Source: Phycisphaerales bacterium (lineage in GTDB: Bacteria > Planctomycetota > Phycisphaerae > Phycisphaerales > UBA1924). From it: 64,000 bases of DNA. Positions within the stretch are counted from its first letter, which is position 1. Each line of letters opens with the position of its first letter. The notes under the pieces are model-generated. The model was not told the DNA's origin. It saw only the letters and a program-made list of their open reading frames with translations, and ran no database searches. Location of the stretch: assembly GCA_027019265.1 (NCBI GenBank), contig JALUWX010000107.1, forward strand, positions 1-64,000. Direction: 5' to 3'. Shown here one piece after another: positions 1 to 64,000 of the stretch. The position numbers were made by a program, and so were the translations under genes.

Positions 1-2
1 GC

Positions 3-407
3 GGGGAGGCGGAGCTGTATCAGCGTGGGTGGGGGATGCGGGCTTTGGGGCTCGGGGATGATGCGCGGGCGAACTTCCGGGAGCTGGCGGAGCGGATCGA
101 GGGGCTTCCGGAGTTTCATCCGAATCGGAAACTGTACAACCTTGCGTGCTATTGGGCGTTGGCGGGGGATGTGGAGGCGGCGATGGGGTGGTGGGAGCGG
201 TGTGTGAAGGGTGGGGGGGTGATGGAGGCGGGGTACTGGAGGGTGGATCCGGATCTGGAGGCGCTTCATGGTGAGGCGCGGTTCTGGGAGCTGGGTCAGA
301 CGTATCTGGTGGACGCGAACGATGTGAGTCAGCTGGTCCCGGTCCCTGATACGGGGGTGGAATCCCTGCCGGGTGGGGAAGTGGATGGGGTGGATGGGGA
401 GCCCTGA
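3..407 (+). CDS. TPR-like protein, 3' part (5' end outside window)
   Basis: Frame open from the window edge; 'NLACYWALAGDVEAAMGWWERCV...DPDLEALHGEARFWEL' resembles a TPR / TPR_16 tail. Confidence 0.6.
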   Translation, partial: GEAELYQRGWGMRALGLGDDARANFRELAERIEGLPEFHPNRKLYNLACYWALAGDVEAAMGWWERCVKGGGVMEAGYWRVDPDLEALHGEARFWELGQTYLVDANDVSQLVPVPDTGVESLPGGEVDGVDGEP

Positions 408-496
408 TGTGTCGTGGGGGGGATCGTGGCGCTAAAGTGGCTGACCCGGCGGTCGGCGCTGGTGGTGATGGTTTTGTCGCGCGCGAAAGGGTCCGG

Positions 497-2239
497 ATGG
501 GCACGATCACGATCAATGGGCAGGTCTGCGAGTTCATGGCTGGGGAGAAGATCCTCGATGTCGCGAACCGGGTCGGGATCGAGATCCCTCAGTACTGCTA
601 CCACAAGGGGTTGAGTGTTCCGGCACAGTGTCGGATCTGTCTGGCGCAGATCTCCGCGCCGAACCCCCGGAACGACAACGCGCTCGAGCCCATGATGGGG
701 GGGAAGCTGCTCCCGACGTGTTCGACGGACGCCGCTGAGGGGATGGTCGTCACGACGGAGAGCGAGAAGGCGGTTGCGAACCAGAAGGCGGTGATGGAGT
801 TTCTGCTCATCAACCACCCGATGGACTGCCCGATCTGCGATCAGGCCGGTGAATGCACGCTCCAGGATTACTCGTACCGGTACGGTCGGGGGCACTCGCG
901 ATTCACGGATCAGAAGGTGAAGCAGCCCAAGAAGGATCTTGGGAAGAACGTGTTCATCTACTCGGATCGGTGCATCCTGTGCACTCGCTGTGTGCGGTTC
1001 TCTCAGGAGGTTCCGGGGACGGGTGAGCTGATGATCGATGGTCGGGGGAACCAGTCGCAGATCGATGTGTTCCCGGGTGAGCCGCTTGATAACCCGCTTG
1101 CGAGCAACGTGATCGATCTGTGTCCGGTGGGGGCGCTTTTGGACAAGGACTTCCTGTTCACCCAGCGCGTGTGGTTCCTGAAGAAGACGCCGGGGATCGA
1201 TCCGATCACGGCCAGCGGGGACAACATCTGGATCGAGCACAACAAGGGGAAGGTGTACCGGTTCAAGCCGCGCACGAACATGGACATCAACTCGTGGTGG
1301 ATCACGGACGAGGTTCGGTACGGGTGGAAGTTCGTCCATTCGGAGGATCGTCTCCGCGCGCCCCAGCGCCGTGAGCACGGGGTGCTGGTGGAGTCGTCGT
1401 GGACCCGGGCGCTGAACCAAGCGATCAAGACTCTCAAGGACTCGAGCGCGACGGGGAAATCGAGCGCGCTGGTGGTGTCCCCGATGCTGACGACGGAGGA
1501 GGCGTTCGCGCTGACGACGGCGCTGCGCGAGGTTGACGGGTCGATCCGGGTGTACCTGGGTCCGGTCCCGATGGACGGGGAGGATCGGGCGTTCCCGAAC
1601 CCGAGCGCGCCGAGCGGGAAGTTCGTGATGCGCGCGGAGAAGGCGCCGAACGCGCGGGGTGTGAAGCGTGCGCTGGAAGCGAGCGGCGCGTACTCGGGGG
1701 ACTTCGATGCGTTCATGAGCGCCGCGCCCCAGCTTGGCGCTGTTGTGCTGACGGGGAACTATCCGAGCGACTGGGCCTCGGATCGGATCGCGCAGGCGAT
1801 CTCGGACGCGGACCTGGTGTTGATCGATACGCTGAACTCTCGTTTGGTCGAGATGGCTGACGTGGTGCTCCCGAGCGCGACGTTCGCTGAGAAATCGGGG
1901 TCGTTCGAGAACGTGGACGGGGTGGTTCAGCACTTCGACCAGTCGATCCCGACGCAGTTCATGTCCAAGAGCGAGGGTCAGATCGGGAACGATCTGCTTG
2001 AGCTCGCGCGGGGTGGGTCGCTCGATGAGCATCCCCCTGCTTTCGGTGCGATGATCGTGGACGACCAGCCCGGTCAGGTCGCGGAGGGTTCGGACTCGGT
2101 GAGTCTCCCGCGCGGCGAGCTCTACGACCCTGCGGTGGTCCGGGCTTCGATGGGCTCGCTATCCGAGTACTTCGGCGGGCTCAAGGTGGCTCCGGAGTCG
2201 GCGAAGGTCGAGAGCGACATGGTGATGGTCGAGCTCTGA
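497..2239 (+). CDS. nuoG: NADH-quinone oxidoreductase subunit G-like iron-sulfur protein
   Basis: N-terminal 2Fe-2S ferredoxin (CYHKGLSVPAQCRIC), HPMDCPICDQAGEC, DRCILCTRCVRF and CPVGAL motifs; the C-terminal molybdopterin-like region is short. Confidence 0.85.
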   Translation: MGTITINGQVCEFMAGEKILDVANRVGIEIPQYCYHKGLSVPAQCRICLAQISAPNPRNDNALEPMMGGKLLPTCSTDAAEGMVVTTESEKAVANQKAVMEFLLINHPMDCPICDQAGECTLQDYSYRYGRGHSRFTDQKVKQPKKDLGKNVFIYSDRCILCTRCVRFSQEVPGTGELMIDGRGNQSQIDVFPGEPLDNPLASNVIDLCPVGALLDKDFLFTQRVWFLKKTPGIDPITASGDNIWIEHNKGKVYRFKPRTNMDINSWWITDEVRYGWKFVHSEDRLRAPQRREHGVLVESSWTRALNQAIKTLKDSSATGKSSALVVSPMLTTEEAFALTTALREVDGSIRVYLGPVPMDGEDRAFPNPSAPSGKFVMRAEKAPNARGVKRALEASGAYSGDFDAFMSAAPQLGAVVLTGNYPSDWASDRIAQAISDADLVLIDTLNSRLVEMADVVLPSATFAEKSGSFENVDGVVQHFDQSIPTQFMSKSEGQIGNDLLELARGGSLDEHPPAFGAMIVDDQPGQVAEGSDSVSLPRGELYDPAVVRASMGSLSEYFGGLKVAPESAKVESDMVMVEL

Positions 2240-2271
2240 TCCGGGTCTGTTGACCCTTCCTAGAATCCGTC

Positions 2272-2481
2272 ATGCTTTTGTGGACTCTTGGTGCTCTGTT
2301 GCTGACGGCGTTTCTCGTTGCGTTCACCATTGTGTGGTGGAAGCTCGGGGACATCTGGGCCGACGAGGAGTACAAGAAGTTCGGGCACGGGGGTGGGGCT
2401 CCGAAGAACAACAATGCGCCGACGGTCATCTCGGGTTTCGACTCGGGGTTGGGTGAGTCGTCCAAACGTGATGCTGAGTGA
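2272..2481 (+). CDS. small single-TM membrane protein, 69 aa
   Basis: N-terminal hydrophobic helix MLLWTLGALLLTAFLVAFTIVWW; sits between the nuoG-like gene and truA; 3' end overlaps the truA start. Confidence 0.6.
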   Translation: MLLWTLGALLLTAFLVAFTIVWWKLGDIWADEEYKKFGHGGGAPKNNNAPTVISGFDSGLGESSKRDAE

Positions 2482-3385
2482 CGTGGTGGGTGGCGGTGCG
2501 CATGAGTCGGGGGACGGGGGGTGTGCAGAGCGCGTGGGGGTTCGGTACAAGCTGGTGGTTGCGTATGACGGGACGGACTTCGTCGGGTGGCAGAAGCAGG
2601 AGCCCCCGGATCCTTCGGGGGAACTGGGCGCGGATGGTTTGCCCAAACGGGTGAAGCTGCGCACGGTGCAGGAGGTTTTGGAGCAAGCGGTTCGGGACGC
2701 GGTGCGCGAGGAGGTGCTGGTGAACGGCGCATCGCGCACGGACTCGGGGGTACATGCGCTGGGTCAGGTGGCGGCGTTTACGAGTGTTCCGGATCCGGAC
2801 AGGGGTGTGGGGTGGCCGCGGGATCGGGGGACGGAGACGTTGGTGCGCGCGATCAACGCGAAGCTCCCGAGGGATGTTTTGGTGCGGAGCGCGGAGGTTG
2901 TTCCGATCGGCTTCGAGCCCATCGGGGGGGCTGTGGAGAAGGAGTACACGTACTTGATTGCGAGCGGGTCGGTGCGGCCGCTGTTTGGACGGAGGTATGT
3001 GTTCCACACGTGGTACGACCTGGATGCAGATGCGATGGACGAAGCGGCGAAGCACCTTGTGGGGGAGCACGACTTTGCGAGCTTCGCGCAGATCAATCAC
3101 GGGCGCAAGACGACGGTTCGGACGATCACGGGGTGTTCGGTGGAGCGGGTGGATGGGGGGTGTGATGCGAGTGCGGACGGGTCAACGCTGAGGATCCGGG
3201 TGTCGGGGAACGGGTTTTTGTACAACATGGTGCGGATCCTGAGCGGGACCTTGATGGAGGTGGGGCGCGGGAAGATTGCGCCGGGGGAGATCCCGGGGAT
3301 CATCGCGGCGGCGGATCGGACGGCGAATGGTGGGCCGACGCTTCCGCCGCAGGGGCTGCGGTTGGAGTGGATTCGGTATGGGTAA
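2471..3385 (+). CDS. truA: tRNA pseudouridine(38-40) synthase TruA
   Basis: YDGTDFVGWQKQ...ASRTDSGVHALGQVA...FLYNMVRILSGTL motifs; start moved to internal ATG. Confidence 0.9.
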   Translation: MLSDVVGGGAHESGDGGCAERVGVRYKLVVAYDGTDFVGWQKQEPPDPSGELGADGLPKRVKLRTVQEVLEQAVRDAVREEVLVNGASRTDSGVHALGQVAAFTSVPDPDRGVGWPRDRGTETLVRAINAKLPRDVLVRSAEVVPIGFEPIGGAVEKEYTYLIASGSVRPLFGRRYVFHTWYDLDADAMDEAAKHLVGEHDFASFAQINHGRKTTVRTITGCSVERVDGGCDASADGSTLRIRVSGNGFLYNMVRILSGTLMEVGRGKIAPGEIPGIIAAADRTANGGPTLPPQGLRLEWIRYG

Positions 3386-3914
3386 GCGCAGATCCAAGAT
3401 CCGACAAGTCGCTGTTGGCGTTCTCTACGGATCGACAGTCTTTGTGACCGGACTTGTCATCTGCTCGTGCTGGGTGGATATTGGATACGGATACCAGGAG
3501 CACTCTGCGCCACCAAATCCACGACGTGTTGATATCGCAGTCTTTGTCGAAGCAACGCGGTTCGATGCGCTTTATAGCAGTCAACAAACATTCGAGCGTC
3601 CATCGACGGAATTCAAGATTTATGGAGTGTTCCACTCTGATCGGATGATGCCCGGCAAATCAGTTGCGGGTTCTCTTTGGCACAGGCCTCGGATCTTTCG
3701 ATACACGCAGCCTGGAGTAACACGGTACATCCAAGTGAATCTTCCACTCTCATATTGCGTGGCAGCTTTATTCGCATTGAGTGGATTCGTTGCGGCATGT
3801 CGCTTTCTGAGACAACGACGGATGCGTGGTGTCCATTGTTGTTCTTGCGGGTACTCGCTTGATGGGATTGAGGGGTCGGTGTGTCCGGAGTGTGGGGCCG
3901 GGTCCGATGGGTAA
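3378..3914 (+). CDS. membrane protein with C-terminal zinc ribbon
   Basis: MGKRRSK..., two hydrophobic segments, C-terminal CCSCGYSLDGIEGSVCPECG; visibly lower GC than neighbours; start overlaps the truA stop (ATGGGTAA). Confidence 0.75.
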   Translation: MGKRRSKIRQVAVGVLYGSTVFVTGLVICSCWVDIGYGYQEHSAPPNPRRVDIAVFVEATRFDALYSSQQTFERPSTEFKIYGVFHSDRMMPGKSVAGSLWHRPRIFRYTQPGVTRYIQVNLPLSYCVAALFALSGFVAACRFLRQRRMRGVHCCSCGYSLDGIEGSVCPECGAGSDG

Positions 3915-4449
3915 GCGCCGTCGACGAGCTCGGGGGGTGTTGGTGTGGGCGCTGCACTGCGCGACGGCCGTTGTTGTTGTGGGGGCGCTGGTGTCGTGCT
4001 GGGTGACGTTTGGGTATGACTACCGGAAGGACACAGCGCCGAGGGGTGGGGTGGATGGTCGGACGGTGACGTTCCAGGTGACGTTCAATGCGGCGCGGGT
4101 GGATGCGCTGTTCGGGGTGCAGCCCAACGCGGATCCGGCGCGGGTTCGGTCGGCGGTGATCTGGATGCCCAGGGCGCGGGGGGTTGGGTTCTGGGGGTAT
4201 GTGCGGACATCGCTGGTTGAGCCGCCCAGGTATATCAGCCATGGGCAGCGGGGGGTGTACAGCTATCGGCAGTTCAATGGGCCGATGTCGTGTGTGGGGG
4301 TGGTGCTGGTGATCGGGAGTGGGGTTGTGATGGTGGGGGGTCGGCGGCGGAGGGCGCTGGTCGGCGCGTGCGCGGGGTGTGGGTATGCGCTCGAGGGGCT
4401 TGGATCGGGAACGTGTCCGGAATGCGGAGAGGTGATCGATGAATCGTGA
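3907..4449 (+). CDS. membrane protein with C-terminal zinc ribbon (paralogue of the preceding gene)
   Basis: MGKRRRR... WVTFGYDYRKDTAP, C-terminal CAGCGYALEGLGSGTCPECG; same layout as 3378..3914. Confidence 0.75.
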   Translation: MGKRRRRARGVLVWALHCATAVVVVGALVSCWVTFGYDYRKDTAPRGGVDGRTVTFQVTFNAARVDALFGVQPNADPARVRSAVIWMPRARGVGFWGYVRTSLVEPPRYISHGQRGVYSYRQFNGPMSCVGVVLVIGSGVVMVGGRRRRALVGACAGCGYALEGLGSGTCPECGEVIDES

Positions 4450-4957
4450 GGTTGTTGCTTCGACGGCGCGGTTGGATCTGTGTGCGCCGGTGATCGGGGA
4501 CGTGGAACCCTTGGTGGCGCTGTGGTCGGATCCGGAGACGATGAAGTACATCGGTGGGGGGGAGCCCTGGGATGATGTGAAGGTGCGTTCGAGGATCGAG
4601 CGCGCGATCGATACGTTTGCGGATACGGGGTGCGCGTTCTACACGATCGTGGAGCGGGCGTCGAGGGCGGTGATCGGTCAGGGGGGGTTGGTCCCGATCG
4701 AGTTCAACGGGAAGGAGATCGAGCTGGGGTATCGGCTCGGGAGAGCGCACTGGGGGAAGGGATATGCGACGGAGGTGGCGCGTGCGAGCGCGGCGCGTGG
4801 GTGGGGGGCGCTTGGGTTTGGGCGGTTGGTGGCCGTCACGTATCCGGAGAATGTGGGATCGAGACGGGTGCTGGAGAAGACGGGGTTTGTGGAGGTGGGG
4901 GAGACGGATGTGTATTACGGGGTGCGGTGTGTGTTGTATGAGTTGGTGAAGGGTTGA
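4439..4957 (+). CDS. GNAT family N-acetyltransferase (RimJ/RimL type)
   Basis: TARLDLCAP..., ELGYRLGRAHWGKGYATEVARA, NVGSRRVLEKTGF motifs. Confidence 0.85.
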   Translation: MNREVVASTARLDLCAPVIGDVEPLVALWSDPETMKYIGGGEPWDDVKVRSRIERAIDTFADTGCAFYTIVERASRAVIGQGGLVPIEFNGKEIELGYRLGRAHWGKGYATEVARASAARGWGALGFGRLVAVTYPENVGSRRVLEKTGFVEVGETDVYYGVRCVLYELVKG

Positions 4958-4965
4958 TCGGGGGA

Positions 4966-6381
4966 TCAGTCCACGACGATCGCGATGACGGAGACTTCTC
5001 GGTGGAAGGCGTTTGCGTCTTCTTCGTTGGGTTCGCGCACGAAGATCCCGACATCCCATGAGCCGACGGGTATGTCGACGATGAGCCCGTTGACGGGGGT
5101 GATGACGAGTTCGGTGCCCGTGGTCCGGACTCCGGTGGTGGGGAGGACGTGGGTGATGGGGGAGACTTGTCCTCGGGGTCGGTAGGCGATGCTGACGAGG
5201 GCTTCGCCTTCGAGGCTCTGGAGTGAGATGGAGCCCAGGACGACGACTTGTTGTCCTTCGCGTGTGATCTCGACCTGCGCGAGCGGGCCGATGAATCGGT
5301 CGGTGATGACGGGGATGAAGGAGATGTCGCCTCCGAAGGCGCGTGAGGCGCGTGCGCCGACGGCGCTGGTCTGGACGGAGCCGTCGGGGAAGGCGAGTCC
5401 TCCGGGGATGAAGGCGACGGCGAGGGGGTTTTGGGCGTAGTTGGGGTTTGGGCCGAAGGTGACCCGGAGTTCGGGTCGGGGGGCGCTTGAGGTGAGTCGG
5501 ACGAGTCCCCATTTGTCGGTGAGTTCGTCGTCGATGATCTCGGCGAAGCTGATGGCGGATCCGTAGCTTCCGGAGTTGGAGCTGTAGAGCCCGAGGACGG
5601 TGTCGGAGTCTTCGAGGACCATGGTGTCGTTGAGGAGCGCGTCGGTGAAGTTTCCGATATCGGTATCGGCGATGTGGACGCGCGCGGCGCTGGGGATGTC
5701 TGCGATCCCGATGGAACCGGATTCGTCGATGATGAGGAGCCCGCTCGGGTTGCTGGGTGAGAGGAAGCGGAAGAGGGGTGACCCGAAGGCGTTGCCGTGG
5801 GTGAACGCGAAGTTCATCGCGCCCTGGGGATTGAGGAAGTCGATGGCGGCGTAGTTTCCGGAGAAGGGGGAGGCGTCGTTGCCCTGGAATGTGAGGCGCG
5901 GGGCGCTGATGTTTGTTGAATCGAGTGCGAGGGTTGCGCCGGGGCGCTGGATGTCGAGGTCGGCGCTGGGGGTGGTGGTCCCGACCCCTATGTTGCCCGT
6001 GTTGTCTACGTGGATCCCTCGGGTCTGGAGCGCGTAGGGGGAGGCGGCGATGGGGGTGCGCGGCGACATGGTGAAGCCGTTGACTTCGACTTCGAGGTAG
6101 AGGGGGGTGGTGCCGGAGTCGATGGCGCCGAAGTCGAGGCGCTGGTCGAAGAGTCCCTGCTCGACGAGGACGGTCGGGAAGGCGAGGGTGGGTCCGACCT
6201 GGGAGCCGGAGGATTGGTTGTTGAAGAGGCGGAAGGTCATGGGGAAGGCGCCGTCGGCCGGGGCGCCGTTCTCGTTGAGCGTCCCTTGGTAGGTGAGCGC
6301 GGTGGGCGCGAGCTGGGCTCGGGCGCTCGGGACGAGGAGCGCGAAGACGAGGATTGTGGTGAGAACCGGGTGGATGCGCAT
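4966..6381 (-). CDS. secreted tail-fibre-like / beta-structured protein
   Basis: Signal peptide MRIHPVLTTILVFALLVPSARAQ then TALTYQGTLNENGAPADGAF and GNIGVGTTTPSADLDIQ, typical of planctomycete tail-fibre-like proteins. Confidence 0.7.
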   Translation of the reverse strand: MRIHPVLTTILVFALLVPSARAQLAPTALTYQGTLNENGAPADGAFPMTFRLFNNQSSGSQVGPTLAFPTVLVEQGLFDQRLDFGAIDSGTTPLYLEVEVNGFTMSPRTPIAASPYALQTRGIHVDNTGNIGVGTTTPSADLDIQRPGATLALDSTNISAPRLTFQGNDASPFSGNYAAIDFLNPQGAMNFAFTHGNAFGSPLFRFLSPSNPSGLLIIDESGSIGIADIPSAARVHIADTDIGNFTDALLNDTMVLEDSDTVLGLYSSNSGSYGSAISFAEIIDDELTDKWGLVRLTSSAPRPELRVTFGPNPNYAQNPLAVAFIPGGLAFPDGSVQTSAVGARASRAFGGDISFIPVITDRFIGPLAQVEITREGQQVVVLGSISLQSLEGEALVSIAYRPRGQVSPITHVLPTTGVRTTGTELVITPVNGLIVDIPVGSWDVGIFVREPNEEDANAFHREVSVIAIVVD

Positions 6382-6482
6382 TCCATCTCTCCTGAGCGAT
6401 CGGGCGGATCTGGGTAGAACCACGCTACTGGAATGCGATGGGTGGTTCAAGAGATGCGCTTCAAGGGCGATACACTCGGCTC

Positions 6483-7736
6483 ATGGCGCGGACGATTTTG
6501 CACATCTCGACCCGGTTGATCCTTGGGGGGTCTCAGGAGAACACGGTGTTGTCGTGCGAGGGTCAGGCGGAGCTTGGGCACGAGGTGCACTTGGCTTTTG
6601 GGCCGATCTTTGGGCCGGAGGGGTCGCTGCTGGAGCGGGCGGAGTCGTTCCGGACGGGGGATGGGCGATCGATCGGGTGTCATGAGCTCCCGAATCTGGT
6701 GCGTGAGATCCATCCGGTGAAGGACCACTTCTGCTTTCATCGGGATCTGAAGCGATTGATCGATGAGGTGCGCCCCGACATCGTGCACACGCACTCGTCG
6801 AAGGCGGGGATCCTGGGGCGATGGGCCGCTTGGGTTGCGATGAAGCGATTGGGGAAACCGATCGGGGTGGTGCACACGATCCATGGGCCTCCGTTTATGC
6901 CGGTGGAGGGTGGGGTGGTGTCGAGGACGAAGACGCGCGTGAAGAACGGGGTGTACACGGTTGCGGAGCGGTTCGCGGCGAAGCGCTGTCACACGATCGT
7001 GAGCGTTGCGGACGCGATGACGGATCAGTTTCTCGCGCGGGGGATCGGGAAGGACGAGCAGTATGTGACGGTGCGCTCGGGGATGGAGACGGAGCGGTTT
7101 TTGAATGCGGCTCCGGGGGAGGATCGGGATTCGATGCGCGCGGCGCTGGGGTTCGGGGATGAGGACTTCGTGATCGGGACGGTGGCACGCTTGGCGCAGC
7201 ACAAGGGGCACGACGACATCCTCGATGGGCTCGAGGCGGATCTGAAGAATGACCCGAGGCTGAAGCTGCTGTGGGTGGGGGATGGGTGGTGGACGGATCG
7301 GCTGATGGAACGGGTGCGCGCGATGGGGCTTGAGAAGCAGGTGTTGCACACGGGGTTGGTGGTGCAGCATCGGGTGGGGGCGATGATGCGCGCGATGGAC
7401 TTGCTTGTGCATCCGAGTTATCGAGAGGGGCTGCCGAGGACGGTGCCTCAGGCGTTGTTGTGCGGGGTTCCGGTGTGCGCGTCGGATACGGATGGGACGC
7501 CGGAGGTGATCACGGATGCGCGGGTGGATGCTGATGGGGGGACGGGGTGTTTGTTCCCGGTGGGGGACACGGGGGCGCTGGGGGATGCGGTGCGCTGGAT
7601 GATCGAGCACGGGGACGAACGACGCGCGAGCGCGGAGCGCGGGCGGGCTCGGTGCGCGGCGTGGTTTGCGACGGCGGCGATGGTGGGGGCGCTGGAGGGG
7701 GTGTACGAGGAGGCGTTGGCGAAGGCCGGTGGGTGA
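6483..7736 (+). CDS. glycosyltransferase family 4
   Basis: N-terminal ILHISTRLILGGSQENT, IVHTHSSKAGILGR, IGTVARLAQHKGHDDIL, VHPSYREGLPRTVPQALLCGVPV. Confidence 0.85.
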   Translation: MARTILHISTRLILGGSQENTVLSCEGQAELGHEVHLAFGPIFGPEGSLLERAESFRTGDGRSIGCHELPNLVREIHPVKDHFCFHRDLKRLIDEVRPDIVHTHSSKAGILGRWAAWVAMKRLGKPIGVVHTIHGPPFMPVEGGVVSRTKTRVKNGVYTVAERFAAKRCHTIVSVADAMTDQFLARGIGKDEQYVTVRSGMETERFLNAAPGEDRDSMRAALGFGDEDFVIGTVARLAQHKGHDDILDGLEADLKNDPRLKLLWVGDGWWTDRLMERVRAMGLEKQVLHTGLVVQHRVGAMMRAMDLLVHPSYREGLPRTVPQALLCGVPVCASDTDGTPEVITDARVDADGGTGCLFPVGDTGALGDAVRWMIEHGDERRASAERGRARCAAWFATAAMVGALEGVYEEALAKAGG

Positions 7737-7756
7737 GGGCGACGAGGGGGTCAAAA

Positions 7757-7790
7757 ATGAAACGCCCCTGGCGCTCCAGGGGCGTTTCAC
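7757..7790 (-). terminator. Rho-independent terminator-like hairpin
   Basis: Perfect 13-bp stem GAAACGCCCCTGG-CGCT-CCAGGGGCGTTTC (7759-7788); a T-tract (ATTTTTG) follows on the minus strand. Confidence 0.75.
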
Positions 7791-7799
7791 ACATCTCTC

Positions 7800-7917
7800 G
7801 GAGCGTTTGCTCCCGACCCGGCGAAGCGCCGGTGTCCTACCCAGTGGAAAGGTGCCACGGATTGGGGGTTGAGCCAGCGAATTGGTCGGATTTTCGGACC
7901 CAATGGGCTGAGTCCGA
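7800..7917. other. intergenic cluster of predicted hairpins, possible structured RNA
   Basis: GGAGC-GTTT-GCTCC (7800-7813), CCGGCG-AAG-CGCCGG (7818-7832), AGCC..ATTGG..CCAAT.GGCT (7872-7909) and an alternative TCGGAC...GTCCGA stem (7894-7917). Confidence 0.4.
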
Positions 7918-7988
7918 TAACTCAATGCTCTAAACAGTTGTTTCAGTACGGCTTGCGCGATTTGTGTTCTGGGTGGGTGGGTATGCGA

Positions 7989-8435
7989 TCAGGCGGCGCG
8001 TGAGGCGCTGGCGTGGTCGAGGGCGCGGATCATCATCCGGGCGACATCCCTGAGGGTGAGGATCCCGATGCAGTTCTTGTGCGCGTCGAGGACGGGGAGG
8101 CAGGAGACCTTGTGGTCGATCATGATCCGGGCGGCGTCTCTGAGGGTGGTGCTGGGACGGGCGGCGACGAGTTGTCGGGTCATGATCTGGTGGGCGCGTC
8201 GGTCGAGTGTGGCGAGATCGGCGGAGCGTTCGGCCATCTTCCCGACGAAGGGGGAAAGGTTTTTCAGGAGGTCCCGATCGGAGATGACGCCGACGCATGT
8301 GCCGTCCTTGTCGGTGACGACGAGGTGGTGGTAGTGGGCGCGTTCGAAGATGTCGCGGATCTCATGGACGGCGTGGTCCATGGTGATGGATTCGACGGGG
8401 GCGGTCATGGCGTCTTGGACCGTGAGGGTGGTCAT
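7989..8435 (-). CDS. CBS domain pair protein
   Basis: MTTLTVQDAMTAPVESITMDHAVHEI...GVISDRDLLKNL...IMTRQLVAARPSTTLRDAARIM...GILTLRDVAR. Confidence 0.9.
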   Translation of the reverse strand: MTTLTVQDAMTAPVESITMDHAVHEIRDIFERAHYHHLVVTDKDGTCVGVISDRDLLKNLSPFVGKMAERSADLATLDRRAHQIMTRQLVAARPSTTLRDAARIMIDHKVSCLPVLDAHKNCIGILTLRDVARMMIRALDHASASRAA

Positions 8436-8478
8436 GGGGAGCGGATCGGCGGATCCCTTGGATGGGTACACTCGTGGT

Positions 8479-9072
8479 ATGGGAGTTCTCGGATCCGAGG
8501 GTGAAGGTGTAGGGTCTGGCGCGGATGCGCTGTGGGCGCCTTGGCGTTTGGCGTATATTGAGTCGCTTGGTGACGAGGAGGCCCCGGTTTCGGAGTCCGA
8601 GAAGTCGGGTGGGGGTTCGTCCGAGAACGGGGCACAGTCGGGGTCGTTCCTGCTCGACTACTGGAGAGCGCCGGAGCACGATGCGCGGAACCATGTGATC
8701 GAGCGTTCCGAGATGGGAATGATCCTGCTGAATCGGTACCCGTATGCGAACGGGCATTTGTTGATCGCGCTGGGGGAGGCGCGCCCGGGGCTGTTGGATT
8801 ACGAGCCCGAGCAGCGCGCGCACCTGTGGGGCTTGGTGGATCGCGCGGTGGAGTTGGCGCGTGCGGCGCTGGAGCCCCAGGGGATGAACGTGGGGATCAA
8901 CATGGGGCGCGCGGGGGGCGCTGGGGTCCCGAGCCATCTGCATGTGCACGTGATCCCGAGGTGGGGCGGGGACACGAACTTCATCACGAGTGTGGGGGGG
9001 ATCCGGGTGATCCCGTCGTCGCTTGAGGCGATGTATGCGCGGTATGTTCGCGCGGCGGATCGTCGTGGCTGA
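8479..9072 (+). CDS. HIT family hydrolase
   Basis: APWRLAYIE..., NRYPYANGHLLIA, and the histidine triad SHLHVHVIPRW. Confidence 0.9.
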   Translation: MGVLGSEGEGVGSGADALWAPWRLAYIESLGDEEAPVSESEKSGGGSSENGAQSGSFLLDYWRAPEHDARNHVIERSEMGMILLNRYPYANGHLLIALGEARPGLLDYEPEQRAHLWGLVDRAVELARAALEPQGMNVGINMGRAGGAGVPSHLHVHVIPRWGGDTNFITSVGGIRVIPSSLEAMYARYVRAADRRG

Positions 9073-9109
9073 ATGCGGTCGGGAGGGGAGCCCGTATGAC
9101 CGGGGTGGG

Positions 9110-9484
9110 ATGCCTCGTGCGTTTGCGCGGGCGCGGAAGGTGTATCTCGCGCCGCTCGCGACGATCGCGACGGGGTGCATGATGGTGGGGTTGCTGGTGT
9201 TCGACTTGGGGACGACACCCGGGAACGTGTTGTTCGGGCTCGGGATGGCGCTCTTCATGATCGAGATCTGGATCATGTATCGGCTCAAGCGCGAGGTGAG
9301 ACGCGCGATCGGGGATGAGGAGTGGGTGCCTTGTCCGAACTGTGTGTTCCGGCTTCATCCGTTCAACGGGAAGACGGAGGTTCGGCGCTGTCCGGAGTGC
9401 GGGCTCGAGTCCGACAAAGCGGAGGCGCTGGATTCGTGGAAGCGGGCGGTGCCGGATGTGATCCGATCGATCCGAGGGTGGTGA
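9110..9484 (+). CDS. membrane protein with zinc-ribbon tail
   Basis: Two TM helices followed by CPNCVFRLHPFNGKTEVRRCPECG. Confidence 0.6.
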   Translation: MPRAFARARKVYLAPLATIATGCMMVGLLVFDLGTTPGNVLFGLGMALFMIEIWIMYRLKREVRRAIGDEEWVPCPNCVFRLHPFNGKTEVRRCPECGLESDKAEALDSWKRAVPDVIRSIRGW

Positions 9485-9700
9485 GGGCCTTGGTTTCAGC
9501 GTGTATCCGCGGCGCTGCGGGGTGGGTTCCGGGGTTCGTGGTTTCATAGCTTTTTGTTTGCGTAGTACAATTTCCCCAATTTTGGATTTCTTTGTCTTCT
9601 TTTTGGTTCTTATGTTCTTCCGGGGCTAGTGTTGGGTGAGGGCGTGGGGGGCCCGGCTGGCGGGCAGCTCCACGGGGACCCTCAGAAAGGGGAAGACACG

Positions 9701-11767
9701 ATGAGAATGGAACACGCTTGGATGTTCGCGCTGCTTGCGGGATCGACGGTCGCGCTGGCTTCGCCGACTGAGTACCGGTTGAACGAATCGTTCGATCTAT
9801 CGGGTATGCCTGCTGCGGGCTTCGACGGGGAGGACGCGAACAAGGGCAAGATTGTTCGGCTCGAGTACCCCGACGGGGTGGGGGGATTCGAGGTCGTGTT
9901 GCTGAGTGTGTACGGCGATGCGCAGGGGCCTGACGTGTGGGGGTACACGGGGAGCGTGCGCGCGGCGCGTGATCTGTTCGTGACCCGCTCGACGGACGGG
10001 GGCACGACGTGGTCGGTGCCGGTGAATGTTTCGAACACGGCGAACCTGTCGTCGATCAGCGCGGATCACGACGGGGATCCGCTCACCCCCGAGCTCCCGT
10101 ACTTCGGCGATTCGCAGAAGCCCAACGTGATCAACAACGGGAAGAACGTGCTGATCAGTTGGGTTGATTCGTACGCGCCGGGTGGGGCGCAGCGGACGGT
10201 GACGTACCCCGAGTTCGGGTTCACGGAAGTGCCTTATGCCGCGACGTACTGTGTGCGTTCGTCGGATGGGGGTGTGACGTGGAGCGAGCCCGAGATGCTC
10301 TCGAACGGTGAACGCGACGCGAAACAGGACGTCGTGAAAGCGTCGAGCGCGGGGTTCCTCGTGACCTGGCAGGAGGATCCGAAGGGTCTCCAGCCCGGTG
10401 ACGCGGAGGGCCCGGGTGAGGGCGGTTCCGGCGCGAACGTGAACAACGGGACCGACATCTGGTACACGGCGCTGCGTACGAGTGCGTTCTCGTCGGGTGC
10501 GCCGTTCCCCGAAGGTCGGCGTGTGACGAACAACTTCACCATGACGGACAACGACGGGTACGAGTCGGGTCGTGAGGGCGCGGCGCGTGCGAACTCGTTC
10601 TTGTTCGGGACGACGGCGATCGTTGCGTATGAGGAGACGAAGGGTCTCCAGGGCGCGGACACGGGCAAGTACATCCGGTACCACACGTTCTCGGCGTTTG
10701 ACGACAGTGCGCCGGATGTGACGGAGGGTGTCGGGTGGATCCTTTCGCAGCCCGATGAGAATGCGCGCCGGGTCCGGTTCGTGACGCAGCCCGGGCCGTT
10801 CCAGAACCAGAGCGATGTGAGGATCGTGTGGGTTTGGAAAGAGGGCGCGTACGACCGTGGTGGGCCTTCCGACATCATGTGTCGGGTCGGCTCGGTCGAT
10901 CCGGGTGATCCGGGATCGACGGGGTTCCGGCCTGAGGATCTGAATCCCCCGATCGACCCGGACGCGACGACGCGCGAGAACGCGTTCAACAACGCGCTCG
11001 GGATGAATCTGAGCTCGTCGATGGGGCTCGGGGCGCATCCGGAGGATGACTTCTTCGAGGACGCGCGCGCCCATCGTGGGATGCTCCGGGGCGACTTCAT
11101 GGTGTTCGGATGGAGCTGGACACCGGACTGGGCTGTTGCTCGGTTCACGGATCTCGAGAACTACAACTTCTTCGTCCGTCGGTCGTACGACGGCGGGCAG
11201 ACGTGGACGGATGCCCAGAACATGACGAACATCCCGTCGAGCGAGAAGGTGCATGTGCGTGAGCCCAGGATCGTGGGCGCGCCGGTCAGCCCGAACCCGG
11301 ACACCCCGGTGAACCCGGGCGCGTTCCTGGTTGCCTGGGGGACCGAAGTGAACCAGTACGAACACGCTTCGGTCGGGACGCTCGATCTGAACATCTTCCT
11401 GACCCACTCGGACGACTTCGGCGAGACCTATGCGCCGGTCGTGAAGCTCGACGACGTGGATGTGGATCTGGAGCCCAACAAGGGCGCGTTCGAGAGCCAG
11501 CTCCGGCTGAATCCGAGCGGTGATCGGGTGTACGCGGTCTGGCAGGAGGTTGATCGAGACACGGGTGTGACGAACACCCGGTTCCGGAACGGGTCGGCGT
11601 GCTTGCCTGATCTGAACGGGGACGGCGAGCTCGACTTCCTCGATGTGAGCGCGTTCACCGATGCGTTCGGGATGGGCGATATGAGCGTGGATTTCAACGG
11701 CGACGGTGTGCTGGACTACTTCGATGTGAGCACATTCGTGAACTCGCTGTACGCGGGTTGCCCGTGA
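9701..11767 (+). CDS. secreted sialidase/BNR-like protein with C-terminal dockerin-like EF-hand repeats
   Basis: Signal peptide; repeated 'RSTDGGTTWS / RSSDGGVTWSEP / RSYDGGQTWTD' BNR (Asp-box) motifs; C-terminal DLNGDGELDFLDVSAFTDAF and DFNGDGVLDYFDVSTFVNSL. Confidence 0.8.
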   Translation: MRMEHAWMFALLAGSTVALASPTEYRLNESFDLSGMPAAGFDGEDANKGKIVRLEYPDGVGGFEVVLLSVYGDAQGPDVWGYTGSVRAARDLFVTRSTDGGTTWSVPVNVSNTANLSSISADHDGDPLTPELPYFGDSQKPNVINNGKNVLISWVDSYAPGGAQRTVTYPEFGFTEVPYAATYCVRSSDGGVTWSEPEMLSNGERDAKQDVVKASSAGFLVTWQEDPKGLQPGDAEGPGEGGSGANVNNGTDIWYTALRTSAFSSGAPFPEGRRVTNNFTMTDNDGYESGREGAARANSFLFGTTAIVAYEETKGLQGADTGKYIRYHTFSAFDDSAPDVTEGVGWILSQPDENARRVRFVTQPGPFQNQSDVRIVWVWKEGAYDRGGPSDIMCRVGSVDPGDPGSTGFRPEDLNPPIDPDATTRENAFNNALGMNLSSSMGLGAHPEDDFFEDARAHRGMLRGDFMVFGWSWTPDWAVARFTDLENYNFFVRRSYDGGQTWTDAQNMTNIPSSEKVHVREPRIVGAPVSPNPDTPVNPGAFLVAWGTEVNQYEHASVGTLDLNIFLTHSDDFGETYAPVVKLDDVDVDLEPNKGAFESQLRLNPSGDRVYAVWQEVDRDTGVTNTRFRNGSACLPDLNGDGELDFLDVSAFTDAFGMGDMSVDFNGDGVLDYFDVSTFVNSLYAGCP

Positions 11768-11843
11768 TCCCGTGATCGTCCTGGGTTCTCCCGGGGCGGA
11801 CCCGCACGTGTGCGAGCTGAGGGTCTGACGGGAGAACGAGCGT

Positions 11844-11886
11844 GAGCCACGCGGCGGACCCCGGCCGCGTGGCTCTTTCATTTTTC
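11844..11886 (+). terminator. intrinsic terminator
   Basis: GAGCCACGCGGC / GCCGCGTGGCTC stem followed by TTTCATTTTT. Confidence 0.85.
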
Positions 11887-11908
11887 GTGCTTGGTACGGT
11901 CGGTGTGG

Positions 11909-11948
11909 ATCAGCGCTTGCTCATCGCGCCGGCGAGGAGGAAGGCGAG
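11909..11948. repeat. 40-bp direct repeat, copy A (3' end of DAHP synthase gene)
   Basis: ATCAGCGCTTGCTCATCGCGCCGGCGAGGAGGAAGGCGAG; matches 12459-12498 with one mismatch. Confidence 0.95.
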
Positions 11949-11977
11949 ATTGATATCATCATCGCATGGACCATGTC

Positions 11978-12460
11978 TCACTGTTCAGTTGGTAATGGAT
12001 CAATCAGCTCGAACCGGATTGTGTCGAGGTATCCGGCAAGCTCGATTTCGGTCCCGGACCGAGTGATCATCGAATAGACCAAGGCGTTTCTTTCGAGATC
12101 GAGATCAAGTTCGTGATACCCGACGTCGTCGCCATTGGCGTACATGTGTCGGGGATCTTGTTCTTCTTCCGTATCCCAGTTCTCGACAACAGCTCGTCGC
12201 ACACCGCTTACTCTCAGAGCGCGGGGGTGTCCGTCATCAACTTCACTCAGGATGATTGTCACGACATCCTTGTCAATATGAATCGACTCGAATCCATCAT
12301 CGTGCAACCCGCATGAATCCAGCACGAAGCTGGGGACACCCTTCAAATGCCCACGGATTTGATCTAGGTGTGCAGCGTATTCATCAAAAACGACTGCCGG
12401 GTTGCTCGAACTCAGGTCTGGACTCTCAACAAACCACCAATGCGCAGTGAAGAATCGCAT
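11978..12460 (-). CDS. hypothetical protein, low GC, possible acquired gene
   Basis: MRFFTAHWWFVESPDLSSSNPAVVFDEYAAHLDQIRGHL...; start overlaps the DAHP synthase stop (TGATG). Confidence 0.7.
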   Translation of the reverse strand: MRFFTAHWWFVESPDLSSSNPAVVFDEYAAHLDQIRGHLKGVPSFVLDSCGLHDDGFESIHIDKDVVTIILSEVDDGHPRALRVSGVRRAVVENWDTEEEQDPRHMYANGDDVGYHELDLDLERNALVYSMITRSGTEIELAGYLDTIRFELIDPLPTEQ

Positions 12461-12498
12461 CAGCGCTTGCTCATTGCGCCGGCGAGGAGGAAGGCGAG
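12459..12498. repeat. 40-bp direct repeat, copy B (within DAHP synthase 3' end)
   Basis: ATCAGCGCTTGCTCATTGCGCCGGCGAGGAGGAAGGCGAG; 550 bp from copy A. Confidence 0.95.
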
Positions 12499-13854
12499 TT
12501 CGAGGGACTGTTGGTAGTTGAGTCTCGGGTCGCAGAGGGTGGCGTAGTTTCGGGTGAGGTCGTCTTCGGTGATCCCGGCGGCGCCTCCGACGCATTCGGT
12601 GACGTCTTCTCCGGTGAGTTCGAAGTGGACCCCGCCGAGGATGGTTCCGGCTTCGTGGTGCGCGTCCACGACCTGTTCGAGTTCGGAGAGGATGTCGTTG
12701 AAGTTGCGGGTTTTGATCCCGGAGCTGGTTTTGATGCCGTTGCCGTGCATGGGGTCGGACATCCAGAGGACGTTTCGTCCTTCGGACTTCACGCGCGCGA
12801 GGAGCCCGGGCATGTTCGCTTGGACGTTGCTGACCCCCATGCGCGTGATGAGGACGATTTTGCCCTCTTCGTTCGTGGGGTTGAGCGCATCGAGGATGCT
12901 GATGAGTTCGTCCCCGTTGATGGGGGGACCGATCTTGACCCCGATGGGGTTCTGGATGCCTTTGAAGAACTCGATGTGGGGGCCGTCGAGCTGGCGGTTG
13001 CGTTGTCCGATCCAGGGGAGGTGTGTGGTGAGGTCGTAGTAGCCCGTGCGCCGGGGGACGGTCCGGGTCTGTGCTTCTTCGTAGTGGAGGTTGAGCCCTT
13101 CGTGGGAGGTGTAGAAGTCCACGCGCGTGGACTCGTGGACTTTCTGTTCCCCGAGGTTCTCCATGAAGGAGAGCCCGTCAGCGAGGGTTCGGGACATCAT
13201 CTCGTACTGGGCGCGGCGCGCGTCGGAGAGGTCGGCGTTGTGGAAGAAGGAGAGATCCCAGTATTCGGGGTGGTGGAGGTCGGCGAACCCGCCGTCGAGG
13301 AGGGAGCGGATGAAGTTGAGGGTCATGGAGGCGTGTTTGTATCCTTCGACCATGAGGTTGGGGTCGGGTGCGCGGTGTTCGGGGGTGAAGGGGGCGCGGT
13401 TGACGAGGTCCCCGAAGTAGCTGGGGAGTTCGCAGACGGATCCGTTGTGGTCGGCGGACTCGGTGGGGGAGGAGCGGGGCTTTGCGTATTGCCCGGCGAA
13501 GCGCCCGACGCGCGTGACGGGGGTGCGGAGCCCGTGGATGAGGACGAGGGACATCTGGAGGAGGATCTTGAGTTTGTTCGCGATGGGCGCGGGCTGGCAC
13601 TCGTCGAGGGTTTCGGCGCAGTCTCCTCCCTGGAGGATGAAGCGCTCCCCGCGCTGGGCTTGCGCGATCTGGGCTTTGAGTCGTTCGATCTCCCAGGAGG
13701 TGACGAGCGGGGGGAACTCGGCGAGTCTGGTGCGCGCGGCTTGGAGCGCGGAAGGATCGGTGTACGCGAAGGGCGCGTCGAAGGGGACGTCGCGCCAGGA
13801 ACCCGGGTTCCAGTTGGTGTCCAAGGTCCGAGATGTGGTATCGGTGTCGCTCAT
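12460..13854 (-). CDS. aroG: 3-deoxy-7-phosphoheptulonate synthase, class II
   Basis: SWEIERLKAQIAQAQRGERFILQGGDCAETL, RVGRFAGQYAKPRS, LVNRAPF, MHGNGIKTSSGIKTR, GGVHFELTGEDVTEC. Confidence 0.92.
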   Translation of the reverse strand: MSDTDTTSRTLDTNWNPGSWRDVPFDAPFAYTDPSALQAARTRLAEFPPLVTSWEIERLKAQIAQAQRGERFILQGGDCAETLDECQPAPIANKLKILLQMSLVLIHGLRTPVTRVGRFAGQYAKPRSSPTESADHNGSVCELPSYFGDLVNRAPFTPEHRAPDPNLMVEGYKHASMTLNFIRSLLDGGFADLHHPEYWDLSFFHNADLSDARRAQYEMMSRTLADGLSFMENLGEQKVHESTRVDFYTSHEGLNLHYEEAQTRTVPRRTGYYDLTTHLPWIGQRNRQLDGPHIEFFKGIQNPIGVKIGPPINGDELISILDALNPTNEEGKIVLITRMGVSNVQANMPGLLARVKSEGRNVLWMSDPMHGNGIKTSSGIKTRNFNDILSELEQVVDAHHEAGTILGGVHFELTGEDVTECVGGAAGITEDDLTRNYATLCDPRLNYQQSLELAFLLAGAMSKR

Positions 13855-13934
13855 GGAACCTCAAGGGTAGGGCGGGGACGGGTGATCTCTATATTCGGGT
13901 GCTCGCAAAGGGGTCTTGACGCTAGAGTTGGGAC

Positions 13935-16397
13935 ATGGCGGAGACACCCCGGACTGTGGCGTTGAAGGTCGTTGATGGGGGTCGTCGCGCTCCGAAAATG
14001 GGGCAGACCCGAGCGGCGCGGTGGCGGACGGGGGTGCTGATCCTTGTCCATGTCTTCATGATCGTGCACATCGTTCAGTGGCTGATCGTGGGGATGACGA
14101 TCTCCCCTGTAGAGCCCTCGGAGTCGATGGAGACGCTCGAGGTGGGGGTGGTGAACGCGGGGGCGATCATGTTCGGGGTGGCGCTTTTGTCCACGGCGGT
14201 GTTCGGTCGGTTCTTCTGTGGGTGGTTGTGCCATATGGTGGCGATGCAGGACCTGTGCGCGGTGGTGATGGCGCGGATGGGGGTGCGCCCGAAGCCGTTC
14301 CGTTCGAGGTTGTTGGTGTTCTTCCCGCTGGTGTTGGCGCTGTACATGTTTGTGTGGCCGACGTTCAAGCGGTTGGTGCTCAGGCCGGTGCTGGAGTCGA
14401 ACGGGGTCGCTTGGCCGGTGTGGCTCAAACCCGTGAACGAGTCGATCGTGCTCCGGAGCGAGCTGATCGTGTCGGACTACTGGGCGACGTTCCCGGCGTG
14501 GTACATCGCGATCCCGTTCCTGCTGATCTGCGGGTTCGCGACGGTGTACTTTCTGGGGGCGAAAGCGTTCTGTACGTACGGGTGTCCGTACGGGGGGTTC
14601 TTTGCGCCGTTGGACAAGGTGTCGCCGACCCGGATCATCGTGAACGATTCGTGCGAGGGGTGTGCGCACTGCACGAGCGCGTGCACGTCGAACGTGCGCG
14701 TGCATGAAGAGGTTGCGAACTTCGGGATGGTGATCGATCAGGGGTGTATGAAGACGCTCGACTGTGTGTCGGCGTGCCCGAACGACGCGCTCCGGGTTGG
14801 GGTGGGTCGTCCAGCGATTTTCGCGAAGGCGCGTGACTCCGAGGGGGCGAACGCGGCGAAGGTGAAAGCGAAGCGTCGGTACGACCTATCGATGGGTGAG
14901 GAGATCGCTGCGGCGTTGGTGTTCCTGTGGTTGTTTTATGCGACGCGCGGGTTTCTTGATCAGGTCCCGATGCTGCTCGCGGGGGGATTGGCGGCCGTCG
15001 GGACGATGCTGTGTGTGAGCGCGTGGTGGCTGGTGCGGAGGAAAGACGTGCGGATCCATTCGATGAAGCTGAAAGCGAAGGGGCGGATCAAGCCCTTGGG
15101 GTATGCGCTGGTGTGTTCGGTGCTCGGGCTTGTTGCGATCGGCGCGTGGTCCACGAACGCGAAGGTGGGGCGCTGGCGCGGGGATATGGCGTTTGCTTCG
15201 ATGGAGGTTCCGGCGGATACGTTGCTGCGCCCGGACTTCATCCCCAGCGAGAAGCTCCAGGAGACGGCGCGGAAGGCCGTCGAGTTCTATGAGTCCGTGG
15301 ATTCGCTCGATCGTGGGGGGATGGGTTGGTCGCTCAACGCGGAGCAGCGGATCCGGTTGTCGTACTTCTACACGATGCTGGGGGAGCGTGAGAAGGCGGT
15401 GGACGAGCTGGGGTTCGTGATCCGTCACGCGAACCCAACGAGCGATCTGGTGATCCGTCGTGGGAAGATCGCGATGAGTCTGTCGAGCGACGCGGACACG
15501 CTCATGGAGAACAACACGATGGCGCTGGAGGCGCAGCCCCATCTGCACCTGGTCCGTGCGGAGGTCGCGAAGGGGTATGCGAGCCGGGGTGAGATCGAGC
15601 GTGCGGAATCGATGTGGGAGGCGCGTCCGGAGGAGGACGAGTTCGGTTGGTTGCTCGCGCAGGCTTCGTACGCGGGGTTCATCGGGGAGTCGAACCGCGC
15701 GGCGCGTCTGCTCGGGGAGGCGGGGGCGTTGATCGATGAGGAGGCGCACGAAGCGCCGGTCCAGCACACCCAGATCGCGTTTGCGGCGTATGGGATCGGT
15801 CAGCGCGAGCTGGTCGAGAAGCATGCGGCGTTGACGGTCGCGCACCCTGATGCGAACGTGAGCCATTGGCTGAGCGCGGCGGAGTTCGCGGTGTGGAGAC
15901 AGGAGCGTGAGTTGGGGCTCGAGCGGGTGGAGCACGCGCTGACGATGGATGGCGCGGATCGGGCGACGGCGCAGCGCCGGGCGGCGGCGCTGCTTGCGGA
16001 TTCGGGTCAGACGGATCGTGGGTTCGAGATGCTCAAGCTCGCGCTTGAGGATCTTGAGAGCCCGTTCGACAAGCAGGGGATCCTGGTGCTCATGGTCCGG
16101 GTGGGGCTGAACTATCAGCACACGGAGTCCTTCGATTTCGGGCTCGAGCGTTACGAGTCGCTCGCGCGGGCGCACCCGGAATACCCGGTGCTGAGTGTGG
16201 ACTACGCGACGATCCTGATCCAGCTCGGGAGGAACGAGGAGGGGCTGGAAGCGATGATCCGGGCGGCGGGGTTGGATGAGCGGAATGCGTTCATCGCTTG
16301 GCGGGTTGCGGAGATCTGCGCGGCGCTGGGTGACGCTGAGGCGAACCAGCGTTGGGTGGATGAGGCGCAGCGCCGGGAGTCGCTCGGGGCGGGCTGA
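13935..16397 (+). CDS. membrane polyferredoxin (NapH/CcoG-like) fused to TPR-rich C-terminus
   Basis: FFCGWLCHMVAMQDLC, FCTYGCPYGGFFAPLDK, CEGCAHCTSACTSNV, CMKTLDCVSACPNDAL then several hundred residues of TPR-like helices. Confidence 0.8.
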   Translation: MAETPRTVALKVVDGGRRAPKMGQTRAARWRTGVLILVHVFMIVHIVQWLIVGMTISPVEPSESMETLEVGVVNAGAIMFGVALLSTAVFGRFFCGWLCHMVAMQDLCAVVMARMGVRPKPFRSRLLVFFPLVLALYMFVWPTFKRLVLRPVLESNGVAWPVWLKPVNESIVLRSELIVSDYWATFPAWYIAIPFLLICGFATVYFLGAKAFCTYGCPYGGFFAPLDKVSPTRIIVNDSCEGCAHCTSACTSNVRVHEEVANFGMVIDQGCMKTLDCVSACPNDALRVGVGRPAIFAKARDSEGANAAKVKAKRRYDLSMGEEIAAALVFLWLFYATRGFLDQVPMLLAGGLAAVGTMLCVSAWWLVRRKDVRIHSMKLKAKGRIKPLGYALVCSVLGLVAIGAWSTNAKVGRWRGDMAFASMEVPADTLLRPDFIPSEKLQETARKAVEFYESVDSLDRGGMGWSLNAEQRIRLSYFYTMLGEREKAVDELGFVIRHANPTSDLVIRRGKIAMSLSSDADTLMENNTMALEAQPHLHLVRAEVAKGYASRGEIERAESMWEARPEEDEFGWLLAQASYAGFIGESNRAARLLGEAGALIDEEAHEAPVQHTQIAFAAYGIGQRELVEKHAALTVAHPDANVSHWLSAAEFAVWRQERELGLERVEHALTMDGADRATAQRRAAALLADSGQTDRGFEMLKLALEDLESPFDKQGILVLMVRVGLNYQHTESFDFGLERYESLARAHPEYPVLSVDYATILIQLGRNEEGLEAMIRAAGLDERNAFIAWRVAEICAALGDAEANQRWVDEAQRRESLGAG

Positions 16398-16468
16398 GGG
16401 GACGCTGTCTGAAGCGTTTCATCCGAGAATCGCGCGGATCCTGCGCAGATTGTGCCTGATTCGCATAG

Positions 16469-16492
16469 ACGCGCACGATGTGCGTGTTTTTT
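16469..16492 (+). terminator. intrinsic terminator-like hairpin
   Basis: ACGCGCAC-GAT-GTGCGTGT (one G-U) followed by TTTTTT. Confidence 0.65.
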
Positions 16493-16665
16493 CGCCCCTG
16501 GATTGATACCCGGACCAAGAACAGCCGAAACACGAGCCGCACGCTCCGTGTGGGGCGGGCGACGAGCGCACGGACGCGTTCAACCTTGTCGGCCGGGTCG
16601 AGACGATTCCGGCGAACGAAACACACCCGTGTCACTGATGGATACGGGACCACGGAGCATTTGCT

Positions 16666-17601
16666 ATGGCGACCCGGAAGACCACGCACACCAAGAAGAA
16701 CACCACCTCGAAACGAACTACGAAGAAATCGACGGCGAAAAAATCGACGGCTCGGAAGCCCGCAGCCAAGAAGAGCACCACCCGGAAGAGCCCCGCCAAG
16801 AAGACCCTCGCGAAGAAGAGCCCGGCGAAGAGGACGACGGCCAAGAGGACGACCGCGAAGAAGACCACGGCGAAGCGCACCACGGCGAAGATGAGCACGG
16901 CTCGCAAGCCCGCTGCGAAGAAGACCACGACCCGCGCGTCGGCGAAGAAGTCCACGACCCGCAAGCCCGCCGCGAAGCGGACGAGCGTGAAGCGTTCGAC
17001 GGCGAAGAAGCCCGCGGCGAAGAAGACCACGACCCGGACCACGGCGAAGCGCGCGACGGCGAAGAAGTCGGCAGCCCGCAAGCCCGCTGCGAAGCGGACG
17101 ACCGCGAAGCGCACCACGGCGAAGAAGCCCGCCGCTCGTAAGACCACGGTCCGCGCTTCGGCGAAGAAGAGCACGGCGAGCAAGCCCGTCGCGAAGAAGA
17201 ACGTGAAGCGCGTCGCGAAGCGCAGCACGGCCAAGAAGCCCGTGGCGCGTAAGACCACCACCCGCGCGACGGCGAAGCGGACCACGGCGAAGAAGAGCAC
17301 GGCTCGGAAGTCGCCCGCTCGCAAGCCCGCGGCGAAGAAGACCGTGAAGCGCGTCGCCGCTAAGCGGACCACGGCGAAGCGCGTTGCTTCCAAGAAGCCC
17401 GTTGCTCGCAAGACCACGGCCCGCAAGCCCGTCGCCAAGAAGACGGCGAAGCGTGTCGCGAAGGCGCATGCGCCCCGTACCTCGAGCGCTCGCAAGAACG
17501 CCGCGAAGAAGAACGTCCGTCGTGTTGCGAGCAAGAGCGTCGCTGGACGGATCGGGAAGAGCACCGCGCGTCGCTCGGCTCCCCGTCGTCGCGCCGCGTG
17601 A
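16666..17601 (+). CDS. histone H1-like Lys/Ala/Thr-rich DNA-binding protein
   Basis: MATRKTTHTKKNTTSKRTTKKSTAKKSTARKPAAKKS..., about 300 aa of (K/R)(K/R)(S/T)(T/P)AKK repeats. Confidence 0.85.
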   Translation: MATRKTTHTKKNTTSKRTTKKSTAKKSTARKPAAKKSTTRKSPAKKTLAKKSPAKRTTAKRTTAKKTTAKRTTAKMSTARKPAAKKTTTRASAKKSTTRKPAAKRTSVKRSTAKKPAAKKTTTRTTAKRATAKKSAARKPAAKRTTAKRTTAKKPAARKTTVRASAKKSTASKPVAKKNVKRVAKRSTAKKPVARKTTTRATAKRTTAKKSTARKSPARKPAAKKTVKRVAAKRTTAKRVASKKPVARKTTARKPVAKKTAKRVAKAHAPRTSSARKNAAKKNVRRVASKSVAGRIGKSTARRSAPRRRAA

Positions 17602-17614
17602 TCGCTGATCGCGT

Positions 17615-17872
17615 TTAATCTGAATCGCACACGGGCGGCCCTTCATCGGGGCCGCTCGTTGTTTTTGGGGTGTCCGGTGTGCTGAGGATCTCGTCGTAGG
17701 TGTTTCCTTCGACGAACCGATCGTTGAGCTCGAGGAAGCGGCTCTCGAAGCAGCGGGTGCAGTTCCCGAGACAGCCCTTGCATACGAATCCGCGCGCGAG
17801 GAGGCCTTCGCGCTCCTCGAGGGAGCGTGGGTTGTTGACACAGAACCGGACTTTGCGGGATTCGGCGCTCAC
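17615..17872 (-). CDS. small DUF1450/YuzB-like cysteine protein
   Basis: In-frame GTG start gives (M)SAESRKVRFCVNNPRSLEEREGLLARGFVCKGCLGNCTRCFESRFLELNDRFVEGNTYDEIL..., C..C..NC..C pattern; the ORF-track start is inside the upstream gene. Confidence 0.55.
   Translation of the reverse strand: MSAESRKVRFCVNNPRSLEEREGLLARGFVCKGCLGNCTRCFESRFLELNDRFVEGNTYDEILSTPDTPKTTSGPDEGPPVCDSD
17635..17667 (+). terminator. intrinsic terminator downstream of the H1-like gene
   Basis: GCGGCCC-TTCATCG-GGGCCGC followed by TCGTTGTTTTTG. Confidence 0.75.
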
Positions 17873-17891
17873 ACTGGAGCGTAGGTGCGGA

Positions 17892-19241
17892 TCAGTCTCG
17901 GGTGAGTTCGAGCATGGCGCGTTCGAGGCGGTCGAAACGGGCGCGGAGTTCGTCGTTCTCGGTTTGGAGCTGCTGGATCTGTATGTCTTTCTCGGTTCGG
18001 AGTTCGTGGAGCGCATCGACGACCATGGCTTCGAATCCGCGCGGGGTGAGGAGGAGTGTGCCGTCGTCGGACTCGTGCACCCAGCTCGGGAGGATCCGTT
18101 GCACCTGCTGCGCGACGAACCCTGTTTGTGTGCCCGGGAGGTACATGGGGTTGGACGGGTCGGTGTATTCGTAGGTGACGGGGCGGAGCGCGAGCAGGGT
18201 TTGGAGGGAGCCCTGGAGGGGGGTGATGTTCTTCTTGTGTCGTTTGTCGGAGAGGACGGACCAGGGGCCTCCGCCGGGCTTGAAGGCGTTGGCGGTTGCG
18301 AGGATGTCTTGGCTGAGGATGACTTGCGCGCCGTTGAACGAGTTCCCGTTGATCGAGATCAGCGCCCCGGTGAGTGAGAGCGAGCCGGCAGAGCTGATCG
18401 AGAGGACGGCTGAGCTGGAGATATCAACGGACGCGCTCGCGTTGAGATCGAGGGTGTTGGCATCGAGGTGGAGCCCGGAGGGGTCGATGTTCAGTGAGCC
18501 GTTCAGGGCTGTGGAGAGCGAGAGCCGATCGTCGGCGATGATCGCGAGCTCGCCCATCGGGGCGTTGAGCTTGATGTTGCCCGATGCGCTCGTGAGCGTG
18601 AGGTCGTCGGTGTCGGTCTGCATGGAAAGCGGACCCTGTGTGGTGGTGATCGCGAAGGGGTCCGTCGCGTGGATGCCCGTGTAGGTGAAGAGCGCGCCTG
18701 CGGCTCCGTTGGGTCGGATGGTGAGCCCGAGGTCGTCGTCGAGGGTGTTGAGGGCGAGACTGCCTTCGGCGTCGGTGCTTTCGAGGGTGCCGTCGGAGAT
18801 CTCGGCGAAGGAGGGGATGCGTGCGTTGAGGGCGTAGGCGGCCATGGGTGCGGCGGCGAGCTTGGCGCGGGGGGAGAGGGGGAAGTCTTCAACGATCCCG
18901 CCGGGAGGATCGAGGAGGGTGATCTGCATGTAGCGTTCGTCGCCGTTGAAGATGGTGTATCCGTTGAAGGTCTGCCCGAAGTCGAGGAGGACCCCGAATC
19001 GGCCTTCTTCGTTGAAGCGGACGGTCTTGATGATCTCGTCGGAGACGACATCGTTGATGGTGTTGCCTGTGGGGGTCGCGAAGAGGCGGAAGCTGACCTG
19101 GAGGTCGGTGTTCACGGGGGCGCCGTCGAAGTGGAGCTCGCCCTGGAAGGTGAACGCGTTGGACGCGGGGGTCCCGGTCTGGGCGCATGCGACAGCGGAC
19201 AGCAACGCGAGGGTCGCGGCGATGACACGGATCGAGTTCAT
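17892..19241 (-). CDS. secreted tail-fibre-like protein with C-terminal S74 chaperone domain
   Basis: Signal peptide, FTFQGELHFDGAPVNTDL, C-terminal SDKRHKKNITPLQGSLQTLLALRPVTYEYTD...GFVAQQVQRILPSWV...LELTRD. Confidence 0.85.
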   Translation of the reverse strand: MNSIRVIAATLALLSAVACAQTGTPASNAFTFQGELHFDGAPVNTDLQVSFRLFATPTGNTINDVVSDEIIKTVRFNEEGRFGVLLDFGQTFNGYTIFNGDERYMQITLLDPPGGIVEDFPLSPRAKLAAAPMAAYALNARIPSFAEISDGTLESTDAEGSLALNTLDDDLGLTIRPNGAAGALFTYTGIHATDPFAITTTQGPLSMQTDTDDLTLTSASGNIKLNAPMGELAIIADDRLSLSTALNGSLNIDPSGLHLDANTLDLNASASVDISSSAVLSISSAGSLSLTGALISINGNSFNGAQVILSQDILATANAFKPGGGPWSVLSDKRHKKNITPLQGSLQTLLALRPVTYEYTDPSNPMYLPGTQTGFVAQQVQRILPSWVHESDDGTLLLTPRGFEAMVVDALHELRTEKDIQIQQLQTENDELRARFDRLERAMLELTRD

Positions 19242-19277
19242 GGGTTTATTCCTTCGCCGGTTGGTGCGGCGTGTGGT

Positions 19278-21491
19278 TTATTCCGACAGGGCTTGGAGCG
19301 TGCGTTCGATCCGATCGAGTCGTGCGCGGAGGATGTCGTTCTCGGATTGCTGCGCCTTGAGCTGTCGCTGGAGCTCCGAGATCTGCGCGTCCTTCTCGGC
19401 GCGGAGTTCCTGGAGTGCATCGACGACCATGGCTTCGTATCCGACGGGGTTGAGGGAGAGGTAGCCGTCGTTGCGTTCTTCGACCCACTCGGGGATGACG
19501 CGTTGGACTTCCTGGGCGATGAAGCCCGGGATGGTGCCTTCCATGTAGGACACGTGGTCCTTGTTTGCGTACTGGAAGGTGACGGGGCGGAGGGCGCTGA
19601 GGGTGTCGAGCGACCCGGTCATGGTGTGGATGTCTTTCTTGAGGCGTTCGTCGGAGAAGATGGACCAGAGCCCGCCTCCGATTTTGCCGGCGTCGCCGTT
19701 GACGGTGAGCGGGAAGGGCTGTGATGCGGTCCCGACGCTGAGGCTGCCTCCGGAGAATGTCGAACCCTCGACGGTGACGATGGAGCCGTCGATATCAACA
19801 ACTCCTGTGGCGAGGAGGTCGATGGTCCCGCCGGCGTCGATGTCCACATTGCCTCCGGCGTTGAGATCGAGGAGGAGTGCGTTGAGATCGATTTCCGAGA
19901 TCGCGTTGAGGTCAACGAAGTTGGTCGTGAGGTCAACCTCGGTGGTGGCATCGAGATTGATCCTTGAGATCGCATCGAGGTTGAGGTCGCTTTCGGCTGT
20001 GAGGTTGAGGGTCTTTGTGGATTCGATCTCGAAGTCATCGAGTGCGAAGACTCTTGATGGGGCGAACAGTGTTTCGGAGACCCCGGATGTGATGAAGAGC
20101 CCCTCGGTGGTTGTGCTTGAGACGGCGAGGTGGAGTCGTTCTTCGGGGGTTGATGTACCGATCCCGAGGGATTCGGGGATGTAGACATTGGAGTCGGCGA
20201 CGGTGGTGTTGTTCGCGCCGAGGGAGATCCCGCCGTTGGCGTTGATGCGCATGCGGGTTTGGCCGTCTTGTTGGATGCGGAATGCGGATTGACCTGCGGC
20301 GGTGTTGATGTGGAAGCGGTCGGAGGGGTTGTTGAGTCCGATTGCGACGAGTCCGTCGTCGTTGGAGTTTCCGAGGATGATGTTCCCGCCGTCGGCGTTG
20401 AGGGTGAGGGTGGAGGCGTTTCCGAGAGCGCGGGACGAGATTTCGTTGTCGTCGAAGATGAGTCTCTGGGAGTTTGGTCCGAGTGTGAGGTATCCTCCGG
20501 AACCTCCTGCGACGTCGGTGCCGTTCCAGATATGGAGCGGGGTTGCGGCGGCGCCTGTGGACCCGATGCTCAGGTCGGAGATGGGCATGGAGAGGTCTCC
20601 GGTGCCTCCGGCGTCGTAGAGGATCCGGCTCGCGGAGACGCGTGCGAGCGAGTCTGCGTTGTTTGCGAGTTGCGATGGTCCGACCGCGTTGTCTGCGAGT
20701 TCGGAAGTGCCAATGGCATTGTCTGCGATCAGGGACGCGGTGATTGAGTTTGAGGGGATGGAGAATACAGATCCGCCGAGTTGGAGACCCTGTCCGGCGG
20801 AGTAGGTCGTGTTGGCGTCGAGGGCGGTGACGACGGTGCCGTCGGCGTTGATGGCGCGGATGTAGCTCCCGAGGGCTGCGGTTCCGCTGACCCGGCGCTG
20901 GAGGATGCTCGTGTCGGCGCTGAAAATGGACCCGGCGAGTTGGAGCCCAGTCCCCGCGGCGTAGGTGGTGTCGTCGTCGCCGTCGGCGATGTCTCCGGGG
21001 ATCCCGCTGAGCCCGGCCCAGGTGGTGGTTCCGGGAGGGCCTTCGGGTCCTTCGGGTCCGGCTGGGCCTTCGGGTCCCTCGGGGCCGACGGGCCCTTGGG
21101 GTCCGGGGTTCCCGTCGAGCGCGAACTGCGCGACTGGGGTGGAGGTGACGGGGGTGTTGGGGGAGAGGAGTGTGAACGCGCCGCCGGCCATCATGTCCCG
21201 GACGGAGATCTCGAGTTCCCGGTAGGAGCCGTCGAAAGCGCCGGGGGCGTAGTCGAGTTCGAGGAGGAATCGGCCGTCGATGACTTCGGCCATGGGGAAG
21301 TTTGTTTTCCCGATCTGGACTCCCATCATGTCGAGGAGTCGGACCTGGAACTCGTACATCCCGTCGACGGGAGCGCCCGAGTCGAGGAGCTCGCCCTGGT
21401 AGGTGAAGGCGGAGCTCTGCGCGTGCACGTGGTTGGTGAAGGACAGGAGCGCGCAGCTGAGCGCGAGCACGGCGAATCGAAGCGACATCAT
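19278..21491 (-). CDS. secreted tail-fibre-like protein with collagen-like segment, beta-repeat region and S74 chaperone domain
   Basis: FTYQGELLDSGAPVDGMY; GNPGPQGPVGPEGPEGPAGPEGPEGPPG; 'DLNLDAISRINLDATTEVDLTTNFVDLNAISEIDLNA' repeats; SDERLKKDIHTMTGSLDTLSALRPVTFQY...FIAQEVQRVIPEWV. Confidence 0.88.
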   Translation of the reverse strand: MMSLRFAVLALSCALLSFTNHVHAQSSAFTYQGELLDSGAPVDGMYEFQVRLLDMMGVQIGKTNFPMAEVIDGRFLLELDYAPGAFDGSYRELEISVRDMMAGGAFTLLSPNTPVTSTPVAQFALDGNPGPQGPVGPEGPEGPAGPEGPEGPPGTTTWAGLSGIPGDIADGDDDTTYAAGTGLQLAGSIFSADTSILQRRVSGTAALGSYIRAINADGTVVTALDANTTYSAGQGLQLGGSVFSIPSNSITASLIADNAIGTSELADNAVGPSQLANNADSLARVSASRILYDAGGTGDLSMPISDLSIGSTGAAATPLHIWNGTDVAGGSGGYLTLGPNSQRLIFDDNEISSRALGNASTLTLNADGGNIILGNSNDDGLVAIGLNNPSDRFHINTAAGQSAFRIQQDGQTRMRINANGGISLGANNTTVADSNVYIPESLGIGTSTPEERLHLAVSSTTTEGLFITSGVSETLFAPSRVFALDDFEIESTKTLNLTAESDLNLDAISRINLDATTEVDLTTNFVDLNAISEIDLNALLLDLNAGGNVDIDAGGTIDLLATGVVDIDGSIVTVEGSTFSGGSLSVGTASQPFPLTVNGDAGKIGGGLWSIFSDERLKKDIHTMTGSLDTLSALRPVTFQYANKDHVSYMEGTIPGFIAQEVQRVIPEWVEERNDGYLSLNPVGYEAMVVDALQELRAEKDAQISELQRQLKAQQSENDILRARLDRIERTLQALSE

Positions 21492-21675
21492 GGTGTGCCG
21501 ACCCTCTCTCAGAAACGCGACCCTGGAGCGCAGGCACCCCCCACGCAACGCGCGTTGTCAGTCACCATCCTTTCAGAAACCGGGGTTGGATGCAAGCCCC
21601 TAGGGACGCGCACAACCCCGATAACGGGGGTGGAGCGACGGTCGGCTGGGGGGCGATTGGGTTGTGTGAAGGGGA

Positions 21676-22977
21676 TCAGTCGTCCGAGGTGGGGACGGTC
21701 GCGAAGGCGTTGTCCATCGCGCTCTTGAGGGCGGCGTAGCGGGTCGAGTCCAGGTCCTGGGCCATGGTTTCGTGGCGCGCGGTGAGGACTCCGAGCTCCA
21801 TGGCCGCTTCGCAGAGCGAGGCGCTGGCGAGCTCGTCCCCGACGTAGACGGCGAGGACGGATCCGAGCTTCCAGGCGTCGCTCTCACGCTTGCTCTGGAG
21901 GAGGGCGGCGTGGGTGAGCGCCATGGTGCGCGCCATCTCGGATTTGTGGGTCTCGATGAAGGATGCGTCGGCGATCCCGTCGTCCACGATGGACTGCGCG
22001 AAGCGCTCCGCATCGGCGAGCTCGTCTTCGAGGTCGGAGACGTTCTTGACGGTGCGTGCGAGTGCGCCCCAGGAGCCGTGGTCGATGAGGAGGGGTCGGA
22101 TGCGCGAGCCGTACTTCTCGAGGGCTTGCGCGACGCGCCCGGAGCGTTCGTAGCCATTCGCCCAAGCGACGACTTCGTCTTCGGACCCGGCGCTCGGCGC
22201 GAGGTCCATCCAGAGCGCGATCCCGAGGTGGCCGAAGGAACCCTTGTCCCAGGTGCGTTTGGCCGTGCGTGAGGTGCGCGCGACGATGGCTTCGGCGGCC
22301 TTGTCCTGATTCGCTGCTTGCGCGACGCGCATCACGGACTGGTTGTACATGAGGTCCATCTCGGCGATCTCGCAGCGCCCGAAGCTTGAGTTGTACGGGC
22401 CTTCGACGAGTGCGTGGAGGTTGAGCATGAGGAGACATGCGTGCTCCGCGCCCTTGCGGAAGTCCCCGGACTTGAGCTCGGCGACCATGTCGTTGTAGAG
22501 GACCTGGGATTGGTCCGCGCTGTAGGTGGGGGGGGATGTGGGGTCGAGCGCGATGTCGATGAAGGACTTGAGGTTGATGGCTTCGGAGCATCCGGAGCGC
22601 GCGTGGACGGGGTAGCCACCCCGGAACGCGATGAACGCGGGGGCTTCGGCGATGGCGCACTTCTCGAGGACCTCATCCCGATCAACACCCCGGACGTAGA
22701 AGACGCGGACATCGTCGTCGAGATCCTTCCCGGCCGGTTTCCAGGCGCTGAAGATCTCGCTCGCTTCGTCCTCGTCGTCGGGGAGACAGACGATGAAAAA
22801 GACGTCGCTGGGGTCCTGCTCGTTGGCTTCGACGGCATCGTCGATCATCATCATGACGACGGAGCGGACATCCTCGGCGGGTTCGGGGGCGGTCGCGTTG
22901 GTCGTCGAGGCGAGCCCGGCGAGTCCGAGAAGGATCGCGGCGGTGGTGGCTCGGGTCCGGGTCATGATCGTGCTCAT
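21676..22977 (-). CDS. secreted protein, possible thioredoxin-fold N-terminal domain plus helical repeats
   Basis: Start MSTIMTRTRATTAAILLGLAGLASTTNA; 'DVFFIVCLPDDEDEASEIFSAWKPAGKDLDDDVRVFYVRGVDRDEVLEKCAIAEAPAFIAFRGG'. Only this part of the long 21676..24702 ORF looks real. Confidence 0.65.
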   Translation of the reverse strand: MSTIMTRTRATTAAILLGLAGLASTTNATAPEPAEDVRSVVMMMIDDAVEANEQDPSDVFFIVCLPDDEDEASEIFSAWKPAGKDLDDDVRVFYVRGVDRDEVLEKCAIAEAPAFIAFRGGYPVHARSGCSEAINLKSFIDIALDPTSPPTYSADQSQVLYNDMVAELKSGDFRKGAEHACLLMLNLHALVEGPYNSSFGRCEIAEMDLMYNQSVMRVAQAANQDKAAEAIVARTSRTAKRTWDKGSFGHLGIALWMDLAPSAGSEDEVVAWANGYERSGRVAQALEKYGSRIRPLLIDHGSWGALARTVKNVSDLEDELADAERFAQSIVDDGIADASFIETHKSEMARTMALTHAALLQSKRESDAWKLGSVLAVYVGDELASASLCEAAMELGVLTARHETMAQDLDSTRYAALKSAMDNAFATVPTSDD

Positions 22978-23139
22978 CTGTCGCTCCTTGCAAGTGCTGA
23001 TGGAGACGACATCGGGCGTTGGGACGGGCGGATCGAGCGGGATCGGGGAGGTGGGGTGAGACTTCACCCTTCGCGCGGGGGCGGGGGTGCTGTAGACTGG
23101 GGTTCCGATAACAGAGCTGCGCAGAACAGGAGGGACACG

Positions 23140-24456
23140 ATGGTTCGGATGCTCGCTTTGGTGCTGGCGTTGATTGTCGCAACGACGGCGTTTGGGGCGC
23201 CTCCCACGGTGGTGAGCGCGACCCCTGAGAATGGGGCCGTCGGTGTCGATCCGGGGACGAGCGAGATCGTGATCGTGTTCGATCAGGCGATGTCGAGGGG
23301 CGGGATGTCCATCGTGGGTGGGGGGACGACGTTCCCTCAGATCACGGGGCAGATCCGGTGGCGCGATACGCGCACGTTGGTGATCCCCGTGAAGCTCGAG
23401 CCCGGGCACGAGTATCAGCTGTCGATCAACAACCAACGGTTCACGAACTTCCGGAACACGAAGGGGGAGGCGTGTGTGCCGTACCCGATCCGGTTCGTGA
23501 CGAAATCGGACGGGGAGGACGTCGAGACGGGGATGGACTTCGGTCCCACGATCGATCGGGTGGTGGAGCTGATGGACACGATGTATTCGCATCGGGATCG
23601 GCTCGGGCTCGACTGGGCGGAGGTGATGGATGAGCAGCGCGAGGTGCTGATGGGGTCGCTGACCCCGGAAGCGTTCGCAAACACGTTGTCGTTCGTGCTC
23701 GCGCGGGCGCGGGACAAGCACATCCTGATCCGGACCCCGAACGGGAGGCGCATGACGTACATCGCGCCCGTCGCGCCGAACTTCAATCGGATGACGCTCC
23801 AGAAGCAGCTGGACAGCTACACCCAAGCGAGTGTGACGGTGTTCACGGGGACGACGAAGGACGGGGGGATCCCGTACCTGTCGGTCGAGTCGTTCATGCG
23901 CGAGTCGGAGGGGGATCTGGACGAGGCTTTTGCGTTCATCGAGGCGCACAAGGATGCGCCGGCGATGATCGTGGATGCGCGGTTCAACTCGGGTGGGGAC
24001 GAGACTTTGGCGCAGGGGATCGCGGGGTGTTTCGTCGGGGAGTCGGTCCCGTACGCGAAGCATGTCTCGATCGATCCGGATCATCCCGGGGAGTTCCTGG
24101 ATCCGGCGACGCGCGTGCTCGAGCCTAATACGGAACGTCCGAGGTTCTCGGGGCGCGTCGTGGTGCTGACGGGGCCGGTGACGATGAGCTCGTGCGAGGC
24201 GTTTGTGCTGATGATGAAAGCGGCGGGCGCGACGACGGTGGGCGCGCCCACGCAGGGGTCGTCGGGGAATCCGAGGGCGTATGACCTGGGACATGAGATC
24301 ACGCTGCTTCTCCCGAGCTGGCGCGCGATGACGATGGGGGGCGAGTTCTTCGAGGGGGTGGGGCTTGCGCCGGATGTTGAGGTGGAGTGGCCGGGGGGGA
24401 TGCATCCGGCGCGGGATCCGGTTCTGGAGAAAGCGATCGAGGTGCTGAAGGATTAA
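23140..24456 (+). CDS. S41 family peptidase with N-terminal Ig-like domain
   Basis: Signal peptide, PPTVVSATPENGAVGVDPGTSEIVIVFDQAM (SbsA-type Ig), AMIVDARFNSGGDETLAQ, VVVLTGPVTMSSCEAFVLMMKA. Confidence 0.8.
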   Translation: MVRMLALVLALIVATTAFGAPPTVVSATPENGAVGVDPGTSEIVIVFDQAMSRGGMSIVGGGTTFPQITGQIRWRDTRTLVIPVKLEPGHEYQLSINNQRFTNFRNTKGEACVPYPIRFVTKSDGEDVETGMDFGPTIDRVVELMDTMYSHRDRLGLDWAEVMDEQREVLMGSLTPEAFANTLSFVLARARDKHILIRTPNGRRMTYIAPVAPNFNRMTLQKQLDSYTQASVTVFTGTTKDGGIPYLSVESFMRESEGDLDEAFAFIEAHKDAPAMIVDARFNSGGDETLAQGIAGCFVGESVPYAKHVSIDPDHPGEFLDPATRVLEPNTERPRFSGRVVVLTGPVTMSSCEAFVLMMKAAGATTVGAPTQGSSGNPRAYDLGHEITLLLPSWRAMTMGGEFFEGVGLAPDVEVEWPGGMHPARDPVLEKAIEVLKD

Positions 24457-24923
24457 TCCGTGTCGCTCTCCGGGATCGATCGGCGGAAGCAGTGCATCAG
24501 GCCCGCATCCTCGAACCCGAGCGCGTGGTGGGCGTTGATCGATCCCGTGTTGTCCGGGCGCGCGTCGGAGGCGGCTTCGGTGCACCCGTGCTCGCGCCCC
24601 CATGCGAACGCATCGTCCATGAGCGCGCGACCGACCCCTTTGCCCTGGTGCGCGGGGTCCACGTACCACCCCTCGATGTAGAGGACGGGGGAGGTCATGC
24701 ATTCCTCGGCCGACGAACGGATGGTGAGCTCGATGAACCCGATGGGGCTGTTGTTGTCATCGAATGCGAGGAGGCATTGGAAGGGCTGGGATTTGAGTGT
24801 GCCCAGCTCGGTGATCTGTCGGGCTTCTTCGTCGAGGAGCGCGGGGTCTTCGTCGTCGAAGAGCTTGGCACGCATGGCGAACCAGGCGGTGAGGGTGGAT
24901 TGGGTGTAGGAGGTGATTTTCAT
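24453..24923 (-). CDS. GNAT family N-acetyltransferase
   Basis: MKITSYTQSTLTAWFAMRAKLF...YVDPAHQGKGVGRALMDDAFAWGREHGCTE (aminoglycoside 6'-acetyltransferase-like). Confidence 0.85.
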   Translation of the reverse strand: MKITSYTQSTLTAWFAMRAKLFDDEDPALLDEEARQITELGTLKSQPFQCLLAFDDNNSPIGFIELTIRSSAEECMTSPVLYIEGWYVDPAHQGKGVGRALMDDAFAWGREHGCTEAASDARPDNTGSINAHHALGFEDAGLMHCFRRSIPESDTD

Positions 24924-24948
24924 TTGACTCGTGAGGGGGAGATATCGT

Positions 24949-25641
24949 TCATCCAATTCGTACCAAACCCTTTGCCAGACCCAGTGCTACAAGCACTACA
25001 CCGATGACTGTGCCAATGAGTAGTCCGCCAATGCTGTAGACTAACACCGACTCCCCGGTCCAGTCGGATCTATTCGCTTCGCGATATGCAGAAACAGGCT
25101 CGGCTGCATTGTCAGCGATGTCGTAGATGTAGTACCAACGGTCCCAGCCATCGGGACGATCGGCTGGATACACGATCAGCTCTGCACGGATTGATCCGTC
25201 TTCAAGCGTTGCGAAAGACACCCCCCCTGCGTTGATCTTGAGATTGCCGGCCGGGATCTGCGTTCGAGCTTGTTCGTCTGATCTGTACGCGGTTGTATCC
25301 CACGGACCCGTTGTGAGACGACTCTGAATAGCGGGGGGTCCGTAGTGCCAATCTGGGCTGTTCCGATCCGGATCCGAGAGATCGATCAACCTTGGATTGG
25401 GGTCCTTGGTGTCGTCTTTGGGATATTGAACGACCCAGAACTCCGGCATCATGCTGGGCGGATTGTCGCTAATAAACAATGACGCCGGACCGACGGGTAA
25501 CGGGCCGTTCGCCGCGCGATAGCCCGCAGCACCGCCCACAACACAACCCACAAATGGCGTTAGTACACAGAGCACAATCAAGCAATACCCGAACACGCCA
25601 ATCATGGATCCTGCTTTGTTCATCGATCCATGATTGTACAT
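24949..25641 (-). CDS. hypothetical membrane protein, low GC
   Basis: TM helices at both ends (GVFGYCLIVLCVLTPFVGCVVGGAAGY; VYSIGGLLIGTVIGVVLVALGLAKGLV); directly follows the epimerase stop. Confidence 0.65.
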   Translation of the reverse strand: MYNHGSMNKAGSMIGVFGYCLIVLCVLTPFVGCVVGGAAGYRAANGPLPVGPASLFISDNPPSMMPEFWVVQYPKDDTKDPNPRLIDLSDPDRNSPDWHYGPPAIQSRLTTGPWDTTAYRSDEQARTQIPAGNLKINAGGVSFATLEDGSIRAELIVYPADRPDGWDRWYYIYDIADNAAEPVSAYREANRSDWTGESVLVYSIGGLLIGTVIGVVLVALGLAKGLVRIG

Positions 25642-25661
25642 TGATGCTCACTTCTTTCAGA

Positions 25662-26669
25662 TCACATCCGCGCTTCGGGGTCGTTGCGATGGGCTTTGAA
25701 CCATTCGATGGTGCGTTTGAGCCCTTCTTCGAAGCCGACTTTGGCTTCCCAGCCCATGAGTTCCTTGGCGCGGGAGACGTCCAGACAGCGGCGGGGTTGG
25801 CCGTCGGGCTTGGTGGAGTCCCAGCGGATCTTGTCTTCGATCGTGTCCTCGTTCGCGAAGCCCGTGAGCTTGGCGATGAGGTGGACGAGATCGCGGATGG
25901 TGATCTCCATGTTGGTCCCGAGGTTCATGGGGGTGGGGTCGTCCATTTTCTCGGAGGCCGTCAGGATCCCGTCGGCGCAGTCTTCGATGAAGAGGAACTC
26001 GCGCGAGGCGCTGCCCGTGCCCCAGACTTCGAGGAAGTCGTCCCCTCGGTCCATGGCTTCGATGCATTTGCGGATGAGGGCGGGGATGACGTGGGAGGAG
26101 TGGAGGTTGAAGTTGTCCCACGGGCCGTAGAGGTTGACGGGGAGGACGTAGGTGGACTTCATGTTGTACTGGAGCTTGTAGGCATCGAGCATCTGCCAGG
26201 CGGCTTTCTTCGCGATCCCGTAGGGCGCGTTGGTGACCTCGGGGTAGCCGTTCCAGAGGTCGCTCTCTTTGAAGGGGACGGGGGTGAGGTTGGGATAGGC
26301 GCAGATGGTCCCGGTCTGGACGAACTTGCCTCCCCGTTCGATGAGCCCGTCGACGCGGGCTTGCTCGATGAGGTGGAGGGCCATGGCCATGTTGGCGTAG
26401 AAGTAGCGCCCGGGGTTTTCGCGGTTGGCGCCGATCCCGCCGACTTCGGCGGCGAGGTGGATGATGAGGGTGGCTTTGTCTTTCCCGAACGCGTCGTTGT
26501 AGAGGGCAACGACGGCGTCTTTCTCGGTGAGGTCGTAGTTCGCGGATCGGGGGATGACGATCTGGTCGTCGCTGACCCCCCGGGTGTGGAGCCCTTCGAC
26601 GATGTGTCGGCCCAGGAATCCGGATCCGCCGGTGATGATGATGCGCTGCGCGGACCAGTCCAGACTCAT
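25662..26669 (-). CDS. fcl: NAD-dependent epimerase, GDP-L-fucose synthase-like
   Basis: IIITGGSGFLGRHIV, HLAAEVGGIGANRENPG, YGIAKKAAWQM, VNLYGPWDNFNLHSSHVIPALIRK. Confidence 0.8.
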   Translation of the reverse strand: MSLDWSAQRIIITGGSGFLGRHIVEGLHTRGVSDDQIVIPRSANYDLTEKDAVVALYNDAFGKDKATLIIHLAAEVGGIGANRENPGRYFYANMAMALHLIEQARVDGLIERGGKFVQTGTICAYPNLTPVPFKESDLWNGYPEVTNAPYGIAKKAAWQMLDAYKLQYNMKSTYVLPVNLYGPWDNFNLHSSHVIPALIRKCIEAMDRGDDFLEVWGTGSASREFLFIEDCADGILTASEKMDDPTPMNLGTNMEITIRDLVHLIAKLTGFANEDTIEDKIRWDSTKPDGQPRRCLDVSRAKELMGWEAKVGFEEGLKRTIEWFKAHRNDPEARM

Positions 26670-26754
26670 TGCTCTCGCTCCTCTCGGGTGAAATCGCCGA
26701 TGATGGTGGGAGGCGATCATAGAGTCGAACGGACCCGAGCGACCGAGGGAGCTC

Positions 26755-27915
26755 ATGAGCGAGGCGCACGTGCATACGAGACCGACCCGGGGTGCGCGAT
26801 GGACGCGCCGGGTGCTCTGGCCGACGCTCTCGAGGTGGTTCGCGCTGCTGGGGCTGGTGATCGCTGGGGGGTTCGTGGTGGGTCGGGTGCTGACGGACAC
26901 GCGGCACTGGTCCCAGTATCTGTACTGGATCCCCGTGCTGTGGGTCCTGATCTCGTGCTGGGGGCTCTGGGGGCTGAGCGCGCTGCTGGGGTGGCGCGGG
27001 CTTCGTCCGAAGGGGAACTTCGTCCGGGCGCTGCTGGTGCTGATGTGTCTGGGGATGACGCTGTTCGCGCTGGTGTTCGTGTGGCGCGTCCAGCGCCCGG
27101 TGCTGAGGTTGGTGTCGTCGGGTCCCGAGCCCGATCTGCGGGTGGTGCACTGGAATATCGCCGCGGATTCGTTCGATGTGGGGACTGCGGCGGGGGTGAT
27201 CCTGGATCAGGACCCGGACATCGCGCTGATCGCGAATGCGCGCTGGGACGGGCAGCGCTCGGCGCTGCTCGAGGCGCTGGGTGAGGTGATCCCGGATACG
27301 AACGAGATGGGTCCGAGGTTGGCCGGGTCGCTCTTGATCGCTTCGAGATTCCCCGTGACCCACTGGGGTGTGGTGTGGCTCGATCCGAGCGCGAACCCGG
27401 AAGCGAACACCCGATCGACGGGTGACCGGGGGTGGGTGGTGCTGCTGGGGATCGATGTCCCGGATCGGGACGCGCCCTTGGTGGTGTGGGTGGTGGATCT
27501 TCCGAGCGAGCCCACCCAGTGGAGACAGGAGACGATCGATCGCGCGATCCGCGCGGGGACGCGCGCGGATGTGCGGGTCCGGAGCGTTGAGGATGCGCCG
27601 GTGGTGGATCTGTCGGTCCCCGATCTGATCGTGGGGGACTTCAATACGCCGCGGGGGTCGGATTCGCTTGCGCGGTTCGATGGGTTGTCGGGTGGGGGGT
27701 ACGTCGATGCGTTCGAGCGTGTGGGGTGGGGTCGGGGGCGGTCGTGGGTCCCTGTGACGGGGAACCCGCTCGCGCGGGGCGCTGTGGCGCTGGGGGATTG
27801 GCACATCGATCTCGCGCTCGTCGGGGAGGGGCTCCGCGCGACGGGGTACGGGCTGTTCGGACCCGCGCCGAGCGATCATCGGGCGCAGCGGATCGAGTTG
27901 GTGTTCGAGCCCTGA
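26755..27915 (+). CDS. membrane endonuclease/exonuclease/phosphatase (EEP) family protein
   Basis: Three TM helices then LRVVHWNIAADS...IVGDFNTPRGSDSLARF...APSDHRAQRIELVF. Confidence 0.8.
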   Translation: MSEAHVHTRPTRGARWTRRVLWPTLSRWFALLGLVIAGGFVVGRVLTDTRHWSQYLYWIPVLWVLISCWGLWGLSALLGWRGLRPKGNFVRALLVLMCLGMTLFALVFVWRVQRPVLRLVSSGPEPDLRVVHWNIAADSFDVGTAAGVILDQDPDIALIANARWDGQRSALLEALGEVIPDTNEMGPRLAGSLLIASRFPVTHWGVVWLDPSANPEANTRSTGDRGWVVLLGIDVPDRDAPLVVWVVDLPSEPTQWRQETIDRAIRAGTRADVRVRSVEDAPVVDLSVPDLIVGDFNTPRGSDSLARFDGLSGGGYVDAFERVGWGRGRSWVPVTGNPLARGAVALGDWHIDLALVGEGLRATGYGLFGPAPSDHRAQRIELVFEP

Positions 27916-27935
27916 ACGGAAGGTCCTGATAAAAA

Positions 27936-27978
27936 CACAGAGCCCCCCGGTGACGCATCATCGGGGGGTTGATCTGTG
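27936..27978. terminator. strong intergenic hairpin, terminator-like
   Basis: CCCCCCGGTGA-CGCA-TCATCGGGGGG core extended by CACAG/CTGTG; T-tract lies on the minus strand side. Confidence 0.55.
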
Positions 27979-28146
27979 CACAGGAAAGAGAGAGTCCATT
28001 TCTACGCTCGGCTCGGACAAGGGGTTCGGCTTTATCTCGCCGTGCTCAAGGGAATGGGATCTTTTCCCGATGCGCCAAGGTCCGGTTCCACTACCATGGG
28101 GTGACCTCCTCAGGGGGAGGTAAGACCACCACACAGGAGAGATCCC

Positions 28147-29529
28147 ATGCTCATTCGTCCGCTGTTTCTCGCTGCTTCGCTTTCATCCGTTGCGCTGGCG
28201 CAGACCCAGTCCCCGGAGCGTGCGTCCACTCTGGAGATCACCAACGGGGTGGTGAGTGTGAATGATGGGACGTTCAACTACCAGGGGGTGCTGACGGACA
28301 ACGGAGCTCCGGCGAACGGGATGTACTCGTTCAGCATCGAGCCCTACACGAGCGCGGACGGGTTCGACATCGCGCACGAGCTGCTGTTCTTCTCTGATCC
28401 CATCCCCGTCGTCGATGGGCTGTTCTCGCTCGATATCCAGATGGGCGGGAACGCTTCGGAGGCGCGTCGGTTCTGGCGCGAGATCGGGGACGAGCCCATC
28501 TATCTCGAGATCGGGGTGGGTCTGATCAAGGGCGGGCCGTACACGACGCTTGGGACGCGCGCGAAGGTCGGGTGGAGCGCGCGGGCGCAGTACGCGGGGA
28601 TCTCGGAATCGCTCCGGTTCCCGTACTCGGATACCTACATCGACCCGTTCGGGGATCCCTCGACGATGCTGTCGTTGACGAGCGAGTTCGGGGGGATCGT
28701 CGCGGAGTTCCGTTCGGCGAATGCGGCGGACGAACCCATCGTGCACATCGCGGGTTCGGACACGTTCAACAGCGGTTTCAGCTTCCAGTCCGGAGCGCTG
28801 CTCGTGGACTCGCGTGACGACGAGGTCGCGATCCGGGGTGAGGGGACGAGGTATTCGGTGGTGGGTTTCCACAGCGAGCCCTCGACACTCACGGGGGTGA
28901 GTGCTTCGGTGCTCGGGAGTGTGGGATTCTTTTCGTCCCCGGACATCATCGCGGTGTGGGCGAACAACGGCCCGGCCGGGACCTCGGCGCGTCTGGGGGT
29001 AGAGAACTACGCCGGCGATTTCACTGGTGATGTGCTGATCCGGAACGCGCTCCGGGTTGAAGAGGACGTGGCGCGGGACTTCGGGACGAACGAGCCCTCC
29101 CCGGTTGGGCCGCTGGCGTACGGGTTCGTGAGCGCCGCGGGCACGGTGAGCAACGGGACGGCGAACCTGATCGCACGCTGGGAACCGAGCTCTTCGTCGT
29201 ACAAGCTCTCGATCGATGGGTATTCGTTGGGATCCGGGTTCCAGACGGTCCAGGTGACGGTGCTGGATTCGAACGAGCCGCGCGTCGCGACGACGAACGT
29301 GATCAGCGGGGAGATCCAGGTCACGATCTGGGATCTGAACTCCGGGAACGTCCGGGTCCAAGACAACTTCATGGTCGTGATCTACGACCCGAACGCGGGG
29401 TCGAGCGTGGCGCGTACGGGGATCACGATGGACACGGACTCCTTCGTTTCGCAGAACCCGGGGTATCGGATCGAGCCCGTGGTGGATCCGATCCCGGTGA
29501 TCGATGAATCATCGCCGCTCGAGGAGTGA
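28147..29529 (+). CDS. secreted tail-fibre-like protein without S74 domain
   Basis: Signal peptide MLIRPLFLAASLSSVALAQ; TFNYQGVLTDNGAPANGMYSFSIEPY; GPYTTLGTRAKVGWSARAQYA. Confidence 0.7.
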   Translation: MLIRPLFLAASLSSVALAQTQSPERASTLEITNGVVSVNDGTFNYQGVLTDNGAPANGMYSFSIEPYTSADGFDIAHELLFFSDPIPVVDGLFSLDIQMGGNASEARRFWREIGDEPIYLEIGVGLIKGGPYTTLGTRAKVGWSARAQYAGISESLRFPYSDTYIDPFGDPSTMLSLTSEFGGIVAEFRSANAADEPIVHIAGSDTFNSGFSFQSGALLVDSRDDEVAIRGEGTRYSVVGFHSEPSTLTGVSASVLGSVGFFSSPDIIAVWANNGPAGTSARLGVENYAGDFTGDVLIRNALRVEEDVARDFGTNEPSPVGPLAYGFVSAAGTVSNGTANLIARWEPSSSSYKLSIDGYSLGSGFQTVQVTVLDSNEPRVATTNVISGEIQVTIWDLNSGNVRVQDNFMVVIYDPNAGSSVARTGITMDTDSFVSQNPGYRIEPVVDPIPVIDESSPLEE

Positions 29530-29683
29530 ACCCGGGGGTCGTCTCGCACGTAGACCAGCAGCACCTGTTCCGTTCTCCGGAGATCCGTGGATCTTGGATG
29601 ATTGTTCTTCTCCGATGCGCCGATAAGCTTGCGCATCGATCCAACGGATGTTGCACCGATCGTGTGCGAGGACTCCTGCGCTG

Positions 29684-31195
29684 ATGGCTCCGACCCTGAC
29701 GAAAACCACGACCCACGGCGCGATCTATTCGGCCGGCTCGAGCATCGTGATCAAGGGGCTCACCCTGGTGGTCCAGGTGATCCTCGCTTGGATGCTGGGT
29801 CCGGACGCGTTCGGTGCTTGGGCGCTGACGATGCCCGTGATGACGCTCTCCGAGCTGATCCGGACCTCTGGTGCGCGGGAGATTCTGGTGCGTCGTCAGC
29901 GTGCGTTCCGGGTGTGGGCCGGCCCGGCGTTCTGGCTCTCGGCGCTGATGGGGCTGATCGCGGCGTTGTTCACGGCTTCGCTCTCGATCCCGATGGCGTT
30001 GCTGTACGAGAGGCCGGAACTGACCGCGTTGATCCTGATGTGTGCGCCTTCACCGCTGCTCGGATCGCTCCAGTCGGTACCCGAAGCGTACCTGCTCGCG
30101 AACAAACGATTCCGGGCGCATGTCATGGGGCTGTTTTCCGCGGGGATCGTGCTGCTCGCGTTCCAGCTGCTGTTCGCGGTGCTCGGGTTCGGGGCGATGA
30201 CGTTCCCGCTCGCGCTCGTCGTGAGCGCGGCGATGCGGGCCGTCATGTTCTGGTACCTGGGGAACCCCGGGTGTTCGCTCAAGCCCAACATCCGGAGGTG
30301 GAAGTACATCGTCGGCGACGCGGGTCGGCTCGTGGGGACCCGGCTCGCGGATTGGTTCTCGATCAATGCGCCGCCGCTGGTGCTGGGTCTTCACTTCGAC
30401 AACGCGTTGGTGGGTGTGTTCGCGTACGCGGTGAGCACATCGTCGCAGGCGATCCGGATCCTGTCGATCAACCTCTCGACGATCCTGTTCGCGGCGCTCG
30501 CGGGGAACGCGCGAGACCCGGCTCGTCAGGAATCCGGTTTTCTCAAGTCGATCGGGGTGCTCTCAACGGTGGGGATCCCGCTGTGTTTCTTCCAGGCCGT
30601 GCTCGCGGAGCCGTTGTTTACGAACGTGCTGAAGATCGAGGAATGGCCGGGCTTGATCGAGTCGTTCCAGTTGCTGTCGATCGGGATGGGGATCCGTCTT
30701 TTGAACCAACCCTCACGGAGTTACATCCTCGCGCAGGGTCGGTTCTCGGCGGCGTTGTGGCTTTCGATCCTGGCCGCGGTGTTGTACCTCATCGTCGCCG
30801 TCGTCGCGGGTCCGTTCGGTGTGGTCGTGCTTGCGGGTTCGCAGGCGTTGGTCCATGTGATCACGGCGACCACGTGGTTTGTGGTTTCTCTGAATCGTTC
30901 GGGTGAGGGGATCCGGAAAGGGTTCGGGCTGGTCCTCCCGACGATCGTCGCTTCGGGGATCGGGATCCTTGTGCCCGGCGCGCTCGCGCACCGGTTCTAT
31001 GAGCACGGGGTGTGGAGCGATATCGCGGTGGGGGTCATCGTCTCTCTGCTCGGATCCGTGCTGTTTCTCGCGCTGAGCATCTCGATGCGCTCGAAGGCGC
31101 TGACAGCAACGGCGAAATGGGCGATCGATATGGCGCCGTCTCGGATGTCGAAACCCATGGCGCGCGTGTCGAGGACACTCCGGATCACGTCGTGA
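29684..31195 (+). CDS. lipopolysaccharide/oligosaccharide flippase (Wzx-like)
   Basis: Multi-TM; GAIYSAGSSIVIKGLTLVVQVILAWMLGPDAFGAWALTMPVM. Confidence 0.85.
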   Translation: MAPTLTKTTTHGAIYSAGSSIVIKGLTLVVQVILAWMLGPDAFGAWALTMPVMTLSELIRTSGAREILVRRQRAFRVWAGPAFWLSALMGLIAALFTASLSIPMALLYERPELTALILMCAPSPLLGSLQSVPEAYLLANKRFRAHVMGLFSAGIVLLAFQLLFAVLGFGAMTFPLALVVSAAMRAVMFWYLGNPGCSLKPNIRRWKYIVGDAGRLVGTRLADWFSINAPPLVLGLHFDNALVGVFAYAVSTSSQAIRILSINLSTILFAALAGNARDPARQESGFLKSIGVLSTVGIPLCFFQAVLAEPLFTNVLKIEEWPGLIESFQLLSIGMGIRLLNQPSRSYILAQGRFSAALWLSILAAVLYLIVAVVAGPFGVVVLAGSQALVHVITATTWFVVSLNRSGEGIRKGFGLVLPTIVASGIGILVPGALAHRFYEHGVWSDIAVGVIVSLLGSVLFLALSISMRSKALTATAKWAIDMAPSRMSKPMARVSRTLRITS

Positions 31196-32378
31196 GCAGA
31201 TCGATGACCTCGCGCACGTGCGAGGTCGTGTGTTCCCGGTTCGATGTCCAGTTGTCGATGCTGAAACCCCGCTCGAGGACGCGAGAGTGCGCGGCGAGGA
31301 TCTCGTCGGGGGATTGATTCTCGCGCTGAAGACACAGATCCGCGCGGTCCGTGATCTTTGCGAATCCTTCGACCTTCTTGTCCCAGACCAGGGGGAGCGA
31401 GGGGACACGGAGCGCGTACGCGATGATGTTCGCGTGGAGGCGGTGCGCGATGACGCTCCCGAAACCCGCGATCTGTCCGACGAGCTGGTCGGGGCGCTCG
31501 GGCCGGGCTTTGAGTTCGGCGCTCGCGCACGAACCAGCGATCCGTTCGGCGAACCCGTGATCCTCCGGATCTCCGTTGCTGAAGAGCGCGACCTTGTGCC
31601 CTCGTGCTTCGAGCCCACGGATGACGCGCACCCAGCCGTCGATGAGCTTGGTGATCCGGGGGTCGTCGTCGGAGACGATCTTCCCGAGCGCGTTCCTGGG
31701 GTCGATGATCCCGATCCCCACGAGGGTCCGGTCCGAGTCGGGATCCGCCGGCGCGAGCTTGTACGCTTCATCGCTCCAGACGGCGACATCGGTGCTCCAG
31801 TGGGCACGATCTGAATGGTTCGGAAGGACCCCCCGGATGACGTCGCACGACTTGGGATCCCGGACCCCGACCCAGACGAGATCCATCGACTCGAACGCTT
31901 CGTTGAGGATGGATTTCGCGCGTCCGGACCATTGGTGACCCACCCCGCACCCGAGGATGGCGACTTTGGTGATCCCGGAATCACGCAGCCCGGCGCAGGC
32001 CGATCGGATCTTCATCGGGAATCGGAGCATGTTGTCGATGAGGAGCTGACCACCCCCGATGATGGCGGCGTCGCACTCACGGCTCGCGCTGGCGACACGG
32101 GCGGCGAGGTCGTTGTGTGTTCCTCTGAGCCACTCCCGTTCGCGCATGGATGCGCGGACGGAGGTCGGGATCATCGCTCGCGCGGCGCGTCGGACAACGG
32201 GCGCCATCCCGGCGGTTCTGATCGTGTAGGAATCGCTCCACTCGGACTTTCCCGAGAGGTCTACGTGGACGGGCTCGGCGCCGGCGCGTTCGACGAGGAG
32301 CCCCATACAGTCGGCGATCACGCCGTCCCCGAGGTTGGGGGAGAAGACTTCACCGATGACGGCGACTTTGCTGCTCAT
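31185..32378 (-). CDS. polysaccharide pyruvyl transferase family protein
   Basis: VAVIGEVFSPNLGDGVIADCM, CDAAIIGGGQLLID, VIAHRLHANIIAYALRVPSLPLVWDKKV. Confidence 0.85.
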   Translation of the reverse strand: MSSKVAVIGEVFSPNLGDGVIADCMGLLVERAGAEPVHVDLSGKSEWSDSYTIRTAGMAPVVRRAARAMIPTSVRASMREREWLRGTHNDLAARVASASRECDAAIIGGGQLLIDNMLRFPMKIRSACAGLRDSGITKVAILGCGVGHQWSGRAKSILNEAFESMDLVWVGVRDPKSCDVIRGVLPNHSDRAHWSTDVAVWSDEAYKLAPADPDSDRTLVGIGIIDPRNALGKIVSDDDPRITKLIDGWVRVIRGLEARGHKVALFSNGDPEDHGFAERIAGSCASAELKARPERPDQLVGQIAGFGSVIAHRLHANIIAYALRVPSLPLVWDKKVEGFAKITDRADLCLQRENQSPDEILAAHSRVLERGFSIDNWTSNREHTTSHVREVIDLLTT

Positions 32379-32433
32379 GGTGACTCCATCATTTCTGTGT
32401 CCGCGCATCGGGTCGGTGCGCTGATGCGCGTGT

Positions 32434-33762
32434 TCATGAGCCCTGCTCCAATCGCATGCTGAGCTTGAGCTGGCGCTTGATCCAGAGGCGCTGGACCAGC
32501 GGGTTCAGGATCAGGGACTGGATCAGGCGCTGCTTGGGAGTGAAGCTCCCGATCATCCCTCCCCAGCTCTTCATGAGCCCGTCGAGATCGGCGCGTGTGA
32601 TCACTCCGTCTTTCGATTCCAGCGCTCGGCGCATGGAGGCGCGGTCCGGAGCGTTGTGGACGGATTCGATCACATTGACGAGGGCTTTCCCGATCGTGTC
32701 GGGGTGGTACATGGTCCTGACGCGCTCGCGCCCGAGCTCGGCGCACCTCGCGCGGAGCTTGTGATCGACCCGGATCCGGCGCATCGCTTCGCTGACGTGT
32801 CCGGGTCCGGCGGCGATGAGCCCGCCGATCTCGTGCCCAACGACCTCGCACTGCCCGGAACCCTTGGTCGGGTTGGCCATCGTGACGACGGGGGTGGCGC
32901 AGCTCATCGCTTCGGCGGCGACGAGCCCGAAGGTCTCTCCGATCCCCGTGACAAGAACGAAGCAGTCCATCGCGGAGTAGGCGGCGCGCATGGCGTCGTC
33001 GCCGTTGATGAACCCGATGACGTGTATCCGTTTTCTGATGTCCTCGGGGAAGGACTCGAACAGGTGTGTGCGATCCTCCCCGATCCCCCCGATGACGAGG
33101 TGGGCTTTGGGGTCCTGTTCCGCTTGGGCTCGGAACCCGTTGAACATGACGGGGGACCACTTCCCGGGGTGTTTCTGCGCGAGGTAGCCGTAGAGGAAGG
33201 CGTCCCTCGGGATGTTGTGCTGGTCCCGGAACGCGCCCGCTTCGTCGGGGGAGGCCGGATGGAATCGGTCCGAGTCCACCATGTGGGGGACACAGACCCC
33301 GATGGGCTTGGGCCGGGTGAAACGGGTCCAGCGGGTCCATTTCCAATGGCACCAACGCGAGACATGGAGGTGGACATCGAAGAGGTGTCGGTCCTCGGAG
33401 TAGTCCCAGCGCCCGAAGTGGGTGTGCTCGATGACCCTGGGGCCATCCTTCTTGCCAGCACCGAGCGCGCGGAGGAGATCGCCGTAGGACGGGTTGGGGA
33501 GCCCGGTCCGGTGCGCGATGATGATGTCCGGCTTCCATTCGCGCGCGTCCCGGGTCGCTCGGGATGTCGGGGCTTGGTCCGCGCCCTCTCCGATGAAGAG
33601 CTCGATTCCCGCGCTCCGCGCTTCGTCTTCTCGGGGACCCGAGCCCTTGCGCGTCAGGATCGCGGTGTTCAGTCCCGCGCGTTGGTAGTACGACGATGTC
33701 TGCACAGCGACGCGCTGTGTCCCGCCTCGGCCCAGGTCATCAACGATGGTGAGGACACGCAT
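32434..33762 (-). CDS. glycosyltransferase family 4
   Basis: MRVLTIVDDLGRGGTQRVA, HVSRWCHWKW, GYLAQKHPGKWSPVMFNGF, VTGIGETFGLVAAEAMSCATPVVT. Confidence 0.85.
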   Translation of the reverse strand: MRVLTIVDDLGRGGTQRVAVQTSSYYQRAGLNTAILTRKGSGPREDEARSAGIELFIGEGADQAPTSRATRDAREWKPDIIIAHRTGLPNPSYGDLLRALGAGKKDGPRVIEHTHFGRWDYSEDRHLFDVHLHVSRWCHWKWTRWTRFTRPKPIGVCVPHMVDSDRFHPASPDEAGAFRDQHNIPRDAFLYGYLAQKHPGKWSPVMFNGFRAQAEQDPKAHLVIGGIGEDRTHLFESFPEDIRKRIHVIGFINGDDAMRAAYSAMDCFVLVTGIGETFGLVAAEAMSCATPVVTMANPTKGSGQCEVVGHEIGGLIAAGPGHVSEAMRRIRVDHKLRARCAELGRERVRTMYHPDTIGKALVNVIESVHNAPDRASMRRALESKDGVITRADLDGLMKSWGGMIGSFTPKQRLIQSLILNPLVQRLWIKRQLKLSMRLEQGS

Positions 33763-33801
33763 GGGGGCGCCGATCGTGCTCTGGATCCGGATCGTCCGGG
33801 T

Positions 33802-34860
33802 TTACTGGTCGTGTCCTGAGAACTCGGGGAGCGCGTGACCCGCGTCTTTGAGGGTCTTCTCGCGCGACGCGAGCTCGATGTCGTGGTCGACCATCATCGC
33901 GGCGAGTTCTTCGACGGAGGTTTCGGGTTCCCACCCGAGCTTCGCCTTGGCTTTCGCCGGGTCACCCAGGAGCAGATCGACTTCGGCCGGGCGGAGGTAG
34001 CGCGGGTCGAACTCGACGTGGTCCTCGAAGTTGAGCCCGGCGTGCTTGAAGGCCATCTCCGCGAACTCGCGCACGGAGATCGTGCGCCCCGTTGCGACGA
34101 CGTAGTCGTCCGCTTCGTCCATCTGGAGCATCATCCACATCATCTTGACGTAATCGCCGGCGAAGCCCCAGTCGCGCTTGGAGTCGAGGTTCCCGAGGAA
34201 CACCTTGTCCTGGAGACCGAGTTTGATGCGCCCCACAGCGCGGGTGATCTTGCGCGTCACGAAGGTCTCACCACGACGGGGAGATTCGTGGTTGAAGAGG
34301 ATCCCGCACGAAGCGTGCATGTTGTACGACTCTCGGTAGTTCACCGTGATCCAGTGCGCGGCCAGCTTTGCGACGGCGTAGGGGGAGCGGGGGTAGAACG
34401 GGGTGGTTTCGGTCTGGGGGGTCTCGACGACCTTTCCGTACATCTCGGAGGAGGAGGCCTGGTAGTAGCGGACCTGCTGACCCGACTTGTCCTGGAAGTC
34501 CCGGATCGCTTCGAGGAGCTTGTACGCGCCCATCGCGACGGTTTCCGCGGTGTAGATGGGCATGTCGAAGGAGACGCGCACGTGGGACTGGGCTCCGAGG
34601 TTGTAGACCTCGTGGGGTTTGACGTGCTCGATGATCTTGGAGACGTTGTTTGCGTCGCAGAGATCGCCGTAGTGGAGCTTAAGCTTCGGAGCGGGGTTGT
34701 GGGGGTCCTGGTAGATGTGGTCGATGCGCTCGGTGTTGAAGGACGAGGCGCGGCGGATGATGCCGTGGACTTCGTAACCCTTCTCGAGGAGGAACTCAGC
34801 GAGGTAGGAGCCGTCTTGTCCCGTGATGCCCGTGATGAGGGCGCGTTTGGTGTCGCTCAT
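33802..34860 (-). CDS. gmd: GDP-mannose 4,6-dehydratase
   Basis: [80 protein letters not shown]. Confidence 0.96.
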
Positions 34861-35001
34861 AGCGTCTCGATCCTGTGTACGTGAAACTTCGTGTTGTGAC
34901 ACAACCCTATCGGCGCTTCTCGCTCGGGATTGAGCCGGGAGGAATGACTACGCCGCAAGTGGTGGGTGGGTCGCGCGAATTGCCCGTTTTGGGTCCGGAA
35001 T

Positions 35002-36498
35002 TCAGCTCTCGGGATCTCCGAGATCCTCTGTGATCATTGGGTCTTGTTCGGTTTCGGGAGCGATGTCAGACGGATCTTTATCGGAACCGTGCGCTTCGAT
35101 CCAGGGGTCGCCTTCCATGATGTGACGGGGTGGGGGGATCGCGCCGGGCTCGACGACTTTCGCGCGGAGGAGGTCCTTGAGCGCGATCCCGAGGAGCGCG
35201 ACGGAGACGAGGACCAGGGTGACCCGGGTCAGCGTGATCGCGCGTTTGGAGTACTCGATCCGCGCCCACGAGAGCGTGAGCGCGATGAACATCAGGATGA
35301 AGGGCTCGTGGTAGCGCGTCCAGGAATGGTGGGTCGCGCTCTGCGCGGCGATGAACCCGCAGACGGCGCTGAGCGCCACCCATCCCCGGTGCTTGCCCAG
35401 ACTCGAACACAGCGCGGCGATGATGACCGCGCCGATGGGCGCCATCGCGATGATGATCGGGCTCCGATCCGCGAAGGTCGGCGCAGCGCCGATGATCGCC
35501 CACCACCCCGTGGATCGTCCCGCTTCCGGGTCGGCGGAGGTTGCGACAGCGATGGACACGACGAGCCCGATGACGAAGGCACCGAGGATCGCAGGGCGTG
35601 AATCCTTCCAGCGCGCACACAGGACCTGGAACCCCATCGGCGCGAACGCGATGGAAAGGAACGCGATCTGGAAGAGGATGAACGCGGGGGTTGCGGGGTT
35701 TGCGCCGCTCATGTCGTTCTGGAAGCGCGGGGGGGTGAGCCCGTCCCAGTGGTTCATGAACCACCACACGACCCAGAAGCTCGGGAGGGTCATGACGAAC
35801 GCGTAGAACGCATGCGTGAGGGCGCGGATGAGGTTGGTGCTCATCGAGGGCGCGGGGTTGCTGAGCCGGACGAAGGCGGCGGTCCAGATCATCGCGGCGG
35901 CCCAGAGGTGGACCTGTCGAACGAAGACGAGCACGAGCAGACAGAGCGAGGCGAGCATGACGGACCCGATGAGATTCCATCGGCGGCCGGCGCAGAGGAT
36001 CAGGATCAGGAGCACCCCGATCCACGCGAGGTTGTCGGGGAGGATGTGCGCGCTCGAGGAGAGGACGTAGATCGAGCAAAGCATGGGGAGGGTGAGGAGG
36101 ATCGCGCTCAGGATCCCGCGCGACTTCGCGATGGTGGCGCTGAGGAGCGCGAGGAGGAGTGCGCCGATGGCGGCGCTGACGATCCGGAGCTGGGTGGGGG
36201 ATTCGAACCCGAGCTGCGCGATCGAGGCGAGCAGCATGTGGTACCCGGGGGTCGTGGCCGTGAGTGGGTTGGAGAGATCCGGGGTCGGCCAGGTCGTGAT
36301 GAGGTCCCGGATGAATCGCTCGTGGTACGCAAACGCATCCCACGCGGCGCGCCCACGCGCGGGGGTGATGAGGATGATCGTGAGGGGGAGGGCGAGCGCG
36401 TAGAGAAAGGTCACGAGCCCGGCGATGAGCGCGTGGCGCATCGAGCCCGTGGGCTCGGACGGGTCGGGTGCAGAAGGTGTGTGGGTGGGGTCGCTCAC
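35002..36498 (-). CDS. multi-TM glycosyltransferase-like (GT39/PMT-type) membrane protein
   Basis: Many TM helices; TPGYHMLLASIAQLGFESPTQLRIVSAAIGALLLALL; probable GTG start VSDPTHTPSAPD. Confidence 0.6.
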   Translation of the reverse strand: MSDPTHTPSAPDPSEPTGSMRHALIAGLVTFLYALALPLTIILITPARGRAAWDAFAYHERFIRDLITTWPTPDLSNPLTATTPGYHMLLASIAQLGFESPTQLRIVSAAIGALLLALLSATIAKSRGILSAILLTLPMLCSIYVLSSSAHILPDNLAWIGVLLILILCAGRRWNLIGSVMLASLCLLVLVFVRQVHLWAAAMIWTAAFVRLSNPAPSMSTNLIRALTHAFYAFVMTLPSFWVVWWFMNHWDGLTPPRFQNDMSGANPATPAFILFQIAFLSIAFAPMGFQVLCARWKDSRPAILGAFVIGLVVSIAVATSADPEAGRSTGWWAIIGAAPTFADRSPIIIAMAPIGAVIIAALCSSLGKHRGWVALSAVCGFIAAQSATHHSWTRYHEPFILMFIALTLSWARIEYSKRAITLTRVTLVLVSVALLGIALKDLLRAKVVEPGAIPPPRHIMEGDPWIEAHGSDKDPSDIAPETEQDPMITEDLGDPES

Positions 36499-36694
36499 TC
36501 GGATCCGGGTGGTTGTGGGGCGCGGTGTACAGTTTGCGCTCGGGTGTGCCGATGATGTGGGGGATCGTATCGATCGAACCCGCGCTTGAGCGCTGACGTA
36601 ATCCGAGCGCACGGAGTCTCCCCTGAGTTCAGACACGACCAACCCGGAAACGCCCATCGGAACGACGAAACCGAACGGTTCGCTGAGGTCCTAC

Positions 36695-37621
36695 GTGCGC
36701 CTCGCGCGGGTCCATCAGTGGTCCAAGGGCGCGTTCGTGCTTGTGGGTCCGGCGTTTGCGCTCGCGTCGGGGACGACGATCGATCCGGTCCCCGTGCTCT
36801 GGGCGCTCCTCGCGATGTGTCTTGCGTCCTCCGGGTGTTATGTGTTCAACGACCTTGCGGATGTGGAGCGGGATCGGACACACCCGCGCAAGTGCAAACG
36901 ACCCATCGCGAGCGGGGCGATCTCGGAATCGTCTGCTCGGGTGTTCGGGATCGTCCTCCTGATCGGCGCGATCGGGGCGGCGATGATGGTCGGGGGGGTC
37001 GGACGATGGTGGGTGCTGGGGATCGCCGCGGCGTACATCGTGAATGTGATGGCGTATTCGGCGCTCCTGAAGCACATCGCGATTGTGGATGTGCTGTGTC
37101 TGTCCAACGGGTTCGTGTTGAGGGTGTTGGCCGGGTGTGCGGCGGCGATGGTGACCCCATCGACCTGGCTCCTCAACGTCACCCTCTTCCTCTCGATGTT
37201 TCTCGCGTTCGGGAAACGATTGGGTGAGCGCCGGGTGATGGGGTCGAGCGAAGCGGCGGAGGGGGCGCGCGCTGTCCAGGGGGTGTACACGGATCAGCTG
37301 CTCCGGATGATGGTGGTGGTGTCTGGTGTCGCAAGCCTTTTGACATACACGGGTTATGTACAGTCGCGGGAGCACGACATGTCCATCGTGCTCGCCCGGG
37401 GGGTCCACGGGGACTTCACGTTCAACCTGCTCTGGGTCACCGTCCTCCCGGTGATGCTCGGGCTTCTGAGGACGATCACGCTGCTGATGGCCGGGAAGTA
37501 CGACGATCCCACGGAGCTCGCGATGCGCGACCATGTGGTCCGCGCGTGCGCTGTGGTGTTCGTGATCCTGACGGGGTTGGCGGCGTGGGGGAGCGGGATC
37601 GCGGGGTCGCTCGGGGGTTGA
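36695..37621 (+). CDS. UbiA family prenyltransferase (decaprenyl-phosphate phosphoribosyltransferase-like)
   Basis: ARVHQWSKGAFVLVGPAFAL, SSGCYVFNDLADVERDRTHPRKCKRPIASG; GTG start, true start may be upstream. Confidence 0.8.
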   Translation: MRLARVHQWSKGAFVLVGPAFALASGTTIDPVPVLWALLAMCLASSGCYVFNDLADVERDRTHPRKCKRPIASGAISESSARVFGIVLLIGAIGAAMMVGGVGRWWVLGIAAAYIVNVMAYSALLKHIAIVDVLCLSNGFVLRVLAGCAAAMVTPSTWLLNVTLFLSMFLAFGKRLGERRVMGSSEAAEGARAVQGVYTDQLLRMMVVVSGVASLLTYTGYVQSREHDMSIVLARGVHGDFTFNLLWVTVLPVMLGLLRTITLLMAGKYDDPTELAMRDHVVRACAVVFVILTGLAAWGSGIAGSLGG

Positions 37622-37897
37622 ACCCCTTGGTGGATCAGGGGTTGGGCGGGATCGATCGCTCGAAAAAGCCCGTTTGACTGAATCTTTTTGGTGATGGGGG
37701 CTGTAGGAGACCCTGCAGGGATTTGTGCGCACGAGGTGCGCGACGGCGAGGTGGGTTGTCGTTCGCAACGGGGGTTGCGGTCGATATCGCTGGCTCGCCG
37801 ACCTGTTCGGCCGCACTGAGCGCGTGCGCGATGTGCGGTATCTCAACCTTGGCTTTGGGCGCGAAGCGTCCATCTGTGAACACAACGGAGTTTTTGA

Positions 37898-40800
37898 ATG
37901 GCACAGCAACGGAAAGCACGCGGACGCGCGCTCCACTCGATCGTCGGTTCGGTCGTGGGGATCGGCGCGCTCGTCGCCGCTTCATCGATGGCGATGGCGG
38001 ACGATGGCTCGAACTCGGTCACGACCCCGAACCCGGAGGAGTCGATCGACTTCGCCGCGCTCGCGGCGATGGCCGGCGGCGCGATGGGTGGGGGCGCTCA
38101 GCAGAAGCCCGACTTCAAACCCTGGAAGGATGTCTCGAAGGGGTTCGAGAAGGTGGTTTCGACGGCCGACGGCTCGTCGTTCTACGACCTGTACATCAAC
38201 AAGGAAGACAACCAGATCCTCGCGGAGCTCCCGCGCGGGTTCGAGAACCAGCGCCACTTTTTCGCGATGACCGTTGCGAGCGGTGAGGTGTTCGCGGGTC
38301 TTCAGGCCGGCGATATGTACACGCAGTGGAAGCGCGTCGGGAAGCGCCTCATGCTCGTCCAGCCCCAGATCGCGGTGCGGTCGTCGGGCGACCAGGAGTC
38401 GAAGGACTCCGTCGAGACGATCTGGACGGATCGGGTGATCCTCGATGTCCCGATCGTGACCATGGGTCCGAACCGTCAGCCCGTGATCGACATGGACGCG
38501 CTGCTCGTGAACAACGCGACCCGGTTCTTCGGGCGCAGCGCGGCCGGGCTCAACCCCGCCCTGACGGTGGTGGATTCGATCAAGGCGTTCCCGAGCAACG
38601 TGGAGATCGAGTTCAAGGGCCCCGTGGCCGGGGGAACGATGAAGAACCTCCACTACTCGATCTCGCAGATCGAGGGTTCGCGCGGGTTCAAGCCCAGGGC
38701 AGCGGATGAGCGGGTCGGGTTCTTCGTGACGAGCTACACGGATCTCGGGAAGTTCAACTGGGAGGATACGTCCCAGCGCCTCATCAACCGTTGGCACATC
38801 GAGAAGGCGGACCCGAGCTTGAAGCTCAGTCCTCCGAAGGAGCCGATCGTCTACTACGTCGAGCACACGGTCCCGATCCGGTACCGTCGCTGGGTGCGTC
38901 AGGGGATCGAGTACTGGAACGAGGCGTACCGCAACATCGGGATCGATGGCGCGATCGAGGTCCGTTACCAGGACAAAGCGACGGGCGCGCACATGGACAA
39001 GGACCCGGAGGATGTACGCCACAACTTCATCCGCTGGATCAGCAACGACGTGGCGACGGCGATCGGTCCGTCGCGCGTGAACCCGATGACGGGGGAGATC
39101 CTCGACGCGGACGTCGTCCTCACGGACGGCTGGATCCGTGTGTTCACGTACCGCTGGGAGGACCTGATGGGGAACCTGGCCGTCGAGGGGATGAGCCCCG
39201 AGACCCTGGGTTGGTACGAGCAGAACCCGCGTTGGGATCCGAGACTCCGTCTCGCGAGCCCTTCGGCGCGTGAGCGGATCATGGTCGAGCGGGCGCAGAC
39301 GCGCGGGCTCGGTCGGTTCGGCGGGATGGGTGTGAGCACGGAAGCGGCGATGCTGCTCGGTGACGACGAGTTCGACGGGCTGGGCGGGCGGACCTCGCAG
39401 GTCTCCGGGATGTGCCGGGCCGCGACGGGCAAGGCGCTCGATCTCGCGATGATGCGTATGCACCTGACCATGCTCGACTCGCTCAGCGCGTCGATGGTCG
39501 ATGACGAGCCCGAGATCAGCGACGAGATGATCGAGCTGATCAAGAAGCAGCTCGAAGAGAACCCCGAGCTCCGGAACATGATCCCGGCTGAGCACCTCGC
39601 GATGCTCGAGAAGGCGATGGCGAAGGACGAGGAGGAAGCGGAAGCTCCCGACGCGCCCGAAGCGGATGCGCCCAAGGCGGCCAAGAAGGCCGAAGAAGAC
39701 CTGATCGACGGCGCGCCCGAGTGGTTCGTCGGCCCGATGCTCGCGGAGCTCGTCGCGCACGAGGTTGGTCACACCCTCGGTCTCCGTCACAACTTCAAGG
39801 GCTCGAGCGCGTACACCCTCGAAGAGATCAACTCGTCTGAGATGAAGGGCAAGATCCCCTGGTCCACGACGGTCATGGATTACAACGGGATCAACATCAT
39901 GATGCCCGGATCCGGCGAAGAGCAGGGCGATTACTCGGTCATCGGGATCGGCCAGTACGACCAGTGGGCGATCGAGTACGGGTACGGCTCGGGTGACCTG
40001 AAGGAGGTGCTCGCGAAGAGCGAAGACCCCATGCTGATGTACGGGACGGACGAGGACACGTGGGGTCCCGATCCCCGTGCGCGTCGTTACGACCTGTCGA
40101 AGAACCCCCTGGACTACGCGAAGAACCAGATCAAGATGGCGCAGCACATCCGCTCGAACCTGCTCGACGAGTTCGTCGAGGAGGGTGATTCGTGGGCGCG
40201 TGCTCGCCGTGGGTACAACATCACGCTGAGCACCCAGATGCAAGCGCTGTCGATGATGGCGAACTGGGTCGGGTCGGCGTATGTGTCGCGGAACAAGAAG
40301 GGTGATGTCGAAGGACAGCGCCCGATCGAGATCGTCGATGCGGACACGCAGCGCGAAGCGCTCGAGTTCGTGATGGAGCACTCGTTCAACGATGAAGCGT
40401 TCGGGCTGACCCCCGAGCTGCTGGCGCACACGACCGTGGACAAGTGGTGGGACGATTACGCGAACATGCTCGCGGACCCGACCCTGAATGTGCACGATCG
40501 GATCCTGGGTGTCCAGGCCTCCGTGCTCAGCATGCTCCTGAACCCGCAGACCCTCCAGCGCCTCTACGACTACGAGATGTATGTCGAAGAGGACACGGAC
40601 GTGCTGACCCTCGCTGAGGAGATGCAAGCGATCACCGACGCGATCTGGTCCGAGTTCGACGGCGGGGTGAGCGGGAAGTACTCGGTGCGTAAACCCATGG
40701 TGTCGTCGCTCCGGAGAAACCTCCAGCGTGAGCACCTGGATCGTCTGATCGATCTGTCGATGGACAACGGCGGGTACAACGCGGCTTCGATGGCCGTCAA

Positions 40801-41029
40801 GACCCTCGCGTCCATGCACCTCCGTGACCTGGAATCGACGCTGAAGAAAGCGGAAGCGGCTCGCTCGAGTCTGGATCCGTACACGACGGCGCATGTCATG
40901 GAGATGCGGACCCGGATCAACAAGGCGCTGGACGCGGATTACATCTACAACACCGGCGACATCAGCGGGGGTGGTGGGATGACCATCATCCTCGGTCGGG
41001 ACGGCGAGATGGACCCGTCCACGAACTGA
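37898..41029 (+). CDS. zinc-dependent metalloprotease (DUF5117/DUF4953-like)
   Basis: Signal region; HEXXH motif in VAHEVGHTLGLRHNFKGSSAYT; TVMDYNGINIM downstream. Confidence 0.88.
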   Translation: MAQQRKARGRALHSIVGSVVGIGALVAASSMAMADDGSNSVTTPNPEESIDFAALAAMAGGAMGGGAQQKPDFKPWKDVSKGFEKVVSTADGSSFYDLYINKEDNQILAELPRGFENQRHFFAMTVASGEVFAGLQAGDMYTQWKRVGKRLMLVQPQIAVRSSGDQESKDSVETIWTDRVILDVPIVTMGPNRQPVIDMDALLVNNATRFFGRSAAGLNPALTVVDSIKAFPSNVEIEFKGPVAGGTMKNLHYSISQIEGSRGFKPRAADERVGFFVTSYTDLGKFNWEDTSQRLINRWHIEKADPSLKLSPPKEPIVYYVEHTVPIRYRRWVRQGIEYWNEAYRNIGIDGAIEVRYQDKATGAHMDKDPEDVRHNFIRWISNDVATAIGPSRVNPMTGEILDADVVLTDGWIRVFTYRWEDLMGNLAVEGMSPETLGWYEQNPRWDPRLRLASPSARERIMVERAQTRGLGRFGGMGVSTEAAMLLGDDEFDGLGGRTSQVSGMCRAATGKALDLAMMRMHLTMLDSLSASMVDDEPEISDEMIELIKKQLEENPELRNMIPAEHLAMLEKAMAKDEEEAEAPDAPEADAPKAAKKAEEDLIDGAPEWFVGPMLAELVAHEVGHTLGLRHNFKGSSAYTLEEINSSEMKGKIPWSTTVMDYNGINIMMPGSGEEQGDYSVIGIGQYDQWAIEYGYGSGDLKEVLAKSEDPMLMYGTDEDTWGPDPRARRYDLSKNPLDYAKNQIKMAQHIRSNLLDEFVEEGDSWARARRGYNITLSTQMQALSMMANWVGSAYVSRNKKGDVEGQRPIEIVDADTQREALEFVMEHSFNDEAFGLTPELLAHTTVDKWWDDYANMLADPTLNVHDRILGVQASVLSMLLNPQTLQRLYDYEMYVEEDTDVLTLAEEMQAITDAIWSEFDGGVSGKYSVRKPMVSSLRRNLQREHLDRLIDLSMDNGGYNAASMAVKTLASMHLRDLESTLKKAEAARSSLDPYTTAHVMEMRTRINKALDADYIYNTGDISGGGGMTIILGRDGEMDPSTN

Positions 41030-41072
41030 TCCGGTTTCACTGATATCAAGGTTGAGTGTTTCCGCACTCGGT

Positions 41073-41106
41073 GGGCGGTCCCGTTTGGGGCCGCCCGTCT
41101 TTTTGG
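41073..41106 (+). terminator. intrinsic terminator
   Basis: GGGCGGTCCC-GTTT-GGGGCCGCCC followed by GTCTTTTTGG. Confidence 0.85.
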
Positions 41107-41175
41107 ACGATCAAAGTGGCGTGCCCGGCGTAGGGTACATGCCCGCCCGCTGTCCGCGGGTCTTTGGAGCCCCGG

Positions 41176-43743
41176 ATGTCGGAACGGAGCGGTTATCGAG
41201 ACCGCGTCAAGCTCGGTGTGGTCTGGATGGTGCTGTCTTCGCTTGTCGCGAAGGGCGGGACGTTCGCGGCGCAGATCGTGCTCGGATGGATCCTGCTCCC
41301 GGACGACTTCGGGGTGTTCTCGATCGCGCTGAGCGTGACCTCGTTCGTGCAGATTATCCGGGACGGGGGGATGCGCAAGATCCTCGTCCAGAAGGGGGAG
41401 CGGAGGTACGCGGGGCTCATCCGCCCGGTGTTCTGGATCGCGGCGCTGTGCAACACGGGCGCGGCGCTGGTGATCGCACTGCTCGCGTATCCGATGGCGG
41501 CGCTGTACGGGGAACCGATCCTCGCGCCGATGATGCTCGTGATGGCGCTGGGTCCGTTGGTCGGGACGGCGGAGACGATCCATCGCGCCTCGTTGTCGGT
41601 CCGGATGAAGTACCGGGAGCTCGCGGTTGTGAACGCGGTGAACGGGCTCGCGCGGAGCGCCAGTCTGATTGTGTTCGCGTTGATGGGTTTCGGCGCGATG
41701 AGCTTCGCGTGGCCGGCGCTGGTCGCGGCGATCGCGGGGTGGATCGCCGGGGTGTGGTACAACGGTTCTCTGGGGGTATGGGGATCGCTGCGTTTGCGTT
41801 TGTGGGGGACGTTGCTGAGGACGACGTGGTGGATGATGCTCGGGTCGGGCGGGCTCACGGTGATCCGGCTCGGGCCGTACGCGATCCTGGGTCTGATCGT
41901 GTCCACGGCGACCCTGGGGGAGTTCTACTTTGCGTTCCAGCTGATCCTGCAGTTCGAGATTGTGGTGGCGCTGAATCTTCAATCGGTGCTGCTCCCGACC
42001 CTGAGCGCGATCAAGGACACGGGCGCGCGTCATCAGTCGGCCGTGATCCGCGCGGTGCGCTCGCTGACGGCGTTGAGCTCGATCGCCGGGATGGGGATCG
42101 GGGTGATCGCGCCGGATCTGATGCGCTTCGTGTGGGGGGATCGCTGGCTCGGCGCGGTCATCGCGGTCCAGATCATGGCGATGGTCTTCCCCCTCCGGAT
42201 GGTCCAGAGCGTGATCGAGCCCGCGTTGATGTCGAGGGGGCGCTGGGTGTCGTGGGCGAAGCTCATGTGGATCTACGCCGGGATCATCGTGGTGGCTTCG
42301 GTACTCGGGGGGCGGATGTCGTCGAGCGCGGGCGGACTCGCGTTGTCGATCGGGATCGGGTATTTGATCTCGACCTTCGTGGTCGGAGCGATGTCGTGGC
42401 GCACCCTGGGGTTCGATCGTGATCGGGGCGGGTTGTTCTCGAACATGGCGCCGTCGTGGGTCGTGGTGTCGGGTGTGTATCTGCTGGTGCTCCTCGGACG
42501 CGCGGCGATGGGGATCAACGGGGACGCGGACCGGGTCGTGCTCGGGATCCGGATGATCGGGGTCGGGCTGGTCTACGGAGCGATGTCGCTGATCACCCTC
42601 CGTGTGCTCTCGCCCGGGGTGCTCGTGGATCTCAGCGAAGCGCTCCCGGGTCGGGTCTCGGGGGTCGTGCTGCGCGTCTTCGGGCTCGGGGATCACGGGA
42701 AGGAGCGCGGCCGCTTCCGGGCGCGGCTGATCCGGATGGGCTCGCGTTTCACCTGGTGGATCGCGCTGCTCGGGCTGATCGTGTGGTGGTCGTGCTGGGC
42801 GCTCCGCGCGGACGTGTGGTGGTGCGATGTCGTCATGAGCTTGGGCGCACCTGTCGTGGTTGTGCTGGGCGCGCTGAGCGTCATCGGCGCGTGCGGGGTC
42901 GATCGGGTCCGGAAGCTCGTCGTGCTGGCGCTCGCTTCGGGTTCGCTCCTCGTGCTCGCGCAGGGGCGGCGTGTGTTCCCGGAGACCCGCGCGATCGAGG
43001 AGGATTCGGGGTCCTTGCGCGTCCTGACGATGAACATCGGGCTCGACAACAGCGACGTTGATGGGGTGGTGTCGATGATCGTCGAGGAGGACGCGGACAT
43101 CGTGGTGTGCGCTGAGCCGTACTGGAAGATCTTCGAGAGTGTGGTGCGGGACCAGGGGGGGGACATCACCACGGCGCTGGGGTACACACACCGTGTGTAT
43201 CGCCGGCGGGAGGCGCTCGTGAAGACACCGATCCTCGTGATGTCCCGCTGGGCTTTGACCCCGATCGAGGGGATGAGCGATGAGGGCGGGCTCGCGATGG
43301 TGGTCGAGCGCCCGGAGGAACTCGGGGGCGCGTTCGTGCTGCTCGCGGCGCACCCGGCGTCGCCGAGGAACGGGGAGCGGTGGGGCGCGGGGAATACGGA
43401 GATCGAGATCCTGTGCTCGTCGTATCTCCAGCATGCACAACATCTTGCACACCTCCCGGTCCTGGTCGCGGGGGATATGAACTGTGGGGGGATGAGTCTC
43501 CGGGACGGGATGCTGCGCCATCGGTTGGGGGTGTCGAGATCGAAGCCGATTCTGACTTTGGGGGGGACATTTCCGTCTGAAGTGTCGATAGTCGGGGTGG
43601 CGATCGACGATGTGTGGCACGACGCGGCTTGGGCCGTGCGGCGATGGAGCCGGGTGCCCGTGCCGGGATCGGATCATGTGGGTGTTTCGGTCGAGCTCGG
43701 GCTCGACGGAGCGCGCGAGCAATCAGAGGCGGAAGGTCCATGA
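41176..43743 (+). CDS. Wzx-like flippase fused to membrane EEP (endonuclease/exonuclease/phosphatase) domain
   Basis: N-half flippase MSERSGYRDRVKLGVVWMVLSSLVAKGGTFAAQIVLGWILLPDDFGVFSIAL; C-half TM helices then LRVLTMNIGLDNSDVDGVVSMIVEEDADIVVCAE...VLVAGDMNCGGMS...GSDHVGVSVEL. Confidence 0.85.
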   Translation: MSERSGYRDRVKLGVVWMVLSSLVAKGGTFAAQIVLGWILLPDDFGVFSIALSVTSFVQIIRDGGMRKILVQKGERRYAGLIRPVFWIAALCNTGAALVIALLAYPMAALYGEPILAPMMLVMALGPLVGTAETIHRASLSVRMKYRELAVVNAVNGLARSASLIVFALMGFGAMSFAWPALVAAIAGWIAGVWYNGSLGVWGSLRLRLWGTLLRTTWWMMLGSGGLTVIRLGPYAILGLIVSTATLGEFYFAFQLILQFEIVVALNLQSVLLPTLSAIKDTGARHQSAVIRAVRSLTALSSIAGMGIGVIAPDLMRFVWGDRWLGAVIAVQIMAMVFPLRMVQSVIEPALMSRGRWVSWAKLMWIYAGIIVVASVLGGRMSSSAGGLALSIGIGYLISTFVVGAMSWRTLGFDRDRGGLFSNMAPSWVVVSGVYLLVLLGRAAMGINGDADRVVLGIRMIGVGLVYGAMSLITLRVLSPGVLVDLSEALPGRVSGVVLRVFGLGDHGKERGRFRARLIRMGSRFTWWIALLGLIVWWSCWALRADVWWCDVVMSLGAPVVVVLGALSVIGACGVDRVRKLVVLALASGSLLVLAQGRRVFPETRAIEEDSGSLRVLTMNIGLDNSDVDGVVSMIVEEDADIVVCAEPYWKIFESVVRDQGGDITTALGYTHRVYRRREALVKTPILVMSRWALTPIEGMSDEGGLAMVVERPEELGGAFVLLAAHPASPRNGERWGAGNTEIEILCSSYLQHAQHLAHLPVLVAGDMNCGGMSLRDGMLRHRLGVSRSKPILTLGGTFPSEVSIVGVAIDDVWHDAAWAVRRWSRVPVPGSDHVGVSVELGLDGAREQSEAEGP

Positions 43744-45158
43744 CAGCGGCGTTCTCGACATTATCGGTCCTGCTCCTCGGTGTGCTGATGCTCGTGGCGC
43801 TCGTGCGGACCCGTTGGGCGATCGTGCTGGTGTTTGCGTATTCGGGGATCGAGCAGCTGATCGAATCGTTCTCGGCGTTCTTCGCGAGCAAGTCGTCGCT
43901 GATCAATATCGCCGTCGGGATGGTCTCGCTGCTCACGGTGGGACGGCTTCTGATCGTGGGTGAGCGTCCGTTCCGGGGCGCGGTCAACGGGATCTCGATC
44001 CTGGTCTTCATCCTGTACGCGTTCGCGGTCTTCGGTGTGTTGTACTCGATGATGCCCGAGGCCGGGAAGCATTTCGTGAAGACCGGATTCCCGTATTACA
44101 TGCTGTACCTGGTGCTCGTCCCCTCGATGATCACCCGGACATCGATACTCAACGAGGTCGCTATCCCGATGCTGGTCGTCGGGTGCGCCGTGATGCTCGC
44201 GATCCTGATCAGCCCGCGCACGATCTTCTGGGGTTCGCGCATGTTTATCGACCTGAGCTACTCGCGCGCCGGTTCCGACGCCGTCGGGAACCCCCTCGCG
44301 ATCGGGGAGCTCGGGGGGACCGTGGTCATTTTCGCGGCGTTGATGTCCGCGCGTCGGGCCGGGTCCCTGATCGCGGTCTTCCGGACGGGCGCGGTAGCGC
44401 TAGGGCTGGTGGTCTGCTTCTTCGCGGCGGTGCGTGGACAGCTCATGTTCTCGATCTTCTTCGCCGTCCTCTTCTTCCCCCTCGCGAACCACGTGAAGAA
44501 CGTGAAGCAGTTCATGATCCGCTCTGCTTCAGCGGGCGCGGCGCTTGTGGTGCTCTTCGGGGTGTACAAGATATTCCTCTCCGGGAGCGCCTCGGTGACC
44601 CGGTTCTCGTCCGAGGGTCTCTCGGAGGGGATCAGTTCACGTATGTACTTCCTCACCGAATCGCTCAAGGCGTACACCTCGAACCCGACAAACTTTCTCC
44701 AGGGGCTGGGCACAGGATCGTTCAACACCGTGGTGCGCCACGGGGGCGATGGGTATCTCTGGCCTCACAACCTTTTCATTGATGTGCTCATGCACCAGGG
44801 CATGATCGGGTTCTCGATCATGACCGTGATCTTCCTGCTGTGCGCCCGTTCCGCTTGGGTGCTCTTCCAGCGCGCCCGTCACGGTCAGGTGGATCGGAAC
44901 TCCGTCGCGATCGCGCTGGCGCTGTGCGGGTACGTGACGATGATCTCGATGAAGCAGGGCACGTTCATGCTCTACCCCCTCCCCTTCTACATGTTCCTCG
45001 TGCTCGCGAAGATGCACAAGCTCTCCGACGCGGAGCTCGCGGAAGCGGCGCTGCACGAATCGTGGTCCGAACCCGAGAACGGGTGGAACGAGGACTACGG
45101 CGATCCGGGATACGACGACCAGGGCTACAGCGATGAGGGCTACGCCGCCCACGCTTGA
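43740..45158 (+). CDS. O-antigen ligase/polymerase family protein
   Basis: Multi-TM; RMYFLTESLKAYTSNPTNFLQGLGTGSFNTVVRHGGDGYLWPHNLFIDVLMHQGMIGF; ATGA overlap with the upstream stop. Confidence 0.85.
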   Translation: MTAAFSTLSVLLLGVLMLVALVRTRWAIVLVFAYSGIEQLIESFSAFFASKSSLINIAVGMVSLLTVGRLLIVGERPFRGAVNGISILVFILYAFAVFGVLYSMMPEAGKHFVKTGFPYYMLYLVLVPSMITRTSILNEVAIPMLVVGCAVMLAILISPRTIFWGSRMFIDLSYSRAGSDAVGNPLAIGELGGTVVIFAALMSARRAGSLIAVFRTGAVALGLVVCFFAAVRGQLMFSIFFAVLFFPLANHVKNVKQFMIRSASAGAALVVLFGVYKIFLSGSASVTRFSSEGLSEGISSRMYFLTESLKAYTSNPTNFLQGLGTGSFNTVVRHGGDGYLWPHNLFIDVLMHQGMIGFSIMTVIFLLCARSAWVLFQRARHGQVDRNSVAIALALCGYVTMISMKQGTFMLYPLPFYMFLVLAKMHKLSDAELAEAALHESWSEPENGWNEDYGDPGYDDQGYSDEGYAAHA

Positions 45159-45182
45159 GCCCGGACATCGGGACGGATCTGA

Positions 45183-45764
45183 TCAACCCTGGGTCTGGAC
45201 GGGCTCGCAGAACTTCCCGACCTGCGGGGTCTGGCTGAGCATCTCCTCGTGGATCTGCTTCTGCTCTTCGTTCTCGAAGCGATCACGGAGCTTCTTGGCT
45301 GGGACCCCGGCGTGGATCTCGTAGGGGGGGACGTCCTTGGTGACGACCGCGCCGGCGGCGATGATCGACCCCCGGCCGATCGTGACCCCGGACATGATGG
45401 TGGCGCCAGCGCCGATCCAGACGTCCCGTTCGAGGGTGGTCTTGCGCTTCTCGGGTCGTCCCGAGAAGATCATGGGGACCCCGGGCTCGTCGAATCGGTG
45501 GTCGTCGCCGACGATGAGGACGCGCGGGCCGAGCATGACGTACGCGCCGATCTCGACCTTGGGGCAGATGACGCAGCCCTTCCCGACGAACGAGTACTCG
45601 TGCGCGATGAGGTCCTTGGAGACAAGCTTGAGATCGTTGGAGTAGAACGTCGGGTGGGCGTTTTTCAGCCCGTAGCGGAGCCGACGGACGGCCATCGATC
45701 CGTGGCGGAGCTTGAGGTAGAGCCAGGTCTGGTTCCGTGCGATGGATTTGAGCTTTCCGATCAT
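45183..45764 (-). CDS. LbH (hexapeptide) acyltransferase
   Basis: LERDVWIGAGATIMSGVTIGRGSIIAAGAVVTKDVPPYEIHAGVPAKKLRDRF. Confidence 0.88.
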   Translation of the reverse strand: MIGKLKSIARNQTWLYLKLRHGSMAVRRLRYGLKNAHPTFYSNDLKLVSKDLIAHEYSFVGKGCVICPKVEIGAYVMLGPRVLIVGDDHRFDEPGVPMIFSGRPEKRKTTLERDVWIGAGATIMSGVTIGRGSIIAAGAVVTKDVPPYEIHAGVPAKKLRDRFENEEQKQIHEEMLSQTPQVGKFCEPVQTQG

Positions 45765-46972
45765 GGGTCGCTCCGTGTGGATCCGAGCGCGGTGGGGAAT
45801 CCGAGGTCGTCGGGCTCGTTCCCGTGGACGGCCGCGTCGATGAGCTCGCGCTCGGTGATTGGGTTGTAGTACTTCTCGATCATCGACCGGGCGGCGTTGG
45901 TTCTTTCGTCGATATCGGTCGTGGGCTTGATCCATCGCTCGATGGTGTGCGCGAGGTCGTCGGTGTCCCCGGCTTTATAGAAGTCCCCCGAGATTCCTTT
46001 CACGATCGCTTCGTATTCGGGCATCTGCGCGTCGAGGTCGTCGTTGGTGATGACGGGTGTGCCGTATGCGAGGGAGTGCATCGCGGTGAGCCCGACGGGG
46101 CCTGGCATGACGGTGACGTGGGCGCTCATGATCATGCGCGCCAGTTCCCGTTCGTCGTAGACCGCGCTGGTGAAGACGCAGTGGAGGTTGAGTCTCTGCG
46201 CGAGGGCTTCGAGCTCGGGTTTGTGTTCGCCGTCGCCGACGATGAGGATGTTGACCTTGGTCCCGTTGGCTTCGATCTTCGAAGCGGCTTCGAGGAGCAT
46301 GTCCAAGCGCTTGTGTTTGTTGAGGCGCGTGACGTTGATGATGACAGGGATGTCCTCCCGGCCCGGGAAGAGCTCGGCGCGTTTGGAGGAGACGTCTTCG
46401 TTGCTGATCGTGGCGCGGACGGTGTCCTGGGACTTGGTGTCGAGGGAGTTGTAGATGACGTGGATAAACGAGGGCTTGAAGCCCATGTGGTTCACACCGA
46501 TGGTCTTCGCGCGGTGCCCGTACACGAGGAGCGCGTTCCCGAGTTTGTAGAGCGCGTTGCGGATCCGGCGCTGGTTTCCCCGTTCGACCTTGAGCCACCC
46601 ATGCGCCCAGAAGAGGACGCGCTTTCCTGTGAGTCTCCCGAGGATGGCCGCGATCCAGGTGGTGGGCCATTTCGGGTTCCCGAGGAGGATGAGGGCTTTG
46701 TACTTCGGGGAGAGCGCCATGCGGATCGCGCCGGGCTGGAGGAAGAAGGGGCCGACGAATCGGCCTTTGACCTTGTGGAAGCGATCGTCGGGGAAGGCCG
46801 TGGTGAGCTTGATCCCGGAGTTGTGGTTGTCGGTGTCCCCGAAGAACTCGTAGCGGAAGTCGCCCTCCTCGATGAGTTCGAGGTTGATGGGTTCGCGGTA
46901 GTGCGCGAAGTAGTGGTAGAGCACGGCGACGCGCCCGTTCTTGAGCTGAGCTTGGCGCTTCTGGTCATCCAT
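45761..46972 (-). CDS. glycosyltransferase family 4
   Basis: VAVLYHYFAHYREPINLELI, VTRLNKHKRLDMLLEAASKI, MPGPVGLTAMHSLAYGTPVITND. Confidence 0.85.
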   Translation of the reverse strand: MDDQKRQAQLKNGRVAVLYHYFAHYREPINLELIEEGDFRYEFFGDTDNHNSGIKLTTAFPDDRFHKVKGRFVGPFFLQPGAIRMALSPKYKALILLGNPKWPTTWIAAILGRLTGKRVLFWAHGWLKVERGNQRRIRNALYKLGNALLVYGHRAKTIGVNHMGFKPSFIHVIYNSLDTKSQDTVRATISNEDVSSKRAELFPGREDIPVIINVTRLNKHKRLDMLLEAASKIEANGTKVNILIVGDGEHKPELEALAQRLNLHCVFTSAVYDERELARMIMSAHVTVMPGPVGLTAMHSLAYGTPVITNDDLDAQMPEYEAIVKGISGDFYKAGDTDDLAHTIERWIKPTTDIDERTNAARSMIEKYYNPITERELIDAAVHGNEPDDLGFPTALGSTRSDP

Positions 46973-47816
46973 GCGCGTCGGTCTCGGGTTTGCGTGTTTC
47001 TCTGACTTTGAGCACGATGAAGTATTCGTAGATCATCTGGAGGGTGCAGTACGTGAGCCCGGCGCGCCCGTCGAGGAACCCTCGTCCGAGGATGTACATG
47101 TAGAGGAACTTGAAGACGGGACGGAAGGGCATGCGGAAGGAGATGTTCTTGAGCTCGAGTCTTCGGGTGTTTCGATCGGACGAGAAGAGGTTCCCGAGCT
47201 TGACGGGGTTGGACTCGAGTGCGCGGATGGTCTCGGTCGCTTCGTACGACGAGTACCGGTTGTGGCGCTCGATCCACTCCCGGAGCCCTTTGGAGAAGTT
47301 GTAGTGGAGGAAGTGCTTCTTGAGGTACCCGATGTCGCCGTCCACCGTGGGGACGGGGTTCGCGAGGCGCGCGAAGCGGATGTGGGGGGGCTGGAAGAAG
47401 CGCATGATGTTGCCCGGGGGCATCGCGTGCTTGAGCCATTTCCCGCGGAAGAAGTTCTTGCGCCCGCAGTAGTACGCGACGGGCGCGTTGTCTCGGGTGA
47501 GCTCACCCGAGTCCCAGCGCTTCGCGATGTCTTCGATCTCCGCGCGGAGTTCGGGGGTCATGCGCTCGTCGGCATCAAGGTAGAAGACCCAGGTGTATTT
47601 GAAGTCGATGTGCTCCATCGCCCAGTTCTGATGGGGACCCCGCCCGTCGTAGGGACGCTCGAACCAGCGGGCTCCTCGATCGAGCGCGACCTGCTTCGTG
47701 TTGTCCGTCGAGAGGGAGTCGAGGACGACGATGTCGTCGAAGCCTTCGAGGGAGTCGAAGAGCCCGGGGAGGTTGTTCTCTTCGTCGAGGGTCTGGATGA
47801 AGATGGAGACGCTCAT
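46965..47816 (-). CDS. glycosyltransferase family 2
   Basis: VSIFIQTLDEENNLPGLFDSLEGFDDIVVLDSLSTDNT...WVFYLDADERMTPEL. Confidence 0.9.
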   Translation of the reverse strand: MSVSIFIQTLDEENNLPGLFDSLEGFDDIVVLDSLSTDNTKQVALDRGARWFERPYDGRGPHQNWAMEHIDFKYTWVFYLDADERMTPELRAEIEDIAKRWDSGELTRDNAPVAYYCGRKNFFRGKWLKHAMPPGNIMRFFQPPHIRFARLANPVPTVDGDIGYLKKHFLHYNFSKGLREWIERHNRYSSYEATETIRALESNPVKLGNLFSSDRNTRRLELKNISFRMPFRPVFKFLYMYILGRGFLDGRAGLTYCTLQMIYEYFIVLKVRETRKPETDAHG

Positions 47817-49117
47817 GATTTGGATGTTTCCGTGATCGGTGCGATATCGAGTGTATAGATCGCGCGGGATCCGTTCATCGCGGAGTCGATGCAGATCGTG
47901 CTGCCGTCTTGTGAGAATCGGGGGTGGAGATCGACCCGGAGCTCGGCGTCCAGTTCGCGCGGGGTGTGGAAGCGCCCGATCTCGGTGCCTTGGTCCTTGT
48001 GGGTATCCCAGAGGTAGAGGGGCTGACGGGACTTCATGTCGGGGTACCCGTCGGTGAGGACCCATTGGGGGGGTGTAGACCCATCATGCAGATAGGTGCA
48101 GTGCCCGTCGCAGGTGAGTTCGCCCTGCGCGAAGGGGGTGGTGGGCGCGTCGTTCTGGTCGGGGATGAGGAGGTAGGAGTCCTTCATGATCTTGTTCATG
48201 AGGATCCGGGGTTTGCCCAGCGCGTAGTAGACGGGTTTGAGGGTCTTTCGCGCGAGCGTCATGGCGCGCTGCTTTGGGGTGGGCTTCTCGGTCCCGGTCC
48301 CGAGGAGCGCTCGCTTCCCCGCCCATGCGAGCAATGTCTGATTGTCGCGCCAGTCGTAGTGCGAGACCATCCCGGACATGAGGAGCCGACGATCGGTCCC
48401 GGTTGTGGTGTCGAAGGTGAAGAGGCGCGACGCGAGGATCCCGTCGGGTCGGTCGAACCGATGGAGCACGCACGCGCGGGTCCCCGAGGGGTTGATCATG
48501 ATGTGGTTGATGTGTTGGTGGGGGGTGTGCTCGGGGAGGTCGTCGTGTCGCGCGAAGTCGTGGATGGAGACGAGCTGGGTGATCGCGCCGGTCTCGAGAT
48601 CGAGGCGCGAGATCCCGGTCGTGCTCGGCGACGGTTCCGAGCTATGGGGGTCCGTGAGCCCGGGGTATCCGTACTCGGGACGGAGACGGGTGAGACGCGC
48701 GAAGTCGAGGGTGAGCGCGAAGGTTCGATCCTTGCTGACGGCGTACACCGGGACGGGGTATCGACGGATCTCGTTCCCGCTCAGATCAACCGCTCGCGCG
48801 ATGATGGTGTTCTCGTCCGTCCGGTCGTTGAACAGCAGACACGCGGTCCCGGCGATGGTGATCCACTGGAGGTGTGCGCCCTGCTGGTAGTTCCATGCGC
48901 GGGTGGTCGCGACGGGATGGAACACTTTGGTTTCGAGATCGATGTATCCCAGTTCGCACGGGTCGTTCGCGCTGGGGAATCGATCGCAGAAACTCGTTCG
49001 GTGCGCGAGGAGCTTCGATCCATCGTCGGACCAGGGCTGTTTGTCGTAGTATCCGACGAAGTAGTGCGCCCCGTCGTCGGGGGTGACACGCTCGGGTTGG
49101 AGGTGGTGCTCGATCAT
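47813..49117 (-). CDS. beta-propeller (TolB/WD40-like) protein of the polysaccharide locus
   Basis: Repeated strand motifs: HYFVGYYDKQPWSDDGSKLLAHR, ISRLDLETGAITQLVS, HQHINHIMINPSGTRACVLHRF, LHPRFSQDGSTICIDSAMNGSRAIYTLDI. Confidence 0.65.
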   Translation of the reverse strand: MIEHHLQPERVTPDDGAHYFVGYYDKQPWSDDGSKLLAHRTSFCDRFPSANDPCELGYIDLETKVFHPVATTRAWNYQQGAHLQWITIAGTACLLFNDRTDENTIIARAVDLSGNEIRRYPVPVYAVSKDRTFALTLDFARLTRLRPEYGYPGLTDPHSSEPSPSTTGISRLDLETGAITQLVSIHDFARHDDLPEHTPHQHINHIMINPSGTRACVLHRFDRPDGILASRLFTFDTTTGTDRRLLMSGMVSHYDWRDNQTLLAWAGKRALLGTGTEKPTPKQRAMTLARKTLKPVYYALGKPRILMNKIMKDSYLLIPDQNDAPTTPFAQGELTCDGHCTYLHDGSTPPQWVLTDGYPDMKSRQPLYLWDTHKDQGTEIGRFHTPRELDAELRVDLHPRFSQDGSTICIDSAMNGSRAIYTLDIAPITETSKS

Positions 49118-49710
49118 GCGCCTTCGGGGGTTCCGTTCGTCGATCCGGGTCCGAACCCTCGGTCACGGAGGCGCTTGGTGGGCGAGCCCGCGTAGACCCC
49201 CCAGGGCTCGAGGTCTTTGAACACGCTCGAGCGCGCGCCGACGACGGCTCCGTCTCCGATGGTCAGCCCGGGTCCCACGAAACAGTCCGCGGCGATCCAC
49301 ACGCGCGATCCGATCGTGATGGGCAGGGGGACGAGGGGGAACTCGGGGACATCGAAGTCGTGAGTGGCCGCGCAGAGGTAGGTGTACTGGGAGATGGTGG
49401 TGGACTCGCCGATGGTGATGGGCGCGACGCAGTAGCAGTCAACGTCGTCGGCGAGGGTTGCGTGCTTTGCGAGGGTGAGGTTCTTGGGGTACCAGATCTT
49501 CGCTTTGGGGTAGACGCGCGCTCTGGGGTGGATGTTTGCGCCGAAGCACGTGAGGAGAAACGCGCGCCAGCGATGGCATGGCTTGGGGGACCAACGGAAG
49601 AGGGTCGCTTGGACGATGTTCCACACCGAGCGCCCGATCCGGTTGCTCAGGGTGTGGGGAGACGGGTTGGGTCTCGTCGTCGGGATGGTGGTCAGCGCGT
49701 CGTCGGTCAT
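49114..49710 (-). CDS. WcaF-type LbH acyltransferase (1 of 3 tandem)
   Basis: CFGANIHPRARVYPKAKIWYPKNLTLAKHATLADDVDCYCVAPITIG...SRVWIAADCFVGPGLTIGDGAVVGARSSV. Confidence 0.88.
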   Translation of the reverse strand: MTDDALTTIPTTRPNPSPHTLSNRIGRSVWNIVQATLFRWSPKPCHRWRAFLLTCFGANIHPRARVYPKAKIWYPKNLTLAKHATLADDVDCYCVAPITIGESTTISQYTYLCAATHDFDVPEFPLVPLPITIGSRVWIAADCFVGPGLTIGDGAVVGARSSVFKDLEPWGVYAGSPTKRLRDRGFGPGSTNGTPEGA

Positions 49711-50267
49711 GATTTGGGCCCGTTGTAGTCGCGCTCCCGGCGCGAGCGCGCGGGGTGACCCGTCGCGATGGTCCAGCGATCGAGTTCGGATTCGGGCGCG
49801 ATGTGGGAGCGCGCGCCGACGAGGAGCCCGTTGGGGATGGGGGTGTCGCCTTCGACGACACACTCCGCGGCGATCCACACATCGTCCCCGATCGTGATCG
49901 GCGCGGGGTGCTGGGGCTTGGTCCGGTCGTGCTCGTCGTGCGCGACACAGCGGATCTCGCAGAACTGGGAGACGACGGAGCGCGCCCCGATCGTGAGTGG
50001 CGCGGGGTTGTAGACGTGCGCGCCCTCCCCGATGGAGCTCTTGCGCCCGATCGTGAGGTTCCAGGGGTGGGAGATCCGGACACCCCCTCGGACCCGGGCT
50101 TGGGGGTCGAGGGATGCGCCGAAGGTGTTGAGGATCGCGCGGCGGAGCTTGTACATCGGGCTCGGGACCAGGGGCATGACCAATCGCTGGGTGAGTCCCC
50201 AGAGGAGAGCGCGGGGTCCGGGGCTTCCCGGGTCGCGCGGGGTCATGCTCGAGAGGAGGATGGTCAT
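49707..50267 (-). CDS. WcaF-type LbH acyltransferase (2 of 3 tandem)
   Basis: TFGASLDPQARVRGGVRISHPWNLTIGRKSSIGEGAHVYNPAPLTIG...DDVWIAAECVV. Confidence 0.88.
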   Translation of the reverse strand: MTILLSSMTPRDPGSPGPRALLWGLTQRLVMPLVPSPMYKLRRAILNTFGASLDPQARVRGGVRISHPWNLTIGRKSSIGEGAHVYNPAPLTIGARSVVSQFCEIRCVAHDEHDRTKPQHPAPITIGDDVWIAAECVVEGDTPIPNGLLVGARSHIAPESELDRWTIATGHPARSRRERDYNGPKS

Positions 50268-50839
50268 GCGCGTTCGGTCTCGCACGGGACGGGCTTGGCC
50301 GGGTTCCCGATGTACTGGGTGTCGGGCTCGGTGTTCGCGTAGATGGCCGCTCTGGGGTGGGTGATGGTCCCGGGCGCGAGCACGACGCGCGGGGCGATGA
50401 ATGTCGCCGTCCCGAGGATACAGCGGGGTCCGATCGTGATCGGTTCCCTGAGGAGTGTGAACTTGGGGTCGGTGTAGTCGTGGGTCCCCGCGCAGATGTG
50501 GGAGAGGGATCCGATCTCGGAATCCTGTCCGATGGAGATGGGTCCCAGCGCGTAGAGGATCGCTCGATCGTGGACGACGGCGTTGTCGTGGATCGTGAGA
50601 TTCCAGGGGATGATGACCTTGGCCGCCGGGTGGATCCGGACGTTTTTCCCGATCGAAGCGCCGAATCGGCGCAGGAGGAAGCGTCTCCATCCGTGGAGTG
50701 GGGTGGGGGAGAACCGGAACAGGGGGACCCCCAAAACCCCCCAGAGGGCGCGGACGATCTGCGCACGTCTGGACCACGGGGATTTCCGTGGTGGCTCGGG
50801 GATCTCGTCGGGTGTTGTCCGGGTGGGTGTGTTGGTCAT
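50264..50839 (-). CDS. WcaF-type LbH acyltransferase (3 of 3 tandem)
   Basis: RFGASIGKNVRIHPAAKVIIPWNLTIHDNAVVHDRAILYALGPISIG...GTHDYTDPKFTLLREPITIG. Confidence 0.88.
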   Translation of the reverse strand: MTNTPTRTTPDEIPEPPRKSPWSRRAQIVRALWGVLGVPLFRFSPTPLHGWRRFLLRRFGASIGKNVRIHPAAKVIIPWNLTIHDNAVVHDRAILYALGPISIGQDSEIGSLSHICAGTHDYTDPKFTLLREPITIGPRCILGTATFIAPRVVLAPGTITHPRAAIYANTEPDTQYIGNPAKPVPCETERA

Positions 50840-51034
50840 GGGTCCGTCTCAATGACACTATCGGTCGATCATGGATCGGGTTCATCATGATGTCGTGCTG
50901 AGCGCCCGGTTGTGGGGGATCGCGCTGTTTTCATCGAACATTCGAGCCGATCCCCGGCGTAGCGTGATCCTTGTTCTAGGATTGCCGCTTTGAGACTCCA
51001 TCGGATCGCGGAAACCACGCGCAGGAGACGGGTT

Positions 51035-52177
51035 ATGACGACGAGCACGGACCGTGCGGCACAGGACGCGCCTCGCCCTCGGATCGGGGTCCTGACGGGG
51101 TATTGGTCCACGAACATCGGGAACGCGTTTTTCCAGCTCGGCGCGGTCTATGCGCTCGAGCAAGCGTATCCCGGCGCCCATGTGTTCCCGATCGGGGACC
51201 AGGCGGGCTACTGGTGCACCCACAAGGGGAACCCGGCGAACTCGCTCGACTACGTCAAGCACCTGGACCTCGACGCCGTTGTGATTCTCGGACCTTACGT
51301 CCGTCCCGAGATGACCACGATCGTGTCGGACATGATCCGGACCCAGCACGCCAAGGGCGCGAAGATCATCGTGATGGCGGCCGGGATGATGTCGTACGAC
51401 AAGGGGACGATCGAGACGTCCCGTCAGCTGATGAAGGACTGTCCCCCCCATATCTTCACGACCCGTGATACGGAGACCTACGAAGCTTTGGGGGACCTCG
51501 CGGAGCACGCGTTCGACGGGGTGGATGTCGCGACGTTCGTGTCGGATGTGTGCCCGAAGGTCCCGACGGATCTCGGGCCGTACGTCGCGCTGAACTTCGA
51601 CCAGATCCCCGAGCCCGTGATCGCGCCCTCGAAGGACTTCTCGGGTCGGGTGGATCGTTCGTTCGAGTTCGAGGGTGAGACCTGGAACGTCCGTCAGCCC
51701 AAGCGCCGGACGGAGCTGTGCTACAAGCACCGCGCGTACATCTTCCTGGATTCGCTGCTGGGTCTGAACGGGGCGCAGCAATCGAAGATCAACGGGATGG
51801 ACATCGTGCGCACGGACCACCGGTACAACCCGTTCCTGATGGCGAAGAACTACCGGGCTCCGAACATGTACACGGGTGATGTTCCTCACTCGTACCTGAA
51901 CATCTACGCGAACTCGTCGCTGACGATCTCGAACCGGGTCCATGCGTGTGTCGCGACGGTGTCCTACGGGAACCCGGCGATGCTCTTCACCCGTTCCCCC
52001 CGCGCGTATCTCCTCAAGCGATTGGGGCTCGACGCGATCAAGGAACGCCCCCAGCGTGTGGATCTCGACTTCCTCCGGAAGGAGAAGAACGCGCTCATCG
52101 GGTGGCTCGGGGAACGATTGACCGAGACATTCGGTGAATCCTCGGTTGCTCGGACCGAAGCGGCGGCGCATCATTAA
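51035..52177 (+). CDS. polysaccharide pyruvyl transferase family protein
   Basis: RIGVLTGYWSTNIGNAFFQLGAVYALEQ...LNIYANSSLTISNRVHACVATVSYGNPAMLF. Confidence 0.75.
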   Translation: MTTSTDRAAQDAPRPRIGVLTGYWSTNIGNAFFQLGAVYALEQAYPGAHVFPIGDQAGYWCTHKGNPANSLDYVKHLDLDAVVILGPYVRPEMTTIVSDMIRTQHAKGAKIIVMAAGMMSYDKGTIETSRQLMKDCPPHIFTTRDTETYEALGDLAEHAFDGVDVATFVSDVCPKVPTDLGPYVALNFDQIPEPVIAPSKDFSGRVDRSFEFEGETWNVRQPKRRTELCYKHRAYIFLDSLLGLNGAQQSKINGMDIVRTDHRYNPFLMAKNYRAPNMYTGDVPHSYLNIYANSSLTISNRVHACVATVSYGNPAMLFTRSPRAYLLKRLGLDAIKERPQRVDLDFLRKEKNALIGWLGERLTETFGESSVARTEAAAHH

Positions 52178-52210
52178 CCCGGGTCATCATCCCCATCGCA
52201 CAGGACCACG

Positions 52211-53551
52211 ATGAGCGCCACGAAAGTCGTCATCCTAAACCAGTACTACGTGCCCGATGTCGCTTCGACGGGGCACCTGCTCCACGAGCTCGCTGTGGAG
52301 CTCGCTTCGCTCGGGTTCGAGGTCGAGGTGCTCACGGGTCGTCCGAGCTACGGGCCCCCGGATACGTGGCAGGACTGCCCGCTCAAAGAAGACAGCGAGG
52401 GGGTCAAGATCCGCCGTCTGCGCGTGGCGCGGTTCGACAAGAACAACCTTTTCGGGCGCGCGTTCAACTACCTCACGTTCGTGGTCCCGTTGGTGCTGAG
52501 CGTGCTCCTCCGCTCGCGCAAGGACACGGTGTACCTGTACACGACGAACCCGCCGTTCCTCGGGGTGATCGGATGGTTCGTGTCGCTCTTCCGTCGTCAC
52601 CACTACGTGACCCTTCTCCATGATGCGCACCCACAGCTCGGGATCTGGGTCGGGACCTTCAAGAAGGGGTCCATGATCGAGCGCGTGTGGATGTACGTGA
52701 ACAAGCTCAAGTACAAGCGCACGCGCGAAGCGATCGTGCTGTGCTCCGCGGCGAAGGAACTCGTCGCGAACACCTACCCGATCGAGCGCGAGCACATCCA
52801 CGTCGTCCCGAACTGGGCCGACGGCGATGACCTGCACCCGATCTCGAAGTCCGACTCCCGGATCGCGCAGGAGCACGGGCTGCTCGACGATTTCACACTG
52901 CTCTACTCGGGGAACATCGGGCTCTATTACGACTTCGACACGGTCCTCCAAGCGGCGGAGCTGCTCAAGGACGAGCCCTTCAAGCTCGTGCTCGCCGGGG
53001 GCGGAGGGAAGAAGGACCAGGTCGCGAAGATCGTCAAGGAACGCGGGCTCACCAACGTGCTCATGCTCCCCTACCAGCCCTTCGAGATGCTCAACGAGGC
53101 GCTCAACGCGTGTGATGCGTCGCTCGTCACGATCGCTGAGGGGATCGAGGGGATCAGCTTCCCGAGCAAGCTCTACACGTCGCTGGCCGTCGGGAAAGCG
53201 ATCGTGGCGCTGTCGGAGGACTGGTCGGAGCTCCGCACGATCGTCGAGGACAACGACTGCGGGATCTGGTCGGCGCTGGGTGATGCGGAGACGTTGGCTT
53301 CGAAGCTGCGCGAACTGATCCATGATCGGGAGCGTGCCCGCGCGATGGGGGACCGGGCTCGTGGGGTCTTCGATCAGGGCTACACGCGCCAAGCGTGCGC
53401 GGCCAAGTACGCTGAAGTCCTCAAGCTCGCGGATCCTCAGTACACGAAAGAAGAGACACAAGCGCGGCGCGAGCGCCTTGCAGAGCTGCTCGCGAAGGGC
53501 GCGGCCGTGGTCTCGGACGAGCACCCCGAGCGCGAGGGAGCGATCTCATGA
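52211..53551 (+). CDS. glycosyltransferase family 4 (WcaI-like)
   Basis: VVILNQYYVPDVASTGHLLHELAVELASLGFEVEVLTGRPSY...LLYSGNIGLYYDFDTVLQAAELL. Confidence 0.9.
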   Translation: MSATKVVILNQYYVPDVASTGHLLHELAVELASLGFEVEVLTGRPSYGPPDTWQDCPLKEDSEGVKIRRLRVARFDKNNLFGRAFNYLTFVVPLVLSVLLRSRKDTVYLYTTNPPFLGVIGWFVSLFRRHHYVTLLHDAHPQLGIWVGTFKKGSMIERVWMYVNKLKYKRTREAIVLCSAAKELVANTYPIEREHIHVVPNWADGDDLHPISKSDSRIAQEHGLLDDFTLLYSGNIGLYYDFDTVLQAAELLKDEPFKLVLAGGGGKKDQVAKIVKERGLTNVLMLPYQPFEMLNEALNACDASLVTIAEGIEGISFPSKLYTSLAVGKAIVALSEDWSELRTIVEDNDCGIWSALGDAETLASKLRELIHDRERARAMGDRARGVFDQGYTRQACAAKYAEVLKLADPQYTKEETQARRERLAELLAKGAAVVSDEHPEREGAIS

Positions 53552-54324
53552 GCGCGATCGACGATCGACCATTGCGTGTGCTGTTCGTGACGGAGGACGA
53601 TCCGCTCTACGTGATCAAGTTCTTCGAGGTCTTCTTCGAGGAGTACCCAAAGGACAAGATCGAGATCGTGGGGGTGAGTGTCCAGGAAGCGTTCCACGAA
53701 CCGAAGTGGAAGACGGCAAAGCGGATCTTCCGGTTCTACGGCGCGATCGATTTCTGCCGACTCCTCGCGCGGTACTTCAAGGTGAAGATGCGCGGGGACT
53801 CCATCGCGAAGCTCGCGCGGGAGAAGGGGCTCACCGTCGTCCCGTGCACCTCCGTCAACGACGAAACGTACATCGCGCAGGTCAAGAAAATCGATCCGGA
53901 CGTGGTCGCGAGTGTCGCGGCGCCGGAGATCTTCAAGACGGGGATCCTGGGCGCGGCGCGTCTGGGGTGCATCAACATCCACTCGGGCCGACTCCCGATC
54001 TACCGGGGGATGATGCCGAACTTCTGGCAGCTCCTCCACGGGGAGAAGACGGCCTGTGTGACGGTCCACGAGATGGTCGAGAAGCTCGACGCCGGGGGGA
54101 TCCTCGGGACCCTCGAGTGGGAGCTCAAGGAACGCGATTCGCTCGACCGGGTCATCACGGGGACCAAGCGCGACGGGGCGCGGCTCATGATGGACGTCAT
54201 GCTCAAGATGAAGCGCGGCGAAGCGGAAGCGACACCCCTCGACATGAGCAAGAAACAGTACTTCTCCTTCCCCCAGCCCAAGGACGTGAAAGCGTTCCGC
54301 AGGCGCGGGCACACGATGATCTGA
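53548..54324 (+). CDS. formyltransferase family protein
   Basis: LGCINIHSGRLPIYRGMMPNFWQLLHGEKTACVTVHEMVEKLDAGGIL matches the formyl_trans_N pattern. Confidence 0.88.
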   Translation: MSAIDDRPLRVLFVTEDDPLYVIKFFEVFFEEYPKDKIEIVGVSVQEAFHEPKWKTAKRIFRFYGAIDFCRLLARYFKVKMRGDSIAKLAREKGLTVVPCTSVNDETYIAQVKKIDPDVVASVAAPEIFKTGILGAARLGCINIHSGRLPIYRGMMPNFWQLLHGEKTACVTVHEMVEKLDAGGILGTLEWELKERDSLDRVITGTKRDGARLMMDVMLKMKRGEAEATPLDMSKKQYFSFPQPKDVKAFRRRGHTMI

Positions 54325-54325
54325 G

Positions 54326-55171
54326 ATGACGACGAAGCCCAAGGCCGCCATGTCGATCGATGTCGAGGACTGGTTCCAGGTCGAGAACCTGAAGTCCGTG
54401 GTCGCGCGTGATACGTGGGACGAGCGCGATCTGCGCGTCGAGCGGAACACGGACCGGATGCTCGAGCTGATGGCGAAGCACAACGTGAAGTGCACGTGCT
54501 TCATCCTCGGGTGGGTCGCGGAGAAGTGCCCTTCGCTCATCAAGCGGATCGCGGATCAGGGGCACGAGATCGCGTCGCACGGGTACGGGCACGACCTGAT
54601 CTATTCGTTGTCGCACGACGAGTTCCGTGAGGACATGAAGCGCGGGATCGGGATCGTCGAAGACCTGACGGGCGCGAAGGTGCGCGGGTACCGGGCGCCG
54701 TCGTTCTCGATCACGGACTGGGCGATCGACATCCTCCAGGAGCTCGGGCTGACGTACGACTCGTCCGCGTTCCCCACGGTCGCGCACGATCGGTACGGGA
54801 CGCTCGAGGGGATGGACTCGGGGAAACCCGTCGTGGAGATCCGGGATGGGTTCCACGAGGTGTGCGTGTCCGTGCTCAAGCTCGGGAAGAAGGGGATCCC
54901 GTGGGCCGGGGGCGGATACTTCCGTCTGTTCCCGTACCCGATCTTCAAGCGCGGGGTCAGGAAGATCCTGAGCACGGGGAACCCGTACGTCTTCTACATC
55001 CATCCGTGGGAGATCGACCCGGGTCAGCCCAAGATGTCGGGTCTGAAGCGCTCCCACAAGTTCCGTCACTACAACAACCTCGACAAGTGCGATGCACGCT
55101 TCGATGACCTGCTCGGGTCGTTCGAGTGGGCTCCGGTCGGGGATGTTCTGGATGCGCACCTGAAGGGCTGA
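54326..55171 (+). CDS. polysaccharide deacetylase, XrtA/DUF3473 type
   Basis: AAMSIDVEDWFQVENL..., GHEIASHGYGHDLIYSLSHDEFREDM, GYRAPSFSI, GGGYFRLFPY, FYIHPWEIDPGQPKM. Confidence 0.92.
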   Translation: MTTKPKAAMSIDVEDWFQVENLKSVVARDTWDERDLRVERNTDRMLELMAKHNVKCTCFILGWVAEKCPSLIKRIADQGHEIASHGYGHDLIYSLSHDEFREDMKRGIGIVEDLTGAKVRGYRAPSFSITDWAIDILQELGLTYDSSAFPTVAHDRYGTLEGMDSGKPVVEIRDGFHEVCVSVLKLGKKGIPWAGGGYFRLFPYPIFKRGVRKILSTGNPYVFYIHPWEIDPGQPKMSGLKRSHKFRHYNNLDKCDARFDDLLGSFEWAPVGDVLDAHLKG

Positions 55172-56410
55172 TCAGCTCTGTGGGCGCGATTGGGTGGGGA
55201 AGCACATCGCGTATTGTGAGCCGTAGATGGGGTAGTCGGAGACGACCCGGTATCCGCGCGTGCGCGATGCGTCGTACCCGAGGGTGTCGAAGACCTCGCT
55301 CAGGAGCTTGCGGGATCGGGGCACATGCGACGACGCGAACCGATCGAGCCCGCTCCCCAGATGCTCGACGTGTTCGAGCAGATCGAGCCGATCGATGTCG
55401 CGCTGCCGATCGTTGATGTCCGCTTGCCCATTGATCGCCGTGTCGTAGATCAGGAGCTCGGGATGCGCACCGGGGTAGAGGTCTTCGTGGACGAGGGCGT
55501 CGAACTGGAGACGACGGGAGGGGATGTTGATGTCCGAGGACGCCCACGCTTTGCGCGTTGTGTCCTCGATGTAGCGCGGGATCTCCGCGCGGTTCACTTC
55601 GCACGTCACGAGGGTCGTGGAATGCGCGGACCCAAACTCGTCCCCCTCGAGGAGGTAGTGCATCATCTCCCCCGCGCGGACGGGGGTCAGCTCGGGGGTG
55701 GGAGCGCTTGAATAGTCGGAGAGGGTCGCGTCGGTGGCGCGTTCGATCGGATCCCCCGAGAGCGAACGGGGGAGACGCGAATCCCCGGACTCGACGGCAC
55801 GGCGTGAGGTGAACTTGATCCGGACCCCGGGGCGCAGACGCTGGAGATTGACCAGGCACTTGATCCAGACGACATCGATGTGATCGTTGTCGGGGGAGGG
55901 CGCGAAGATCGCGGTCTCCGCGTAGACCTCAGCCTGGGCGCCCTTGAGCTGGGACATCGCGCGGAAGGCCGCTTGCTTGCGCCTGAGCTCGAACTCCCGG
56001 CGTGCTTCGGGGACCCAGGCGCTCAGGATCGCTTCGAGCGCGCTCCGATCCCCGATCTCGGAGCGGATGAGCTCCTCGAAGTTATCGACGGCTTGGGATG
56101 CCTGTGCGATCAGCTCCGGGTTCACCCCGTGCTTCGCGCTCGCTTTGAGGACCCGGCGCAAGGGTTCCGGTCCTGGCGCGCGATGAAGGACGGACATCGA
56201 GTCGGGAGAGCGGAGTGCTTTGAGGAGTCTGGATGCGAGGACTTTGTCCACCCCGAGTTCGCCGGCCAGCCGTTGAGGTCCCGAATCGGACCCGGGGACC
56301 TGTTCGATGACGCGCGTGAGTCCCTCGAGGAGCGATTCTCCAGCGCGCGAGAAACGGACCTCGATTGATTCGTTCGCGACAGCGTTGGGTTGGGTCTCGG
56401 GGGTGGTCAC
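55172..56410 (-). CDS. conserved hypothetical with HTH-like N-terminus
   Basis: Probable GTG start (VTTPETQPN); IEQVPGSDSGPQRLAGELGVDKVLASRLLKALRSPD resembles an HTH; remainder unknown. Confidence 0.6.
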   Translation of the reverse strand: MTTPETQPNAVANESIEVRFSRAGESLLEGLTRVIEQVPGSDSGPQRLAGELGVDKVLASRLLKALRSPDSMSVLHRAPGPEPLRRVLKASAKHGVNPELIAQASQAVDNFEELIRSEIGDRSALEAILSAWVPEARREFELRRKQAAFRAMSQLKGAQAEVYAETAIFAPSPDNDHIDVVWIKCLVNLQRLRPGVRIKFTSRRAVESGDSRLPRSLSGDPIERATDATLSDYSSAPTPELTPVRAGEMMHYLLEGDEFGSAHSTTLVTCEVNRAEIPRYIEDTTRKAWASSDINIPSRRLQFDALVHEDLYPGAHPELLIYDTAINGQADINDRQRDIDRLDLLEHVEHLGSGLDRFASSHVPRSRKLLSEVFDTLGYDASRTRGYRVVSDYPIYGSQYAMCFPTQSRPQS

Positions 56411-56722
56411 ACGTGATCCTTGTGGGTAGATGAGCGATCGTTCTCCGAAATCGGGGGCTGAGAATACCCCCCCAACCACGATCAGCCCTGATCCTACCAG
56501 AAGAATGAGGGTCGCACAAGATTTCCATAAAGTTTCCTAGAAACATCCTTGCAACCCATCCCCGGGAGCGGGTACAACTGGAGTTGGCACGGAACCCTTG
56601 CTCTGGATCGGGTTTGGAGCATGATGGGTTGGGTGCAAGGAACCGACGACCCGGGCCAACGCCGCTCGGGGATACGGGCAAGGTGCAACGCCCGACAACA
56701 TGCTGAAGAAAGGGAGAACAGA

Positions 56723-57457
56723 ATGAACACCAAAGGAATGATCATGATCGCTCTGGGCTTGGGCACAACGAGCGCCATGGCCGGGATCGCCGGGACCACC
56801 GTGGTCGATTTCGAGGACGGGACCACCCAGGGCTGGGAAGGCCCTCAGGGTCCCGGGGGGAACTCGTTCATCGATAACACGGCCGGGGTCGGTGGTGGTG
56901 CTGGGTACCGGACCCAGTTCAACAACTTCGGGATCACGTTCGCGAACTCGACCAATGCCGCGTTCACCGGGGACTTCTCCGGGTTCGATTCCGTGACGTT
57001 CGGGGTCGATGTGCGTGTCGATCAGATCGGGACGTTCCTCCCCGTGTCTCGGCCGTGGGTTGTTGAGCTCCGCTCGCACTCCCTCGCGCAGGGTGGGTTC
57101 CCTTGGACGAGCGTGTACTTCGTGCTCGACAACATCTCCCAGTCCAACAACGCGGATTACCAGTCGTACTCCGTGACGATCGACCCGACCTCGGGGATGC
57201 TCCCGGCCGGGTGGGGTGGGTACGGCGCTGAGGATCCCATGACCTTCGAGCCCATCCTCCCCGATGGGGTCACGTTTGCTGATGTGCTCGCTGACGTGGA
57301 CGAGATCGCGTTCACCACGCTCCAGCCCGGGTTCTTCTTCTCGTTCGATGACTACGACGTGACCCTGGACAACATCTCGGTCACGGCGACCCCCACCCCG
57401 GGCGCACTCGCGCTGCTGGGTCTGAGCGGGATCGCCGGGACGCGCCGTCGGCGCTGA
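56723..57457 (+). CDS. PEP-CTERM-like secreted protein
   Basis: Signal peptide; C-terminal TPTPGALALLGLSGIAGTRRRR. Confidence 0.75.
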   Translation: MNTKGMIMIALGLGTTSAMAGIAGTTVVDFEDGTTQGWEGPQGPGGNSFIDNTAGVGGGAGYRTQFNNFGITFANSTNAAFTGDFSGFDSVTFGVDVRVDQIGTFLPVSRPWVVELRSHSLAQGGFPWTSVYFVLDNISQSNNADYQSYSVTIDPTSGMLPAGWGGYGAEDPMTFEPILPDGVTFADVLADVDEIAFTTLQPGFFFSFDDYDVTLDNISVTATPTPGALALLGLSGIAGTRRRR

Positions 57458-57584
57458 ACGTTGAGCTCCCGGGCGGAAGCCCGGAATATTTAACCACTCC
57501 CGTGGTGTGTCATCGTCGATGCGCCGCGGCTTCGAAATGCGGGATAGCCCTGACCACGACACAGGGCGTTTGAACTGGAGACCC

Positions 57585-58316
57585 ATGATGTATGTGAAGA
57601 TGAAACGGAACGCGGCGCTGGCCGCGGGTGTGATCGGTGTGCTCGGATCGGTTTCGAGCGCGGCGGTGTCCGACACGGTGACGTTCGACGGCGACTTCGG
57701 CGGATTCAATGTCAGCGGAGGTTTCCACGAGTTCGTCGATGACGGGATCGGGAACACCCACCTGCGCAGTGTCGCGGAGACGTTCGGGATGGAGTGGTGG
57801 ACGGATCGGAACGATTCGTTTCTCGGAGACTACACGGCGCATGACCAGATCACGCTGTCGATCGATCTGCGTGTGGACACGCTCCAGTTCTTCGGACAGG
57901 ACACCACCCGATCGGTCGTCGTCGAGCTGCGCAACTCGCGCTATCGGGAGAGCATCTTCCAGTACGCGAGCGTGTGGTTCGTGCTCGATCGGGAGTTCTC
58001 GACGGCGAACAACTCCGAATGGGAGACGTTCAGCGTGACGTTCGACCCCAACGCCGTCGCGCTCCCGGAGGGGTGGGGCGGGTACGGGGGGTCCGATGAC
58101 GCGGACGGTCCCGTGCTCCCCGACGGGGTCGGGTTCAACGACATCCTGAGCAACGTCGATCAGCTCGTGTTCTCGACCCTCGTGCCTGTCGAGCGGTACC
58201 CGTTCACGAACTTCGATATCCATGCGGACAACATCTCGATCTCGACCATCCCCGCTCCGGGCGCGGCGGCGCTGCTCGGGCTCGGTGGTCTGGTCGGCGC
58301 GCGTCGTCAGCGCTGA
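57585..58316 (+). CDS. PEP-CTERM-like secreted protein, paralogue of the preceding gene
   Basis: Signal peptide; shared 'LP.GWGGYG..D...PILPDGV.F.D.L..VD...F.TL'; C-terminal IPAPGAAALLGLGGLVGARRQR. Confidence 0.78.
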   Translation: MMYVKMKRNAALAAGVIGVLGSVSSAAVSDTVTFDGDFGGFNVSGGFHEFVDDGIGNTHLRSVAETFGMEWWTDRNDSFLGDYTAHDQITLSIDLRVDTLQFFGQDTTRSVVVELRNSRYRESIFQYASVWFVLDREFSTANNSEWETFSVTFDPNAVALPEGWGGYGGSDDADGPVLPDGVGFNDILSNVDQLVFSTLVPVERYPFTNFDIHADNISISTIPAPGAAALLGLGGLVGARRQR

Positions 58317-58342
58317 TCGCGGAATCACGATTTCTCTCGTCC

Positions 58343-58380
58343 GGCACGCGCGGTGGACTCATCGCGCGTGCCTTTTCATT
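58343..58380 (+). terminator. intrinsic terminator
   Basis: GGCACGCGCG / CGCGCGTGCC followed by TTTTCATTT. Confidence 0.85.
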
Positions 58381-58394
58381 TCTGATGCGGGTGG

Positions 58395-59468
58395 TCAGAC
58401 CCCGGCGGGTTCGGCGGCCGGCTTGTCCACGAACACGGTCTGCGCGGGGGGTTGGTGCCATTCCGCGTTCTCGTGTTTCCCGGATTCCTGGTACCACTTA
58501 ACCATGCGCCGGATCCCTTCCTTGAGCGGGACCTTGGGGGTGTACCCGGTCGAGAGGATTTTGTCCGCTTCGAACTTGGTCTGGGTCTTGAAGAGCTTTT
58601 TGATCCGGGCCGTCGAGATCGGGAGGTTCTTCCCCGTGAGCTTGATGACGACGTCGAAGGGGAGCCCCATCATCATCCCGACCCAGTAGGGCACACCCGG
58701 CGCGGGTTTTTTCCCGAGACACTCGGACACGGTGTCCGAGATCTGGGTGCTCGTGAGGTCGGGCTTGTCGATGAAGTTGAAGACCTCGTAGGGCTCGATC
58801 TCCCGGTTGGGCTTTTTGGGGTTGAGCCCGAGGAGGAAGAGGGTCGCATCGACGATGTTCTCGACGTACGACAGGGACTTGATGTTGGTGCCTTCGCCGA
58901 AGCGGAAGTACTTCCCGGAGTCGATCTGACGGATGAGGGAGTACATGTTCGCGAAGTTGTGGACCCCGAAGGTGACGGTGGGTCGGATGATGAGTGCGCG
59001 TCGTCCGTCACCCTTCTTGGTCCATGCTTCGAAGACGTCTTCGCCCTTGCGTTTGGATCCGCCGTAGGGGGTGTTGGGGATGGTTTCGGAGTGTTCGAAG
59101 TGGGGTGGGGGCGCGTCGCCGTAGGTCGCGACGGTGGAGTAGAAGACGACGGACTTCACACCCGCGCGGTCGAGCGCATCGCACAGGACCTGGGAGCCCC
59201 GTTCGTTGACGTCGTAGTAGGTGTCGTGCTCGATCCCGAAGTCGTGGTGCGCGGCGGCGAGGTGGACGACGAGATCGACCCCCACGAGCGCTCGGTCGAG
59301 CGCATCGGGGTCACGGATATCCCCCTTGATGTACGAGGATTCGGAGGCCGGGGTCCCGGGGGTGGGATCGACGAGGTCGAGGGTGAGGCGCTCGTGTCCC
59401 AGAGCACCGAGATCTCGGTGGAAGTATTCGGCGATAAAGCCGGAGCCACCGGTGATCAGGATCTTCAT
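58395..59468 (-). CDS. NAD-dependent epimerase/dehydratase
   Basis: MKILITGGSGFIAEYFHRDLGALG, VHLAAAHHDFGIEHDTYYDVNERGSQVLCDAL, YGGSKRKGEDVFEAW. Confidence 0.88.
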   Translation of the reverse strand: MKILITGGSGFIAEYFHRDLGALGHERLTLDLVDPTPGTPASESSYIKGDIRDPDALDRALVGVDLVVHLAAAHHDFGIEHDTYYDVNERGSQVLCDALDRAGVKSVVFYSTVATYGDAPPPHFEHSETIPNTPYGGSKRKGEDVFEAWTKKGDGRRALIIRPTVTFGVHNFANMYSLIRQIDSGKYFRFGEGTNIKSLSYVENIVDATLFLLGLNPKKPNREIEPYEVFNFIDKPDLTSTQISDTVSECLGKKPAPGVPYWVGMMMGLPFDVVIKLTGKNLPISTARIKKLFKTQTKFEADKILSTGYTPKVPLKEGIRRMVKWYQESGKHENAEWHQPPAQTVFVDKPAAEPAGV

Positions 59469-59591
59469 CTCGAGCCCTTTCGTCGTCCCAAACGGGGATC
59501 CGCGTCAGTGGTACGCGGATCCGTGTCCATAGTTCATTGTTGTCATGAAGATCGGCGATCGTGGGGGATCGGTGTGATGTTTGAAGGGGAT

Positions 59592-61421
59592 TCAGGAGGA
59601 GAATCCGCCGTAGAGGAGGGGTGCGAGCGCGACACAGAGGATCCCGCAGATCAGGGTCAGGGGCCCCCCGAAGCGTGTGTAGTCGAGCCACTTGTACCCA
59701 CCCGGACCCATGACCATCAGGTTCGTCTGATAACCGATCGGGGTCGAGAACTCGCACGAAGCGGCGACGGTGATCGCGATGATGAAGGGGAGGGGGTTCA
59801 GGGACTGCTCGGCGGCGACGGCGACGGCGATGGGGAACATCAGCACGGCGGCGGCGTTGTTGGTCATCGTGGCCGTGAAGATCGAGGTCAGCGCGTAGAC
59901 GGCCGCGAGCAGCCCCCAGGGTCCGAGGGCTTGCGCCGAGGTGACGATGCTGTGCGCGATGGTTTCCGCGAGCCCGGTTTTGGTCATCGCGGCCCCAATC
60001 CCGAAGGACGCGCCGATGACGACGAGGATCTGGAAATCGACCCCCCGGCGCGCCTGGGGTCCGGTGCAGCATCGCGCCACGACCATGAGCCCGGCGGCGA
60101 GCATGGCGGCGACCATGGGCTCGAGGATCCCGAAGCTGAGGATCAGGACGAGGATCGCGAGCACGGAGAGCGCGATCCAGGCGCGATCGTGGCGCAGGGC
60201 GGCCGGGGTGATGCGCTCGTTGACGAGGTAGAAGTCACCCACAGCGCCGAACCGGTCCGCGAACCCGGGGGGCGCTTCGAGGAGGAGGGTGTCGCCGGGG
60301 CGCAGACTGATCTCGCCCAGCTTCCCGGGGAGGTCCTGACCCTGACGACGGACGGCGACGACGACCGCTCCGTACCTGGTTCGGATCCCGGACTGACGGA
60401 TCGTGAGCCCGACCAACGTGGAGTTGTTCGCGACGACGGCTTCCGTCAAGCGCAGGTTGGGTCGGTAGTGGGGGTCCGGGTCCTCATCGATGGACTCGTC
60501 CGGACCCGGGAGGGACGCTGGGACGAGCCCTTTGATCGATTGGAGATCGACGACGGACTCGAGATTCCCCACGAAAACAAGCACATCGCTGGCGCTGATG
60601 ACTTTGTCGGGAGTGGCGACGAGTGTTTCGTGCTCGCGCTCGATGCGCGCAAGGAACAGACCCGGGAGATTCCGGAGCCCGGCGGATTCGATGGTCTTCC
60701 CGACGATGGGGGAGTTGGGCTCGACCCGGAGGGCGGCGTGGTACCCGGACCCGTCCGCGCGCTCGAGCTGGTCGAACAGATCGTCCCGGTCCGGGAGGAG
60801 GGTTCGCCCCATGAGGATGATGTACGTGAGCCCGACGAGCGCGATGGGGATCCCCACGAGCGCGATCGTGAACATCCCGAACTCGATGGTGGAGCCGTCG
60901 GGGGTGAGGAGTTGTTCATCCGAGACGAGCTTCGCGACGACGACGTTGGTCGAGGTCCCGATGAGGGTGCAGACCCCCCCGAGGATCGAAGCGAACGAGA
61001 GCGGCATGTAGAGGCGCGAGGGAGAGAGGTTCGATCGACGCGCGATCGCGGCGAGGGTGGGGAGGAACATCGCGACGATCGGGGTGTTGTTGATGAAGGC
61101 GCTCATCCCCAGCACGGGCGCGGCCATCCGGATCTGGGCGCCCCGTTCGGTCTTGGGCCGCCCGAGGAGGATCGCGGTGATGCGCGCCATCGCGCCCGTC
61201 TCCTTCATCCCGGCGGCGACGATGTAGAGCATCGCGACGGTCATGACGGCTTGGTTCGCGAACCCCGAGATCGCTTCCTCGGGTTCGAGCACCCCCGTGA
61301 TGAGCAAGACGAGAAGGACCCCCATCATGATGATGTCTGCGCCGAATCGGCCCAGCGCCATCGTCCCGATCATCAGGACGATCAGCGATCCGGTCAGGAT
61401 GGGTTCCCAGGACTCGATCAT
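59592..61421 (-). CDS. SLC13 family permease with two TrkA-C domains
   Basis: GVLEPEEAISGFANQAVMTVAMLYIVAAGM, SAFINNTPIVAMFLP, CTLIGTSTNVVVA, NNAAAVLMFPIAVA; central TrkA_C-like repeats. Confidence 0.88.
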   Translation of the reverse strand: MIESWEPILTGSLIVLMIGTMALGRFGADIIMMGVLLVLLITGVLEPEEAISGFANQAVMTVAMLYIVAAGMKETGAMARITAILLGRPKTERGAQIRMAAPVLGMSAFINNTPIVAMFLPTLAAIARRSNLSPSRLYMPLSFASILGGVCTLIGTSTNVVVAKLVSDEQLLTPDGSTIEFGMFTIALVGIPIALVGLTYIILMGRTLLPDRDDLFDQLERADGSGYHAALRVEPNSPIVGKTIESAGLRNLPGLFLARIEREHETLVATPDKVISASDVLVFVGNLESVVDLQSIKGLVPASLPGPDESIDEDPDPHYRPNLRLTEAVVANNSTLVGLTIRQSGIRTRYGAVVVAVRRQGQDLPGKLGEISLRPGDTLLLEAPPGFADRFGAVGDFYLVNERITPAALRHDRAWIALSVLAILVLILSFGILEPMVAAMLAAGLMVVARCCTGPQARRGVDFQILVVIGASFGIGAAMTKTGLAETIAHSIVTSAQALGPWGLLAAVYALTSIFTATMTNNAAAVLMFPIAVAVAAEQSLNPLPFIIAITVAASCEFSTPIGYQTNLMVMGPGGYKWLDYTRFGGPLTLICGILCVALAPLLYGGFSS

Positions 61422-61424
61422 GTA

Positions 61425-62459
61425 TTACACATCATCGGCACCGATCCCAAGCTCCTTGATCGCGCGGAGCACGAGCCCGTGGACTCTGGGGGGGGCGCAG
61501 ATCACGCCCTTGTTGTTCGCGAGCCCGCGCCCCTGGGAGAAGTCGAGGTTGCGCCCGTGGATGTCCGTCACGAACGCGCCGGACTCGGAGGCGATGCACG
61601 CGCCGGCGGCGTGGTCCCAGATGCGCTCGACGTAGTCCTTGCGCGTTGGGAGACGGAGGTACGCGTCCGCTTGTCCTCGCGCGACGACGGCGTATTTGCA
61701 TTGGGAATCGAGACGGACGGGATCCCCGGCCGACCCGTGACCCTCGGACTCGATCCACTCCAGGATCCGATCCGTGTCAGAGACGTTCGAGTGCGCCGCT
61801 TCGACGGAGCCGCAGACACTGATCTCGTCCTCCTCGAAGTGATCGAGACGGGTGATCCGGATGGTGTCTGCGTGGATGTCGTCGCAGCGGGTTTCGTAGA
61901 CCCCGTCCCCCTGGATCGCCATGTACAGACACCCGTGCTCGTCTCGTTCGTCGAGGGGCGCGGACATGTCGATCGGGAGGTTCGGGCACCCCATGACCCC
62001 GATGGTCGGGGTCCCGTTCTCGATGTATCCGAGCGCGACGGCGTATTGCTGGTTCCGGAGGAAGCCCTTGGTGCCGTCGATCGGGTCGAGGGTCCAGAAG
62101 TGATCGTGGTGGGTGTCGGACGCGCCGAGATCGATCGCTTCGAGGATCTTCGTGTCGGTCGCGTCTTCCCAGACGGTTTTCGCCGCGGCGACGGTCGCGT
62201 CGAGGATCGCGGCGTTGTCTTCATCGCGCAGGAACTCGGAGTGCTCCTCCGCGACAAGCTTGAGATCCGACCCGAGCTTCTGGCGCAGGACCATCGCGAC
62301 GACGGCTTGGGATGCATAGTCGGCGATCGTCACGGGGGATTTGTCGTCCTTCGTGATCTTCCGGATCGAGTCGAGGTTGTCCTGGACTTCCTTGCACACG
62401 ATCGAAGCGGCGGTGACAGCTTCACGCGCAGCGGTGGCAAAGCGGGCGTAGTCGGTCAT
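61425..62459 (-). CDS. cysQ: 3'(2'),5'-bisphosphate nucleotidase (inositol monophosphatase superfamily)
   Basis: [66 protein letters not shown]. Confidence 0.88.
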
Positions 62460-63091
62460 GATCGGGGTTCCTTCGGGATGAGGTCGCGCGCGATGAGCTC
62501 TTCGATGAGGCGCTGCGCGGCGTGTTCGATGGAGTATTGGGTTGTGTCGATCTCGATCTCGGGGTCCTCGGGGGTCTCGTAGGGGTCGTCGATCCCTGTG
62601 AAACCCTTGATCTCTCCTGCGCGGGCTTTCTTGTACAGACCCTTGGGGTCGCGCGATTCGCAGACCTCGAGGGGGGTGTTCACGAAGACCTCGAGGAAGG
62701 GGATGCCGTCCTTGGTGTGGGTGTCCCGGACGAGCTTCCGATCCGCGCGGTAGGGGGAGATGAAGGAGGAGAGGGTGAGGACCCCGGAGTCGCTGAAGAG
62801 CTTCGCGACTTCCCCGACCCTCCGGATGTTCTCGGTCCGGTCCTCGGCGGAGAACCCGAGGTTCGCGTTGAGCCCGTGCCGGACGTTGTCGCCGTCGAGC
62901 CGGTAGCACAGGCAGTTCCGCTGGATGAGGGCGTGCTCGAGGGCGACGGCGATGGTCGATTTCCCCGAGCCCGAGAGCCCGGTGAACCACAGGGTCGCGC
63001 CCCGATGCCCGAGGACTCTGGCACGGTCATCCCGGCCGATCTCGCCGTCGTGCCAGACGATGTTGGAGGATTTGGGCTCGGGTTGGCTCAC
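62456..63091 (-). CDS. cysC: adenylylsulfate kinase
   Basis: [94 protein letters not shown]. Confidence 0.95.
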
Positions 63092-63353
63092 AACGGGTCC
63101 TCGAATCAATGGACGGTGCTCGATCGACGATATGGCCGGACACGTCGCCGGTCCGAGAACCGGGCTGAGCAAACCATGGCGCTGTCTATACTTCGGTCCT
63201 CGGTCTGTCACGGGTCGGCGAATCTGCCTTGAGGGGCTGGAATCGTGGTCCGATGAGGTCCGAGACGCGGAACGCATGCGCACCCCGCGGATTCCTGAGG
63301 ATCATGCGCGCCCTTCTCGGGACGCGAGCGACGACGACCCGGAGCGATCACGG

Positions 63354-64000
63354 ATGGCCCAATCGGCGGAACACACGCAGTACAAGCTGACCCACCTGAA
63401 AGCGCTGGAAGCGGAAGCGATCCACATCATGCGCGAGGTCGCCGCTCAGTTCGAGCGCCCGGCGCTGATGTTCTCGGGGGGGAAGGACTCGATCGTCATG
63501 GTCCGTCTCGCCGAGAAGGCGTTCCGGCCGGCGAAGTTCCCGTTCCCACTCCTCCATGTTGACACGGGACATAACTTCCCCGAAGCGCTGGAGTTCCGCG
63601 ATGCGCTCGTGGATCGTTTGGGTGAGCGGCTCATCGTCCACAAGGTCCAGGACATGATCGACAAGGGGCTCGCAACGGAGGACCCGGGGCCGTTCCCGTC
63701 GAGGAACCGAGCGCAGATCCCGACCCTCCTGGACGCGATCGAGACCTACCGGTTCGATGCGCTCTTCGGGGGTGCACGCCGGGACGAAGAGAAAGCCCGC
63801 GCGAAGGAGCGGATCTTCTCGTTCCGGGACGAGTTCGGACAGTGGGACCCCAAGAACCAGCGCCCCGAGCTCTGGAACCTCTACAACGGACGTCACCAGA
63901 TGGGCGAGAACATCCGGGTGTTCCCGATCTCCAACTGGACGGAGATGGATGTCTGGCAGTACATCATGCTCGAGGACATCGAGATCCCGAGCCTGTACTT
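63354..64000 (+). CDS. cysD: sulfate adenylyltransferase subunit 2 (3' end outside window)
   Basis: YKLTHLKALEAEAIHIMREVAAQFERPALMFSGGKDSIVMVRLAEKAF...LHVDTGHNFPEALEFRD; runs off the window; alternative upstream ATG at 63273. Confidence 0.93.
   Translation, partial: MAQSAEHTQYKLTHLKALEAEAIHIMREVAAQFERPALMFSGGKDSIVMVRLAEKAFRPAKFPFPLLHVDTGHNFPEALEFRDALVDRLGERLIVHKVQDMIDKGLATEDPGPFPSRNRAQIPTLLDAIETYRFDALFGGARRDEEKARAKERIFSFRDEFGQWDPKNQRPELWNLYNGRHQMGENIRVFPISNWTEMDVWQYIMLEDIEIPSLY

Follow-up and report, generated by a model that had tools for sequence, protein, structure and literature searches.

A low-GC single-gene insert at the 3′ end of an aroG-like gene in a Phycisphaerales bacterium, and its counterparts at other gene ends in related genomes

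The 3′ end of an aroG-like gene in a Phycisphaerales bacterium carries an AT-rich insert with a single gene, which starts on the aroG stop codon and is followed by a second copy of the last aroG codons. Relatives hold the site without the insert, and the layout of a gene tail, one to three genes and a second tail copy, with no recombinase, is found at several other genes and is therefore recurrent rather than a one-off. On balance we favour the reading that a single-gene mobile cassette entered the aroG 3′ end, with a unit of gene tail plus gene recombining in and displacing the old tail, although we hold it with moderate confidence. The window referred to below is the whole stretch of 64,000 nucleotides that was analysed (contig JALUWX010000107.1, positions 1 to 64,000).

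The insert at the aroG 3′ end

The locus comprises the following features:

9629..11767, + strand: convergent gene for a BNR/dockerin-type secreted protein of 712 aa (BNR matches weak), 78% identical beside aroG in G002 and G014
11844..11875, no strand: hairpin with a 12-bp stem, then TTTCATTTTT on the + strand (read from the sequence), probably the terminator of the convergent gene
11909..11953, − strand: distal (free) copy of the aroG tail in direct repeat D1, probably the displaced ancestral end, judging by the direction at the dus loci
11949..12458, no strand: inserted low-GC segment of 510 bp between the tail copies (GC 51.2% vs 63.8% in the window)
11978..12460, − strand: cassette ORF (ORF161; 160 aa plus stop), its ATG overlapping the aroG stop (TGATG), from ORF reading and homologues that align from residue 1
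12459..12503, − strand: gene-attached copy of the aroG tail in D1, the last 13 codons including the stop
12460..13854, − strand: aroG-like class-II DAHP synthase gene, the host gene (PF01474, E 2.4e-176), stop TGA at 12460-12462
13935..16397, + strand: divergent ferredoxin-type FixG/TPR-like gene (synteny; Fer4_5 and TPR matches)

The two 45-bp copies of D1 lie 550 bp apart from start to start, and either translates on the minus strand as LAFLLAGAMSKR*. Their inner 40 bp (11909-11948 vs 12459-12498) match at 39/40 positions, the sole difference being synonymous (GCA in the attached copy, GCG in the distal one), so that direct reading bears out the repeat described in a first-pass annotation of this DNA. 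A chance repeat is rejected, as the best 40-mer identity reached in 100 shuffles of 2.9 kb of DNA was 24/40 and the two tails match each other with a BLAST E of 1.6e-14. Nor is the repeat a common genome-wide sequence: the duplicated-tail arrangement at aroG is single-copy in its own genome, which dismisses a genome-wide repeat family. The same annotation had described a single low-GC ORF with its ATG on the aroG stop, and this too stands: the insert has the lowest GC among all 510-bp stretches of the window, GC3 is 0.55 in the cassette ORF vs 0.86 in aroG, and the ATG and the TGA have one base in common. Its view of GCA as an atypical codon is not supported, since GCA makes up 4 of the 35 Ala codons of aroG itself, though it is absent from two neighbouring genes.

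As had also been stated, the insert holds a single cargo gene and no integrase; its only ORF is not a recombinase, and no recombinase gene was found in the ORF list or with Pfam. No inverted repeats were found within 11949..12458, neither an attC-like inverted repeat in the insert nor an integron integrase in the window region was seen, and the hallmarks of IS elements or MITEs (terminal inverted repeats, a transposase, a short target duplication) are lacking at the aroG insert.

ORF161 has no sequence match in Pfam, NCBIfam, PADLOC or the PDB. Clear relatives were detected only in G063 (29%, E 6e-5) and G435 (28%) when some 600 genomes of the order and phylum were searched, with two further marginal matches and no close relative, and a search of genome contigs for loci related to the aroG cassette gave no match. 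The homologues of G063 and G435 align with ORF161 from residue 1 and share the motifs MxFFTxxWW, xAHLxxIR and GIE, so that the ATG on the aroG stop is probably the true start. So sporadic a distribution is as would be expected of a horizontally moving gene. A fold model from the single sequence is of low confidence (pLDDT 56.5); its best PDB match, a polymorphic toxin/immunity complex (8owu, E 0.015), may serve as a lead, and only as a lead, towards kinship with immunity proteins.

Empty sites, other cargo and the same layout elsewhere

Orthologues of aroG are present in 45/61 relatives. Two genomes of the same genus, G002 and G014, keep both locus neighbours (the 712-aa gene and the FixG/TPR-like gene) and lack the cassette, with about 115-157 bp and no gene between the end of aroG and the 712-aa gene. 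As 141 bp separate the distal aroG tail from the 712-aa gene in the window, the window minus the ORF and one tail has the organisation of G002 and G014; their aroG genes are about 73% identical to that of the window, and exact junctions and intergenic bases are too diverged to align. The empty sites that the first-pass annotation had proposed to look for thus exist, at aroG and at sister loci, and its claim of a foreign entry at the gene end is supported by the AT-rich ORF, the lack of a close relative and the absence from G002 and G014.

The cargo at aroG differs between genomes: G008 and G015 carry, in place of ORF161, an unrelated 368-aa ORF which likewise overlaps the aroG stop, as TAATG. 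The aroG tails of these two (...LLAGAISK...) resemble that of the window (...LLAGAMSKR), and most cassette-free relatives differ. In G029, from another genus of the family, two copies of about 150 bp of the aroG tail enclose a lower-GC segment of 1.9 kb in which three small ORFs lie. A search for aroG tails in 400 genomes of the order, which is able to miss short duplications like that of the window, returned only the window and G029 as clearly repeated cases. For other genes, a blind repeat scan for tail duplications covered 2.2 Mb of related genomes, and the layout occurs at:

phoH (G043): 48-51 bp of tail duplicated, one antisense ORF between
DoxX-like gene (G043): 61 bp of tail duplicated, one secreted protein gene between
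aroA (G014): 44 bp of tail duplicated, two tandem PEP-CTERM cassette copies between
amylase-like gene (G014): about 230 bp duplicated including the terminator, one PEP-CTERM gene between
dus (G010): 62 bp of tail duplicated, a glyoxalase-family gene starting immediately after the dus stop, followed by a second cassette, with SUKH-1

Duplicated gene ends, whose presence elsewhere was another point to be checked, are therefore found at aroG in G029, at aroA and the amylase-like gene in G014, at phoH and the DoxX-like gene in G043, and at dus in G010, G008, G015 and G014. No recombinase or integrase was found in any protein-gene insert, in ORF lists or with Pfam. The duplicated tail varies in length from 40 bp to >200 bp between cases, with no common core. 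At aroA in G014 (L199, 16347-18045), the two tandem cassette copies between the tails measure 820 bp each, which suggests the outcome expected of unequal crossing-over between direct repeats; comparison of the two aroA tails does not distinguish the ancestral copy.

In a control that compared tails, starts and internal segments of 4277 open frames, the tail matches included six cassette cases, while the start and internal matches that were inspected, not all of them curated, looked like paralogues, dockerin-type motifs and hairpin repeats. Duplications also occur away from gene tails. A 5′-type case in G043 (C25, 30893-31016 and 33802-33925; L125) is a 124-bp duplication at 93% identity, and an intergenic case lies in G010 (C17, 155642/156867). 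The duplicated segment of the former is, by appearance, the start of a sigma-factor-like gene, and it flanks a sulfatase and another gene.

Several repeats were discarded (L080, L033, L044, L035, L129, L088, L055 and G014 C38 at 88-91 kb) as paralogues, dockerin-type motifs, Lys-rich repeats, hairpin repeats or a 1-kb tandem duplication. L064 was set aside because a clean empty site was not obtained, the downstream region varying among relatives. Short hairpin-forming intergenic repeats of REP/MITE-like character are present in several genomes (L035 8925/12717, L200 8626-9697, L129 11101/12089).

Cassettes between dus and DUF1572

The richest site is the junction between dus and a DUF1572/DinB-like gene. 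Counting the genomes of the genus in which both genes lie on one contig, the junction is empty in 3/17 (G006, G017 and G020), where dus overlaps the start of the DUF1572 gene (ATGA), and filled in 14/17, with a gap of 528-3750 bp. The inserts are usually AT-rich and hold one or few small ORFs, starting at the dus stop. Cassette families A to E recur across species in differing orders and combinations:

G004: dus-A
G008: dus-A-tail-sulfotransferase
G015: dus-A-tail-D-E
G014: dus-D-tail-C-E
G002 and G018: dus-C
G000: dus-E

Cassettes are thus shuffled between species at this site, and different cargo at the same site, which had been sought at aroG, is well represented here. Family C was found in 3/21 genomes, at dus only and absent elsewhere in the genus. 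The internal dus tails directly precede cassettes, and C and D take first place after dus in other species; this arrangement points to tail plus cassette as the moving unit.

The dus tails also bear on which copy is new. In G014, the attached tail is native as far as ...SLDDW, and its final 42 bp are unlike those of its clade (EEILKKYYGMQPI*); the distal tail is 93% identical to that of G018 over 173 bp, reaching the native end. In G010, the attached tail ceases to match that of the sister genome G011 about 31 bp before the end, and the distal copy matches further. The attached end would therefore have arrived with the cassette and the distal end would be ancestral, a replacement terminus that sequence comparison establishes in G014 and indicates in G010. 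The idea that the insert supplied a new terminus and that the distal copy is the old one, put forward for aroG by the first-pass annotation, thus finds its backing at dus; in the window both tails end identically and fit either direction of insertion.

Cargo of other kinds is present at this junction. A SUKH-1 (SMI1/KNR4) gene lies in the gap of G010 (L206, 476-1145), and the gaps of G005 (L221) and G011 (L207/L260) hold genes for a DUF3800 protein and for a HATPase paired with DUF4325; these families are often seen with immunity or defence functions. In G001 (L250/L217), a uracil-DNA-glycosylase-like cassette and the DUF1572/DinB gene form a single ORF of 418 aa by in-frame fusion.

Possible routes of entry and known systems

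According to the reading that we favour, the incoming DNA would consist of an aroG tail and the orphan gene, and would recombine with the resident aroG tail. The host gene would stay intact because the incoming DNA provides its last codons and stop, and the resident tail would end up as a free copy 550 bp further downstream, adjoining the old intergenic region as before. ORF161 would then close the aroG transcript as its final gene, and translation would restart at the overlapping TGATG. The driver may be tail homology acting through RecA-type recombination, and the donor may have been circular or transformed DNA. The 40-bp repeats should allow a 550-bp circle to be excised, or the segment to be amplified, as the tandem aroA pair of G014 suggests. 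We infer both the molecular step, an exchange through tail homology, and that the case in the window arose by it; in our sample of one genome per species we saw neither a donor molecule nor a circle nor any strain polymorphism. Between the sister genomes G006, with an empty dus site, and G003, with a filled one, the junctions are exact, and the cassette was inserted without a tail copy, which counts against the favoured reading.

Insertion with a long target duplication, gene ends being over-represented only since the gene then stays intact, is the strongest of the alternatives, if a somewhat unlikely one. Nobusato et al. in 2000 reportedly described such insertion. The pattern documented for restriction-modification genes of Helicobacter pylori (PMC1643837, PMC3031569) is alike in moving one or few genes, in its target-derived direct repeats, which run to tens or hundreds of bp, and in lacking a transposase. 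Free repeat lengths without a core, the unrelated inserts, and the 5′-type and intergenic cases all speak for this alternative, and it fits the window tails as well as the favoured reading does, since the two share the same terminus and differ at 1/40 positions. The dus termini of G014 and G010 differ: their attached tails carry a new terminus that a plain target duplication leaves unexplained, although the 146 bp that the two dus tails of G014 have in common, 93% identical, may be compatible with duplication followed by drift. The recurrent use of one gene end with reshuffled cassettes also speaks against this alternative. Ku, on which end joining usually relies, is present in only one of eight genomes searched, G043; the other seven, all of family f1, to which the window belongs, lack it, which weakens Ku end joining as a general route. 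Our cases further differ from those of H. pylori in that the cargo is orphan, secreted or metabolic rather than restriction-modification, in their concentration at gene 3′ ends with stop-start overlap, in the dus arrays with several tails, and in that the attached copy can carry a new terminus.

Site-specific integration, in which a tyrosine integrase, either supplied in trans or lost in the meantime, would use the tail as its attB and the cassette would be a mini-island or remnant, appears very unlikely. Integrases occur in 8/8 genomes searched, and the clade has islands with tRNA 3′-end duplications, among them an integrase-free one of 1.85 kb at a tRNA-Ala gene in G005. Yet a recombinase is present in no protein-gene case, the targets (aroG, aroA, phoH, dus, amylase, DoxX) have no evident common sequence, and both duplication length and crossover position vary from case to case. 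SGI1 is an integrase-driven island at the trmE 3′ end. Other islands of this kind use the dusA 5′ end (PMC4482086, PMC8409611). Integrase-driven gene-end islands resemble our cassettes in that the target stays functional through a supplied end, in the duplicated gene end and in a dus gene as hotspot; they differ in that here no integrase is present, the inserts are of 0.5-2 kb with one or few genes, and the dus 3′ end rather than the dusA 5′ end is used. An ordinary tandem duplication, gene conversion or an assembly artefact, which the draft state of the assemblies might bring to mind, is hardly credible for an insert unrelated to aroG, on a contig of 114 kb with conserved neighbours on either side, in a layout that recurs in at least five genomes.

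Integron gene cassettes are likewise single-ORF, low-GC, mostly unknown and arranged in arrays, but here no attC-like inverted repeat was seen and no integron integrase is present, and what is repeated is the coding end of the gene upstream. Saunders and Snyder are said to have described minimal mobile elements in Neisseria in 2002. The dus/DUF1572 junction has the defining properties of such elements, varied small cargo between the same two conserved genes with mobility genes absent; here the tail of the upstream gene may in addition be duplicated, and cassettes can stack in arrays. What is notable with respect to known integrase-free insertions is the gene tail as address, the stop-start coupling and the arrays at dus. 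Tentatively, and as a decidedly doubtful proposition, the coding 3′ tails of housekeeping genes could serve as recombination addresses of a decentralised system, in which general recombination at many gene ends would capture modules of tail plus gene, stack them and pass them between species; genes would be born into operons with translational coupling and without a dedicated recombinase. Should tail homology prove to be the address, a single rule would account for the way in which operons acquire genes at their ends and yet keep the upstream function.

Little is understood of how single orphan genes come and go in genomes when neither transposases nor integrases are at work, and the scars are legible here, as duplicated gene tails and a new gene start on the host stop codon. 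The dus cassettes can be traced through about 20 species as a natural experiment, and the cargo (SUKH-1, DUF3800, glyoxalase-family and secreted PEP-CTERM proteins, orphans) suggests a route for lineage-specific adaptive genes.

Duplicated tRNA 3′ ends were observed in the same clade in several forms. The tRNA-Ala(GGC) element of G005 (L102, 14693-16638) carries a PEP-CTERM gene and an ArsR-like regulator. In G010, the duplicated 3′ ends of tRNA-Ala(GGC) enclose an array that spans about 23 kb and contains two integrases (L110 16683 to L111 19668), and further integrase-bearing elements have duplicated tRNA 3′ ends of 29-113 bp (L176 9095-9207, L178 8678-8706, L180 9624-9677).

Follow-up and report, generated by a model that had tools for sequence, protein, structure and literature searches.

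An apparently species-limited fusion of a Wzx-like flippase with a membrane-anchored EEP hydrolase in an exopolysaccharide locus of a Phycisphaerales bacterium

A single reading frame in a Phycisphaerales genome joins a MOP-family (Wzx-like) flippase to a membrane-anchored hydrolase of the EEP (DNase I-like) superfamily, which is best regarded as an ATGA-coupled gene pair that became fused in this lineage and not as a standing architecture. The frame lies in an exopolysaccharide locus of the window, the whole stretch of 64,000 nucleotides that was analysed here. The architecture is new and apparently limited to this species, and is built from known domains. That the fusion is genuine, and that its product carries out a periplasmic phosphoester hydrolysis coupled to export, is a reading for and against which we see about equal weight.

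The fused reading frame and its setting

The frame (41176-43743, plus strand) runs without a break for 855 aa from the ATG at 41176, or for 859 aa from an upstream TTG, and so is uninterrupted as a prior sequence-only reading had held. Its product begins with the flippase, continues with a short basic linker and three TM helices, and ends with the EEP domain (Table 1). Both domain calls of that reading proved right in a domain search, with Polysacc_synt_3 (PF13440) scoring 131 bits (E 7e-38; Pfam cut-off 23) on residues 36-328 of the fusion, Polysacc_synt (PF01943) 64 bits (E 2e-17; cut-off 28.2) on residues 14-279 and Exo_endo_phos (PF03372) 38.7 bits (E 1e-9; cut-off 24.5) on residues 617-834. 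Set against the EEP half alone (42691-43740), PF03372 gives 41.3 bits (E 2e-10).

The N-terminal half has the same core as MOP/Wzx flippases (PF13440, PF01943; NCBIfam PRK10459), well over the Pfam cut-offs, and is found like them in a polysaccharide locus with a Wzy-like neighbour. It departs from them in bearing a C-terminal three-TM EEP domain and in missing the NCBIfam equivalog cut-offs (65.9 versus 273 bits). Separate flippase genes in relatives are 40-43% identical to it in G009, G010, G011 and G020, and 53% identical in G007. MOP flippases with an extra C-terminal domain do exist, for example mycobacterial MviN/MurJ with its pseudokinase region, but in the fusion the extra domain is an intact hydrolase and is predicted to be periplasmic.

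In the EEP half the catalytic residues N114, E141, D261, N263, D305 and S326-D327-H328 (numbered within that half) are invariant across an alignment of 24 orthologues, here called EEPA, that include the fused copy, and a family motif SPR-x4-W-x2-GN is also invariant around its SPR and W. The four EEP motifs quoted in the sequence-only reading are all present, and a loss of catalytic residues, for which the N/E/D-x-N/D/SDH set was inspected in the alignment, was found at no position. The fold, the full set of canonical catalytic residues and the N-terminal TM anchor are common to membrane-anchored bacterial members of the EEP/DNase I-like superfamily (PF03372); the SPR motif and the fusion to a flippase set the EEP half apart from them. 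An AF2 model of this half (pLDDT 80, pTM 0.81) places the three N-terminal helices ahead of an EEP domain of the four-layer, DNase I-like fold, and Foldseek comparison with the PDB gives 4ruw as the best match (E 5e-13), then APE1, ExoIII, TDP2, nocturnin and neutral sphingomyelinase. Because these are EEP enzymes with many different substrates, the fold names no substrate for the EEP half, and searching solved structures by sequence with the EEP half alone gave no convincing match. The three helices stand behind a basic and presumably cytoplasmic segment, and the positive-inside pattern seen in hydropathy and K/R counts points to an EEP domain that faces the periplasm. MOP/Wzx flippases are built of 12-14 TM helices in two pseudo-symmetric halves; a full-length AF2 model of the fusion has about 14 helices, but at low confidence (pLDDT 62, pTM 0.49), and as a means of placing the EEP site against the flippase it was rejected as too poor.

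Table 1. Features of the fused frame and of its locus in the window
Feature	Coordinates	Strand	Basis
MOP-superfamily (Wzx-like) flippase half, aa 1-506	41176..42693	+	PF13440, PF01943; identity to separate flippase genes
Basic linker HGKERGRFRARLIRMG, site of lost ATGA overlap	42694..42741	+	Three-frame junction comparison, codon score, alignment
Three predicted TM helices before the EEP domain	42742..42990	+	AF2 model of EEP half, hydropathy, K/R counts
EEPA, the EEP (DNase I-like) domain with intact catalytic residues	43024..43740	+	PF03372, invariant residues, Foldseek
Wzy/O-antigen-ligase-like membrane protein	43740..45158	+	ATGA overlap with fusion stop; Wzy_C 21.2 bits, under cut-off 31.7
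Upstream met-zincin peptidase (DUF4953/DUF5117), a syntenic marker throughout the genus	37898..41029	+	PF16313 E 1e-70; 60-73% identity in same-genus genomes
DPPR synthase homologue of the UbiA family, lacking a phosphatase domain	36695..37621	+	PDB 8j8j E 5e-28, NDxxDxxxD aligned; PRK12324 178 bits, below cut-off
GT-C-like multi-TM protein, divergent from UbiA	35002..36441	-	Multiple hydrophobic segments
EEPB, second membrane EEP, with Asn for Glu in a degenerate active site	26812..27915	+	PF03372 E 1e-7; orthologue alignment
Second MOP flippase of the locus	29684..31195	+	PF13440 E 2e-33

The polysaccharide setting proposed from the sequence is borne out by a GDP-mannose dehydratase-like protein, glycosyltransferases, an XrtA-type polysaccharide deacetylase and pyruvyl transferases. 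An O-antigen ligase overlapping the fusion stop by ATGA had also been proposed; the overlap is there, and the ligase/polymerase label is tentative because the Wzy_C score lies below the Pfam cut-off. This Wzy-like gene is syntenic in G003, G006, G009, G010, G011 and G019. Upstream lies a block of GMD, GT-C-like, UbiA and zincin genes (strands -, -, + and + respectively), conserved through much of the family; in a large share of these genomes the zincin peptidase is a syntenic part of the exopolysaccharide locus, with no obvious reason for its presence. Elsewhere in the window, hexapeptide acetyltransferase-like and glycosyltransferase genes follow on the minus strand in a run of 4-nt overlaps (45183-50734), and four paralogous, probably secreted proteins (4966-6381, 17892-19241, 19278-21491 and 28258-29529) share, close to their N-termini, a motif resembling F(T/N)YQGxLxxxGAPxxGxYxF.

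Split genes and the distribution of the fusion

In three same-genus Phycisphaerales MAGs (G010, G011 and G020) the flippase and EEPA are separate genes, and four nucleotides, ATGA, contain both the stop of the flippase gene and the start of the EEP gene. In G010 and G020 the EEP gene comes directly after a flippase of 40-42% identity, and is itself about 31% identical over the whole EEP half and 36-37% identical over the catalytic domain; in G011 the same junction is visible before the contig ends. Since separate homologues of both halves adjoin in relatives, the association of the two is not a matter of chance. Aligned to the window, the flippase C-terminus LPGRVRRVARRAVLLPAS (followed by the stop) of G020 falls on LPGRVSGVVLRVFGLGDH; the residues that come after LPGRVSGVVLRVFGLGDH in the window occupy the position of the basic N-terminal tail in EEP orthologues, with the linker aligned in place with that tail in the separate EEPA proteins. 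Judged from these alignments, a change of frame with loss of the overlap stop would be enough to create the fusion.

A second flippase-EEP fusion was found neither among 163 genomes of the family, nor in an even sample of 397 genomes of the class (with at most two candidates scored per genome), nor among 392 genomes of the phylum, and the suspicion that this is not a standard architecture is upheld to the extent that, in these three sets, the fused form is seen only in this genome. Long open frames in G026, G082, G115, G143, G175, G182 and others were considered as fusions and rejected as upstream read-through or separate genes. The open-access literature gave no flippase-EEP fusion or partnership. 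Peptide patterns found no exact relatives in genome contigs, a six-sequence EEP alignment found 11 loci there, of which the best seven belong to Phycisphaerales or Phycisphaeraceae MAGs, and the EEP half had no match in plasmids.

EEPA was detected in 73 of the 163 family genomes, and within the genus it is a more conserved member of the locus than the flippase. The zincin gene stands directly before EEPA, with no flippase between, in 13 same-genus genomes (G002-G006, G008, G012-G017 and G019), and a flippase lies between the two in G000, G010, G011 and G020. In G009 the flippase is present and no EEPA was detected, its place being taken by a sulfotransferase gene (L033:6727-7548) which is convergent and lies between the flippase and the Wzy-like gene. 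The solitary EEPA of the 13 genomes and the solitary flippase of G009 count against interdependence, and so at this position neither protein has a strict need of its partner. The window groups with G003, G006 and G019 in the peptidase tree as well as in the EEPA tree, and as these three genomes are without the inserted flippase, the flippase is patchily distributed here and only the window's own branch carries the fusion. The flippase tree, which unites two long branches, G000 with G009, gives no order for flippase gains and losses.

Flippase partnership and the proposed hydrolytic step

The second membrane EEP of the window, EEPB, belongs to a lineage present in 110 of the 163 family genomes, and in the alignment of its orthologues the metal-binding Glu is replaced by Asn (an ANPR motif), most of them also being without the Asp of SDH. 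With that Glu replaced, EEPB is unlikely to be an active phosphatase; it is a possible pseudo-enzyme family, widespread in the family and repeatedly NTGA-coupled to flippases. Among 20 EEPB loci chosen by coordinates that place EEPB and a flippase close together, 19 have a flippase like that of the fusion and then EEPB on the same strand, which makes at least 19 genomes in the family, and in ten of the 19 (G022, G032, G159, G160, G162, G163 and G176-G179) stop and start overlap by the four nucleotides NTGA. Because such ATGA/NTGA overlaps recur for EEPA and EEPB alike, two EEP lineages are translationally coupled to flippases in the family, and the window fusion is the most extreme form of a recurrent partnership. 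As the flippase-paired EEPB proteins look catalytically degenerate, their pairing may be non-catalytic in purpose.

For the fusion itself the preferred reading is catalytic. The substrate of the flippase half, moved through the inner membrane, would be a polyprenyl-linked saccharide or sugar donor, and the second half, as a three-TM-anchored EEP hydrolase with its domain on the periplasmic side, would have one of three targets: the lipid-linked product after flipping, the carrier once released, or a phosphorylated sugar. Metal-dependent phosphoester hydrolysis of one of these is most likely the job of the EEP half, and it would help to render export one-way and to recycle the carrier. The earlier view that flippase and EEP act together gains from the adjacent ATGA-coupled genes of relatives and from the EEPB pairing across the family, although the fusion is seen only once; the more specific proposal, of export coupled to hydrolysis of a lipid or phosphodiester intermediate, fares well as a partnership through gene adjacency and less well where EEPA stands alone with no flippase beside it, as in the 13 relatives, and its substrate is putative.

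The EEP half may instead be a periplasmic nuclease or a polymer-modifying phosphodiesterase, acting on matrix DNA or on phosphodiester substituents of the polymer and having only location and expression in common with the flippase. APE1 and ExoIII are indeed among the nearest solved folds, though in this superfamily fold does not predict substrate, and EEPA lies apart from flippases in most genomes. However, membrane EEPs of the family are NTGA-coupled to flippases time and again, which favours a step near the flippase, and we regard a nuclease or polymer-modifying role as possible but unlikely.

Another candidate role comes from the addition of pentofuranoses outside the cytoplasm by a polyprenyl phosphoribose synthase (PPPRS), a MATE flippase and a GT-C of family GT136, as set out by Kelly et al. 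2024 (PMC11127046); the three-component pathway also needs a 5'-phosphatase, the family of which differs between organisms. A UbiA/DPPR-synthase homologue, a MOP-type flippase and a GT-C-like protein are likewise together in one polysaccharide locus of the window, which differs from those systems in a UbiA without the HAD PRP domain, in an EEP fused to the flippase and in a varying flippase-UbiA adjacency. Were the EEP half the 5'-phosphatase, UbiA would make polyprenyl-phosphoryl-ribose-5-phosphate, the flippase would export it, the EEP would dephosphorylate it and the GT-C would transfer ribofuranose. The solved structure nearest to the window UbiA protein is that of the M. tuberculosis DPPR synthase (8j8j), and no HAD PRP phosphatase domain was found on it, unlike the Citrobacter enzyme, which has a HAD phosphatase domain (PMC11127046); an EEP phosphatase would therefore fit. 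The GT-C-like gene, which gave no Pfam family match, forms a conserved block with the UbiA and zincin genes, and a UbiA homologue is found in 151 of the 163 family genomes, 134 of these 151 having EEPA or EEPB. On the other hand EEPA is undetected in 81 of the 151 while the active site of EEPB is degenerate, EEPA in other genera often sits in polysaccharide loci that carry no UbiA gene up to about 9 kb away, and the published scheme has dephosphorylation precede flipping (PMC11127046), which is at odds with an EEP domain predicted to be periplasmic. A 5'-phosphatase role is thus improbable. EEPA as a universal partner of UbiA was rejected, since over half of the genomes with UbiA lack it. We would put forward only as a conjecture, and a doubtful one, the wider idea that membrane EEPs are dedicated MOP-flippase partners in Phycisphaerales exopolysaccharide loci and that fused, intact EEPA is the missing 5'-phosphatase (or carrier phosphatase) of a pentofuranose-donor pathway, an enzyme of unrelated structure, with flipping and dephosphorylation by one polypeptide and export driven one way. 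The GT-C-like and DPPR-synthase-like genes (35002-37621), with GMD and the met-zincin, are in their own right a candidate three-component pentofuranose system in Planctomycetota.

The junction, the active site and the meaning of the fusion

An assembly artefact, in which an over-called base joins two separate and coupled genes, would account for the fusion without any change of architecture. Relatives keep two genes, the fusion rests on a single MAG assembly, and removing one over-called base anywhere in 42640-42727 gives a flippase stop TGA, five bases and then an ATG at 42736. The junction was not found in any other assembly, and in G007, the closest flippase relative, the contig ends inside the flippase. 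Codon usage was used here in the form of a score built on the codon frequencies of 15 window genes and compared with 498 true coding windows. In the fused frame the 14 linker codons (42694-42735) score +3.8, at the 28th percentile of the true windows and so ordinary coding, but in the +1 frame needed by an unfused flippase they score -9.6, and none of the 498 true windows scores so low. Since linker codon usage fits no frame but the fused one, an assembly error is unlikely, and any one-base error would be confined to roughly the last 30 bases of the interval, which are free of long homopolymers. The linker moreover resembles the basic tail of EEPA orthologues, a tail that an unfused EEPA would be without. 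Taken with the points in its favour, we consider the artefact quite improbable.

Least probable of all, and quite unlikely, is a mainly non-catalytic role for the EEP half, such as docking or stabilisation, in the periplasm, of the flippase or the Wzy-like protein. In its favour is the flippase-paired EEPB lineage, with its lost metal-binding Glu and often lost Asp of SDH; against it, every catalytic residue is invariant in EEPA, the fused copy included.

With the genuine and catalytically competent fusion as the preferred reading, its value is as evidence for two proteins acting in one pathway, and it suggests that flippase and hydrolase cooperate in surface polysaccharide synthesis. Together with the recurrent 4-nt flippase/EEP overlaps it suggests a step of phosphoester hydrolysis right behind the export of lipid-linked sugar, and makes the EEP half a concrete candidate for the periplasmic hydrolysis of lipid or sugar phosphates in the exopolysaccharide synthesis of Planctomycetota.
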